A stretch of DNA of 64,000 bases, from the NCBI GenBank assembly GCA_023014335.1, contig JAECYW010000002.1, forward strand, positions 3,348,001 through 3,412,000, in the 5' to 3' direction. Both the position numbers and the translations under genes were made by a program. The stretch is from Galerina marginata (lineage: Eukaryota > Basidiomycota > Agaricomycetes > Agaricales > Galerinaceae). The notes beneath the pieces were generated by a model, which was not told the origin of the DNA, searched no databases, and saw only the letters and a list, made by a program, of their open reading frames with translations. Below, in pieces: positions 1-64,000 of this stretch (position 1 is its first letter; each line of letters starts with the position of its first letter).

Positions 1-26
1 TTGCTTTTGTCCTGCATTTCAGACTC

Positions 27-40
27 AGATGGGTGGAGGC
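27..40. repeat. Left target-site duplication of the LINE
   Basis: A 14-base sequence (AGATGGGTGGAGGC) recurs at 2713-2726, directly after the poly(A) tail. The first A is shared with the tail, so the certain length is 13. It marks the 5' junction of a truncated LINE. Confidence 0.85.
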
Positions 41-2012
41 AGCTCACATTTCATGAGCACGTTCGCTTTTACTCGACCAAGGCATTCTCATCAGTTCAGG
101 CTATGCGAATGCTCGGGTCGTCTACTAAGGGTCTAGAACCGCACTCCAAGCGGCTTCTATACCGTTCCTGCATGGTGCCCATAGCTACTTATGGGTTCTG
201 CTTATGGTACTTCGACGGTGCTAAATGCAAGGGCGCCGTGAAGCTATTGAGCCAGATGCAGCGTAAGGCTGCTCTCTGGATTACAGGGGTGTTCTCAACA
301 TCCCCAGGCCCAGGTGTGGAGGCCCTCGCGGGCCTCCTCCCTATTCATATTCTCCTCGATCGGATGTCCACGCTCGGTATACTGCGCGCGGGCACGCTTT
401 CGGGAACTCACCCTGTTCGTTCTTTCTTGATCGGGTATATGTTGGGCAAGGCTAAGCCTCACCCCCTCTCGGCTCATTTGCTGACGCGCCGGCAACGGCT
501 CGCCACGAAGGGGCCCATCATGGACATGGTTAAGAGGCTCCCCGAGCTGACCGAGCATCTGGATCCTTCGGCTCCCCTTGCTCAGCCAGGCCGTCGGTTG
601 CGCGACACCTATTGGTCGCACATTCACTTTGACGACTCCCTCTCTCCTTTGGAGAAGGGCGATCATACTCTCTACCTCGACTTCATTTCGGACCTGTTTA
701 TGTCTGATACGTGGGGGTTATGCATCGGGGTGGACGCTAGTGTTTTCACTAACCCCGCCTCCAAAAAGGCTACTCAGGCTGTTGCAGCAGGGATCCTTTA
801 CTCACAAGGCGCCGAAGTTAATCGCTTCAGGTGGCTTGTAGGCCGTGCTACCGCGCCTGACGCGGAGTTGTCGGCTGTTGTCCGTGCCCTCGAGCTCGCC
901 ACCCAGCGCGCCTGCGAGCACATTGCAATTTTCACGGACTCGATCGCAGCTGCAAAACGAGCCCTTGACCCCTCCCTGCACTCGTCACAGGCTCACTCCC
1001 TGCGCGCGTGCAAACTTGGTCAGAGGCCATTGCTACGCATGGCAAAAACAAGTTCTTACTTTGGGGTGAGGCAGTGCCTGAAGACTTACACTGTTATTAA
1101 ATAAAGACATATTAAATACATAAATAATATGTAGTCCGCTCAAATCTGAACCAATTGGGATGATGTTATACTCAAAAATAGCAGAAAAATGAGGCGGTTC
1201 TAACAAGCCTAAAACGTCCTGGTCACGTGACCAGGAAGGCCCTGATTTTTACGATTTTTTTGATACCAAGATCATAAAAATTGGCCCAGTAATGGCTGAG
1301 ATACAGAAACCATGCAGGGTCACTATAGCAGTGGGAGAATTTCGAACGATTGCGTTAGAAACCATTTCTGCCTGCTATGCAGGCCGGAAAACAAGTTCTT
1401 TTACTACGTAAGAACTTGTAACTCATCGAGACCTGGCTGGCGGGTGATCCGCTGTGCTGGCTATCATTCCACCACGTCCCCTCTAAACTTAAGTGGGGTA
1501 TGCAACATAAGGCGCATAAGCACGCTGCTAGCTCCTATCACCGGCCTGTGGACCATGGTTCACAGGTCACTCTCAATTGCCTCCGTTCGGAGGCGGACGC
1601 CGCCGCGGCACGTCGTTGGGCTAAGGCTGCAACGGATCGTCCGCAGGATCTCGGTCGCGACTTCCTCCAGCTTCACAAGCTGGGAAAGCGGGTCGTTACT
1701 ATAACCCCGGATACCCGCAAGGGTGGTTCATGGATTTGCAAAGCAGGAGGTGATAACACTTCCTTTGCACGCTTGTGCAGGTGTATACTGAATCATGCGC
1801 CAATCGGTGCGTACTACCGCCGGTTTAACATACAGGAGCCTCACGGCTGCCCCCGATGCGGTGCTCCTCGCGAGACCCGCTCACACATCCTCTCGTACTG
1901 TCCAGGCTATGAGAGACCTGCTCCGACGGACCGGTTGCACGGTCTTTTGGAATTCTTGTTGGAGAATCCCACCGCATTCTCCTTCGAACGCCCTGCCGCA
2001 GGCATAGGCTAA
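41..2012 (+). pseudogene. LINE ORF2 C-terminal fragment: RT thumb, RNase H, CCHC knuckle
   Basis: The fragment begins in the RT thumb region (TKAFSSVQAMRMLGSS; KRLLYRSCMVPIATYG). RNase H follows with acidic residues in GVDAS, DAELSA and FTDS, and the protein ends with CPRCGAPRETRSHILSYC, a CX2CX8HX4C knuckle. The frame is open from 41 to 1014, is broken by the insertion at 1015-1421, and resumes in the same frame at 1422 (LIETWLAG, then FHHVPSKLKWG) to a stop at 2010-2012. The endonuclease, RT fingers and palm are absent because of 5' truncation, so the copy cannot move itself. The other open frames here are shadows. Confidence 0.85.
1015..1421 (-). mobile_element. Helitron-like repeat HLR copy 1 (short form)
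   Basis: 407 bp. In element sense (minus strand) it starts TTACAAGTTCTTAC and ends with the inverted copy of that terminus, the hairpin GCCAT...ATGGC, then CTCTGACCAAG. There is no coding capacity. Removing it joins the LINE frame exactly (codons AAA|CTC), so there is no target duplication. The 3' flanking base is T, as in the other copies. Confidence 0.8.
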
Positions 2013-2713
2013 CTGTGTCCGCGCGGTTCTCTTCGCCCAGAGAGGCCTTGATACCCGCTTCGGGTTGCTGCAGGCGAGGGAAGTCCAATCCCCAAGTCGG
2101 CAGAGGTTGACAGGCCAAGGACGGGGTCGTCGTGCCCGCGTGTTCTTCACTCCTCGTACCCGGTTGCATTCGCTACGACCGGTGGTTACAGAGTCGCCCG
2201 CACCTCGAGCGTTAGCGACATTTTTGGCTTGGGCGGTCGCGGTTCGTTCATTTGTTCTCGCGATCGGTTGGGTGCCTTAATCTCCCACTCTGCCTTTGTT
2301 AATATGGCTGGTATTGGTTTCGGGTCGTCAAGGCGCGGGTGGGTGAAGGTTTTCGGGGCAGGTTCGGGTCTTGAAGTGGACGTCGGGTTTGGAAGGCGGA
2401 GAGAGTGCAGCAGCTGCGGCTGCCAGGAGATGTGCGGGCGGGCTTCGGTTCGTCCAAACGTGGTATTGGCGTAGCGATGGGGGCCGTCCCTCCCTCGGGA
2501 CTGGGCGGTTAGGTGGTCCGTCCCCCCTAGCAAAGGCCTGGCGCACGAAGGACGCCGTTGGAAGGGTTCGGAAGAAGTGGATGGGTTCGGGTCTGGTTTG
2601 GGGATTGGTAGTTTATTCCGCGCTTTCGACCAGGGATTTGTATTGGTTAGGCGACCGGACTGCTTTCGCGCACCGGTATATAAATTGTTGATTTAAAAAA
2701 AAAAAAAAAAAAA
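2013..2713 (+). other. LINE 3' UTR and poly(A)
   Basis: GC-rich, no convincing ORF, ends in 19 consecutive A at 2695-2713 followed by the duplicated target. Confidence 0.8.
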
Positions 2714-3752
2714 GATGGGTGGAGGCGCTCCTTCAACCCCTAAATTTTGTTTGCCTTTGAACTATTCTGCGTCTGATATGAGCAAAAAATCTGGCAATTC
2801 AAAGGCAAAATCTACTATTTCCTGGTGCTCAACTCAGAATTGCTTGGGTCAGGCTCTGAATTGTTTTGCCTGATTGAGCTCTTTGGCAGCAGTCTGCTGC
2901 TATGCTGATGCAAAGTAAATTCTGGGGCTTTGATTCTGCATGCTGGGCTTCTTTTGATTTGCAAGAAAGATCTTGCTCCTGCCTAGATTCTGCATGCTCG
3001 GCTTCTGAGGTTCCTCTGTTTTGGGCTGAAAGATCTTGCACAGTGTTTTCCCTCAGGCTCTCTCCCCGTTTTCACTGGCTCCTCGGAAACCTGGCCTGTT
3101 CTAAATACTATTTCCTTATCTTCATGGTTGAAGCTTTTCTTGGGTATTTCACATATATATAAATCCCGTCTTCCCTACTGCAGTGCTGCTTTATAACCCC
3201 CAAAGGCAGCCAAAACAGTAGAGTAAATTCAAACATTTGACTCAAGCATTGACCGGCCATTCTTTAGTCAGAAAGCTCTTCTTCTACACCAGGCATCACC
3301 AAATGCCACCATAGATAAGCAGAATTTAGCAGGCCTATCGATCAATCTGAGCTATCCTCAACGGCATACCCTTTGTCCTCTTGCTTTCTTGCATTCCTCT
3401 CTAGCTTTGGTTGATTCCTTCCAATGTGTTCTCACTCTAAAATATCTCTCAATCTCTGAGCCCAAAGTCCCCTTTTTAGTACTGGAAAAATATTTTTTCC
3501 TCCAGCTGCTATTGCCCTAAAGCCTTCTCGTTTGTTCTAAATATTTCCTTATCTCTACTTGCACCAAAAACTTCTTTTTAAATTTTTGTATGGCCTTTGC
3601 TTTGTCTTCCCAGTATATTAATACATTTTCTTCCCCCTTCAAGCTGGCTCTGCCTATGCACCTATAATTTTTAGCATATTGCCACGGCACTGTCCGTATT
3701 TATAATATTATGCAGGAGCTTTGATAGGCCCCTGCTGGTTCAAACACAGATA
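2714..3752. other. AT-rich non-coding stretch, no gene recognised
   Basis: Begins with the right target duplication of the LINE (2713-2726). A tandem-like repeat of about 55 bp occurs at 2932-3040 (GATTCTGCATGCT ... GAAAGATCTTGC twice). Only short, low-complexity ORFs are present. Confidence 0.5.
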
Positions 3753-4137
3753 TTACAAGTTCTTATGTAGTAAAAGAACTTGTTTTCCAGCCTGCATAGC
3801 AGGCAAAAATGGTTTCTAATGCAAGCATTCAAAATTCTCCCACTCATACATTGATCCTGCATGGTTTTCGTATCTCAGCTGTTACTGGGCCAATTTTGAT
3901 GATCTTGGTATCAAAAAATTCGCAAAAATCAGGGCCTTTCTGGTCATGTGACCAGGCTGTTTTAGGCTTGTTAGAACCACCTCATTATTCTGCTTTTTTT
4001 GAGTATAAAATCATCCTAATCTGTTCAGATTTGAGCAGACTATGCATTATTTACTTATTTAATCTTTATTTATAGTCAGACTCACCCTGAAAGTAAGAAC
4101 TTGTTTTTGCCATGTGCAGCAATGGCCTCTGACCAAG
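3753..4137 (+). mobile_element. Helitron-like repeat HLR copy 2 (short form)
   Basis: Starts TTACAAGTTCTTATG and ends GCAGCAATGGCCTCTGACCAAG-like at 4137. It is more diverged than the other copies and the flanks read ...AGATA|TTTAT..., an A/T target without duplication. Confidence 0.78.
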
Positions 4138-4412
4138 TTTATATCCCAGGCCCTCCCAGCTTGCAGGCAGGCTGGTTTGAAGGCCCTTGCCGTTCATTCG
4201 GCACTGTCCTTAACAGATCTTTCAAACTTGGCGTTGCTTTCTCACCTGTATCCCCTTCTCAGCCAACCATGCTCTCTGCCAGTATGCAAGTCAGACGCAG
4301 CAAGAAAGGCAAACACAGCATGCCAGGTAGCTTTAGTGGGCTCAGAAGATCTGACAGACTCCTCAAATCGAGCTCTGCTCAGGACGAGCCGCCTTTCGTC
4401 TGTGGGTCCTGT

Positions 4413-5439
4413 ACTTTACCTCCACCTACATATTTCACATGGACTCCTTGTGAGAGCAGATACTCTAGTAGACTCCAAATGGACTCCAGATGGAGTCCAC
4501 ATAAAGGCATCCATTCTGATACTTTGAGGCGAATTCCACCTGGAGCTTACTGGAGTCCACATGGAGTCCATCTGGAGTTAATAGAGTTAACATGGAGTCT
4601 CCACTTACTAGATGTCTGACTTGAACTTAGATAAGATCAAGAAATAAAATAACATGCATGAACATGAATTAAACCCAAGACCTCATCAAAGCCAAAGCCA
4701 TAAAGACTTTAACCACTACACCATCAGTGCTTTCAAAAATCTAAAACTAACTACTATATATACCCTATGGCTTACTATCTATATATTTTACATAACCTAT
4801 ATGTTGGAAATTCAGGGTCAATGGGGTATCATTGGATGCGGAATTTCAAGGAGATTCCAAATCTGGATATGCCATGATTTTTGAAGGGTGTTGTTTCCAT
4901 ATTTAGGCTGATTTACCTACCATGGGAACTTTTTGCCAAAAATAGTAACCATGCAGTCTGATCTAAAAACCCTATGTCTTTTGAAATCATGTGACTAGCT
5001 GCTTTCATTGGCAAGAAAAACCCAAAAAACTCGAAAAAAAATGCGAGTCTTTTAAAAAAAAAATCATTAATTTTGTGTTTTTTATTTGAAAATAGGTCCA
5101 AATAGCAGGTCTGATGATTCATATTGTTTGGTTCTATTTATATGTCTTGCAAATAGCCTATGATGCTATTATTTATTGTTATATACTAAATAAGATTCCA
5201 CATAGAATCTATACATTCCAGATGGATCAGCCATTTAGAGCCAAGTCCAGATGGAAATAGGTGGAGTCCATGAACTTCCACTCAATTTTATCTGGAGTCT
5301 ACCTAGAATCTACCTGGAGACTCCACTTAGTTTGGCTGAGCCACCAGCCAAGAAATATAAGCCTGGACTCCACATGGACTCCACCCCTCCAGGTGGAAAT
5401 AGCCGGAGTCCATATGGAGTATGTAGGTGAGGGTAAAGT
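4413..5439. mobile_element. 1.03-kb TIR element with GGAGTCCA-motif arrays
   Basis: Terminal inverted repeats start ACTTTACC and continue for about 35 bp with few mismatches (4413-4447 against 5405-5439). Possible 5-bp duplication CCTGT/CCTCT with one mismatch. TGGAGTCCA or its complement TGGACTCCA occurs many times within about 200 bp of each end, a layout typical of subterminal transposase-binding sites. No transposase. The centre holds a tRNA-like segment (4654-4732). Confidence 0.6.
4654..4732 (-). repeat. tRNA-derived SINE head (A and B box)
   Basis: On the minus strand TGGTGTAGTGG fits a pol III A box and GGGTTTAATTC a decayed B box about 35 nt downstream. The layout resembles tRNA-headed SINEs. 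It is not a functional tRNA: no cloverleaf or CCA-ready acceptor can be drawn. Confidence 0.5.
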
Positions 5440-5799
5440 CCTCTGATTCGCTATGCATATTTCTTCACCCTATTGCCTCACATTCTGAACCTTATAATGC
5501 CAAACCCACTTCTGACCCTTTGCAACGAATAACTTGTTGCTTTTCCTCTTCCTTCAACTTGGTGCGTCAAGCCACATCCCTTCTCTTTGCTGCATTCTTA
5601 GTTGACATTTACAGCAGCACAGCCCTCTCCAGCTGCTCATGTGTCAAAATCTATTCAGCCTCTCCACAGCAACTGATGGCTGCTCAGCACTCAGTTTTTA
5701 CTCCCACTACCTCTGTTCATGCACGGTCTATTAAACTAATACCATTCTGTATAAATCTATGTGACAAAAATGGGGTCAGTTCATATTCTACACTACTCA

Positions 5800-6166
5800 C
5801 TTGGTCAGAGGCCATTGCTGCGCATGGCAAAAACAAGTTCTTACTTTGTGGGTGCGTGTTATGACATAAATATATGTTAAATAAGTAAATAATGCATAGT
5901 CTGCTCAAATCTGAAGCTATTAGGATGATCTTAAACTCAAAAAAAGCAGAAAAATGAGGCGGTTCTAACAAGCTTAAAATCTGGCCCTGATTTTTATGAA
6001 TTTTTTGATACCAAGATCATAAAAATTGGCCCAGTAATGGCTGAGATACAAAAACCATGCAGGGTCACTGTATGAGTGGGAGAATTTTGAATGATTGCGT
6101 TAGAAACCATTTCTGCCTGCTATGCAGGCCGGAAAACAAGTTTTTTTACTACGTAAGAACTTGTAA
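5800..6166 (-). mobile_element. Helitron-like repeat HLR copy 3 (short form)
   Basis: 367 bp with both family ends; slightly shortened inside. Element-sense flanks are T|T. Confidence 0.78.
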
Positions 6167-6227
6167 AGGTAAGAATATGTTTACTTTTGATATACCTTTT
6201 CTAAAACTTCTGAGATAGAAAGTTAAC

Positions 6228-7913
6228 ATGCCTGGCGAGGACATTTCAGCCACCCTCTATGATGCTTTTGGAAAGGCTAGAACTGTCATTCCTTCCTTTC
6301 ACGTAAGTTTCAGCTCAGCTAATACAATATAATATATCTGAACTATGTGGTTATTGATTTAGGATGCCACCGATGCAAAGAACTTCTACAATCTTCTCAA
6401 GGCTGTTGAAAAGTGTTACATAAATGGCAAGCTGCGCCATGCAACAGAAGGAGTGTATTCCAATTTCCATATTATGGATGAAACGGTCTTGAAAGAAATG
6501 GAGCCAGAAGCCGTCGCAAACATCATTTGCACCAAAGTCCTCGTTTTGACAAACTGTGAAAACTCAAATATTGAGTTTAATGCTCGCAACCTCAGCAACA
6601 TAGCCTCTTTTTCTTCCCCCATTTCCATTCAAGGTAAGATTGACAGTTTAAACCTAGTTGAAGAAATACTGACTTTTTTTATTAGATTTCTCCATTGTAA
6701 CCAAGAAGCCTAATGATCGTCATCGCGTCAGCAATCTTCAGCAGATCTTACACTGCACCACCCAGAAGAATTGCAAGATTCTCAACGTCTTGGACCTCCC
6801 CAATTCTACCTCTCCTCTTCCTATCACTCAGTATTCATCCGAGCTCATAGCTTGGAATGCAACTATCAGATCTATGTTTTGTCAGCCTCACAAACATTTT
6901 CCTACCTCTGATATGTCCTGGTTTCTCGTCGGTCTTGCCAATGCCCTGCATCTTGGGCATATTGATAGCAACGGCCTAGATACTGTTGTTGAAGTTTGCA
7001 ATCAAGATGGTGGGAAATATTAGATGAAGGCCACTCGGATTCCACAGACCCGGGAGAGTGGGGACCCAGAAGCTGACTGCGCTGCAGCTTTATTGGAACT
7101 GGTGAACGTCAATCTGTTCATCAAATTCAATTTGGAGCTACCGGACTTGAAGCATTGGATCCTAGAAGGTATTCTGCTTACAAACAAAACCCGCATGTAA
7201 GTTTTTCTCTTTTTAGCTATAAGTTGTTTATTAACTTCAAAATTTCTAGTGTCATGGGACCTAACAGCGTTCACTAGGTTTTTACTCCATTTCACACAAT
7301 CTGCTCTGGAGGACATTATATATCCACTCCAAATATGCAGGACACCCTGATTGGTTTGATTCACACATTTATGCTTGACGACTTCATCACCAACATCAAC
7401 CACCCTCCCACACACATCCTTTTTTGCAGGATGGCTATCTTTTATTATAAGGGTTTGGTGCAGAAAAAGTATAATGAATTTGGTTTGTCTTTTTGTTTGG
7501 GTTTTTTTCTCTAGCTAATAAATTTTCAATTATAGAAGCTGCTTATGGCCATGTTTTCAACATCCAAAACTTTTCTGGAGTCCTCGACGTTATCTCGTTT
7601 TGTAATCTCATTATCCTCATCAACGTTCTCAACTTCCGGACCTACATGTACAATGGGGAATTCACTGTCAACAACTTCGAGAGGCTCACCAAGGAACGTA
7701 TAGCGTCTATTGAAGCTTTTGACTACAACACACTTAGTGCAAAGGAGCGTATGCGTTATCGATATGCCAGAGGCCAGGCATACGCAATTCTTGACTGGCT
7801 GTTCAAGTCAGTTGAGATCAAGGAATTTCCATCGGGCAAAATCATCAAGAATGCCTATCATTCCTTGTGGATCCCTCTCATGGCTCAACAGGCTTCTGCA
7901 CTCTTGGTTTATA
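6228..7913 (+). pseudogene. JmjC/cupin-like pseudogene, 3' end lost
   Basis: Readable exons are about 6228-6302, 6363-6633, 6686-7196, 7250-7482 and 7515-7913, joined by GT...AG introns of 30-70 nt. The product has HIDSNGLDT, an HxD metal-ligand pattern, followed by VMGPNSVH and a CSGGHY segment. This order resembles the JmjC-like proteins common in Agaricomycete genomes; the assignment is from motif memory and no search was run. Two in-frame TAG stops (7021-7023, probably from TGG, and one at about 7275) break it, and the 3' end is cut by HLR copy 4. The ATG at 6228 is unlikely to be the true start. If functional, this family would be a 2-oxoglutarate/iron dioxygenase. Confidence 0.5.
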
Positions 7914-9158
7914 CTTGGTCAGAGGCCATTGCTGCGCATGGCAAAAACAAGTTCTTACTTTGGGGGTGAGGCAGGACCTTGAGAAATGTTATTACATAAA
8001 TACATGTTAAATAAGTAAATAATATGTAGTCCGCTCAAATCTGAACCAATTGGGATGATCTTATACCCAAAAAAAGCAGAAAAATGAGGTGGATCTAACA
8101 AGCCTAAAACGGCCTGGTCACGTGACCAGGAAGGCCCTGATTTTTACGAATTTTTTGATACCAAGATCATAAAAATTGGCCCAGTAATGGCTGAGATACA
8201 GAAACCATGCAGGGTCACAGTATGAGTGGGAGAATTTCGAACCATTGCGTTAGAAACCATTTCTGCCTGCTATGCAGGCCGGAAAACAAGTTCTTTTACT
8301 ACCTAAGAACTTGTAACAAGATTAATTCATACGTTGCTTAGTTTTTATCAGATTGCTTTGAAACAAAGTGTGTAATTATCAGAAAAATCAGGGCTAAAAG
8401 ATGGTGTCACATAGGTATTGTCACATCTTTATGTGACTTACCAAATGCGGAATATTGTTTGAAATACACTATATTGGAAGATTTAAAAGCATTAAAATAA
8501 AATAAAAATACAGATAATGTTTTTTTTACCTAAGGGATGGTCTGTGCACACATATCACATGACATATCCCTGAGAATATTTTGGTCCAAGTTGGTGCATT
8601 ACCAAATCCAAGGCAATTGCACAAAGTCCTGCTGTGAGTTTAATTATGTAAGCTTCTAGAACATTATTTCCAGGTTATTTGGTCATGTTTTGCAATGTTT
8701 GGTGTGCCTTTTATGGGTTATCCAGTCAGTTTAACACCAATTTTTGGATTTTCACCAAGTTGAGCTGGCTGTTTGCCAGATTTGACACCATGACATCATT
8801 GCAAAACATATGTAAATATTTGTACATTATTCTAGATTTGTCTGGGTAACATATTTTAGTATATCTAGCTCACTGAAATTCATTTTAAGTGTAAATTTAC
8901 ACAAATTTGCATTTTTTGGGTCATGTGAACAGATCACATGACCTAATCAACCCTGGATACACATGCCACATGAAAGCCCTGATTTTTACGATTTTTTTGA
9001 TACCAAGATCATAAAAATTGGCCCAGTAATGGCTGAGATACAGAAACCATGCAGGGTCACTATAGCAGTGGGAGAATTTCGAATGATCGCGTTAGAAACC
9101 ATTTCCTTCTGCTATCAAGTGTAGAAAACAAGTTCTTTTACTACGTAAGAACTTGTAA
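7914..9158 (-). mobile_element. HLR copy 4 (one extra A-B unit)
   Basis: 1245 bp. In element sense: 5' module A (about 200 bp), spacer B (about 640 bp), A again, then the 3' part with hairpin end. The left flank is the JmjC-like pseudogene and the right flank is gypsy-1, so one or both neighbours lost DNA here. Confidence 0.78.
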
Positions 9159-9295
9159 CCATCCATTCCCCCTCTGCGCGTTTCTGAGTTTCCGGACGAT
9201 TCCGCGTTTCCGAGTGCTGTTCCAGCTCCGCATGGCTCCGATTCCGCACCCCTTCCGCCCCTGGGCATTCCCGAAGATTCGGAATTTTCTGAACT

Positions 9296-10423
9296 TTGGA
9301 AATCTGCTCTCCCCGCTCCCCACTCCCAAAATTTGGATTTTCCCGAATTCCAGAGTGCGTCTCAACCCGAGGCAGAGTGCCCAGGCTTCCGGTTTCCGGT
9401 TCCGAAATTTCGGAACTTTACTCCGCTTTGACCCGGAGTTCCGCCGGACTTCGACGGAGACCGCTCCTTAGGCAGATCCTTTCTTTTCACCTGCCAAACC
9501 TACATTCGTCTCGTTCCGACTGCTTTTCCGGACGTGACTGTACAAATACTTTGGGTTCTTTCTTTTATGAAATCAGGATGCGCATTCCGCTGGGCGGAAC
9601 GGAAACTAGCATCGGAACTAACGGAAGGATTTCATGGACTGACTGGGCAGAATTTGAGCGTGATTTCCGGTACAACTTCACTCCAGCTCACGCTGCAGCG
9701 ACCGCCATTAATGTTCTGGAAGGGTCAACATACTTCCAGCAAGGTCGCTCCGTGGATGACTACCTGGATGAGTTCCTGGATCTTGTGCACGATTCGCAGT
9801 ACACCGACCCCCGTACAATTGTGGTAAAATTCTGACGAGGGCTAGCTCAACGCATTTCTGTGGTTCTTAGCGGAATTGTAAGCGGCAGGCCCTCCGACGT
9901 GGATCCTGATGGGTGGTACCAATTGGCTGCTTAACTTGACCAAAATCAACGGGCGGATGAGGCTTTCCTAGCTTCCTACTCTCCAGACCCACTCCCTGCT
10001 CCGACACCTGCTCTCCCGAGTCCCCTTCTCAGCCAACCATTGGCTGTTGAAAAACTTGAGGAGCAGAATTTTGATGTCCGTCATATGAGTCAGGTCGAGC
10101 TGCGGAAAGGTTTAGAGGATCGGTTGTCCGAGCTGAGCCGTATAGCGGAGGACAAGTCAAAGGAGCTGGAAGAAATTCCAGTGAAGCGGAAAATGGTGCG
10201 CACCTTGCCACGGGTAGTTCAGTCTTCTCCGCTGCCTTCCAAAAATCGCTATTCAGTCCTTGAGGTAGACTCAGTCCCAGAGCCTACCGAAGAACTGATA
10301 AGCATTGAGGATTTGCCACCGCCGCCTCCTAAAGTGCCAACTCCTCCCAAGGCCCAGCCCAGACTCTGCGACGTGCCAAATGGGAGAAACGGATGCATGA
10401 CCGGTTGGTTATTAACTCGATGA
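9296..10423 (+). pseudogene. gypsy-1 gag
   Basis: A retrotransposon gag (capsid) domain is visible around ISWTDWAEFERDF, VLEGSTYFQQGRSVDDYLDEF and DPDGWYQL. Two in-frame stops interrupt it: TGA at 9833-9835 (from CGA, Arg?) and TAA at 9932-9934 (from CAA, Gln?), both explained by single C-to-T changes. After them the same frame continues with a Glu/Lys-rich linker and a Pro-rich stretch. The true start is uncertain because the upstream part lacks a clear ATG in context. No CCHC knuckle was seen. Confidence 0.7.
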
Positions 10424-10619
10424 GCCCCGGACCAACCTCCCTTATTCTTCCAGTGCACCTCAAAAGCACGGATACTATGGTTGAGGTTGGAGCGGATGCT
10501 CTCGGTGACACTGGCGCCACTGGAGATTTCATTGACGAGGACTACGTTAAGGAATGTAACCTCCCCACTCGGAATCTATCACAGCCAATTCCCGTTTATA
10601 ATGTGGATGGATCTCTGAA
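10393..10619 (+). pseudogene. gypsy-1 aspartic protease, N-terminal part
   Basis: The sequence around GDTGATGDFID carries the D-T-G active site of retropepsins. It lies in another frame from gag, so a frameshift or indel near 10370-10390 is needed. The frame is cut by HLR 5 after codon AAT-forming bases (GAA|T), and resumes at 12703. Confidence 0.72.
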
Positions 10620-12702
10620 GTTGGTCAGAGGCCATTGCTGCGCATGGCAAAAACAAGTTCTTACTTTTAAGGTGAGTCCGACTAAAAATAAAGGTTAAAT
10701 AAGTAAATATTGCATAGTCCGCTCAAATCTGAACCGATTGGGATGATCTTATACTCAAAAAAAGCAGAAAAATGAGGCGGTTCTAACAAGCCTAAGGCCC
10801 TGATTTTTACGATTTTTTTGATACCAAGATCATCAAAATTGGCCCAGTAATGGCTGAGATACAGAAACCATGCAGGGTCACTATAGCAGTGGGAGAATTT
10901 CCAACCATTGCGTTAGAAACCATTTCTGTCTGCTATGCAGGCCGGAAAACAAGTTCTTTTACTACGTAAGAACTTGTAACAAGATTAATTATTAGACTAC
11001 AATAAGAAACTTGCAACAAGATTAATTTATACGTCGCTTAGTTTTTATCAGATTGCCTTGAAACAAAGTGTGTAATTATCAGAAAAATCAGGGCTAAAAG
11101 ATGGTGTCACATGCGTATTGTCACATCTTTATGTGACTTACCAAATGCGGAATATTGTTTGAAATACACTATATTGGGAGATTTAAAGGCATTAAAATAA
11201 AATAAAAATACAGATGATGTTTTTTTTACCTAAGAGATGGTCTGTGCACACATATCACATGATATATCCCTGAGAATATTTTGGTCCAAGTTGGTGCATT
11301 ACCAAATCCAAGGCAATTGCACAAAGTCCTGCTGTGAGTTTGATTATTTAAGCTTCTAAAACATTATTTCCATGTTATTTGTTCATGTTTTGCAATGTTT
11401 GGTGTGCTTTTTATGGGTTATCCAGTCAGTTTAACACCAATTTTCGGATTTTCACTAAGTTGAGCTGATTGTTTGCCTGATTTGGACACCATGACATCAT
11501 TGCAAAACATATGTAAATATTTGTACATTATTCTAGATTGGTCTGGGCAACACATGTTAGCATATCTAGCTCACTGAAATTCATTTTAAGTGTAAATTTA
11601 CACAAATTTGCGCTTTTTGGGTCGTGTGAGCAGGTCACATGACCTAATCAACCCTGGATACACATGCCACATGAAAGCCCTGATTTTTACGAATTTTTTG
11701 ATACCAAGATCATAAAAATTGGCCCAGTAATGGCTGAGATACAGAAACCATGCAGGGTCACTGTATGAGTGGGAGAATTTCCAACCATTGCGTTAGAAAC
11801 CCTTTCTGCCTGCTATGCAGGCCGGAAAACAAGTTCTTTTACTACGTAAGAACTTGTAACAAGATTAATTCTTACGTCACTTAGCTTTTATCGGATTGCC
11901 TTGAAACAAAGTGTGTAATTATCAGAAAAATCAGGGCTAAAAGATGGTGTCACATATGTATTGTCACACCTTTATGTGACTTACCAAATGCGGAATATTG
12001 TTTGAAATACACTATATTGGGAGATTTAAAGGCATTAAAATAAAATAAAAATACAGATGATGTTTTTTTTACCTAAGGGATGGTCTGTGCACACATATCA
12101 CATGACATATCCCTGAGAATATTTTGGTCTAACTTGGTGCCTCAATTGATTTCAAGGGATTTGCACAAAGTCCTGCTGTGAGTTTGATTATGTAAGCTTC
12201 TAGAACATTATTTCCATGTTATTTGTTCATGTTTTGCAATGTTTGGTGTGCCTTTTATGGGTTATCCAGTCAGTTTAACACCAATTTTCGGATTTTCACC
12301 AAGTTGAACTGACTGTTTGCCTGATTTGGACACCATGACATCATTGCAAAACATATGTAAATATTTGTACATTATTCTAGATTGGTCTGGGTAACATATT
12401 TTAGTATATCTAGCTCACTGAAATTCATTTTAAGTGTAAATTTACACAAATTTGCGCTTTTTGGGTCGTGTGAACAGGTCACATGACCTAATCGTCCCTG
12501 GATACACATGCCACATGAAAGCCCTGATTTTTACGAATTTTTGATACCAAGATCATAAAAATTGGCCCAGTAATGGCTGAGATACAGAAACCATGCAGGG
12601 TCACTGTATGAGTGGGAGAATTTCCAACCATTGCGTTAGAAACCATTTCTGCCTGCTATGCAGGCCGGAAAACAAGTTCTTTTACTACGTAAGAACTTGT
12701 AA
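10620..12702 (-). mobile_element. HLR copy 5 (two extra A-B units)
   Basis: 2083 bp. Module A occurs three times and spacer B twice, giving (A-B)2-A-C. Removal restores the gypsy-1 protease frame at ...CTGAA|TGAGG..., an A|T target without duplication. Confidence 0.82.
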
Positions 12703-15700
12703 TGAGGCTGGTTTAATCTCCAAGGTGGTAGATGTGCTCATGACCTATCAGACGCATTCCGAGCGTATCCTTCTTGCTGTCACCAAACTCGGGAAGCAAA
12801 AGGTTATCTTGGGTTACATTTGGTTCAAAAAGCACAACCCGGACATTGACTTCACAACGGGTACTGTGAAAATGACCAAGTGTTCCCCTAGGTGCTGCTC
12901 GGGCTGTCGGACTGAAATCCGGGAGGAACGCAAAGTCCAGAAGGCAATCATGCGCCATATCAATGCTTGCAAAATGGGCGATCTCCCAGACTTGGTTGAT
13001 GATCATGAGGACGACGAGGAAGATGATGACGAGCCAATTCCGTCTTCCTCTCCCTCTTCAGAGGATCCTGCTCTTGAAGAAGGTGACCGCATCTTTGCCA
13101 CTGGGCTTTTACCAGAAGCAGAGCACATCCGCGCTGGTTCAACTATCTCCCAGCACCTTGCGGAAGCTTTCAAGAAGAACTCTGAGCCCACGGACTTTGA
13201 TAAGCATGTCCCCGAGCACCTCAAGGACTTCCATTCAGTGTTTTCCAAGGAGTCGTTCGATAACCTTCCTGACCATAAACCCTGGGACCATGCGGTGGAA
13301 CTTATAGCTGATGCCACACCGCACAGCTGCAAGGTCTACCCGCTTGCGGTCTCGGAACAGAAGGAACTCGACGCTTTTATCAAGGAAAACCTGGATTCAG
13401 GTCGCATCCGTCCTTCCAAGTCCCCCATGGCATCTCCTGTCTTCTTTATTAAGAAGAAGGATGGTTCTCTCCGCCTCGTCCAGGACTACCGCGCACTCAA
13501 TGCTATGACGGTGAAGAACAAGTACCCACTTCCACTCATTTCGGAGTTGATCAATAAACTCCGAGGTGCAAAGTACTTCACCAAGCTTGATGTCCGCTGG
13601 GGTTTTAATAACATCTTTGAGGATTTAATCTCAGAAGGTGTTGTAGTTGTGTACCTCGACAACATCCTCATCTTTACGGAAACATTGGAAGAACACCGGA
13701 AGCTCACTCGAAGAGTGCTTGAGCTCCTGGAAAAGCACAAGCTCTACCTCCGGCCGGATAAATGCGAGTTTGAACAGACCACGGTGGAGTACCTTGGAGT
13801 TATCATTTCCCATAACTCTGTGGCTATGGACCCAGTCAAGGTGGCAGGAGTTGCGGAATGGCCAGAACCCAAGAACAAGAAAGAAGTACAGTCCTTCCTG
13901 GGCTTTACCAATTTCTATCGAAGGTTCATCCGTGACTTCTCGGAGCATGCGCGCCTGCTCTTTGATCTTACAAAGAACGACGTGAAATGGTCTTGGGGAA
14001 CGGATCAGCAGGCTGCCTTCGATAAGCTCAAGCAGTCTGTTACTTCTTCCCCAGTTCTCATGTCCCCTGACTCCACCCGTCCATTCCGCGTTGAGGCCGA
14101 CAGCTCTGATTTTGCAACTGGAGCTGTACTGTCTCAGGTCTCCCCGGATGATGACAAGTGGCACCCTGTCGCATTCTACTCCAAGTCCCTGTCCCCTGTC
14201 GAGCGGAACTATGAAATTCACGACAAGGAAATTACAAGTTCTTACGTAGTAAAAGAACTTGTTTTCCGGCCTGCATAGCAGGCCAAAATGGTTTCTAACG
14301 CAATCATTGGAAATTCTCCCACTCATACAGTGACTGCATGGTTTCTGTATCTCAGCCATTACTGGGCCAATTTTTATGATCTTGGTATCAAAAAATTCGT
14401 AAAAATCAGGGCTTTCATGTGGCATGTGTATCCAGGGTTGATTAGGTCATGTGACCTGTTCACACGACCCAAAAAGCGCAAATTTGTGTGAATTTATGCT
14501 TAAAACAGATTTCAGTCAGCTAGATATGCTAAAATGTGTTGCCCAGACCAATCTAGAATAATGTACAAATATTTACATATGTTTTGCAATGATGTCATGG
14601 TGTCCAAATCAGGCAAACAGTCAGCTCAACTTGGTGAAAATCCGAAAATTGGTGTTAAACTAACTGGATAACCCATAAAAGGCACACCAAACATTGCAAA
14701 ACATGACCAAATAACATGGAAATAATGTTTTAGAAGCTTAAATAATCAAACTCACAGCAGGACTTTGTGCAATTGCCTTGGATTTGGTAATGCACCAACT
14801 TGGACCAAAATATTCTCAGGGATATATCATGTGATATGTGTGCACAGACCATCTCTTAGGTAAAAAAAACATTATCAGTATTTTTATTTTATTTTAATGC
14901 CTTTAAAATCTCTCAATATAGCTTATTTACTGTGTTTTCAACAATATTCCGCATTTGGTAAGTCACATAAAGATGTGACAATACGCATGTGACACCATCT
15001 TTTAGCCCTGATTTTTCTGATAATTACACACTTTGTTTCAAGGCAATCTGATAAAAACTAAGCGACGTATAAATTAATCTTGTTGCAAGTTTCTTATTGT
15101 AGTCTAATAATTAATCTTGTTACAAGTTCTTACGTAGTAAAAGAACTTGTTTTCCGGCCTGCATAGCAGGCAGAAAACATTCCTAACGCCAAGGATGGAA
15201 ATACTCTCACTCATATAGTGACTCTGCATGGTTTCTGTATCTCAGCCATTACTGGGCCAATTTTGATGATCTTGGTATCAAAAAAATCGTAAAAATCAGG
15301 GCCTTAGGCTTGTTAGAACCGCCTCATTTTTTTGCTTTTTTTGAGTATAAGATCATCCTAATAGCTTCAGATTTGAGCGGACTGTGCATTATTTACTTAT
15401 TTAACCTTTATTTATAGTCCGACTCACCTAGAAAGTAAGAACTTGTTTTTGCCATGTGCAGCAATGGCCTCTGACCAAGTGCTTGCTATCATCCGCTCTT
15501 TGCAAGAGTGGAGGCATTTCCTTGAAGGCACAGAACACCAGTTCGAGATCTGGACAGATCATAAGAACTTGGAGTATTTCATGACCGCAAAACAGCTCAA
15601 CCGCCGTCAAGCCCGCTGGTCCTTGGTCCTTGCCCGGTTTGATTTCCTTATGCACCACAAACCAGGCCGGACTATGGGAAAGCCGGACGCACTATCTCGA

Positions 15701-15925
15701 AGAGCAGATCATGGCACTGGATCAGAGGATAATTCCAATATCACTCTTCTGACTCCAAAGCTCTTTGCGATTCGTGCTCTAGAGGCAGTTGAGGTTGTGG
15801 GCGCTGAGGTTGACATCCTCCGTGATATCCGCAAAGGTGTCAAAGGTCCTATTGAGGAGGAACACATGGCAAAGGCAGTTCAAGCGCTTAGGAAAACCTC
15901 CGCTCGCTCCATCCACTCTGGTGAA
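12703..15925 (+). pseudogene. gypsy-1 pol: protease end, RT, RNase H
   Basis: After the protease tail comes an acidic linker (about 13000-13060), then RT with RPSKSPMASPVFFIKKKDGS and DYRALNAMT. A stretch of roughly 35-40 residues of palm is missing at about 13605-13612, between FTKLDVRWGFNN and IFEDL. The catalytic YxDD reads YLDN (13652-13663), so the enzyme lacks an essential aspartate as well. RNase H follows (VEADSSDFATGAVL), is split by HLR 6 (14232-15479), and resumes with LAIIRSLQEWRHFLEG and WTDHKNLEYF. Frame continues into integrase once the MITE at 15926 is removed. Confidence 0.85.
14232..15479 (+). mobile_element. HLR copy 6 (one extra A-B unit)
   Basis: 1248 bp, A-B-A-C structure. 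Removal restores the RNase H codons at GAAA|TGCTT, an A|T insertion without duplication. Confidence 0.82.
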
Positions 15926-16517
15926 TAGTGTTTGGAAGTCCGGTCCGGTCCGGTCTTTGACCCCCCAGAGGCCTGGACCGAGACCGGGACCGGTCTGCAT
16001 CGGTCCTAAGACTGCAAAAGACTGCACAAAACCGGAAAAGACCAAGACCGTGGTCTTTTGCAGTCCTAAGACCGGTCTTGGTACTAATTATTTAAAACAG
16101 GTTGTAAGCTGTATTTACATGAAAAATATTAAATATATCACTCGGTAGACTTAATCAAATACTAGTTAGCTTTAAAACAAGCCTAAGAACGTGAAAATCC
16201 ATGAAGAATTGACAGAGAAATAAAATAATTAGAAACTATCTACTGCTTTTCGAAGAATTTTACAGAATTTTACATTTTCTACTGTAACTTTGTCAGTTTT
16301 CAACCGATTGAGACGTTCTTGGGTGCGTTTTAAAGCGTATATATTGGGGTACAAAAGACCGGTCTTAACCGATGAGACCGGTCCACCAAGACCGGTCTTT
16401 TTGCGGTCTTTCAATCTCAAAAACCAAAAGACCGGACTGCTGGTCCGGTCTTTTTCCGGTCCAGTCCGGTCTGGTTGCGGTCTTTTCCCAGTCTTGAGAC
16501 TGGACTTACAAACACTA
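15926..16517. mobile_element. hAT-type MITE, 592 bp
   Basis: The 8-bp duplication CTGGTGAA flanks it (15918-15925 and 16518-16525). TIRs begin TAGTGTTTG and run for 16 bp with one mismatch. Both ends are packed with GGTCCGGTC and AGACCGGTCTT motifs, probably subterminal transposase sites; the middle is AT-rich and non-coding. Removal restores the gypsy-1 frame (SGEWSERDG). Confidence 0.88.
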
Positions 16518-16525
16518 CTGGTGAA

Positions 16526-17691
16526 TGGTCTGAGCGCGATGGTCTCCTATACTTTCGAGGCAGGATCTATGTTCCACTTAACTCAGATCTCCGCCGGCGC
16601 ATTGTCTCCCTCTGCCACGATACTCGGATTGCTGGGCATGCTGGACGGTTTAAGACGTTGGAAATGGTTTCACGGAACTATTGGTGGCCAAACATGTTAA
16701 GATATGTTGGCCGGTACGTTGCTACCTGCGATATGTGCCTCCGTACCAAGGTCCAACACCGTCTACCATCTGGTGAACTTGTTCCTCTCCCAGTTCCTTC
16801 CGACCGTTGGCACACTATCAGTGTGGACTTCATTGTTGAGCTTCCGGATTCAGCAGGATATGACGCGATCATGGTTGTTGTGGACAGTGCTGGTAAGCGG
16901 GGTCACTTCATTGAGACCACCACTACTATCACTGCTGCTGGAGCTGCTCAACTCTTCCTGAAGCACGTCTGGAAGCTCCACGGACTCCCTTGGAAAGTTG
17001 TCTCCGACCGCGGCTCCCAGTTCATCGCAGAGTTCATGAAAGAGCTGTACCGTCTCTTGGGAATTCAGCTGGCTCCATCAACCTCCTACCATCCGCAAAC
17101 AGACGGCCAGACGGAACATGTTAATCAGGAACTGGAACAGTACATCCGAGTCTTTGTCAGTGAACGCCAAGATGACTGGCAAGGACTCCTTCCACTTGCT
17201 GAGTTTGCATATAATAACCACGTGCATGCTTCAACTCAGCATACTCCATTCCTACTCGACACTGGACGACATCCGCGAATGGGTTTTGAGCCTCACCAGC
17301 CTCTATCCAAGCTTGAAGCAGTCAATGAGTTTACTCAGCGGATGAAGGACACTTTGGAGGAAGCCAAGGCAGCTCTAACCAAGGCTAAGGACGACATGGC
17401 TAGATATTATAATCAGCGGCGAACACCAGCCCCGGTGTTCAAAGCTGGGGATAAGGTCTATTTGGATGCTAGCGACATTCAGACAACTCGCCCATCCAAG
17501 AAGTTTGCTCATCGCCGCCTAGGTCCTTACTTGGTTGAAAGGAGAATTGAACTTAATGCCTATCGACTTTGCCTTCTAGTCTCCCTTAAACGCCTTCATC
17601 CGGTCTTCAATGTGATCAAGCTGACACCTGCCCCTGATGATCCCATTCCAGGACATAAAGCTGCACCACCACCACCACCTGAACTTATTGA
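16526..17691 (+). pseudogene. gypsy-1 integrase and C-terminal region
   Basis: An HHCC zinc domain ([10 protein letters not shown] ... CDMCLRTK) is followed by the D,D,E core: [16 protein letters not shown] and [17 protein letters not shown]. Further on, [24 protein letters not shown] and HPVFNVIKL match the GPY/F-type C-terminal region of Ty3/gypsy integrases. The domain itself looks intact. The protein is cut at 17691, before any chromodomain, by the Helitron 3' end. Confidence 0.85.
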
Positions 17692-17740
17692 CTTGTTTAG
17701 AGGCCATTGCTTCGCATGGCAAAAACGAGTTCTTTTTCTT
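17692..17740 (-). repeat. Helitron 3' terminus with hairpin
   Basis: In element sense the sequence has AGAACTCG (decayed subterminal inverted repeat), then the stem GCCAT/ATGGC around GCGAAGCA, then CTCTAAACAAG at the border with gypsy-1. The next base outside is T. Confidence 0.7.
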
Positions 17741-17894
17741 TGCTGCTTCTTATCTATAATAGTACACTTGTTACAAATACCCTTTTAACTGTTTGAATTA
17801 AACTACATTAGTTAGAAAAAAGCTAATTAGCAATTAAACTAAATTACTCTACAAACTACCAGTATATTATCAGCTCTGTATAATTATTATCAAT

Positions 17895-19702
17895 TCATAC
17901 TCCATATATAACAACCACTGCTTCTTTCTTTTTGCATTTAAATAATAAATCTCCTTCAAAATCATCTAACTGTCCTTCTTTTATACATTTAGCACCAGTA
18001 GAAATACCATCATGGTACCAGATTTCATTATTAACTATAAATCTTGATGTAAAATGATTGCTTCCACTATATATAATACCTTTTAATGATAATCTAGTTA
18101 TACTCTTGTCTTGGTTTTCAATTTTAATATATTTACTTATAATCTTTTTAACTTCCAAACTAAAACATATAAAACCTGGTGAAATAGTAAAATATCTTGT
18201 GATACAAACTTTTTTAGTACATAGTCCACAATATTTCTTTTGGTTTTGCCAGTGTTTAAAGTTTGACTGAGTAGATTTATGTGAAGAACATGTAATAAAT
18301 ATCAAAGATTGAGATTGAATTTGAGAAGTTGCTTCATAATTACAATCACTGCACTTTTCATAACTGATATCTTTCTGATTGGGCTTTTGGAACATTGATT
18401 GTAAAAGATCACAGATATCAGTTCCTGTATGCCCTATAGGAAATTTATCTGGTTGAGATGTTTTTAATTCATGTCTAACCAAATCTCTAACTGCAGATAA
18501 TGTTTGAGATCCAGTTTGAACATTTTTATATCCCTTTACCAAAATTTGTGTAAATTCTCCATATTGACTAGGCTCTTTGGTCCATTGTTTTTTGTTTTGA
18601 GACCATAAATTGAACAATATTGTAAATAATGAGTCATAAGAACAGCTATAATTGACTGAATCCCATTTTAAGCCTTGAAGTTCAATATCATAAGTAATTT
18701 TGGGTTTTTTGGTCTTAATGATTTTTTTAGCCTCTAATGGAACTATAGGTATTTCAGTATCTTCTATTTTTCTCTTTAAATTGTTTACTTTAACTGGGAT
18801 TGAACCTTTGGCAGGCTGAAAATGTTGTGCAACAAATGTTTTAGCTTTTGAAACCACAGGCTTCTTATTGATAATAGTCCATGGACTATCTTTAACAGCT
18901 GGTGTATTTTCCATTGGCTTTTCTTTAGACCATTGTAGTGCTTTATCTATACAAGGTGGACAATAACCTGTGCCTTTGATTTGTTGATACTGTCTTATTA
19001 TAATATTTCTAAGTTTTCCAGTAATTGAAGTAGGAAGTTGATCAAGATATTTGAGTCTAGTAATCTCATCTAATAACTCAAGTTCTCTGAATTCTTGTCT
19101 TAGATAACCAGATATACCACATGTAATTTTATGATCATCAAAGCCTTGAAGAATAATTGTGCCTTCTGCAGTTGAACCTCTAGATAATGCAGTGTAATAA
19201 GCCATATGACTTCTACAACTATTCAAATTTACAACATTGTATTCTCTTGTTTTTCCTTGTGAAGCATAATCAGTCATTGCAAAATTTGGAAGCACAGAAA
19301 CTTGAGATCTATTAATTGAAATAGGAGATTTTAAACCTGAACAAAGAACACTCTTGCTAGAGCGAGTTAAAGGAACAACATTTTGAGGAAGACCTTTTGA
19401 GTTGAATTGTCTTAGCTGGTGAATCAAGTTTGACAAATAAAACATCAAGAACCAAATGATTTTCAGCACCTTTTGAAGCTTGCCAGCCTACAACATGAGC
19501 TTCTTGACCACGTGTGATACATAATTTTGTAGCATCATTATTGCGGATCATAACTGGCATTCCAAAACATAAAGACAATTTTCCAGGAACAGTTTCAGTC
19601 ATTGAATATCTCATATTCCATAGAATATTTTGAAGTTTTGAAGGAAGAGATACTTGTTTTTTTCTGATTGTTTTAGCTTGAGGATTTTTTCTCTTTAAAA
19701 GT
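17895..19702 (-). pseudogene. Helitron helicase C-terminus fused to USP-like peptidase
   Basis: The first part contains late helicase motifs (MTDYASQGKT and YYTALSRGSTAEGTIIL). Downstream there is a region with a Cys-box-like NYSCSYDSLFTILFNLW, paired cysteines CSDCNY and CGLC (a zinc finger as in USP fingers), and a His-box-like NHFTSRFIVNNEIWYHDG. That order fits a ubiquitin-specific-protease-like (C19) fold, as reported fused to fungal Helitrons; OTU is the alternative. A 1-base shift in a run of A at about 19405-19415 separates the helicase frame (19357-19614) from the following one (17895-19469). Confidence 0.7.
19695..19702. repeat. 8-bp target duplication, foldback copy A
   Basis: TTAAAAGT here and at 23623-23630. 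Counting it once restores the helicase frame (LRLL|KRKNPQ). Confidence 0.85.
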
Positions 19703-21120
19703 CACTTCAGTGACCCCCTGGAACTAACCTCTTAGGTTGATTAATTCCTGATAGGAAATACAATCTAAAGGAAGGCTGAAAACATTTCTGAAAACAATTT
19801 TTTCCAAGAATAATCTTCAGATTTTTAAAATGTTTTTTAGGGTTTAGTATAATGTTTTTTTGACAGGTGGTGGCAGGGGTCTTTTGTGAAAAATGTTTTC
19901 TAATAATAAATATTTTTCAAAAAATAAATTTTATAGAAAACAAAATCAAATGTTTTTTGTGACGTCTTGGCAAAGTTTTGTATTTTAGAAATATATTCTG
20001 GTGGCAGGGGTCCTCCAAATTAAAAAAATTCCTGTGGCTTTTCTAGAATAGCTATAAATATGCTGTAATGTCATTTCTTTAGGCACAGGTCTACCTGACC
20101 CAACACACAAGAAGCAATCTAAATCACAGCAAATAATATATATAAAAGCTATAGAATTTTTTGTGATTATAGTCTATACTAGCATTTATATCAATAAATT
20201 GCATCTTGTAGATCTGAATTTTTTGGATTTTCTAATATTTAAATAATTGCAAGCAAGTAAAAACTAAGCTGATTATAGTCTAATAACATTTTAAAAGACT
20301 TGTATTGAGAAATAGATTTTTTCTTGTAAATAAGCATTAAATTATAATACAGATAAGTTTTAAAAGAAACAATAGCTTATACCTATTATATTCAGATCTA
20401 AACTTCAAAATCTTATTTTAGAAGTATTTCTATTTTTAGACATTAAAAATATTTTTGATGTTTCTATTTTTAGAGAAGGTCTATTTTTAGAAGTGTGTCC
20501 ATTTTTAAACTGAAGGTCTATTTTTAGAAGTGTGTCTATTTTTAAACTATAGCCTTAAAACATTTTGGAATCCTTTCTATTTTTAGCTGACCCTGAATTT
20601 CCCAATTAGGAACTATTTCCATTTATGGTCATATCAGCTATTTTTAGAACCAATCTTGTTTTGCTTATATCTCAGTCAGAAAAGTGAATATTGATATGAT
20701 TTAAATTGTAAAACAGTTTAAAAATATATTACTTTCTTTTGAGATACTCTTTCCTTTTTGGGAAAATTTCCCATCTGCCAAATCTGATTTCAAGAAGCCT
20801 GATAACGATTTTGATGCAGCTTATATCTTAATAAGGAAAGAAGATACAGTTATAATTTAAACAGATTTGGAATTGCCCTGATGAGTAGTACAACTTTTGT
20901 TACTAGCACAGCCACATCTGATCACTTTTGGAAATTGCTTCTATTTAAAGCATTGATTGATCAATTTAACATCTAAAGCACATCAATCATGTTGAATATG
21001 CTTTGATATAGCTGTTCAAACATTTAAAAGTCTAATTATGTCACATGTCACATGACTATCTATTTTTAGATATGACTGTGTATTTAAAACTTGAATTACA
21101 GCTATATTTAGAACAATGAG
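19703..21120 (+). repeat. Left arm of foldback copy A
   Basis: Complementary to 22240-23622. Holds seven perfect CTATTTTTAG sites: 20430, 20464, 20481, 20518, 20577, 20638 and 21060. Confidence 0.85.
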
Positions 21121-21970
21121 CATAGTAGATCAGTGTCTGAGTGGCACTTCACAATATCGCAGCACAGAGCAAGCCATGCTGCCAAGATTAGAGAAGTGAA
21201 ACACTCAGAAAAATCTTGTTGGAAAAAAATCCTCTCCTTGGTTCACTCACAAACTCGAAGTTCTCTTAATAAGTTGGAGGATTGGCGATCTTCAAAAAGC
21301 CAAAAGACTTTGCTGCTCATTACATGAGAGATCTACTATATTGCAATATACCAGTTGTCTGGTTATACCCAATAACATGACATCCTGTATATTTACACTA
21401 GTCATGGCTGATCCCCAGCTTCATTTTATACACCAGCTTGTGCTTTCACTTAACTAAACACTGTCACACCCGGAGCATCAAGGAACTTTCATCCTCTAAG
21501 CCCTGCATCCATTTCCAGGCATCCAGCATGTGCCACAAAATAAGTAGTCGTTTTATTGACTATGTCTTGTCTGAACACAGTTATACAGTACTTCAGCAGC
21601 TATATTCATTGGGTCAGCTTTAGCTGTCTTCACAGATTTAATTTCACTTCACTCTTTGGTACTGGTCAAACAATCCAGAGGCAGCTCTAGCTGACTTGGC
21701 ATATTGGCAGCCAGCTGTCTGGCATGTGGACTTACACAGCTTGTCCTAGGTCTTCCAGATCCCATCCTAACATGATGTTCTTTTCAGATGCCAAGAAGAA
21801 CAACATGACCATAACTTCATAATGTGAGAGCACAGGGGTAGTGTTATCCAAGCTCTTCGGATAGCTTTTCGGCAGAGACATAGTCTACCTTCCTATTACA
21901 ACAGCTTATATAGTGACTTCCAAGGACATTAAATAAATCACATAGTGTCTAAAGTGTTTTAACTATGTAA

Positions 21971-22046
21971 CTAGCTGGATTCGAACTCATGTTTTTATCT
22001 GCCTAAGGTTTTAGAGTAATGGTGTCACCTGAGCCACCACAGCCCC
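21971..22046 (-). repeat. tRNA-derived SINE head in foldback centre
   Basis: On the minus strand TGGCTCAGGTG matches the A box and GAGTTCGAATCC the B box (consensus GGTTCGANTCC). Spacing is about 45 nt. A related copy in the same place in foldback copy B (28901-28976) has changed bases in the B box. Confidence 0.6.
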
Positions 22047-22239
22047 TATCTGACATAAGTTTGTTATACATGTGTCAAACTTGGGTGGCCTAACATTTTG
22101 CTTTCAGTTGTAATGTAGATTACATGATCTAGGTACTCACTATTGATAATGTCACCTGAGTTTAAATCTGCATAGATCTATGTGACATGTGATATAGTCA
22201 GACTTTGAGAGTGGGCTTTGCCAGACATTGACCTTACCA

Positions 22240-23622
22240 TGCTCATTGTTCTAAATATAGCTGTAATTCAAGTTTTAAATACACAGTCATATCTAAAAAT
22301 AGATAGTCATGTGACATAATTAGACTTTTAAGTGTTTGAACAGCTATATTAAAGCATATCCAACATGATTGATGTGCTTTAGATACTAAATTGATCAATC
22401 AATGCTTTAAATAGAAGTAATTTCCAAAAGTGATCAGATGTGGCTGTGCTAGTAACAAAAGTTGAACTACTCATCAGGGCAATTCCAAATCTGTTTAAAT
22501 TATAACTGTATCTTCTTTCCTTATTGAGATATAAGCTGCATCAAAATCGTTATCAGGCTTCTTGAAATCAGATTTGGCAGATGGGAAATTTTCCCAAAAA
22601 GGAAAGAGTATCTCAAAAGAAAGTAATATATTTTTAGACTTTTTTAGCATTTAAATCATATCAATATTCACTTTTCTGACTGAGATATAAGCAAAACAAG
22701 ATTGGTTCTAAAAATAGCTGATATGACCATAAATGGAAATAGTTCCTAATTGGGAAATTCAGGGTCAGCTAAAAATAGAAAGGATTCCAAAATGTTTTAA
22801 GGCTATAGTTTAAAAATAGACACACTTCTAAAAATAGACCTTCTCTAAAAACAGAAACATCAAAAATATTTTCAGTCTAAAAATAGAAATACTTCTAAAA
22901 TAAGATTTCAGAGTTTAGATTTAGGTATAGTAGGTATAAGCTATTGTTTTTTTTAACACTTATCTGTATTATAATTTAATGTTTATTTACTAGAAAAAAT
23001 CTACTTCTCAATACAAGTCTGTTAAAGTGTCATTGGACTATAATGAGCTTAGTTTTTACTTGCTTGCAATCATTTAGATATTAGAAAATGCAAAAAATTC
23101 AAATCTACAAGAGGATATTTATTGATATAAATGCTAATATAGGCTATAATCAAAAAAATGCTATAACTTTTATATATATAGATATATATTATTTGCTTTG
23201 ATTTAGATTGCTTCTTGTGTGTTGGGTCAGGTAGACCTGTGCCTAAAGAAATGACATTACAGCATATTTATAGCTATTCTAGAAAAACCACAGGAATTTT
23301 TTTAATTTGGAGGACCCCTGCCACCAGAATATATTTCTGAAATACAAAACTTTGCCAAGACGTCACAGAAAACATTTGATTTTGTTTTCTATAAAATTTA
23401 TTTTTTAAAGAATATTTATTATTAGAAAACATTTTTCACAAAAGACCCCTGCCACCACCTGTCAAAGAAACATTATACTAAACCCTAAAAAACATTTTAA
23501 AAATCTGAAGATTATTCTTGGAAAAAATTGTTTTCAGAAATGTTTTCAGCCTTCCTTTAGATTGTATTTCCTATCAGGAATTAATCAACCTAAGAGGTTA
23601 GGTCTAGGGGGTCACTGAAGTG
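22240..23622 (-). repeat. Right arm of foldback copy A
   Basis: Inverted copy of 19703-21120, ends at TIR terminus CACTGAAGTG. Confidence 0.85.
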
Positions 23623-25180
23623 TTAAAAGTCTAAGTGTTTCAGGTGGAACACTTTCACCAATAGTATCCACAGAATAAAAATCAGTTAAAGTCTGACCAG
23701 TGTCTTTTGCAAACCTCTGACATCCCAGATCATTGATTTTATCCTTTTCAGAATTTAAACCTAGAATGATTGAGACATTTCGGAATAATGAACTAGCAAT
23801 ATTGGGCTGATCCTTTCTTTTTCCAGCTATTCTTGTTCTGAGAAACTGAATATCAGAAGCTGTACAGGCTGCATAGCGCATATTTTCTAAAGCAGTGCGA
23901 AGTTTAGTATCTGCAGGAGATTGGAATCTTTGTCTCATGTTTTCTCGCAAAATCACAACTGTAGTTATCTGATGCCATAAAGCTTTGCCTATTGCAGTTT
24001 GCTGGCCAGGTTCTGTCATAGCAGCATTAATTGTTGTACCAACTCCTCCACTGTAAAGAGAAGCACCTTTAACAGGTGCTAATTGAGCAAAATCTCCAGC
24101 AAAAATCATATTCATACCACCAAATGGATTATCAACAATATTTTTAAGTTTAGCAAGCTGAGCACTGATTTTATAAAGATCAAGACATGATAACATTGAA
24201 ACTTCATCAAGAAAAATATATTCAACACCTTCAAGTCTAGCATAAACCTGAGCTAAATTGGTTTGTTCATTTTTTTTCATTGCCTCAGTTTGAATACCTA
24301 GAGCTGAATGATATGTAGATCCTTTGAGTAAAGCAGCTGCTGAACCAGTAGGAGCCAGAATCATAATACGATGTTTTTCTTTTCTTAGTTCAAAAAAAGC
24401 AATTAAAGCTTTAATAACCTGAGATTTACCAGTTCTACCCATTCCACCTAGATACATTTTAAGAGGTTCAGTTTTATGAAGGGTTGCATGATTAGCCACA
24501 ATGCGGAATGCACGCTCTTGTTCTGTATTCAAACTAAATTTACTAACAGTATCATCAATGAATTTCTGTTCATTCAATTTCTCAGCCTGGAAATCCTTAT
24601 TAATATATGATATATCTGATACTACAACTTCATCATGAGACTCATGGTTATCAGTAGATTTATTAATACCTGATGGCAGATCCTTCATTCTTTGAGCAAT
24701 GACATCTTTTTTAGCAGCATCAACTATAGAATTCCATTCACTGCTATTGAAATTCTCAGTGGGTTTAAAAGTGCTATCAGGTTTTATAATATTGTCTTTG
24801 GAGCTATCCAGCCAGCCTATGTTTTGAACTACTTTTTCAATCTGAGCCATTTCTTCAGTTTTAGCTGCATCATTGATAAGAAGTTCAGACATGTCTTATT
24901 CATTATCAAAAGATGCTAGTGGACTATCATCAGTATAGTCCAATGCTGTCTGATCTAGTTCATTAAGAGTTTGTTCATTATCAATCCAAGATCCAAATAT
25001 ACTATTCTTTTGAGCTGTACCTTTTTTCAATTTAGCAGAGTAATCATCTCTGGCATCATTGCATTCATATCTTAAATTGAAATTCTTCATCAACTGGTTT
25101 TGATATTTAGCAAATTTGAAAGCATTAAAAGCTTCATCCCAGGTTTGATTTTCAAGCTTAAGATCTCTTCCAGTTCTCCA
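23623..25180 (-). pseudogene. Helitron helicase, SF1/PIF1-like core
   Basis: Walker A is GGMGRTGKS, with Arg where Gly is usual. It is followed by APTGSAAALL, Walker B FLDEVSML, and the GDFAQLAPVKG and LRENMRQRF motifs typical of Helitron PIF1-type helicases. Upstream of it lie WDEAFNAF and an acidic linker. One in-frame TAA (24896-24898, probably from CAA) separates two open parts that are otherwise in the same frame. The segment is bordered by HLR 7 and foldback copy A, and the frame continues across both when they are removed. Confidence 0.85.
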
Positions 25181-25562
25181 CTTGGTCAGAGGCCATTGCT
25201 GCGCATGGCAAAAACAAGTTCTTACTTTGGGGTGAGGCAGTGCCTGAAGACTTACACTGTTATTAAACAAATACATATTAAATACGTAAATAACATGTAG
25301 TCCGCTCAAATCTGAACCGATTGGGATGATCTTACACTCAAAAAAAGCAGAAAAATGAGGCGGTTCTAACAAGCCTAAGGCCCTGATTTTTACGAATTTT
25401 TTGATACCAAGATCATCAAAATTGGCCCAGTAATGGCTGAGATACAGAAACCATGCAGGGTCACTATAGCAGTGGGAGAATTTCCAACCATTGCGTTAGA
25501 AACCATTTCTGCCTGCTATGCAGGCCGGAAAACAAGTTCTTTTACTACGTAAGAACTTGTAA
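25181..25562 (-). mobile_element. HLR copy 7 (short form)
   Basis: 382 bp. Removal joins CCA|TGG and restores TLFKPW-RTGRDLK in the Helitron protein, proving an A|T target without duplication. Confidence 0.87.
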
Positions 25563-26523
25563 TGGTTTAAAAAGTGTTAACATTGTTGAACAATAATATT
25601 CTCTATCACCTTGATCACTTCTAGGAAGAATGCCACCTAAAAACACTGGAACCACTAAAGGATCATTGGTTTTATAAACTACCTCATGTGTTCTATACAG
25701 AGGATGACCAGGTAAGAAGTTATACTTTATATTAAGACTTGTTTCAGCAGATTTATTGATAGTACTATTTTGAATATTTAATTCATCATCTGACTGGCTG
25801 GATTTGCCACCACCAACTTGTGAAATAATATCTAGCTCATCATTTGAATCCAGTTCCTCATTTAATTCTTCTTCTTCAATATTATCAAGCTGTCCATTAA
25901 GTATATCTTGCAAGGAGTCAAATTTTTTCAAGTTCTTTTTTGAGCGCCTTGTAGTTTCTGATCTGCGAATCCATTCATATAAAGTGATATTTTTGTGTAT
26001 GTTTGGGCGATAAATATAATCATCAACTTTAGAAAGACCAACATAGTCTCCAAGATTCTTATCAAGAACAACTTTTTCTGGACTTTCTTCTTTATCATTA
26101 TCACCCCATGCATCTCTGACTTTGCGGACATAGAGTCTCCAGTAAAACTTTATAAATTTGTGCTGAGTATAATGATCTGGATTTCCTAATAGATATAAAG
26201 ATGCCATTGGACTTCCTATTTCCATTTTAGATGTAAGTGAGTTGACCATTTTAGTCATTAAAGCTCTAGCAGTTTCTTGGCGACTACTGCTACCACCTAG
26301 TAACTCTGAATTTTTAGAAAATATTTGGCGCACTGTATCAAAGATTGAATAAGTTGTAAGACCTGGTTTAGTAACATAATCTGTAACATAAGCAACAACA
26401 GCTTTGACTGAAGTTCCAGACAAAAGACTTGTTACATCTGTATTTGCTCTAATAAGATAAGACAGAGCTGGTGTAAATGTATTCATCCAACTTTCACCTT
26501 TTTTCAATTTTAGAGCACCTGTA
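25563..26523 (-). pseudogene. Helitron protein, segment between Rep and helicase
   Basis: Contains YVTDYVTKPGL, the conserved region downstream of the Rep HUH motif in Helitron_like_N proteins. Further on are YWRLYVRKVRDAWG, a coiled acidic linker with Glu/Asp runs, and VPVFLGGILPRSDQGDREYYCSTML. It is open throughout. The upstream border is foldback copy B; a few codons at the junction appear deleted, because the expected Leu-His-Leu-Leu-Trp-like stretch after GRLTLH is missing. Confidence 0.8.
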
Positions 26524-27900
26524 CACTTCAGTGACCCCCCAGATCTAACCTCTTAGGTTGATTAATTCCTGATAGGAAATACAATCTAAAGGAAGACTGA
26601 AAACATTTCTGAGAACAATTTTTTCCAAGAATAATCTTCAGATTTTTAAAATGTTTTTTAGGGTTTAGTATAATGTTTCTTTGACAGGTGGTGGCAGGGG
26701 TCTTTTGTGAAAAATGTTTTCTAATAATAAATATTCTTCAAAAAATAAATTTTATAGAAAACAAAATCAAATGTTTTTTGTGACGTCTTGGCAAAGTTTT
26801 GTATTTTAGAAATATATTCTGGTGGCAGGGGTCCTCCAAAATAAAAAAATTCCTGGGTCTTTTCCAGGATAGCTATAAATATGCTGTAATGTCATTTCTT
26901 TAGGCACAAGTCTACCTGACCCAACGCACAAGAAGCAATCTAAATCAAAGCAAATAATATATATATATGTAAAAGCTATAGCATTTTTTTGATTACAGCC
27001 TATACTAGCATTTATATCAATAAATACTATCTTGTAGATCTGAATTTTTTGCATTTTCTAATATCTAAATAATTGCAAGCAAGTAAAAACTAAGCTCATT
27101 ATAGTCTAGTGACATTTTAACAGACTTGTATTGTGAAGTAGATTTTTTCTAGTAAATAAACATTAAATTATAATACAGATAAGTATTAAAAAAAACAGTA
27201 GCTTATACCTACTTTATTTAGATCTAAACCCTGAAATCTTATTTTAGAAGTATTTCTATTTTTAGACTGAAAATATTTTTGATGTTTCTATTTTTAGAAA
27301 AGGTCTATTTTTAGAAGTGTGTCTATTTTGAAACTATGGCTCTAAAACATTTTGGAACCATTTCTATTTTTAGCTAACCCTGAATTTCCCAATTAGGAAC
27401 TATTTCCATTTATGGTCATATCAGCTATTTTTAGAAACAATCTTGTTTTGCTTATATCTCAGTCAGGAAAGCGAATATTGATATGATTTAAATGCTAAAA
27501 AAATCTAAAAATATATTACTTTCTTTTGAGATACTCTTTCCTTTTTGGGAAATTTTCTCATCTGCCAAATCTGATTTCAAAAAGCCTGATAACGATTTTG
27601 ATGGAGCTTATATCTTAATAAGGAAAGAAGATACAGTTATAATTTAAACAGATTTAGAATTGCCCTGATGAGAAGTACAACTTTTGTTAGTAGCACAGCC
27701 ACATCTGATCACTTTTGGAAATTGCTTCTATTTAAAGCATTGATTGATCAATTTAGCATTTAAAGCACTTCAAACATGTTGGATATGCTGTTCAAACACA
27801 CTTAAAAGTCTAAATGTCACATGTCACATGATTATCTATTTTTAGATATAACTGTGCATTCAAAACTTGAATTACAGCTATATTTAGAACAATGAGCATA
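26524..27900 (+). repeat. Left arm of foldback copy B
   Basis: Inverted complement is at 51601-52919 plus about 29160-29216. It carries the CTATTTTTAG array again. Confidence 0.82.
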
Positions 27901-28900
27901 GTAAAGTCAATGTCTGGCAAAGCCCACTCTCAAAGTTTAACTGTGTCACATGTCACATAGATCTATGCAAATTTAAACTCAGCTAACATCATCAATAATG
28001 AATGCCCAGATCATGTTATCTACATTACAACTGAAAGCAAAATATTAGGTCTTACACTTTTAGTGCTCAGCACTATCTTCCACGATGTAAATCATAAGTA
28101 TATAGTGAATTATTTTTTTTTTTTCAATACCTAAGATGCACCGACGTATAGAGGTGAGAAAGCAACTGCATATGCTGCCCAAGATGCTGCCAGTGGTCTG
28201 CAGGAAGAAAGTGGGTTGTCTAACAGCAATGGCTTTCAAGCTGTGAAAAAAAAGCTGCTGAAAGTGAAAGAGAAAATACCACGATTACAGACAGTTACTT
28301 GCGTGAGCCGGATGCAGAAATGACCTGCAACCCCATCAGCTGTTAACTAAAGAGTACTGAAAACTCAGAAACATAATCTCTGATAACTGATCCACTATGT
28401 TGTAATATGCCAGTTGTAACTGAGGGTGATGTCTGTGCATAAACAGTGTCTTGATTGAGTACTAGCTCTTTTTCTTATTAGGTTATACATTTTGCATGAC
28501 CTAAGTACTATATTAAGTGTCCATCTGTTATACTCAATAACATGTCATCCTGTATATTTATACTTGTCATGGCTGATTCGCTTTATTCTATACACTGGCT
28601 CATGCTTCTACTTAACTAAACACTGTTATTCTCAGAGCACCAAAGGACTTTCACTCTCTAAGCCCTGCATTTAGTTCTAGGTGCACCTAGTATGCACCAG
28701 TGCTATCACACTTTTAAGCAATTGTTCCATTGGGTATGTCTTGTCCAAACACAGCCACACAGTACTTTGACGGCTGCATCCATTGGGTCAACTTTAGCTA
28801 TCTTTACAGATCTAATTTTATCTCATTCTCTAGCACAGGTCAAACAACCTAAGGGCGTTGAATAAATCACATGATGTTTAAAGTGTTTTAATCATGTAAC

Positions 28901-28976
28901 CAACCAAGTTTGAACTTGTGTCCTTATCTGCCTAGGGCTTTACAGCAATGGTGTCACCTGAGCCATTGCAGCCCCT
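28901..28976 (-). repeat. tRNA-derived SINE head, foldback copy B
   Basis: Same position and strand as in copy A; A box TGGCTCAGGTG is kept, B box is decayed. Confidence 0.5.
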
Positions 28977-29211
28977 ATATGCCATAAGTTCATTATACAT
29001 GAATCAAACTTGGGTGGCTTAATATTTTGCTTTCAGTTGTAATGTAGATAACATGATCTGGGCATTCATTATTGATGATGTTAGCTGAGTTTAAATTTGC
29101 ATAGATCTATGTGACATGTGACACAGTTAAACTTTGAGAGTGGGCTTTGCCAGACATTGACTTTACTATGCTCATTGTTCTAAATATAGCTGTAATTCAA
29201 GTTTTGAATGC

Positions 29212-29216
29212 ACAGT
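29212..29216. repeat. Target duplication of giant LTR element, left
   Basis: ACAGT, repeated at 51596-51600. The uninterrupted sequence GCACAGTTATATC is visible, in complement, in the other arm of the foldback. Confidence 0.88.
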
Positions 29217-30957
29217 AAGATGGTTGCTGCGGGGTAGTTCTGAATACTAGCTAGACCACAATAGATAAACACTTCAATAATGAACTGAAAATCCCTACTA
29301 TACGTCCCCAATGGTCTCAGTCAATATTCAAATCTAACACTCTTAATTGTCTAGCAGTAATCACCCAATCAAATATTTGACTAGTCGTCTCTGGGAGGGA
29401 CAGTAATTTTACAATACCCTGATCAAAGCCGATGATTCCTGTCAATCTCGTGAACTGAAGGGACGCGTACACAGTATAAGTGCGACGACCCAAAGAAAGG
29501 TTGTATATTGGTTTGAGAAATAGAATGATATTTTTGGTGTAGAGTCCCGTACTCTGTGTTAACGTGAAAATGTCGACTAACGACGTATACTCGATAATCG
29601 GTGTGTTACCGAAACGCAAGTACTCTTAGGTTACCGAAACCTATCAACTAAAATAAACTCTTCAATGTCCCGGATAGTCTACAATTACCGAAATTGTCCC
29701 TATCACAGTCCAGGTCTTTGACAACACCGTACTACCGAAGTACGGTTTAATGTGCTGCCAAATCGGAGGGCCACCGGAGCCTTATTCTAGTCAACAATAT
29801 GACGGTGAACAAGATCTTCGTTTCAAGTCTTAGAACCGTTATCTAAATACTCTCACTCTGATCACAAAGGTGAAATTCTTTCAAGTCAAATACTATTCAA
29901 AATTCCTCGAAGACAAGTCAACACGTTGAAGTCACTTAGGCAGTTCGTATGAACCGTCCAAATATAATTTCGTGGGTGGTAAATTGCTTGTTATTGCGCT
30001 ACAAACGTCTACTAACTTTATACTACGCGATACTAATTTTACATGTGTTATTTCGGAGCACCGTCCTTTTACAAACCTCCGGTCCCATGCGAGTACTGGT
30101 ATCTTACTAAGTCGTGAACCGGATTTAACTGTGCAAAAGAGGAGTTATTGGTACGCGTCCCCGTTAGGTCTGAGTCCCGTAACTCCTTTATGCAATAATA
30201 CCGTCCTTTGATGGAACCGTACCGTGTGGAACAGTCCATATGCTCTCTGGTTAACTTGTTTCATCAATATCTCCGGGTGCCTACAACCGAAAGGAGAAAT
30301 ATCTCCGTGGATTTATTAATTCCCGTCCCCGTTTGTAGAACTCCCCATTAATCCCTTATACCGTGTATCAATGTACGGTACGTTCAGCATGGCATTCCTG
30401 TCTGGTGTTCTAAGTCTCCCGCATGTTGACTTGTTCACGCGCTACACTCTTTGCTAAATATAGGTATGCCCCGTCGGTGAAGTCGGAGGTACCGTACATA
30501 GCTCAAATTGGACTTATCTCCGTTCTTCGGTTCTTTCAAGGGTTCTGCGAATCTCTTCAGTAAGTACGGGAATACCCGCGACTCGTGTTCTGACTTCTCG
30601 GGCCCGTTTCCCGTCTTATTCGGATCGTGCCGAGACGGCATGCGATAACAAAGGCAATCACTGCATCGTTTTGGTTCACAATGAGCGCTAAAGACCCGCG
30701 CTTATCTGTAGTGGGTGCTCGGGTTGGCTCGCGTTCGTAGCACCGTCCATTAATGTATTCACCGTACGTTTTGTAGTACCGTAGTTATGAATACTATTAT
30801 TTTATCACAGTGTCCCGTCGCGTACAATAGTTTTCTTTAGTCTATGCTCTGCGTGTACTGTCCGGGACGTTCAATATACTTCATTTCTATCTAAGTTTGA
30901 GAGAGAAGAGTTCGTAAAATCGAAAAATTCAGGGCTGGACCAAGGGCCGTCCCTTCA
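29217..30957 (-). repeat. 3' LTR of giant element
   Basis: Begins AAGATGG and ends CCCTTCA on the plus strand, so in element sense it starts TGAAGGG and ends CATCTT (not the usual CA). By hand count it holds about 23 CCGT and 5 ACGG on the plus strand. A perfect 8-bp inverted pair ACCGTACT/AGTACGGT lies at 29726-29746. ORFs of 60-100 codons here are not supported. Confidence 0.93.
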
Positions 30958-30975
30958 TCTCCCCCCAACTTAAAT
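30958..30975 (-). promoter_or_regulatory. Polypurine tract at 3' LTR
   Basis: In element sense AGTTGGGGGGAGA directly precedes the 3' LTR, as needed to prime plus-strand DNA. It is preceded by a stem-loop (TTTGACTG/CAGTCAAA at 30974-30996). Confidence 0.85.
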
Positions 30976-31346
30976 TTTGACTGTCCCCAGTCAAACGTGT
31001 TGGCAGATCATGTCTCTGACGTCTAATAGACTTTTGGCGCCAGTCTTTTCCGAGTTGTCTGCGGTGCTTCTCCTGTGAGAATCCGACTGATGTGGTACTC
31101 GCTTTTGCCAGTTCCGTGCAGGGTCATCCTGTATTCGGAATTGTTTGCCCAAGATGGTTCGACCTAGAACGCCGTCCAGCGCTTCCCACTTCAAATTTTC
31201 TCCGTGATCGGTTTTTCCGCGTCAACACCGTCAATTTTTGAATATATTTCTAAGTTCCTCGTCGTCGGTGACCGTGACGTTCTCAAGGTATTTAACCGTC
31301 GCCCATTTCTCTCTCTTTCCCCATCATCTCCAGCGTCTCACCGCTC

Positions 31347-33124
31347 ATGGAGGGCAACGTCAACTTCGACCTCCCCGTCCTCGTCTCGGATGCCATCCTC
31401 GCCGCCATCACCTCCTTCTGGCTTGCGCTCTGGCCTTACGCCGTCGACCTCGTGGATCGTTATGGCACCGTACCGGATTGTAGTACCGTCTTGGCAATTT
31501 TGACCCGCGAATATCAAAACTTGGTGAGTTTTTCCGCTCTGCTGTTCCTCTTCTGTTTTCTAACTCTTTTTGTACGTTCTTAGGCTCTTTTGTACGAAAC
31601 TTATGCCGATCCCGACGTTCTTGAACCCGCCAACATTCGTCGAATGCGTAACTGGCTACATTGGCTCATCCTCCGCCTCGATCTCGAAGACGCCCCGTAC
31701 TTCCGAGCACTCCTTCCTCCCATTGGTCCAGAACGACTCCCCACTCTGGTAAGCATTTTATTCTTTATTTTGTTCTTCCTTAACTAACCGTTTGTATTCT
31801 TTCTGTAGGATGACTTGTACCCCTTGGATATCGACCACTTCAATATCAACTTAGGTGGAGACGTTCATCCGAACGCTTTCGAAATGGACGGTGCACCCAA
31901 CCTTCACGGTTAGTTTATCTCTTTCTTTATCAGTTTAATCTGGGATACTCATTGTTTAGATATGGCTTTAGCAGGTCCCACCTTACGGTCTAGTCGATTG
32001 AAGGGTAAAGGCCGTCAACGGAACGTCTCACCCCAACCCGTAGCTTCAACTTCTCAGCTCCCGCCAACCGACGACGACGATTATCAGGACGGTACCGAGG
32101 AAGAACCGAAACCGAAGTCCCGCAGAAATACCCGTACCGCGACGCCTGCCAACGCAAAACGCCAGGTTGCTCGAGAGAAGGCTTTGAAGGCAAACCCTGG
32201 TAGAGGTGTGCTCTCCGTCGAGAACACCGTACCTCGGATTTCCTTGGAGGAATTGGACAAGATTTATCACATTGACCGGATGGTGAGTCCGATTTGTACT
32301 CTGCCTTTATCTTCTTAATTTCTGACTTCTTTCTATCTTATTAGCCCGATACTCGTTGTCAAACTTGCCGGTTTTACAACCGTCAAGTTCCTTGCACCTT
32401 CCGTGGTCTGGACCAGTACTGTGGGCCTTGTCTCCGGTCTCATACTCGCTGCGACTTCAAGTTCTTGGCCGCCGACACCTTTCGCTTTGAGAACATGTCG
32501 TATGACATTGGTTCTCGTTCTCTTTGCCGTACGTTTGTCTTTCTGTTAACTTTTTCTTATACTTTTCTAACCGTACTTCTCTTTTTAGGACTTCGCGAGA
32601 TTCTTTGTCTTTACGACGAGGAATCTAGTCACCGTGCTCTGCTTATTGCCGCCATAAGCAACCACGAAACGAACATCGACCGTTTTCGTGCAGAAGGCCG
32701 CTCCATCATCCGCGACATGATCCATCGTCACCCCCTCTCTCGTGTTCGTCAACTCGTCGGCGAAGAAGGTACCGTACTCGACCGTCTCTGGAGCGAGTTT
32801 CACCAGTCCTCGTTCCCTGCCTCCGACCCTGCCGAATTCCCCGTCTACTTCCGATCCAACGACTTCTACCTGGCGGATTTTGCAAGGGTCTTCGTCAACC
32901 ACGAGTTCGACGATGTGGATGCCGGTCCTGACTACACCGCAACTTTGGACGGTGAAGACGAAGAAGAAGAGGAAGAAGAAGACCCGCCCCGTTCTGTTTT
33001 CATCGACGACGAGGCCGTTGAAAGCGACGGTGAGGAGTCTGATGCTATGGTGGAGGGTATGGTACTGGACGCGGATGATATGTACACCGGCGGTGACGAA
33101 GACATCGCATCCGAGGAGTATTAG
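31347..33124 (+). CDS. Gene A: Gal4-like six-cysteine cluster protein, antisense accessory gene
   Basis: Six exons: 31347-31523, 31584-31748, 31809-31908, 31960-32282, 32345-32528 and 32589-33124, total 494 aa. All introns are 50-62 nt with GT...AG ends and keep the frame. The middle is basic and disordered. Residues about 205-240 form C-X2-C-X8-C-X8-C-X2-C-X6-C, close to the fungal Zn2Cys6 binuclear cluster (Gal4: X2, X6, X6, X2, X6), known to bind CGG/CCG triplets. The C-terminal 60 residues are strongly acidic, like an activation domain. AATAAA follows at 33237. The DNA-binding role is inferred. Confidence 0.75.
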
Positions 33125-33236
33125 TCGCTCGATATTTCTTTTTATCTCTTTCTTCCTGACTGTAGTTTGCGCACTAGATATTTTATTAGGCTTTTATATC
33201 TAGTAGCTACAGTCCTTGTCCTATATTTTAATCTGC

Positions 33237-33242
33237 AATAAA
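33237..33242 (+). promoter_or_regulatory. Polyadenylation signal of gene A
   Basis: AATAAA about 110 nt after the gene A stop. Confidence 0.5.
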
Positions 33243-33430
33243 GCCTTCTCTTTATCTTGTTACTTGTTATCTGTTTCTCTTATAAGTTGAAGAGATGTCC
33301 TTATTACTGAGCCATCAGAAGTGAAATCTTAAGAGCTTTGAAATCATCTTAAGAAAGCCGAAATTTTTCTGTGAATTTCTCTCTAAGTTTTCAGTTCGAA
33401 AATTTGGTTTACAGTACGGGTACAGGCCAT

Positions 33431-33467
33431 TCTCCCCCCAACTTAAATATCAACTGGCGCAGTTGAT
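33431..33467 (-). promoter_or_regulatory. Second, internal polypurine tract with hairpin
   Basis: 33431-33448 equals the 18 bases at 30958-30975. It is again followed by a perfect hairpin (ATCAACTG/CAGTTGAT, loop GCG), whose stem sequence differs from that at the 3' LTR. It could act as a central polypurine tract or mark an older element end. Confidence 0.65.
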
Positions 33468-33579
33468 ACTAACGCTAGGTATCCGAAATAGACTTATGTG
33501 TCCCGTCGGTAATATCAATCTCCTTTTAGAGCATCAGGGTACCAGTACTTTTCCCCATGTGGGATGCGTCGGTCGCCCG

Positions 33580-33587
33580 CATAAAAG
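33580..33587 (+). promoter_or_regulatory. TATA-like box, gene B
   Basis: CATAAAAG, about 50 nt before the ATG at 33630. Confidence 0.4.
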
Positions 33588-33629
33588 CAGCCTAAGTTCG
33601 CGTTCAATTGCAGTATTATCTGCCCAACC

Positions 33630-34395
33630 ATGGCTACCGTACCAGCCGACGGGTCTGAGGAGCCTCGCTACGCCGAACATCTGCCCTTCTACCTCGTTGA
33701 CCGTGAAACAGCTTGCTATCCCATTGCTCAACGTGGAAACTATCAGTGGGACTTAGACTATCGATACTACATCATCCGTTTGCGCCCCTCCGAGCAGCGT
33801 TACTTCCGGCACCTCTACATACTCAACCTTGCGGGCGATTCCATCGAGAAGATACCCGTCGCTCTGGTCAGGTTGTGGACCTATGCCATGGTACGCTTTT
33901 ATCTTCTCCTTCACATCTGTATTCCTACTCAAACTTCTTTCAATATTCAGCTCGACATTCCGATCCCCCTTATCGTGTACGGGTCTCCCTTTGCCGAGAG
34001 TTTCCGTACTCTCTGCGGAATTTGGGCAATCGTAATCGAGTCCCGTCCCCGTATCCTCGAGGAACCACGCGCCAAGCGCTTTTATGAGTTGATGATGAAC
34101 CCAGACGTCCCCGCTATGCCTCAATATAATTCGGTACGCGTGTCTTTTCATTCACCTCTACCCGTACAAGTCCTGATATTTTTCTAAGGCTGTATATCGC
34201 GCTTGGAAGTTCAGCGGGGTCTGCCTTACTGCGACCTACAATCAACTGCCTCACACGGAGTACGGCAACTTGTACCGTGCCCTTCTCAATTTGCTTCGCA
34301 TGGAGCAATATTCTTCTATTGAGCGGGCGTTGTACGAACAGTACAGTACTCTTTCCAGGGAGCAAGATAGTTACTTGATAGCCCCATCTTCCTAG
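33630..34395 (+). CDS. Gene B: member of the B/C/D accessory family
   Basis: Three exons: 33630-33890, 33951-34133 and 34189-34395, giving 216 aa; both introns are phase 0. Exon 2 begins LDIPIPLIVYGSP and ends LMMNPDVPAMPQYNS, and exon 3 opens AVYRAWKFSG. The same landmarks recur in C and D (YGSP/YGTA, LMxxP-xxP, then intron, then x-VY/LY-xxW). No known domain, no signal peptide or membrane span. An AATAAA is at 34419. Antisense to gag-pol. Confidence 0.75.
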
Positions 34396-34418
34396 AATAC
34401 TCTTCTGATGTTTTGAAC

Positions 34419-34424
34419 AATAAA
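34419..34424 (+). promoter_or_regulatory. Polyadenylation signal of gene B
   Basis: AATAAA 24 nt after the stop of gene B. Confidence 0.45.
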
Positions 34425-34528
34425 ACCCCCACTCTCCTTTATCCGAATTGAGAACTATCTCCATTGCTTAATTGTCTGGTCTCACTGGTCCGACGGTTCT
34501 CTTCTTGAAGCTCCATGTGCTTGGAATT

Positions 34529-34534
34529 GTATAA
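34529..34534 (+). promoter_or_regulatory. TATA-like box, gene C
   Basis: TATAAG, about 60 nt before the ATG at 34590. Confidence 0.4.
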
Positions 34535-34589
34535 GTAGCACCGTCAGTCGGTGAGTGTTTTCCTTCAAACTTCCAAATACTCTCTTATT

Positions 34590-35330
34590 ATGACCGTCGA
34601 TCCTTCTTTTGCGCCCATTATTGGTGGACAGCACGCTACCGAATTCTATGGTCTTCTGATCGTACACACCGACCATTTTCAGTCATACGATGCTCCAACC
34701 GAAGCTATTCGTTCTGAGGCCCGATTGGCCCGTCACGCGTTTTGCGTCCGAGTCCTTGCCCAACCTTCTACCTCGACTGAGGTTTACAAGCCTCCCGTCC
34801 CGGAGTTGATTGTCTGGACGACTGCTTTCGTGCGTATAACACTAAACTCTGTTTTATTCAAATTTTTCTGACGCTCCCGTACAGCTGAAATTCCCGAAGG
34901 ACAGCATTCAGTACGGTAGCCCCGTCGCGTTGCATTTCCTGTCGCTTTCCACTCAATGGATTACCTTAATGCGCGGTCTGCCAAGCTTCTACAATATCAA
35001 GCGCGACATGGCTCTCGCTTACGGTCCGGCAGCCGAGGAGATGCTGACCCTTATGATGGACCCCGCCTATCCCGTACTTCCGACCTTACACACCGTTCGT
35101 ATTTTTCATCAAACCTTTCTGATTTATTTTTCTAACTGTACACCCTTTAGGACGTGTACGGTGTCTGGGACTCGGGAGTCCAGAATTCGGCTGCTGAATA
35201 TCGTCGTCGCCTAGTTGACCACGCCTTCCAAGTGGAAATCAACCACTTGAAAGCGTTAGAGTGGTCCGTTATAGCTGGCGAGACCCGTCCAGGCGGCGAT
35301 TTACCTGCTACCCTTCGTTGTACTGTCTGA
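34590..35330 (+). CDS. Gene C: member of the B/C/D accessory family
   Basis: Exons 34590-34829, 34885-35094 and 35151-35330 give 209 aa, with phase-0 introns at the positions seen in B and D. Exon 2 starts LKFPKDSIQYGSPVA and ends LMMDPAYPVLPTLHT; exon 3 opens DVYGVWDSG. Exon 1 is poorly conserved among the three, apart from an aromatic/aliphatic end (VWTTAF here, LWTYAM in B). Function unknown. The gene ends about 130 bp before gene D begins. Confidence 0.75.
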
Positions 35331-35406
35331 TTGATCATTAGCCCACGTACTTCGTAGACCGTACTGTCCTTCTTTTATTACTATCTGATGTACCTCCCCA
35401 TTTGCC

Positions 35407-35412
35407 TATAAA
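35407..35412 (+). promoter_or_regulatory. TATA box, gene D
   Basis: TATAAA about 50 nt before the ATG at 35458. Confidence 0.5.
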
Positions 35413-35457
35413 TTGAGGCCATTTTTACGGTGTTCTATATCAGAGAAAAAGCCCATC

Positions 35458-36101
35458 ATGTCCTCTCTATCCAACGCTCTCATCATTACCGATAACCAAG
35501 AAGTAGCCCCCTCCAATGAGCGCGGGCAAGTCTCTGCTTCCGTGTTGGCATTTACCGTGGCTTTCGCCCGAGTCGGTGGTAGACCCGTCGACATGCCGTT
35601 TCCCGAGTTAACGCAATTGACGGAGTCATTGGTAAGACAAGTGTCTTTCCTATAGCCATTTACAATTCTTAACCGTACCATCTAGATGAACCTGGATCCG
35701 ACTCTTTTCTGCTACGGCACTGCTATTGGCAATGCCTATATCACCGCGTTCGAATCGTGGTACACGTCTTGGAGGTCACTCCGCGATCAGATGGATATCC
35801 CTAGGGAATTCTTCAACCTCATGATCCGTAAGGACCTCCCGTCCATGAGTCGCTCTTATGGGGTAAGTGCCGATTTTCCATCATGCACCGTACTTGCTGA
35901 TCGATCATTCATCTATTTCTTTAGCAACTCTACGACGCGTGGCGCGAACAAAACTACTTGATCGATGATTTGCGCGCTGACGCCCAGTTCTCCGACTATG
36001 ATCTTTTGCGCTTAAACTATGTCCGCATCAAGGAATGGTTATACCTCCAGAATATCATGAGGCCTTTCCGTGATTTTGGTTTCAGCTCGGGAGCGTACTA
36101 G
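35458..36101 (+). CDS. Gene D: member of the B/C/D accessory family
   Basis: Exons 35458-35631, 35686-35862 and 35925-36101 give 175 aa. Landmarks: CYGTAIGNAY early in exon 2, FNLMIRKDLPSMSRSYG at its end, and QLYDAWREQNYL at the start of exon 3. It is the shortest paralogue, with a reduced N-terminus. The C-terminus has a helical, aromatic-rich stretch. No known fold recognised. Confidence 0.75.
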
Positions 36102-36305
36102 TCCTTAACACAAGTCCCCATCAGATGTAGTCCATATTTGGTAGTTAATATCCTTCTATGGTAAAACATCCGTGGCTGTGAAACATGTGAATGTTGCGCC
36201 CCGTCCCCTTTTGGAGATAGGTCCGTTAACCCGTTAGTCGTTGAAATGTGAAGTCCCCCGTCCGCTAAATCAACTTTGCACCATCAGTAGAAACTCTCTG
36301 ATTAG

Positions 36306-36311
36306 TATAAG
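36306..36311 (+). promoter_or_regulatory. TATA-like box, gene E
   Basis: TATAAG about 45 nt before the ATG at 36356. Confidence 0.4.
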
Positions 36312-36355
36312 AGAGACGGTACTTTCTCTCGTACTTCTCTATCTCTTTTCTCGAA

Positions 36356-37646
36356 ATGCGTGCTGTACTCGATCCTCCGGTTGAAGATGCGGTTCGTCAA
36401 ACGTTCTACATCATGCACCATACTACCCCCGAGTCTCCACACGATGCTCGTTCTGTGTTGTCGCTTTGGGGCGGTCTTATTGATGCGGCGAAATTAATCG
36501 TGCGTACCGTACATCATTTGGCCCCGTCACTTTCTGATTAATTTTCTTTCTCAGTCGGGTTGGGTGGAACATCCTCAGCTAGTCCAGGATGCTGGCAAAG
36601 CTGCCAGGGATATTCCTTTCGGCATTCGACGTGCTTTTCAAGACTACATGAAAGCCTACCCATCCAAATTTCCGGAGTATCCGCAAGAGTACCGTAGCAT
36701 GGCTCGACTCTGCAAGTCTATTCAGGAAATTCGCGATAAGCCCGTACGAGTCAGTTTTCTCTGTATACTTCTTGTTCTATTTCGCTGACTATCCTTTCTT
36801 CTTAGCCGGCTAAACTCTCAGGTAGATCTAGCCGTCCCCGTCCCGACGATATCGAAGAAGACGTGAGTAGCTTAACCGTCCCCTCTTTTTATTATCTGGG
36901 TTACTAATTAGTTACGGTTCGTAGGATGATATGGAGGAGGTAAGACGCCTTATCAACCGTCTTTTAATTCAAGGTCTCTTAGTTAGGGCTTTCAAGGCTA
37001 TGGTCGTGGACGACGAGGGTGGTGCGGCCGGTAGTCAGAGTTCTGCTACCGTCCAATCCTCCGCTACTCCTGCTGCTGAACGCGTTCTTCGGTTCAAGAA
37101 GAAACCTGCTGCAGCTAAGGTACGCGTACCCTCGTCCGTTCATGTCAAGAAGCCTAAACCTAGAAATGCCCCCAAAGCTTGCGGAGAAGCGCATGGAAGT
37201 GAGATTTATATTTCACGAACCCATTCCTGGTCTCGATATTGAATCTCTTTCTCTCAACAAGGCACCCACGAAGCCTCCTACTGTTGCGGGAAACCCTTCC
37301 AGCAAGAAGCCCAAGCCAAACCACCCCGTCGCCGACGGTACGTATTCGTCCTTTTATTTCTAACCGTCCCTTTTACTAATTTTTCTCTGTTCAAGGGGCT
37401 ACTCCTTCTGAGCTTTCGGAATCAGCATTGCAAGAGGCTCAAGAAGTAGCGGCTTCATCTTCCCTCCCGTCCGATTTGGAGGGCGTAGATAGGCAGCTTA
37501 TGTCGTTGAGCGCGGATTTAAGTGACTACAATTATCGTGTTACTTATAATCTTCGCCAACGTGAAGCCGTCCTTCTCGAAATCGCCAAGCTTAAAGAAGC
37601 CCGTTTACATCTGGATGTCTCTCTCGACGATGCTGATAATAACTAA
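36356..37646 (+). CDS. Gene E: basic/Ala-Pro-rich protein with C-terminal coiled coil
   Basis: Clear exons are 36356-36499, 36555-36743, 36806-36862, 36925-37119 and 37396-37646. The stretch between 37120 and 37395 probably holds one coding exon (37262 to about 37337, Lys/Pro-rich), but splice choices are uncertain and an intron within 36940-36981 is also possible. The middle has basic Lys-Pro patches, and the last 80 residues are heptad-like (LKEARLHLDVSL), suggesting a coiled coil. No known family. It converges on pol, with 95 bp between the two stops. Antisense like A-D. Confidence 0.6.
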
Positions 37647-37741
37647 TCCTTATACGCGTAAATAGTCTTAGGTTTTTCCCTTAGTAGTTTGTACTGCTAC
37701 TTAGGCACTTTTCCCCAATACTATCGTCAATTTTTACGCAT

Positions 37742-39156
37742 CTATTCTTCATCACTATCAGTTTCTAAGTGGACTTTCTCTAGTGCATAGTCGCGCTGTT
37801 TCTTGCCTAAGTCCTCGATTTCTTCTGGGCCTGCTAGAATCTTTTCTAGGCCTTCTCTAGAGACGTCTATGAGGTCTAATATATCCCCCGTCACTTCTAT
37901 CTTCTCTCTGGCATAGTACGGGATCACTCTGAACGCGCCAACCTTATGTTGCCAGACGGCACCGTTCATTTCAGCAACTACGTACGACCCTCCCAGAGTC
38001 CGTCTAATTACTATCATAGGCCCTAAATATCTGGGCTTCATTTTCTTATCCAGACTATCCTCGACGGTAGTATTCCTCACTAATACTAAATCACCCGGCT
38101 GGAAGTCATAATCCTTAATGACCGCACGATTGTCGGCTTCGTAGCGTAATAAATGCTCGTACTTCTGTTGGTCAATTCTTTTTCTCATTTGATCAACGTG
38201 GACCTTATGCTTAGCTAGTGCCTGGGCACGAAATGCTATTAATTCATCGTCCGTTAGGATACCCGTCGGTGGTTTCACTAGCCAAGTGGCTTCTTTCACG
38301 TCTAAAGGTAATATTGGATGTGCTCCCGTCACCATAAAGAAAGGTGAACACCCCATTCTTCTTCTGATCGTGATTCGGTCGGCCCACATAACGTACGGTA
38401 AGAACCAGTACCACTTGTGCACGTTCTTTTCACCGAGTAATTTATATAGCATTTGCCTGACGTCCCAATGAGGTCGTTCTACAGTACCGTTAGCTTGTGA
38501 GTTGTACGGTGATATTCGAATTCCTTTGATCCCGTACTTCTCCTCAAGCCATTTAACTGCTGCTAAAAATGCTGGTCCATTATCCGTCACGAATTCTACG
38601 ATACACGCCCATCGACATATAATATCTTCCCAGATCCACATGCCAATCGACCGTCCGTCTTGTTTTCTAAGTGCCCGTCCTTCCATCCAAGATGTCATCG
38701 CGCACCGTCCATGGGCAATAAATCCACACTGATTAGAAGCGGGCGTCATATGCATAACATCTGCATGTAGGGTCTGAAAAATGGACGGTGTATGAGTTAT
38801 AATTGGTTTAATCTTTATCATAGTCTTCTGCCTTTCCTGACAAACGTGACAAGTTTTAATAAACCAATTAACATCCCTCTCCATTTCCGGCCACCAAAAT
38901 CGCTGAATTAATAGTTGGTTAGTAGCATAAAACCCTCTATGTCCAACGTGATCATGGGCTGCAGTCAACATGTACATTCGTTTATCTTTCTCAACGTATA
39001 GACGATGTTGAGCGTTTTGCCCTCGATGATACAACCGTCCTTCGTACATGATAAAACGGTTAGCGAACCGTACAAACTGCTTGTATTCTTTCTCGTTGAG
39101 ACCCTTGGGCCTATACTTCCTGTTGGCGAACCATTCAGCCATGTCAGCTATATTTC
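37742..39156 (-). pseudogene. Giant element integrase (3' half of split pol)
   Basis: HHCC domain (HDHVGHRG, then CHVCQERQ), followed by the D,D,E core: [21 protein letters not shown], and [13 protein letters not shown]. Then [11 protein letters not shown] and [13 protein letters not shown], a GPY/F-like C-terminus. The frame is open from the insertion border to the stop at 37742. Removal of 39161-44253 with one copy of TATA joins it in frame to the RT/RNase H half ([14 protein letters not shown]), so it was one pol ORF until recently. Confidence 0.85.
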
Positions 39157-39160
39157 TATA
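39157..39160. repeat. TATA target duplication of 5.1-kb element, left
   Basis: TATA here and at 44254-44257; AT-rich borders also allow a TA or ATAT reading. Confidence 0.6.
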
Positions 39161-42100
39161 TGAAACACTGCAATTTCCCAAAAGCCTGTTATACATCCAG
39201 AGTGGGTTTTTCCAATACTGCCTTTTTGCAGTCTTTACGTTTTACATATCTATAGGGTGGGTAGGCATGCCAGGGATACGTATATGGGTGCTCTGGGGTG
39301 CGGGACACAGTAAATACATGTAAACAATGTCCCCCATGATGTCGGGCACTGCCTAATGGGTGCTGCTCATCATTTGGGCGCTTTTGGGCGCCTTTAGGCG
39401 CGGGAATAAATCATGCAGGGTCTCTAAATATTGATAGCAATTAGAATTGGCTTCTGCTCGTCGTTGGGGGCGGGTTTCGGGGCTGAAAAAGCGCCAGGGG
39501 GTATATATTAGTACCCACATTCCATCTGGGATGTTGGTCACCCCGTCGGGGAGGCGCGACACGCCTAACTCGAATCTGCAAACGGATGCCATGAGTCCCG
39601 ACGGGGTCCTAGTTCCATTTTCGGACGCGTCCCGCGCCTTTTCGGCTCTTTTTGGATGAGCGATAAAAATAGATTCGTGTAGTTTTCGTGCTATATTCCT
39701 CTCATTACTTCCGTCCCGCCACTTCTCAATGTATATTCGTAATGTCCTTGTAAATACAAAACTAATGATATAATTTTTATTGCAAAATGTGACCTGGAAG
39801 TGGCCAAACGAATGAATGATACTTGCGTGTACCATAGGATGAGTGTTATAAATAGATTGCTGCGAAATGCCCGCCGTTTTTACCCTACCTCCAGCTTGAC
39901 TTACTGCCTCCTTACTTATATACATACAGCTGTAATCAGCATAAAAATGCGAACATATCTATACCAATTTTATTGACAAATAGCCGGTGGCTGGCCCTGT
40001 AATACCCTCAAAGCTTTGATTTATAGTTATAAAAGAAAATCATCGAATATAATTATTCAACAATATGTCTACCACATTAAATCGTCGTAGACTACGCTAG
40101 CTACTCAAGTTACATATAATAAAGTAGGGGGAACAGCGGCAGTACTAGCTGCCCGCTCGTTCACCCTGCCGGTCCCACCTCAGCCTTCTTCTCCACCATC
40201 CCCTCGTGCCCTCACATTCACACCCCGGTTGCTGTTGCGGCGGACTCTGAGCTGGCGAACGTCCGAGAGTGTTGAATTAGCCGGGAGACGGAGCTACGTG
40301 GTTGTCGAGGACGAGAACTGTCCGAGCCTCCACCTATCGCCTGACCTTCATCGACATCGACTACGCACCGCGGCCCACACATGACGGACTACAGGTGGGA
40401 AGACGTCGGCACCGGAGCAAAGGGAATGGCCAGGGATGAGTGGGTGTCCAAAGGGAGGGGGTGGGCTGAGCTACCAACGAACGCGAAAGCCGTTGCACTC
40501 GCGTTCGTTTCCCTGGTCCGCGTCAGCTCTGCCTCTGGCCATCGCAAGCGGGGCGCGAGCGTGGTGGGGTGGAGCAGTGCGACTCGCAGTCGGACGACGC
40601 GCGACTGCGAGATCACAGGGATAGCGAGGGGGTACGGGCAGCACAAGGGAAAACGACGACCGTCGGCGTTGACCACCGATGGAGGGGCAGCAAGAATGCG
40701 AGGGGGACAAGGCAGCCCCATTAGCCCGCCGTTGCTACCCCGCCGCCGTCGATGTATCCAAGTAAGAGCAGCACCAGTGGTGCTGCTCCTGCCCTTGCTA
40801 ACCCTGCAGTGCAGCCGCTGTGTCTGAGGCACATGCTGCTGTTCTTCCAACAGCTACCGGCGCCGCACAACCACTCCTCCATCCACCCCACCGCCCACTT
40901 CACCGCCCTTGCCGCCACCGCCCTCTCGTCACCCAAGCCATCGTAACCCGCATCTCGCTGGTACTCGTTACCACCCGCTGTTCCGGCGACCGTCGACGTA
41001 CGCATGCGAAAGTTGAGGGAGGCAGCCCGTGCCTTTGCTCCCCCAGTTGGGCGTGGGGGTTGGTATTGGAGGTGGGAAAGGGGTGGTGCCGGTGACGACG
41101 CCGGTCGCTCTGCATCTCGGAAACGGGGTGTGGCGGGTCGTGGCTGAATGGTGACGAAAGGAGTGGCATGAAGGGAAGGCGTTGGCGGCGTAAACTGCGT
41201 GGAATTGCGACTGGGCTTGGTGTGGTCGAAGGTGCTGCGGATTCGTAAGGTGGGGAGGAACGGGTGATGATGGCGTGCTTTGAAAGCGCCGGCCCACATG
41301 CGTAAGGCGAGGGGCACGCGACGCCCAATGAGGCCAAGAGGGAGCGAGGTGGAGAGGGGCAGAGGTGGTGGTGGTGGTGAGAGAAGGAGAAATCAACATC
41401 AACGTTGTTGATCGAAGGCGTGTGATTGGCTGACGCAGTCGGGCCGCGTTGACTCCGATCCGTCTTCAACATCTCGAACATCGTCTCGCTCATCCCAATA
41501 TTCACTCTAGACTCCGGAGATCGGCGGTATATACTGTATATGTAGTTTAGAAATAATATCTAGCCTCAAATAAATAATTGATAAAGAGTACCATTTATTA
41601 AATTGATTGTGTATCGAATGTTTGAAAACGTCGAGGAATTTCTTTGATCATTCATGCCTAAAAGCTATGAACTAGAGGTTAGGAAAGTTTACAATGTATT
41701 TTAGCCACGTAAAGTATCTAGAAGTTTTCAAAACAATGCATATTCTCTCTTCAATACTTTTCCTTGAGGCTAATGATGCCTGAAGCACCTGAATACCATA
41801 CCGTTAAACACACTGTTTGACCGAAATCACCACGCTCAGAGGCGCATGTTCGTATCATACCGAAAGAAATCACATTGGCCACCGGACACACGAAAATGAA
41901 TTTTTAAGTTAGCTTTTAATACATGACACTATTTATTTCTACACGTAGGGTTTGTTTTACCATCGTCCGAGACGTCTTCGACAATGACTAGCCTTGACGG
42001 ATTGCCCGGTCCGTTCGAGGCAGCCAATCATATCGATCACCGAAAACGCCGAACGCGAGATCAACCGCCATCAACACTGGTTGATCTTGCTCTCCACCAC

Positions 42101-44253
42101 CATTTCCTACATCCCCTCGCTCCCTCCTAGCCCACCCCGCCCCTCAAGGCTTCAATAACTTGTTTAGTAAGTGATATTATAGATTTCTATTGCTATATTA
42201 CTTATTTTTCTTATCTCACAGGTATTTTAATGCACGAACAACTTCGTGCCGCGCGTCGCGAGCCCCCCCTCACGTCGAGGGCTGTGGGCCGACGTTCCAA
42301 CGAATTCAGGTGGGAATAGGGTGGAGGATAACGAGGGGAGACCCTGGAGAGGGAGACCCGCCCGGTACGTCGCAAGGCGAGTCGAAATACGACTCGCCTC
42401 GCTTTCCTTCCTCCTCCGCACGCCCCCAGCTCATTCGCTCGCGGTAGGCTGGTTCGGAGCCCTCTGCCGCTGCCTATCTCGATACCGACCCCACCTACGA
42501 TGCCACCTCTCCAGGCCGCCATCGCCTTCCGCGTCCACGAAACACCCAAGGTCAGCAGAGCAGCAGCACGACCGCTGCTGCTCCTATGACACGAGTATTG
42601 TACCCCGACCAGCACAAGAAGCAGCAGCATCACCGCTGCTGCTTCTGCGACACCAATGCCCGACGAGTGAGCAGTGGTAGCAATACCGCTGCTCCCTTTT
42701 CAGGGTGACGAGGACGGGATGGCGAGGAGGCAACCAATGTTTACCTCCTCTCACTCGATGCGTCGCACCTCTTCCTCGCGTTCGCGTTCGTGACCAACGC
42801 CGTCACTCGTCCGCTACGCCTCCGCCTTCCTCGTACCGCGACGTCCCCACCACTCGAGACCCACCTGCTCGCTCCCTCCTCCCCTCGCAATTCGCCCCAC
42901 TCCAAAGGCAGACATGAACTGCGAAGAACAAACACGAATACAACGACGTTCGCGTTCGAACCCTTCCATCCCCCCACCCTCTCTCTCACTGCCCATTGTC
43001 CACAGCCCCACCTGACGGCATCTCTCAGCCCGCAGTCCACGTCACGCGTGAGTTGCGATGGTAGGGAGATGACGTGTGGGATAGGACGAAATGAAGCACA
43101 AGCTGCAGCGTCCAACTTGAATGCTGCGGCAAGTGTGAAGGGAGTGGGTTGGAGGATGGCGCCGCCATGGATTCGCCGCCGACTCCCACCATACGATCCG
43201 CACACACCATGAGTGAGTACCTCGGGAGTTGACGGTGCGAATGCGACGGTTGCGGAGAGATATTGGTGTGAGATGAGAGCCGGGGGTCTGCTTCTCGGGT
43301 CAGTGGGGGTAAGTATTGACCAGCTATGTAGTCTTACCGCTGTGTAATAGTAGAATATTCACGAATATAATTCGATCTTTGCATTTACCTGCACAAATAA
43401 GGCTTGAGGGAATAGCTGGGCCATCCAGTAGGTATTTATCCGTAAATTTGGTATGAATAGGTTCGCATTCTCAAGCTGATTACGGTTGTGTCTACACAAG
43501 TGAAGGGAAAGGTGAACTGAGCTCAGGATAGGGAAAAAACGGCGGGTATGTCGTAGAAATCTATTTATAACACTCATCCCGGAGCCGGTGGGTAACATTC
43601 AGCTGTTTGACCACTTCCAGTGCACATTTCGCAATAAAAACTATATCATTAGGTTCGTATTTACAAGGCCACTACAAATATGTATTGAGAAGTGAAGGGA
43701 AAGAGAAAATAAAGAGAATATAGCACGAAAACTGAGCAAATCTATTTTTATCGTTCATCCAAAAAGAGCCGAAAAGGCGCGGGACGCGTCCGAAAATGGA
43801 ACTAGGACCCCGTCGGGACTCATGGCATCCGTTTGCAGATTCGAGTTAGGCGTGTCGCGCCTCCCCGACGGGGTGACCAACATCCCAGATGGAATGTGGG
43901 TACTAATATATACCCCCTGGCGCTTTTTCAGCCCCGAAACCCGCCCCCAACGACGAGCAGAAGCCAATTTTAATTGCTATCAATATTTAGAGACCCTGCA
44001 TGATTTATTCCCGCGCCTAAAGGCGCCCAAAAGCGCCCAAATGATGAGCAGCACCCATTAGGCAGTGCCCGACATCATGGAGGCCATTGTTTACATATAT
44101 TTACTATGCCCCGCACCCCAGGGCACCCATATACGTATCCCAGCAGGCCTAGCTACCCTATAGATGCATAATACATAGCTGACTGCCTTTTGGCAGTATT
44201 GGAAAAACCCACTCTGGATGTATAACCGGGTTTTGGGATATTGCAGTGTTTCA
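39161..44253. mobile_element. 5.1-kb foldback DNA element inserted in pol
   Basis: Ends TGAAACACTGCAA and its complement. Inverted arms of about 0.7 kb (39161 to about 39900; about 43530 to 44253), including a nearly identical stretch of some 320 bp (39346-39665 against 43745-44064). The centre has two GC-rich blocks (about 40140-41520 and 41960-43310) flanking an AT-rich block. Long ORFs there overlap on both strands and look compositional. I see no transposase. Superfamily undecided. Confidence 0.75.
40130..43310. other. Central part of 5.1-kb element, no supported gene
   Basis: GC-rich blocks with GCTGCTG-type runs (42540-42690) and a perfect 9-bp hairpin GGCGAGTCG/CGACTCGCC (42376-42398). 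Captured host or satellite DNA is possible, but nothing was recognised. Confidence 0.4.
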
Positions 44254-46790
44254 TATATAATCGTAGCTGCTACAGGTGAACCATTTCTGAACTGCCGGTA
44301 TTCTACCGTCCTGTTGAATAGCACTTGCTGTCCGGTGCTTTTCAGGGTACGGTCCTTTCTGCTGAAGTTTATCATTATCTGGTAATGCCAATACGTTAAC
44401 TAATTGTTGTACGGCGTCACATCGTTCCGATCCTAGAGCTGCTTGATTATTAGCTAAATAGTTCTCTAAATGGATCTTTTCTTGTATCCTGAATGAATCG
44501 GCTTCCTCTAGTTCCTGTTTGAAACACGAAGTTGACTTGGCCACTCTGTCGAACCGTCCACGATCTTCCTCTATAAGATGGGCAAATTCTAGGATCGGTA
44601 AGGGACGGGTCGCACTGTTATCAGCCAAAGTGATACGTGGGCCTACTCCTGCTTGCAAGAAGGTCTCAGAGACTAATTGCTGCATGAATCCCTTACGATT
44701 GTCGATCTTATCTGCGAAGTCATTAATAGATTTGATCGGTGGCTCCGTCGGATCAGCAATAGTTATTTTAAAACGTCCCGTCAATTCGTCTTCATCTTCA
44801 GGGTCCGAGTCCGTCTCCGTTTCCGATACTTCGGGATCGGCGGGTTGCCTATGACGTCTAGACAAACCGTCAGGGCCAAAGGTTTTCCCTGCTTTATGAC
44901 GCAACTCGAAGTGATACATGCCGATCTGTTCTATCCATCGGTTTATGACCGCATTAGGCATCATGTCCGGATTGTGCAACATTCCCCCGATGAACTGGGC
45001 GTCTGTTTCCACAATTAATTTCCTGACGCCTATCAACCATTTCTTATTAGCTTCTAAAGCTTTCTTCAATCCGAAGAGCTCCCTCTTTGGTTGAGAATAA
45101 CGAGCTTCTTGTTCATTCAAGGTTATCGAGCCGAATTTTGCATAATAATGCTTCTTCGGGTCGTCCTTGTCCTCTTGGTAGATATAATACCCTACGGCAA
45201 TGTAAGAAGTATCTACCGCAAGTACTACGGCTCCCTGTCCTTCATAATCTATTGGCTTTAATGAATAAGAGTTACGAACACCCTCTTTTAACATAGCCAT
45301 ACTCTTTTCTTGGTCAGGGCCCCATTCAAACGGAGTATCTTTGCGTGTTAATTTCTGTAGGTGACGGGCTCTTAGTGCATAGTTGGAAATATAACACCGA
45401 AGAACGCCTGCCGTTCCTAGGAACGCCCGTACGTCCGATAAATCTTTGCACGGTCCCCAATCCTCAATTATCTTAACACGATCGGTAGTGGGTTTCCGCC
45501 CGTTAGGTGTACATTGATGTCCTACCACGGTGATCTCTTCTGCACATAGGAGTGACTTAGTGCCAGAGAAGGTTCCCCCACAATATTTCATCCGTTGAAT
45601 TATTCTGTTGACGTTCTGCATGTGTTCCCAGATAAAACGCCTGATCCCGTCATTTTCTGGTATCGTTTCACATGTACCGTCCGCTTTTTCATATCTAGTA
45701 GCTGGGCCTCGTACGGGCACATCATCTATATAAGGCATCGTATATTCCGGTATTTCTGCCTGTAAAATGAAATTTACATCATCATGAAATATAGGTACGG
45801 AGTTCGTCCAACCCATCGGTAAAGTCACTAGTCTCATGGCACCGTACAGTGTCTGGAAGGTAGTGAGATCCCTGCTGGCCTCGTCTAATATTCTTTCATC
45901 ATATCCGACGTATAAATCGAACATTCCACCGCATGCCCGTCCGGCGAAATGGGTAGCTAAATCTTCAGTTGCTGGGGGAACCCCTGAATGAGCAATAGTT
46001 ACTGCATTCAATGGTTCTAGACTGTGTACTAGTCTGAGACTCTTACCGTCCTTCTTGAGTACGGTAAACCACTTAGACCGGTACGACGAGTTCGATGCTT
46101 GATAGACACCCGAGTCCCTCTTGGACTTGATAATCCTACAAACCTCATCGTACAGTCCCGGCGGAATAGGAATATTTTTATATACCCAAGGTGTGTGTTC
46201 GACGGTGGGTATCACTACAGGAGGAAAGAAATCTTCCCGAAACGTGCCCCGTTCTGAGTCTTCCCATGCAAAAGCTCCATTCTGGTTCATCATAATATTG
46301 TGGACTAATTTCCTTTCTTCTGGTAAAAGAAAATCGCCTTCATGTACTTTATCAAACGCTTTCTGTCTGGCTTCGGTGTACCGTCCAGTTGGTACAAAAT
46401 CCGTTGGGTTCGGATTTAATTCCGGCATGTCCTCTAAGGGATCGCCTTTAATTTCCCTAATTATTCTAAATTTCTCTGGTAGTTCCGCGTACACTGGACG
46501 GACTTTCTGTGCTACTGGCTTATACTTCTTTCCTAAGAATACCGACGCAGACGGTTCACTAGGAAGCGAGGCTGCTGTCTGCTGGAAGTATGCTTGGGCT
46601 TTATTTCTATCTGATTCTTCAATGCCATCTTCTTGTAGGGCTTGGGATAAATATGCATCCCGTACTCCCGTATCTGTAAATTTCTGTCCTTTCGGTTGTG
46701 CATAACTAATCAAATTAATCGTCTGTGTTTCTTCATTAAGCTCAAACACCACAGCTACCTCTCCTTGATCTGGGATCAATTCCTCAAGGC
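44254..46790 (-). pseudogene. Giant element RT and RNase H (5' half of split pol)
   Basis: RT motifs in order: FTVLKKDGKSLRLVHSLEPLNAVT in part, GGMFDLYVGYDERIL, TLPMGWTNSVPIFHDDV, and the catalytic YIDD (YTMPYIDDVPV). The thumb/connection has DVRAFLGTAGV. RNase H shows AVVLAVDTSYIAVG, SQPKRELFGLKKAL, VETDAQF and HKAGKTFGPDGLSRR. All catalytic residues I can check are present. The reading frame is -1 to the protease ORF across a CTTTTTAG stretch; no ATG is needed if frameshifting operates. The C-terminus is cut by the 5.1-kb element. Confidence 0.87.
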
Positions 46791-46793
46791 CGT

Positions 46794-48002
46794 CTAAAAA
46801 GATTGAGCTTTTTGTCGCTGGAGAACATCAGGACTTTCACCCCGACGGTACGTTGGAAGTACTGCTCTCCGTTCACTATTTGGATCCGAGATCACGATCC
46901 GTTGGTCGCCATCATCGGTATTTTGTACCGTACTACTAGTCAACACGTCGAACGGTCGTCCCAATAATACTCGGTACGGTGGGTTCTTAATGATGTGTAC
47001 TTGTAAGTACACCGTCACTCCCCCGAACGAAAATGGTACATTTTCCGCTAATCCCAGTGTCTTCTCAACCGAGCCATTTGCACTTTGCATGTTAATAGTG
47101 ACGTTTGGGTTCCAAGTTAAACCGATTTCAATAGCTACGGCCTCAGACATAGAAACAATCTGTGAGCCGCTATCTACGATCGATTCTTCTTGTCCTATAT
47201 GATTTATTTTAGGATATAAGGAACGCAGGGCATAAGTATCCCTTGCGACGTATACCTCCTTTGGAACTGCACCGTCATGCGTTTGGGCAAATTGCAAGTA
47301 CGGGTCTGATGCGACTCGTAAATCAGGCTGAAGGTTCTGATCGTTGAGAATCCCGGCTAACATGAAGTTAGATACGGGTAATTGATCGACCGTCAAACCT
47401 GTCTCTATCTCTCTCGTCCTAGCATCGGCCTCTAGTATTTCCTCCATGAAGACTTGTTTTCTGGCTTTAGTGACATTTTTCTTAAATGCCTCCCGGATGC
47501 CGGGTGCATTGCCCAACAAGTTCTTTAATGGTATGGCTACCGAAAGGTCCATGATTTCATCTAGGACTTTACTAGACTCTGCGTTTTCCTCGACGGGTGC
47601 CTTAGTTTTATATGCTGGACCGTCCTTAGGTGCCTCGTTCGTGGCCGGTCGCGGCTCACTAGTACGGGTCACAGTCTTCAACGGTGGGACATCTACATAA
47701 GGCAACTCCCTCGGCTTTACTACTGCTTTTGGCAAGGTTTTAGCCTTAACAGTACGCTCTTTTTCTTTGCTCTTTCGCGACGAAACCGGCGGTCCTCTTG
47801 GTACCGGCTCTTCTTCAACTTCTTCTTCCTGTTCTTCTTCAGTCTCTTCGCTATCTCCTTCATCAGCTGATTCTTGGGGTATTTCTGTTTTCTTGATAAA
47901 CCTGACACTTTTACAGTTCTCCAGGGGCTTTGCTTTAGTCGACTTATCCACCGGTTTAGTAGAGGAAGTCGCTGCCCCTTTCCTCGAACTTATTGAAAAT
48001 TT
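46794..48002 (-). CDS. Giant element protease ORF, entered by -1 frameshift
   Basis: The retropepsin site is IVDSGSQIVSM (DSG), with LLGRPFDVL downstream as the second conserved loop. The N-terminal half is acidic and Lys/Pro-rich, and there is a helical domain before the protease (ILEADARTREIETGL). The ORF overlaps the end of gag in the -1 frame, has no ATG near its start, and ends with TAG at 46794-46796 within a T5 run. Confidence 0.82.
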   Translation of the reverse strand, partial: KFSISSRKGAATSSTKPVDKSTKAKPLENCKSVRFIKKTEIPQESADEGDSEETEEEQEEEVEEEPVPRGPPVSSRKSKEKERTVKAKTLPKAVVKPRELPYVDVPPLKTVTRTSEPRPATNEAPKDGPAYKTKAPVEENAESSKVLDEIMDLSVAIPLKNLLGNAPGIREAFKKNVTKARKQVFMEEILEADARTREIETGLTVDQLPVSNFMLAGILNDQNLQPDLRVASDPYLQFAQTHDGAVPKEVYVARDTYALRSLYPKINHIGQEESIVDSGSQIVSMSEAVAIEIGLTWNPNVTINMQSANGSVEKTLGLAENVPFSFGGVTVYLQVHIIKNPPYRVLLGRPFDVLTSSTVQNTDDGDQRIVISDPNSERRAVLPTYRRGESPDVLQRQKAQSF

Positions 48003-49730
48003 GACTGGTCGGCAGCGTATCCCCCTTCTGACCTGGAGAAATCATTCCGACTCATTACTCTATCCAGAGTCTCCCGTCCATAATTTTGTGCCATGGTCGC
48101 TAACTGTCTAGCTACCTCTGTATCGTTTATGAGCTGATCGTAAGTCTGGGTGAAGTAGACGTCGTGCTCATAATCGGCATCTTGGAAAAACCCGGCTTGT
48201 GACTGGCCAGTTTTTGCTGGAGGTTGCCTCTTATTCTTTGCTTCAACGACTTCTCTCATAGTCTTATTACCATCTCGAGGTACGAAATCTCCCGTTGGTA
48301 GCCTTATCTGATTCTGCTCGTTACGCGTTATCCAGCCTTGCCCGAGATGCTTATTTGCATGTGGACAGTCAAGGATTTGATGACCCGTCTCTCTGCAATA
48401 GAAACAGATGTTTCCGGCCGCGTCCCGTCCTACATAAACATTCCTATTATAGCCCGTCGGATTGTACGGTGCACTCGCCATAGGCAAAGGTGCTGGTGCG
48501 TTCTTTAGCGTATTGACAGCGGTCAGGAGCTGTTCTAATGTTTTCGAAATGGTCTGACTCTGCTGACTCTGAAGCCGTACGGTATCTTGTAACAATGCCA
48601 TGTCTTCTTCTAATTTTGGATTCTGGCTATCGTGTCCTTTGTCCCGTACTAAGGTTCTAGAGAAAGTAGACCCTTCATCCACATTATATCTGCTGGTTGA
48701 CCCATGCGCACGTTCGGCTATTACTATCGCGGTCTCGATTACTTCATTTAAGGTGAATCGATCCTCGTTTCTGTAGTTAACCGTCGCTGCTGCTGGGGCC
48801 GCCGCTACCTTATCATGAATGAGATCCAGTCTATTCTCTATTCTGTTGACGAAGTCTGGATGTAAGCACGAATAGAACTTAATTACTAACTCCCTATTCG
48901 AGAGTAGCTTAGGTTCTGCTTGCAACTTTGCTGCTTCTGCACAGAATGATCGCTTGAGACTGAGTAGCTCATCTAGATTATTTTCTCTTATCCCGTTTCT
49001 GCCCCCTTTAGCTTTTAAGATCTTTTCCAGTCTTTCCAACGATCCCGTCTCCAAAGCTGCTGCTTCTGGATAACTCCTAACAATTTCCTTTTTATAGTCT
49101 GCCCATTTCCCAAGCTCGTAGGACGGGAACGCTTTCCATTCTGACTCTGTTACAGCCGACGCGTACTTTCCAAGAGTTTCAACCTTTGTCTTCTCACTAG
49201 TGATATTGTGAGTAGCAAACAAGTCCTCCACTCTATTTATGAATCGTAATAATTCGGACGGTTGCTCATCATCAAACTTCGGCGCGTCCCTCGATCCGGG
49301 AATTGGCATAGGCATGATTGTCTGAGGTTGTACGGGTAAATTGGTAGAAATATTGGTATTATTCGGTACGTCTGGGGTAACTGGATTGGTAGTAGCCACG
49401 GTTGTTGCTAAGACTGGTACGGTACTAGATGATGCCCTTGGTGATTCCTCAGGTCCTTCGCTAATCCGTTGTCTCTGACTTTCAACACTGGCCGATACGC
49501 GTGCCCTGTAACGTTCTTCTGTGGGGTTATTGTTACTAATAGATTTGGCCTTAGGCTTCGATCTACTAACGCTCGGAAGTTTATCTTGGTAGGGAAGGGT
49601 TGCTCCACTGGAATTATTCGTCCCCCTAGATGTAGACGGTTGATTAAACTCCACTGGTGCTGGCTCCGTCCGCTTCTTTTTACCTCTTCCTCTGTCTGCT
49701 ATGTTTAATAAAAGGACGGTTACCCGTGTC
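47990..49730 (-). CDS. Giant element gag
   Basis: The capsid-like region has FDDEQPSELLRFINRVEDLF and AFPSYELGKWADYKKEIVRSYP. A CCHC knuckle (CFYCRETGHQILDC) follows, as in nucleocapsid. The frame ends TAA at 47990-47992. It is open upstream to about 49730, yet the first in-frame ATG is far inside (about 49315), so a non-AUG start or a leader intron is likely. Length about 560-580 aa. Confidence 0.82.
47996..48002 (-). promoter_or_regulatory. Slippery heptamer A AAT TTT for gag-protease
   Basis: In gag frame it reads TCA AAT TTT CAA TAA: a canonical X XXY YYZ site one codon before the stop. A -1 slip leads straight into the protease ORF. Confidence 0.75.
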
Positions 49731-49802
49731 TTTTAAAATAGTAGCTTTCTGTAACCGTCAATTGTACGGTTGTGATTTTTCAGCTTTCCGATATAGACAG
49801 AA

Positions 49803-49820
49803 AGATCAAAGGTTTGATCT
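49803..49820. repeat. Perfect 8-bp palindrome in leader
   Basis: AGATCAAA-GG-TTTGATCT, 15 bp from the primer-binding site. Possible RNA dimerisation hairpin; inferred. Confidence 0.35.
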
Positions 49821-49834
49821 GGAATTTAACCCCC

Positions 49835-49851
49835 CCTCGCGGTGGGCTCCA
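49835..49851 (-). promoter_or_regulatory. Primer-binding site
   Basis: In element sense TGGAGCCCACCGCGAGG lies 3 nt after the 5' LTR; it begins TGG, complementary to a tRNA CCA end. The tRNA is not identified. Confidence 0.6.
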
Positions 49852-49854
49852 GAT

Positions 49855-51595
49855 AAGATGGTTGCTGCGGGGTAGTTCTGAATACTAGCTAGACCACAAT
49901 AGATAAACACTTCAATAATGAACTGAAAATCCCTACTATACGTCCCCAATGGTCTCAGTCAATATTCAAATCTAACACTCTTAATTGTCTAGCAGTAATC
50001 ACCCAATCAAATATTTGACTAGTCGTCTCTGGGAGGGACAGTAATTTTACAATACCCTGATCAAAGCCGATGATTCCTGTCAATCTCGTGAACTGAAGGG
50101 ACGCGTACACAGTATAAGTGCGACGACCCAAAGAAAGGTTGTATATTGGTTTGAGAAATAGAATGATATTTTTGGTGTAGAGTCCCGTACTCTGTGTTAA
50201 CGTGAAAATGTCGACTAACGACGTATACTCGATAATCGGTGTGTTACCGAAACGCAAGTACTCTTAGGTTACCGAAACCTATCAACTAAAATAAACTCTT
50301 CAATGTCCCGGATAGTCTACAATTACCGAAATTGTCCCTATCACAGTCCAGGTCTTTGACAACACCGTACTACCGAAGTACGGTTTAATGTGCTGCCAAA
50401 TCGGAGGGCCACCGGAGCCTTATTCTAGTCAACAATATGACGGTGAACAAGATCTTCGTTTCAAGTCTTAGAACCGTTATCTAAATACTCTCACTCTGAT
50501 CACAAAGGTGAAATTCTTTCAAGTCAAATACTATTCAAAATTCCTCGAAGACAAGTCAACACGTTGAAGTCACTTAGGCAGTTCGTATGAACCGTCCAAA
50601 TATAATTTCGTGGGTGGTAAATTGCTTGTTATTGCGCTACAAACGTCTACTAACTTTATACTACGCGATACTAATTTTACATGTGTTATTTCGGAGCACC
50701 GTCCTTTTACAAACCTCCGGTCCCATGCGAGTACTGGTATCTTACTAAGTCGTGAACCGGATTTAACTGTGCAAAAGAGGAGTTATTGGTACGCGTCCCC
50801 GTTAGGTCTGAGTCCCGTAACTCCTTTATGCAATAATACCGTCCTTTGATGGAACCGTACCGTGTGGAACAGTCCATATGCTCTCTGGTTAACTTGTTTC
50901 ATCAATATCTCCGGGTGCCTACAACCGAAAGGAGAAATATCTCCGTGGATTTATTAATTCCCGTCCCCGTTTGTAGAACTCCCCATTAATCCCTTATACC
51001 GTGTATCAATGTACGGTACGTTCAGCATGGCATTCCTGTCTGGTGTTCTAAGTCTCCCGCATGTTGACTTGTTCACGCGCTACACTCTTTGCTAAATATA
51101 GGTATGCCCCGTCGGTGAAGTCGGAGGTACCGTACATAGCTCAAATTGGACTTATCTCCGTTCTTCGGTTCTTTCAAGGGTTCTGCGAATCTCTTCAGTA
51201 AGTACGGGAATACCCGCGACTCGTGTTCTGACTTCTCGGGCCCGTTTCCCGTCTTATTCGGATCGTGCCGAGACGGCATGCGATAACAAAGGCAATCACT
51301 GCATCGTTTTGGTTCACAATGAGCGCTAAAGACCCGCGCTTATCTGTAGTGGGTGCTCGGGTTGGCTCGCGTTCGTAGCACCGTCCATTAATGTATTCAC
51401 CGTACGTTTTGTAGTACCGTAGTTATGAATACTATTATTTTATCACAGTGTCCCGTCGCGTACAATAGTTTTCTTTAGTCTATGCTCTGCGTGTACTGTC
51501 CGGGACGTTCAATATACTTCATTTCTATCTAAGTTTGAGAGAGAAGAGTTCGTAAAATCGAAAAATTCAGGGCTGGACCAAGGGCCGTCCCTTCA
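49855..51595 (-). repeat. 5' LTR of giant element
   Basis: Matches the LTR at 29217-30957 at offset 20638 with no difference noticed. The right flank is ACAGT (51596-51600). Confidence 0.93.
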
Positions 51596-51600
51596 ACAGT

Positions 51601-52919
51601 TATATCTAAAAATAGATAATCATGTGACATGTGACATTTAGACTTTTAAGTGTGTTTGAACAGCATATCCAACATGTTTGAAGTGCTTTAAATGCTAAAT
51701 TGATCAATCAATGCTTTAAATAGAAGCAATTTCCAAAAGTGATCAGATGTGGCTGTGCTACTAACAAAAGTTGTACTTCTCATCAGGGCAATTCTAAATC
51801 TGTTTAAATTATAACTGTATCTTCTTTCCTTATTAAGATATAAGCTCCATCAAAATCGTTATCAGGCTTTTTGAAATCAGATTTGGCAGATGAGAAAATT
51901 TCCCAAAAAGGAAAGAGTATCTCAAAAGAAAGTAATATATTTTTAGATTTTTTTAGCATTTAAATCATATCAATATTCGCTTTCCTGACTGAGATATAAG
52001 CAAAACAAGATTGTTTCTAAAAATAGCTGATATGACCATAAATGGAAATAGTTCCTAATTGGGAAATTCAGGGTTAGCTAAAAATAGAAATGGTTCCAAA
52101 ATGTTTTAGAGCCATAGTTTCAAAATAGACACACTTCTAAAAATAGACCTTTTCTAAAAATAGAAACATCAAAAATATTTTCAGTCTAAAAATAGAAATA
52201 CTTCTAAAATAAGATTTCAGGGTTTAGATCTAAATAAAGTAGGTATAAGCTACTGTTTTTTTTAATACTTATCTGTATTATAATTTAATGTTTATTTACT
52301 AGAAAAAATCTACTTCACAATACAAGTCTGTTAAAATGTCACTAGACTATAATGAGCTTAGTTTTTACTTGCTTGCAATTATTTAGATATTAGAAAATGC
52401 AAAAAATTCAGATCTACAAGATAGTATTTATTGATATAAATGCTAGTATAGGCTGTAATCAAAAAAATGCTATAGCTTTTACATATATATATATTATTTG
52501 CTTTGATTTAGATTGCTTCTTGTGCGTTGGGTCAGGTAGACCTGTGCCTAAAGAAATGACATTACAGCATATTTATAGCTATCCTGGAAAAGACCCAGGA
52601 ATTTTTTTATTTTGGAGGACCCCTGCCACCAGAATATATTTCTAAAATACAAAACTTTGCCAAGACGTCACAAAAAACATTTGATTTTGTTTTCTATAAA
52701 ATTTATTTTTTGAAGAATATTTATTATTAGAAAACATTTTTCACAAAAGACCCCTGCCACCACCTGTCAAAGAAACATTATACTAAACCCTAAAAAACAT
52801 TTTAAAAATCTGAAGATTATTCTTGGAAAAAATTGTTCTCAGAAATGTTTTCAGCCTTCCTTTAGATTGTATTTCCTATCAGGAATTAATCAACCTAAGA
52901 GGTTAGATCTGGGGGGTCA
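51601..52919 (-). repeat. Right arm of foldback copy B
   Basis: Continues foldback copy B after the giant element; complementary to 26524-27840 and free of genes. Confidence 0.82.
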
Positions 52920-53308
52920 GATGCAAAGTTAGACGACCTTGCTGTTCAACTGTTCCATAATAAGCATTTGTTTTACCATACAAGCCTGGAGAGTCATTGC
53001 CAACACCCAATACATGTTTAATAAAGGTTTCACACATAAAATGAAAGAATCTTGCAGCTGCTACAGGGTTTTGAGCAACAAGGCGATAAGCTTCATCTGG
53101 TAGACAAATCTCAGGTTTGAACTCAATATCCTTATCAGCAAAATAAAGACAGATTGGATGTTTACTATCTGCAGGAGAAAGTGTAATAAACCAAGAAGGA
53201 GCACCTATATAGGAAATCAAAGACCATATTTCATTGCGCATAGACTTTTTACCTGCTAAAGAACCTTCAACATGACCGCCAATTGTATCCAAGTCTTGTA
53301 TGACTTTA
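52920..53308 (-). pseudogene. Helitron Rep-like N domain, part 2
   Basis: DTIGGHVEGS, MRNEIWSLISYIGAPSWFITLSP and GTVEQQGRLTLH are the conserved blocks of the Helitron_like_N (Rep) domain. GRLTLH should lead into the HUH His-x-His region, which is just where foldback copy B inserted and where a few codons are lost. It joins in frame to the upstream segment once 53309-55523 is removed. Confidence 0.85.
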
Positions 53309-54008
53309 CTTGGTCAGAGGCCATTGCTGCGCATGGCAAAAACAAGTTCTTACTTTGGGGTGAGGCAGTGCCTGAAGACTTACACTGTTATTAAATAAAT
53401 ACATATTAAATATGTAAATAATATGTAGTCCGCTCAAATCTGAACCGATTGGGATGTTCTTATACTCAAAAAAAGCAGAAAAATGAGGCGGTTCTAACAA
53501 GCCAGGAGGCGAGGAGCGAAGCTCCGAGCTGACGAGCAAAGTTGTACTAGAGACTTTGGACGAGAATGGCCGCGACGTAGACCAACGTTTCGTCTGTTAA
53601 AGAGAACTCATCAGGCGGCGGGGTGGTCTTTTACCACCAAGCGGAACATTACGTAATCGTCCGTTTTTGGGAATCACGGGATCGCGTCTGTGCGCCCTCA
53701 GAGTCGCGGAATCCGCAATGGAACTCGACGCGTTTTGTTTACTCTCGAGGCCTTTTTGGGTCCTAACCCCTCAAAGGTAGGGTACTAGATTGTCTACCAT
53801 TGGTTGTAGGTTGTTAGGCTGATAGGAAGTTGAAATTTATCTTTATTCAATTCATTCTTGGGGTGACTCTGCTGCAGGCAGCTGAAAGGTGATTTAAAAA
53901 TCACATATCACCGGTCTCAAATGTGTAGAATGAAGTCAAATAAAATTTTCCATATCTCAAAAGGGAATGACTGATTTTAAAACCGGATTTTATTTTCAAA
54001 AATTGAAA

Positions 54009-54095
54009 TTTTTTACATCTACTCGAAGGATCAGCTGCATACGGTGGTCCCGGTAGGGACCGCCGGCAGCTGATTCGAGAGTAGGTGTAAAAAAA
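54009..54095 (-). repeat. Long imperfect stem-loop
   Basis: Arms of about 30 nt (54009-54038 and 54066-54095) pair with few mismatches, capped by GGTGGTCCC/GGGACCGCC. It sits just after the stop of the RT fragment, so it may be a retroelement 3' UTR structure. Confidence 0.6.
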
Positions 54096-54100
54096 CGGGT

Positions 54101-54640
54101 TCAAACGGTCATTGCTTGTTCAGCTTGGTAAGCCTCGATTGTCTCACGATTGATTTTATTCAACCGGTCACTCAAAGCCTCTGGCTTTTTAAAGGATGCA
54201 AGGAAGCGGTCATCGGGTTTTCCAAGCCCAGTTTCCTCCCAAGCATCACGCAGAGTTTTCCATATGGGACCAAAGTCTACAGAGTCCCATAGTGGATTGT
54301 GAATGAGTTTCAGGACATATAGCCGGCCCTTGTTCTCCCATTCAGGAATAGGAGTACAAGGGGTGAGCGCTTTTGGGCGCTCGTCGGCATATGACACACC
54401 TGAAAAGACTGACCGAAGCCATTTCCCCGGGTATCCTCGGGCTCGTAGACGAGACGATAACATCTTGACTATCTTTTTGAAGTCCTCTTCTTTAGAAGAT
54501 AGTCTGACGTAGCAAATGAGTTCACCTTTCACCCAAGACCTTTTGGATGTGTCAGAGTGACAAGATTTCCAGGGAATATAAAGGTAGGCATTTAGGGCCT
54601 TCTGGAAGACGCGCTCCAAGAGGCTTCGGTGATGCACACC
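54101..54640 (-). pseudogene. Captured reverse-transcriptase C-terminal fragment
   Basis: ALNAYLYIPWKS, then WVKGELICYVRLSS and LRARGYPGKWLRSVF resemble the region after the catalytic palm in a group of RTs found in fungal and protist retroelements. No catalytic YxDD is in the fragment. It is oriented opposite to the adjacent helicase piece. The family is not certain; a LINE or Penelope-like RT is possible. Confidence 0.5.
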
Positions 54641-55149
54641 GGCACCCGACTCCGCCGACTCTTTGTCACCATGCTGCTCTTCTGTGAGGTGTCCCAGCCT
54701 GATCTGCTCTGGGCTGAATTCAGGGAACCAATCTGCGACGACCTCAAACATCGGCTGCGTGTCATGGGTGTTGAAAACCTGGCCGAGGAATTTGTCTATG
54801 ACTATGGTCTCTTTCTCCTTCACCAGCTCTTGCAGAACTCAGGTCAATCCCTCGAAAATTGGCCGACAATGCCCCGGCATCAGCAGAACTGGGCTGCGCT
54901 CACCATCAATCCCCTTATCGCAGAGCAGCTGAACTATGACACCGACGCCTTGCGAGCCGATCTTGAAATCCGTCTAGAGCAGATGAACGACGACCAAAAT
55001 TCAGCTTATGACCAAATAGTGGCCTCTGTGGAGAACACCGACGGCGGCCTCTTTTTTCTCAATGGGTCTGGTGGTACTGGCAAGACATTTGTGTACAATA
55101 CAGTGTGCGCAAAGCTACGCAGTGATCAAAACGTCGTCCTGTGTGTGTC
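54594..55149 (+). pseudogene. Captured second-Helitron helicase fragment
   Basis: HTGTRLRRLFVTMLLF, ICDDLKHRL and YDYGLFLL are followed by DDQNSAYDQIVASVE and a Walker A FFLNGSGGTGKTFVYNTV. This is the start of a PIF1-type Helitron helicase different from the one split across the window: Walker A is intact and codon usage is more GC-rich. It stops at the HLR border at 55149. Upstream, a TAG near 54580 ends the frame. Confidence 0.75.
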
Positions 55150-55523
55150 GAGGCCATTGCTGCGCATGGCAAAAACAAGTTCTTACTTTGGGGTGAGGCA
55201 GTGCCTGAAGACTTACACTGTTATTAAATAAATACATATTAAATATGTAAATAATATGTAGTCCGCTCAAATCTGAACCGATTGGGATGATCTTATACTC
55301 AAAAAAAGCAGAAAAATGAGGCGGTTCTAACAAGCCTAAGGCCCTGATTTTTACGATTTTTTTGATACCAAGATCATAAAAATTGGCCCAGTAATGGCTG
55401 AGATACAGAAACCATGCAGGGTCACTATAGCAGTGGGAGAATTTCCAACCATTGCGTTAGAAACCATTTCTGCCTGCTATGCAGGCCGGAAAACAAGTTC
55501 TTTTACTACGTAAGAACTTGTAA

Positions 55524-55959
55524 TAGCATAGTTTTTCCTCTTGAGTTTCAGGTTTTACACGCTCACCAAGAGAAAGGCGCTTGCTAATATTAGATAACAC
55601 TGAATGATTAAGATTTAATAGGCGATTAGCCATTTCAGAAAAATAAGATCTCTGTACTACTAATCTTCCTTGACTTGTGCTTTGAGAAATCTGTTCATGA
55701 TTAAATGCAATCAAAGGAAAATTGGGATCAGTTTGAAACCTTTTATCATGATACATTAACAGATGTCTTTTCTGGACCAAAGGTGAATGAATTTTGTTCA
55801 TTATTGATTGACCTATACCACCATGACCATATGGAAAAAGCCATGGAAGCAAAGAAGGAAACAACTGAGGATTTTTAAATATTGAGCAAGGTTTTTCAGA
55901 ATGGCCAGCAAATAAAATTTTTCCATTGCTCATAAGATGTTCCAAAGCTTTAGCCTTTA
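55524..55959 (-). pseudogene. Helitron Rep-like N domain, part 1
   Basis: LFPYGHGGIGQS, KRHLLMYHDKRFQTDPNFPLIAFNH-like and YFSEMANRLLNL blocks open the Helitron_like_N region. In-frame with its neighbours on both sides after removal of the chimeric HLR and HLR 8. No stop inside. Confidence 0.82.
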
Positions 55960-57210
55960 TTACAAGTTCTTACGTAGTAAAAGAACTTGTTTTCCGGCCT
56001 GCATAGCAGGCAGAAATGGTTTCTAACGCAATGGTTGGAAATTCTCCCACTGCTATAGTGACCCTGCATGGTTTCTGTATCTCAGCCATTACTGGGCCAA
56101 TTTTTATGATCTTGGTATCAAAAAATTCGTAAAAATCAGGGCTTTCATGTGGCATGTGTATCCAGGGTCAATTAGGTCATGTGACCTGCTCACACGACCC
56201 AAAAAGCGCAAATTTGTGTAAATTTACACTTGAAATGGATTTCAGTGAGCTAGATAGGCTAAAATGTGTGGCCCAGACCAGTCTAAAATAATGTACAAAT
56301 ATTTACATATGTTTTGCAATGATGTCATGGTGTCCAAATCAGGCAAACAGTCAGCTCAACTTGGTGAAAATCCGAAAATTGGTGTTAAACTGACTGGATA
56401 ACCCACAAAAGGCACACCAAACATTGCAAAACATGACCAAATAACATGAAAATAATGTTTTAGAAGCTTACATAATCAAACTCACAGCAGGACTTTGTGC
56501 AAATCCCTTGAAATCAGTTGAGGCACCAAGTTAGACCAAAATATTCTCAGGGATATGTCATGTGATATGTGTGCACAGACCATCTCTTAGGTGAAAAAAA
56601 CATTATCAGTATTTTTATTTCATTTTAATGCCTTTAAAATCTCTCAATATAGCTTATTTACTGTGTTTTCAACAATATTCCGCATTTGGTATGTCACATC
56701 AAGATGTGACAATACGCATGTGACACTATCTTTTAGCCCTGATTTTTCTAATAATTACACACTTTGTTTCAAGGCAATCCGATAAAAACTAAGCAACGTA
56801 TAAATTAATCTTATTACAAGTTTCTTATTGTAGTCTAATAATTAATCTTGTTACAAGTTCTTACGTAGTAAAAGAACTTGTTTTCCGGCCTGCATAGCAG
56901 GCAGAAATGGTTTCTAACGCAATGGTTGGAAATTCTCCCACTGCTATAGTGACCCTGCATGGTTTCTGTATCTCAGCCATTACTGGGCCAATTTTGATGA
57001 TCTTGGTATCAAAAAAATCGTAAAAATCAGGGCCTTAGGCTTGTTAGAACCGCCTCATTTTTCTGCTTTTTTTGAGTATAAGATCATCCCAATAGCTTCA
57101 GATTTGAGCGGACTATGCATTATTTACTTATTTAACCTTTATTTATAGTCGGACTCACCTTGAAAGTAAGAACTTGTTTTTGCCATGCGCAGCAATGGCC
57201 TCTGACCAAG
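55960..57210 (+). mobile_element. HLR copy 8 (one extra A-B unit)
   Basis: 1251 bp, A-B-A-C. Removal joins TTTA|TAGT and restores the Helitron frame (SIDTI-KAKALEHLM). Confidence 0.85.
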
Positions 57211-58133
57211 TAGTATCAATAGAAAGCTCTGAAAACTCTTGTCCTGTAAGACCTTGAACAGTAAATGAGCAAGGACCTGATTCTACACCATCTTCTTCTT
57301 CATTATCATGTACACTAGTGGCTTCTGGATCTTTATTTATAATAGACTCCCTATAGTCAATAACAACAGGACAGTCACTTTCAGGATATTGCATTAAGTT
57401 GTCTTTTGAGATTCCAACATCAGAATAATCAGCATGATTTAATTTAAGCCAGTTTAAAGCATTAGCTACATGATTGCGACGGACAAGTAAAGGAGTGCGT
57501 TTAATATCATCTTTGGTGGGTCTGCAAGGTCCAGTAAAAATAAATGCAAGAACTTCATCAAGCTCTTTTACTGGAGGTGGTAAAACATCATATATTTTTG
57601 GGACTGGATTTTGAAAGGTAATAGCATTGGCTCTCATTTTATATCTGCCTGATGCCACTTTGACTATGCATCTGTTGTGTCTTACACGTGCAATTAAAAG
57701 CTTTTCTACATAAGTCAGATTTTTAAGCACATCTGGTACTTCACCAATCCAAAAACCTGAAGCTAAAGCAAATGAAGGTATTTTGTTTTTCTTTAAACTA
57801 GCACAACAGGTTTTACATGCATGAGTACATTTTGAATCAATAATTGGACCAGTAATATCAGAAATAGGATCTTCAGGAGTTTTTCTTTCTTTGCGAGTAA
57901 TACCTGGGTTTATTAATATCTTTAGTCTATCTTTTATTTCACTTAAGGGTATTAGATTTCTAAATGGTGTTAATTTTCCACAAACTGCACAGCCTGCTTC
58001 TACAAATTGAGAAGGACTTGTATCTTGTATAAAGCCTGAAATGATTTTATGAAGAAGACTTTTAGATGGTGGCTGAGGAGGAAATACTTTATTTCTTTCT
58101 TCAGACTGAGATATATCTTTCTCTTTCTTCTGA
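57211..58133 (-). pseudogene. Helitron accessory N-terminal domain
   Basis: Zinc-like cysteines (CAVCGK, CTHACKTC) lead into FALASGFWIGEVPDVLKNLTYVEKLLIARV in part, RCIVKVASGRYKM and GPCRPTKDDIKRTPLLVRRN. These are hallmarks of the DUF6570-type region that precedes the Rep domain in fungal Helitrons. The very N-terminus is cut by HLR 11. A stop-free frame runs over the stretch read. Confidence 0.75.
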
Positions 58134-58401
58134 CTTGGTCAGAGGCCATTGCTACGCATGGCAAAAACAAGTTCTTACTTTCAAGGTGAGTCCGACTATA
58201 AATAAAGGTTAAATAAGTAAATAATGCATAGTCCGCTCAAATCTGAAGCTATTGGGATGATCTTATACTCAAAAAAAGCAGAAAAATGAGGCGGTTCTAA
58301 CAAGCCTAAGGCCCTGATTTTTACGATTTTTTTGATACCAAGATCATCAAAATTGGCCCAGTAATGGCTGAGATACAGAAACCATGCAGGGTCACTATAT
58401 G
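58134..58401 (-). mobile_element. HLR copy 11, truncated by an LTR element
   Basis: Has the family 3' end (58134) but lacks its 5' module, because an LTR begins at 58402. The last five bases, ATATG, could be that LTR element's target duplication. Confidence 0.75.
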
Positions 58402-58863
58402 TGTAACAAACCTCTAGTAAGGTACGTCACTACGTGGGGAGTTAACGCCTAAGACGATCTGGCGGGCTTTGGTGAGTAGACCTAGGAGTAATCCTTCAGT
58501 CTGAGAGCGAACAGAGAAGCTGAGATCGATCGCAGATATATGCTTTGATGAAGTTAGATCTCTTAGATCTAAGTCTCGGAAAACGCTAAGAACTCTATAT
58601 TCAAACTTTACACCTGATGCGTGCGCCTCTGCTCCCAGGTAGTACTAGGTTTACAGGGGCTAGCAAGCAACTTAGGCTTATCGGATATGAATGTAAGAAG
58701 ATCAATTCAGTAATGTGACAAGTAACACTATATCTACTCTGAGAGTCACATAAGGTGACTCTCAAGTAATAAAGGATACTTTACAGTCCATATATGAAGT
58801 AGATGGAAAGGAAATTTAGTAGACAGCAGGAGGGACTGCCAGGGACTGAAAGCATGTGTTACA
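58402..58863 (-). repeat. LTR of a second LTR element (3' LTR in minus sense)
   Basis: 462 bp from TGTAACA to TGTTACA, a canonical TG...CA with inverted tips. The right flank (GAGCC) is not the same as the left flank (ATATG), so it is not a simple solo LTR. A GGGGGG tract follows on the inner side. Confidence 0.68.
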
Positions 58864-58878
58864 GAGCCCCCCTACTTT
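58864..58878 (-). promoter_or_regulatory. Polypurine tract
   Basis: In element sense AAGTAGGGGGGCTC abuts the LTR start. Confidence 0.6.
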
Positions 58879-59228
58879 CTATCTGCTGAATGGAACAAAG
58901 AAATCCAGAATAAGGAGGTGTTGGGGTTGGAAGGTGGGCATCCAAAATATAGAGGATGAAATCAATGTAGGAGTGGGTTTTCAAAATAAGAAAAAGAAAG
59001 GAGTAAGAAAAGAAAATAGACTTGTGGTAAGAGCCCATATTTAAAGACAAGAATTGAACTCCAATGAAGTGGCAAAGTCAGAAAAAGGAGTGAAGTAAAG
59101 CCCTTGAAGTCCTAAAAGAAAAAAAATAATTGGTAGTCATATATAAGGGTGGCCAGACCCATAGACAACAAAGGTGATCTGACAGCAGGCTTTGATCAGC
59201 CTACTATACCTATAGCCCTCCCAGAAAA
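58879..59228. other. Non-coding A-rich stretch
   Basis: No gene seen. Lies between the polypurine tract and the ORFs to its right. Confidence 0.5.
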
Positions 59229-59807
59229 TTAATCCTCATATAGCCCCCCCAACCTCAAGAGATGGATGGCAGAAGCTTGAGGTTGCTGGAACTGAGATAG
59301 AACCATTGACAGTTCATTGGAGATGAAGAGGTAGCCTGGAAAGGTAGAAAGTACTAGTAGACAAGAAAAGGGAATGACCATATTGAGAGAGGCATGGAGC
59401 ATGATTGAAACATAAGAGCATAGAAGTGAAGAGCCAAAATTATCAAAATCCCAATTTGCGAAGCAATCACAGCTTGAATGGCGATATTCCGGATATCCGC
59501 AGAAAGCTGCAAACTGACACATTCCAATGCATCCAGAATCATTGCAATAGACAGAGGTGACGAGGTGTGGTGATATGAATTGTAGAAATGAGCCATTTTT
59601 TTTCGAAAAGCTTATCTCCGGGGTGAATATTCGACGAGGTGTCATGTTGAAGAGATTGCCTGAATGATATGGTTGATGCCTTTCGAATGAGCTATAAATC
59701 ATCGAGAACGGATGATGCATCCTTGAGATAAGCAGGAAATTGTCGAAATGCGAAAATAGCAGGAATGAAAAGTATCCGGATGGTGAAGTCAGTCTGAGTC
59801 CGTGCAC
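59229..59807 (-). CDS. Unrecognised ORF with hydrophobic segments
   Basis: 192 codons, overlapping the end of the 1358-codon ORF by 19 bases in another frame. No ATG in good context at its start, so it could be its continuation after a frameshift or an intron. Cys-rich middle (CIGMCQFAAFCG) and one hydrophobic span (NMVIPFSCLLVLSTFPGYLF). No family recognised. Confidence 0.35.
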   Translation of the reverse strand: MHGLRLTSPSGYFSFLLFSHFDNFLLISRMHHPFSMIYSSFERHQPYHSGNLFNMTPRRIFTPEISFSKKNGSFLQFISPHLVTSVYCNDSGCIGMCQFAAFCGYPEYRHSSCDCFANWDFDNFGSSLLCSYVSIMLHASLNMVIPFSCLLVLSTFPGYLFISNELSMVLSQFQQPQASAIHLLRLGGLYED

Positions 59808-62800
59808 CTAAAAGCCCCCCTTGCATCTGCCGTGTCGCTGTTGACGTTTATCCATGCATTTCGCTGATTATATGCTGTTCGAGTAGCGCATACAGGTCGG
59901 GAAGCGAGAGGCGCAAGGGCCTCGTTGTTTGTGGGCATCGTTTTCAAACCTGAATGTAGATATGTAGGTGGTAGAGCAACACTGGACAAAAGCCTGAAAA
60001 ATTGAGTGATTCTTGTACCAGTCTCACTGAATTTGTCCATGTAAGTTGTCTTGCGCTTGTATCGCCATAAACTAAACGTCGCCGGATAGCTCTGGATCAG
60101 GCCTTTCCAATGCACCAAAAATCGTCGCCAAAATCGAATCCGATCATCTGCGATAAGGCATACAAAGCGAGAAACAAGGTCGACTATAGCGGGAGCTGCA
60201 AGTAGCACAAACTGACGAATTGGGGCTTCCTGGAAAGAGGATGTCGATAGCTTTCCATTGATATCTTGGATGTTGATAATGACGGCCGCGTTGGTGAGAT
60301 ATCCACTGATTAGCTCAAAATACAAGATTAACGAAATTGACGACAGTGCTGCGAGCAAGAGACGCCTCGCGATGCGCCAGATATCGTCAGGAAGAACTTT
60401 TCGAAGGCTTTCAAATGAATAAACAATGACGAAATAACCCCAAGTAAATGGGATGCAATGGGGCAATGTTTCTGAGAGTTGTTGCCCGATTTCCCGGACA
60501 CGAAGCAGAAGATTGGAAGTAGTTGAGGTCTCGAAAAAATCAGCTGAACAAGGGCTTCCTGGCGTAAAAAGAATCGCGGCGTTGATTGCCCTGTTTGCGA
60601 AGTTATAACCTATTCTTTGAATCCAGACCTTCTGTCTGTTTCCTTCCCACCACCATCCAATGTCCTTCAAACTCGATCCTTGGGATGCTGCACGCGATTG
60701 GCTATTGTTTGAAATGTGTTCGGGATGGCGCCACGTCAGAATTCGTGTCACCAATGGGTTGAACAACCATGGCGGCGGTATGGCGGGTACTACTGGGATC
60801 GAAGTTGGCGGCTTAGAAGTCGTAGACCAAGGGAATTTCAATGGGGCATAGCCAATGTTGAGCCTATCTGCCCTCTCAGCATCCGGCATGTCTGTGTCTA
60901 GGGTGTTGTGCTGACATTGGAGACTACCAATTGAAAGGCAAGTCCTCATTACCATTGCTCCGACGATCCATTTGGTATAATTGTGTCGGTAACCCACAGA
61001 ACTCGAAAGTAAAGATTTACCAGAAAGCGTCGAAATGTTACATATATCGAAATCACCGCCTTTAAAATGTAGAAAACTCCGGTCTGATAGTCCTCTGTCC
61101 ATAAGACTGAGTACTGGTAAAATGAAGAGCGTTGGAGGTGGTAGCGTGCATGATTGAGAACCAGAGGGACACAGTGGATGATAATCCGGAGTCGCAAAGT
61201 CCTTGGACTTGTTCGTGAACCTAATTTCCCCCCGAGCGTCCGCTGTGTCACTATTCGGCAAATCCAGTTGCAGAGTTTGAGCTGGGGCTCTTACACCTTG
61301 GTTCCAACAAGCGAGGGTCACGCCAATGATCAGCGGCAATTTGTACAGTAAATCCTGCCCATTGAAGTTGTAGATCGTGATGCGGATAAACAACCTCAAG
61401 AGTGAGCGAGGGCTGGAGAGGCTGGACGAACTGCGGAATCGTAGTTTGACAGGTCCGGTATGATAGAAGGTTGAGACTCCTGGCGTCAGAGGCCTCCGCA
61501 GGGGGTTATCCGCAACAGCGGGTGACCTAGCCGTACTCGATGTTCCTGTTACCAGGAAGAGAGCCACGGCGATCGAGGGCGTAGAGTCTTGTACGCCTCG
61601 ATCCTGACAAAATCCGTTGCTGGCTGATACGGAGGTAGTAGGGTCTGGACAAGAACGAACGAGGGAATTGTTCTGAGTATGGGCGAAATACATGCAGAAC
61701 GCATTTCCTGGAGAATCTATCTGCTGACATCTTTGCCCTAATCGACTAGATCTATTCTCCCCACGGATTCCTGCTTTACCGGCCAAATTTGAGCTTTGGA
61801 AGCGTGATTGGATAGTAGTGAGAGTGGTGGAAAGGTCAAATCTGTCGACTGTTGACGTTGAAAAGGTGTCCAAGATGTGTATTCGCCATTCACATGGGGC
61901 GGAAACGAGGGGCCCGTCTTGAGCTGCGACACAATTTTCCGGAGTCACGTCGATCTTGGGACATAGCGGTATTGTTGAGAGGTTTTGAAACCATGATGGG
62001 ATGGTCGGAGTCGAGAAAGATTGTGAGGCCGAGTCTAGGGGCTCCACTGTCGCATTTGTTGATTCCACGTACGGAGCTCGAATGACGTTGATGGTCTTCG
62101 ACGATTCGAAAGGTGTGCCGCAATTGTTATGGTCGAGAACGTTGACAACCGGAGAGGGAAGGTGGAGTGGAAGCAGGTGAATGTCAGAAGTTGCTGGCGT
62201 CAGAGGCCTCCGGGGGCTGTTAACCACGCCAACGGGTGACCTAGCCGCACTCAACATTCCCGTTACCAGGAAGTGAGTAACGACGATCGAGGGCGTGGAG
62301 TCTTGAGCCCGCTGATCCTGACGAATTCCATTGTTGGCTCCAAATGAGCTTGCTAGGCCTGGACGGAAGCGAACGAGGAGATTGTTCCGATGTCGAGCTA
62401 AATCTGTACGTACCATTATAGATCCATTTTCTTCAGCTATTATTACTCTAGCTTTTCCCCCCCGGCCGTTGTGTCGCAGCCAATCTTCTGCGCCATTCAA
62501 GTCCAAACATTCGAAGTGAAGGGAAAGTCTATCTGCGGGAACTTTCGTTGTCGATGGAGCAGGTGAGCTAACGATTTGCGGAGTGTCTACTTCGCACGCT
62601 GAAGACGCATGGCTTGAAGCGGATTGAAGATGACGTTGAAGCGGATAAGTTGTATAGGAGGATGGCAAAGGTGAAGTCGGCGACGCGAAGCGTGAGGCGA
62701 ATGATGACGGACCTCGAGAGTTGGCCCTTAATGTCGGTGGAGATCGGGAAAGCAGGGAAAGATGATCCGGATCAAAAGAGGACAGACGAGAGTCCAAGGG

Positions 62801-63865
62801 CCACAGCGGACGATGTTCAAGTGCTGTGAGGTCCGTGCACTTGTTCATGCGCCTGCTTGCCCCCCCAGCGTTCGCTGTGATGTTATTTGGCGACTCTGGT
62901 TGCAGAGTTTGAGTTGCTGTAACCGATGGCACGGGGGTGTAACAAACACTGCGTGGATAAGGGAATCGTGTTGAAGAGTTGGGTTCGAGTTCGAAGATGG
63001 TGGCTTGAGTGGCGAGGGGTGATGTTGTCGCTCTAGGAGTTGAAGGCGACTCGGAATTGATCTCTACAGCCGATGGCAGTGATGTCACACCTCCAGACAC
63101 AATGAACGACTTTCGATCCCGAAATGGGATGAAAATCCCACCGCTGACAGTTTGATCTTCGAGATAAAGACCCAACAGCTGGAAGATGGTCTTTGGAAGT
63201 GGCTGGGACGATAGTGCGATGGATTCGTTCCGCAGAATTTGCGACCTAGCTGTGCTCGAAGGCGTCGAGTCCGTGTTCTCGGACCCAATTCCTCTTACCC
63301 CAGCATATGCCATGTCACTATTTACCACAAGTACGTCGTGCTGACGATGGCGAAGTCCTGTCGCACTGCTCGACGGTGGCTGGATGGAGTTAACAAATCG
63401 CAAAGTTCGACCACCGATAGCCAAAGCCGGTGAGGGTTCTGGGATGCGATTCCAACAAGCGAGGGTGGAGAGGCTGGACGAACTGCGGAATCGTGGGTCG
63501 ACGGGTCGGGTGTGATGGAAGGTTGAAATTCCTGGCGTCAGAGGCCTCCGCGGGCCGTTAACCACGCCAGCGGGTGACCAAGCTGTGCTCGACATTCCTG
63601 TTACCAGGACGAGAGCATCGGCGATGAAGGGAGCAAATTGTATGCCATCATCCTGACGAAAACTGTTGTTGGCAATGAAGAAGGTTGTTTGACCTGTAGA
63701 AATGCACGCGAGGACATTGTTCAGGTGTCGAACTAAATCTGTACGTACCACTCCCGGTTCATTTCCTTCATCCGTTACTCTAGCAGCTCTCTTCCATTCA
63801 TCCTCCCCTGCCAGCTTTCTGCGAACTGGATTCGCTGGAGTCGCGCATGACATTGTCGAAGGCAA
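59789..63865 (-). CDS. 1358-codon ORF with three internal repeats and C-terminal membrane-like segments
   Basis: A single open frame of 4.1 kb. A block of about 105 residues occurs three times, starting near residues 40, 487 and 725, with the shared core FLVTG-SxxARSP-V-N--RRPLTP. A second element (DTADARG) also recurs near residues 880 and 1345. The repeats are Ser/Thr/Pro-rich. Residues about 1130-1260 hold two or three hydrophobic stretches (RRLLLAALSSISLILYF; RQFVLLAAPAIVDLV). No known domain. If the LTR and polypurine tract at 58402-58878 belong with it, it is cargo of a non-autonomous LTR element; otherwise it is an orphan gene. Confidence 0.45.
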   Translation of the reverse strand: MPSTMSCATPANPVRRKLAGEDEWKRAARVTDEGNEPGVVRTDLVRHLNNVLACISTGQTTFFIANNSFRQDDGIQFAPFIADALVLVTGMSSTAWSPAGVVNGPRRPLTPGISTFHHTRPVDPRFRSSSSLSTLACWNRIPEPSPALAIGGRTLRFVNSIQPPSSSATGLRHRQHDVLVVNSDMAYAGVRGIGSENTDSTPSSTARSQILRNESIALSSQPLPKTIFQLLGLYLEDQTVSGGIFIPFRDRKSFIVSGGVTSLPSAVEINSESPSTPRATTSPLATQATIFELEPNSSTRFPYPRSVCYTPVPSVTATQTLQPESPNNITANAGGASRRMNKCTDLTALEHRPLWPLDSRLSSFDPDHLSLLSRSPPTLRANSRGPSSFASRFASPTSPLPSSYTTYPLQRHLQSASSHASSACEVDTPQIVSSPAPSTTKVPADRLSLHFECLDLNGAEDWLRHNGRGGKARVIIAEENGSIMVRTDLARHRNNLLVRFRPGLASSFGANNGIRQDQRAQDSTPSIVVTHFLVTGMLSAARSPVGVVNSPRRPLTPATSDIHLLPLHLPSPVVNVLDHNNCGTPFESSKTINVIRAPYVESTNATVEPLDSASQSFSTPTIPSWFQNLSTIPLCPKIDVTPENCVAAQDGPLVSAPCEWRIHILDTFSTSTVDRFDLSTTLTTIQSRFQSSNLAGKAGIRGENRSSRLGQRCQQIDSPGNAFCMYFAHTQNNSLVRSCPDPTTSVSASNGFCQDRGVQDSTPSIAVALFLVTGTSSTARSPAVADNPLRRPLTPGVSTFYHTGPVKLRFRSSSSLSSPRSLLRLFIRITIYNFNGQDLLYKLPLIIGVTLACWNQGVRAPAQTLQLDLPNSDTADARGEIRFTNKSKDFATPDYHPLCPSGSQSCTLPPPTLFILPVLSLMDRGLSDRSFLHFKGGDFDICNISTLSGKSLLSSSVGYRHNYTKWIVGAMVMRTCLSIGSLQCQHNTLDTDMPDAERADRLNIGYAPLKFPWSTTSKPPTSIPVVPAIPPPWLFNPLVTRILTWRHPEHISNNSQSRAASQGSSLKDIGWWWEGNRQKVWIQRIGYNFANRAINAAILFTPGSPCSADFFETSTTSNLLLRVREIGQQLSETLPHCIPFTWGYFVIVYSFESLRKVLPDDIWRIARRLLLAALSSISLILYFELISGYLTNAAVIINIQDINGKLSTSSFQEAPIRQFVLLAAPAIVDLVSRFVCLIADDRIRFWRRFLVHWKGLIQSYPATFSLWRYKRKTTYMDKFSETGTRITQFFRLLSSVALPPTYLHSGLKTMPTNNEALAPLASRPVCATRTAYNQRNAWINVNSDTADARGAFRCTDSD

Positions 63866-64000
63866 TGGGGGGGTAGTGACCGCGTGTGTGACTGCTTTGG
63901 CTTGGTCATCCCGAGTTGAAGTCCAATGCGCGGCCGAGATGGGATGCAGTCTTTGCGCAGACGTGGCGGAGGTTTGCTCTGAGGGATAAGCTGAAAGATA
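63866..64000. other. Window edge, nothing assigned
   Basis: Upstream of the 1358-codon ORF in minus sense; no motif recognised. Confidence 0.4.

What the first reader, a model, noticed from the sequence alone, without database searches (positions are those of the whole stretch)
30958..37741. Antisense, intron-bearing five-gene cassette inside a fungal LTR retrotransposon
Five plus-strand genes with 2-5 GT/AG introns each lie between integrase and the 3' LTR of a minus-strand gypsy element flanked by matching LTRs and a 5-bp target duplication. Introns survive reverse transcription only if the genomic RNA does not see them as introns, so antisense orientation is exactly what would let an element carry spliced genes. 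Antisense extra ORFs are known in some plant gypsy elements; a multi-gene, multi-intron cassette in a basidiomycete element is, to my knowledge, undescribed. This is the best candidate for a new system in the window.
Basis: partly seen in the sequence, partly recalled or inferred. Interest (0 to 1): 0.92.

Follow-up and report, generated by a model that had tools for sequence, protein, structure and literature searches.

The report
Five antisense spliced genes inside retrotransposon
A family of jumping genes in a mushroom genome carries, opposite to its own replication genes, a set of five predicted intron-bearing genes, seen beside 22 of the 24 related integrase copies examined; that orientation would let the introns survive copying through RNA, and the proteins likely help the element control itself.

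Summary
The element at 29216-51595 is a Ty3/gypsy retrotransposon with identical LTRs, a 4-bp (not 5-bp) target duplication and a matching empty site. Between integrase and 3' LTR lie five plus-strand genes with 17 predicted introns. A cassette sits there, antisense, at 22 of 24 integrase loci of three families (alpha, beta, gamma; integrases 82-87% identical to the window's between families). Gene order and intron positions match in the one beta and one gamma copy read, although proteins A-D are only about 28-38% identical. dN/dS of genes A-C among alpha copies is 0.05-0.21. Genes A, C and E, searched genome-wide, matched only at such elements, so neither host capture nor chance fits. Two further finds: a hairpin-polypurine module is duplicated on both sides of gene A in all three families; and alpha carries CCGT[AC]C about 25 times more densely than its flanks, whereas gamma and beta are enriched in CCGCG[GT]C. 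Gene A has six invariant cysteines resembling a zinc cluster. Best reading: an integral accessory cassette whose proteins likely regulate the element, possibly like VANC anti-silencing. Single antisense genes are known in plant gypsy elements and fungal Boty; no multi-gene, multi-intron cassette appeared in the papers searched. Splicing and function are untested.

The parts
29216..30957 (-). 3' LTR of the minus-strand element
   Evidence: identical to the right LTR
49854..51595 (-). 5' LTR
29212..29215 (.). target duplication ACAG, left
51596..51599 (.). target duplication ACAG, right
49836..49851 (-). putative primer binding site, two bases after the 5' LTR
   Evidence: sequence; primer tRNA not identified
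30958..30995 (-). polypurine tract and hairpin at the 3' LTR junction
   Evidence: conserved in beta and gamma
33431..33467 (-). second, internal copy of the polypurine-hairpin module, between genes A and B
31347..33124 (+). gene A, 494 aa, exons 31347-31523, 31584-31748, 31809-31908, 31960-32282, 32345-32528, 32589-33124; six conserved Cys, acidic tail
33630..34395 (+). gene B, 216 aa, exons 33630-33890, 33951-34133, 34189-34395 (notebook name C)
34590..35330 (+). gene C, 209 aa, exons 34590-34829, 34885-35094, 35151-35330 (notebook name D)
35458..36101 (+). gene D, 175 aa, exons 35458-35631, 35686-35862, 35925-36101 (notebook name E)
36356..37646 (+). gene E, 310 aa, exons 36356-36499, 36555-36743, 36806-36862, 36925-37119, 37178-37198, 37262-37337, 37396-37646 (notebook name F)
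37742..39135 (-). integrase part of pol, tail to tail with gene E
39136..44280 (.). nested insert with terminal inverted repeats, edges approximate; not part of the element
44281..46827 (-). RT and RNase H part of pol
46794..48041 (-). aspartic protease frame
47990..49732 (-). gag-like frame with a weak zinc knuckle match (E 0.0032, below cut-off)
29216..51595 (.). CCGT[AC]C dispersed over the element: 112 in element sequence, 3 in the nested insert, 11 in the flanks

Best explanation
A lineage of Ty3/gypsy retrotransposons in this mushroom genome carries, antisense between integrase and the 3' LTR, five predicted intron-bearing accessory genes, at least three of them under purifying selection, whose products likely act in the nucleus as element-specific regulators. 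Shown by sequence: place, orientation, gene order, intron positions, selection on genes A-C, duplication of the hairpin-polypurine module, and enrichment of family-specific CCG-containing words. Inferred: transcription from promoters inside the cassette (TATA-like boxes precede four of the five window genes) and splicing of those transcripts; the genomic RNA is the other strand, so it shows the introns only as complements and would carry them through reverse transcription. Predicted: gene A encodes a zinc-cluster-like DNA-binding protein with an acidic tail. Inferred and untested: it recognises the short word repeated over its own family (CCGT[AC]C in alpha, CCGCG[GT]C in gamma, both in beta) and thereby activates its element or protects it from host silencing, as VANC proteins do for VANDAL transposons. 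Genes B-D (one duplicated family) and E would be partners of unknown role. The second polypurine tract would give a further start for plus-strand DNA synthesis and may help exchange the gene A module.
For: Cassette at 22 of 24 integrase loci of 82% identity or more, 22 of 22 antisense; the two without it are truncated. Same order and intron positions in alpha and in the one beta and one gamma copy read. dN/dS 0.05-0.21 for genes A-C. Gene A exons 91-92% vs introns 73-78% identical; gene E 8 differing positions in 933 exon bases vs 19 in 358 intron bases among three alpha copies. Gene models of Galerina marginata share the exon joins of gene D throughout and the first join in gene E's variable part. 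TATA-like box in 8 of 14 cassette genes, all 39-60 bp before the start, vs 8.2% of random cassette positions with the same 25-130 bp window. The word was noticed in the cassette and then counted in LTR, gag-RT and integrase: 8.0, 6.1 and 7.2 per kb, vs 0.25-0.67 in window flanks, solo-LTR flanks, nested insert and one sister element; it lies in exons and introns, in all three codon phases though unevenly. Gamma CCGCG[GT]C 30 vs 3.5 expected, beta 17 vs 3.1. Six Cys invariant in three gene A homologs. Integrase 82-87% but gene A 30-34% identical between families, as expected of a fast-changing recogniser.
Against: No RNA, binding or methylation data. The zinc-cluster profile PF00172 matches the Cys exon only at E 0.079, below cut-off, and in one of three homologs. 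AlphaFold models are poor (pLDDT 39 and 54) and Foldseek finds nothing at E <= 0.001 for the gene D relative. Preservation of the word between alpha copies exceeds matched windows in only 1 of 6 comparisons (12 of 12 vs 7.9, P 0.008), and there the test is slightly lenient because either form of the word counted as kept; mutation simulations gave P 0.05-0.49. Unlike VANC motifs the word also lies in coding regions and not in arrays. It was found after the fact, and is strand-biased in the cassette (32 to 8). Genes B-E have no recognised domain. No TATA-like box precedes gene A in any of the three families. One Galerina gene A model (P0005) departs from mine around the second and third exons.
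Confidence: 0.5

Rival explanations
1. The five proteins are accessory structural or transmission proteins (particle assembly, nuclear import, spread) rather than DNA-binding regulators, and the dispersed word has another cause.
For: Genes B-D are a duplicated family without a DNA-binding signature; gene E has basic stretches and a helical-looking end (reading of the sequence). Env-like genes lie in the same place in plant elements (PMC7264820, passages).
Against: No known structural domain in Pfam or, for the Galerina relatives, in NCBIfam; no transmembrane prediction was run. Antisense expression would be unusual for particle proteins. Gene A's Cys pattern and acidic tail fit a nuclear role.
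Confidence: 0.27
2. Antisense transcription itself is the function (complementary RNA or small RNAs), the proteins being incidental.
For: Antisense transcripts are proposed to regulate other retroelements (PMC7264820, passages).
Against: dN/dS 0.05-0.21 and protein-level conservation across three families.
Confidence: 0.07
3. A host gene cluster captured once and carried as a passenger.
For: The genes have host-type introns and TATA-like boxes.
Against: No match away from the elements for A and C at E <= 0.01 or for E at E <= 0.001; shared by three families with the same order; selection still acts. An ancient capture before the families split is not excluded.
Confidence: 0.06
4. The antisense genes are over-prediction on an ordinary long 3' region.
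For: Splicing is not observed directly; one gene E intron is called by homology only.
Against: dN/dS, exon-intron contrast in A and E, intron phases kept in three families, Galerina gene models.
Confidence: 0.02

Closest known systems
Plant Ty3/gypsy elements with antisense additional ORFs between pol and 3' LTR (Grande, RIRE2, Retand/TRP28)
   Same: [quoted passage not shown] a regulatory role is proposed (PMC11963269 and PMC7264820, passages)
   Different: There mostly ORFs with TRP28 or other domains, and the word intron was not found in either text; here five genes with 17 predicted introns, no TRP28 match, fungal host
Botrytis Boty/BcGypsy1 with antisense gene brtn
   Same: A fungal gypsy element with an added antisense gene (seen as citations and one passage in PMC7264820 and PMC8365987; original not seen)
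   Different: One gene in an ascomycete; sequences could not be compared here
HTLV-1 HBZ and related retroviral antisense genes
   Same: Spliced antisense gene beside the 3' LTR coding for a nuclear regulator (PMC10186651, passages)
   Different: One gene driven by the 3' LTR; here five genes with TATA-like boxes inside the cassette and no bZIP match in Pfam
VANC anti-silencing proteins of Arabidopsis VANDAL DNA transposons
   Same: Short family-specific motif repeated over the element and a fast-evolving element-encoded protein (PMC5735166, passages)
   Different: VANC motifs are mainly non-coding and in tandem repeats and VANDALs are DNA transposons; no domain match found here; binding untested
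Sireviruses and Athila4/Calypso with extra polypurine tracts
   Same: Additional polypurine tracts upstream of the 3' LTR; an inverted repeat at the terminal one (PMC2829016, passages)
   Different: Here one internal copy about 2.5 kb away with its own palindrome, on the far side of an antisense gene

Membership tests
Ty3/gypsy LTR retrotransposon | Matching LTRs with a short target duplication | tested here: met
Ty3/gypsy LTR retrotransposon | Order protease - RT - RNase H - integrase, Ty3-like RT | tested here: met
   Pfam reports RNase H but no RT model, the RT call rests on the Ty3 structure match E 5e-15
Ty3/gypsy LTR retrotransposon | Primer binding site and polypurine tract at the LTRs | tested here: met
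   by sequence; tRNA not identified
[quoted passage not shown]
   22 of 24 loci
Antisense additional-ORF gypsy elements (Retand/Grande type) | TRP28 domain (PF04195) | tested here: not met
   no such match in Pfam scans of the cassette proteins
Zn2Cys6 transcription factors (PF00172) | Match to the zinc-cluster profile | tested here: inconclusive
   E 0.079, 13.5 bits vs cut-off 21, in 1 of 3 homologs
Zn2Cys6 transcription factors (PF00172) | CxxC-x6-C spacing of the first three Cys (recalled) | tested here: not met
   six Cys invariant, but that loop is 8, 7 and 9 residues in alpha, beta, gamma
VANC-type anti-silencing | Family-specific motif enriched over the element | tested here: met
VANC-type anti-silencing | Motif mainly non-coding and in tandem repeats | tested here: not met
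   6.3 per kb in exons, 8.6 in introns, 3.2 between genes; scattered positions
VANC-type anti-silencing | Protein binds the motif and removes methylation | not testable with these tools
   none
Boty/brtn | Homology to brtn | not tested
   sequence not at hand

The most novel reading that the evidence does not exclude
Retrotransposons can run a VANC-like self-recognition system: an antisense, intron-bearing gene encodes a fast-evolving zinc-cluster-like protein that reads a CCG-containing word written about a hundred times across its own element (CCGT[AC]C in alpha, CCGCG[GT]C in gamma) and shields that family from silencing, while a duplicated polypurine tract lets the recogniser gene be exchanged as a module.
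Probability: 0.2. Interest if true: 0.92.

Novelty: new variant of a known kind. Interest (0 to 1): 0.8.

Why it matters
A sense-strand intron would be lost whenever a retrotransposon copies itself through spliced RNA. A five-gene, 17-intron cassette kept while three families diverged shows that antisense placement can let an LTR element carry ordinary eukaryotic genes, a route to accessory gene sets as rich as those of complex retroviruses. The family-specific dispersed word makes self-recognition or anti-silencing by a retroelement a concrete, testable case.

Tried and rejected
Host-cluster capture: whole-genome protein searches with genes A, C and E found only places at or near element copies; B and D were not searched on their own. 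The gene E query P0002 also hit many places with its residues from about 252 on, which belong to another repeat; those rows were set aside before the count of 22.

Relatives elsewhere: the three protein searches gave two Galerina marginata proteins each (searches scored only the 7995 best candidates); one scan of viral contigs with P0005 gave none. Other fungal genomes could not be searched.

Next integrase clade (42% identical, C40:140307): the 7.5 kb downstream shows no cassette relative by tblastn, best E 0.13. One locus only.

Gene E: I first took one intron near 37120, doubted it because the retained reading looks conserved in beta, tried a wrong alternative and settled on two introns that all three families share.

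Structure: both AlphaFold models are too poor to use; Foldseek gave nothing at E <= 0.001. Pfam, NCBIfam and solved-structure searches of cassette proteins gave nothing above cut-off; P0004 hit AbiEi_3 at E 0.0012, below its cut-off, and was set aside.

Divergence of gene A among alpha copies (dS 0.27-0.38 against 0.04-0.11 for B and C, leaving out the nearly identical L040-L041 pair) over about 31250-33430 is noted, not explained.

Tests for selection on the word were mixed.
Full report
Names. The five genes are A-E from left to right; the notebook and several scripts call them A, C, D, E, F. The window's family is alpha; two related families of the same genome are beta (read in L074) and gamma (read in L075).

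The element. LTRs 29216-30957 and 49854-51595 are identical over the 1741 bases compared. The target duplication is 4 bp (ACAG): of nine other LTR insertions, four show only 4-bp repeats, three read as 4 or 5, one solo LTR shows none clearly and one had flank on one side only. Joining the window's flanks without one repeat gives a sequence identical at 116 of 116 bases to a paralog in the same window. Minus-strand frames give aspartic protease, RNase H and an integrase zinc domain in Pfam; the RT frame's best solved relative is Ty3 RT (E 5e-15) and the integrase matches PFV and Ty3. Pfam reports no RT model. In this copy a nested insert of about 5.1 kb with long inverted repeats splits pol; its end matches 15 other genome places. 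LTR pairs of three other alpha copies differ at 1, 1 and 2 positions.

The genes. Five plus-strand genes open when 17 introns of 51-63 bp, all GT-AG in the window, are removed: A 494 aa (5 introns), B 216 (2), C 209 (2), D 175 (2), E 310 (6). Of five alpha copies, A is open in 3, B in 5, C in 4; D was read only in part outside the window, and E was aligned with an older model in three others, whose exons carry no frame-breaking difference from the window. One gene A donor is GC in two copies. B, C and D are paralogs (B-C 2e-13, B-D 7e-6, C-D 2e-5) with introns at matching places.

Selection. Between alpha copies dN/dS is 0.05-0.12 for A, 0.05-0.16 for B and 0.055-0.21 for C, in 9 of 10 pairs each; the pair L040-L041 has no synonymous change (window codon columns only). 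In A, exons are 91-92% and introns 73-78% identical. In B and C exons and introns are about equally similar (exons 97-98%, introns 95.5-97%), so there the evidence is dN/dS alone. In E, 8 of 933 exon and 19 of 358 intron positions differ among window, L069 and L071.

Other families. tblastn with the window proteins finds all five genes in the same order in L074 and L075. Splice-aware alignment puts the introns at the same residues and phases (E redone by hand); for A in beta and gamma it also adds introns in the poorly alignable middle. Only one copy of each family was read through. Integrases are 85-87% (beta) and 82-84% (gamma) identical to the window's; A is 34 and 30%, C 38 and 30%, B and D about 28-34% over matched stretches, the first two exons of E 79-90%.

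Linkage. One search gives 24 loci with integrase of at least 82% identity (my grouping of split matches: 7 alpha, 8 beta, 9 gamma). At 22 of 24 gene E lies beside it on the opposite strand; in some loci inserts of up to tens of kb separate the parts. The two without are an integrase fragment (C34:2368808) and a copy that keeps only the end of gene E (C7:688623). Gene A was found at 21 and gene C at 22 places, all on the same contig stretches, in one beta case some 44 kb from the next part. That tool's counts are lower bounds.

Polypurine modules. TCTCCCCCCAACTTARAT followed by a palindrome lies at the LTR junction and again at 33431-33467 between A and B, in the alpha copies read and in beta and gamma loci. 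The short beta and gamma loci were fetched because they match these two places, so their number is no independent count; L074 and L075, fetched for the cassette, hold both. The two stems differ at paired positions (GACTG/CAGTC against AACTG/CAGTT), so pairing is kept. RNA folding gives z -1.8 and -1.9, which is modest. Extra polypurine tracts are known in Sireviruses and Athila4/Calypso (PMC2829016, passages).

The dispersed word. CCGT[AC]C occurs 126 times in the window against 27.5 (sd 5.3) in shuffles: 112 in 17.2 kb of element (6.5 per kb), 3 in the nested insert, 11 in 41.6 kb of flank (0.26 per kb). I noticed it in the cassette; LTR, gag-RT and integrase then gave 8.0, 6.1 and 7.2 per kb, against 0.25-0.67 in window flanks, nested insert, solo-LTR flanks and the sister element L076. 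CCGCG[GT]C is enriched in gamma (30 against 3.5 expected) and beta (17 against 3.1). LTR-side 1.5-kb pieces hold 2 of it in 7 of 7 beta copies and 6-9 in 8 of 8 gamma copies; the beta pieces also hold 4-5 CCGT[AC]C and the gamma pieces 2-3; copies of one family are not independent. The word lies on both strands, in introns and in all three codon phases, unevenly, which speaks against codon usage alone. In the cassette it is strand-biased (32 to 8). Zinc-cluster proteins commonly bind CGG triplets (recalled).

Promoters. A TATA-like box lies 39-60 bp before the start in 8 of 14 cassette genes tested (4 of 5 alpha, 2 of 5 beta, 2 of 4 gamma), none before gene A; random cassette positions have one in the 25-130 bp window in 8.2%. 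One gamma gene had no clear start and was left out, and the beta gene B start is uncertain.

Literature. Searches. I read passages, not whole papers, of PMC11963269, PMC7264820, PMC8365987, PMC3248453, PMC2829016, PMC5735166, PMC13317346 and PMC10186651; all others only as listings. None of what I saw describes a multi-gene, intron-bearing antisense cassette in an LTR element. Most subscription journals are outside that library.

Mechanism and limits. That the cassette is an integral, selected part of the element is close to certain on sequence grounds. That its transcripts are spliced is strongly predicted. That protein A reads the dispersed word and regulates or shields the element is inference from its Cys pattern, acidic tail, fast evolution and the word's distribution; there are no binding, expression or chromatin data here, and the domain match is below cut-off.

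Noticed in passing
39136-44280: Nested insert with long terminal inverted repeats (arms within 39134-39896 and 43520-44280) that splits pol in this copy; its end matches 15 other genome places.
   Followed up: partly
20000-29215: The element sits in DNA full of long inverted and direct repeats with a PIF1-like helicase frame (23612-24895 minus, Pfam E 8e-25), Helitron-like in look.
   Followed up: partly
57155-58138: Minus-strand frame with DUF6570 (Pfam E 1e-43), beside further repeats.
   Followed up: no
31250-33430: The gene A block is far more divergent among alpha copies (dS 0.27-0.38) than the rest of the region read; the divergent stretch ends near the internal polypurine tract at 33431, as if exchanged as a module.
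   Followed up: partly
L011 and L017 (C34:1012686-1031707): An alpha copy inserted into another alpha LTR, with the 4-bp duplication CCGG.
   Followed up: no
C8:988-1028 kb, C4:0.99-1.04 Mb, C40:2.53-2.60 Mb, C5:1.85-1.93 Mb: Copies of two or more of the three families lie in the same contig intervals, which might mark centromeres or preferred nests.
   Followed up: no
37120-37177: The fourth intron of gene E is unusually similar between alpha and beta and reads in frame as a basic stretch; possible alternative splicing.
   Followed up: partly
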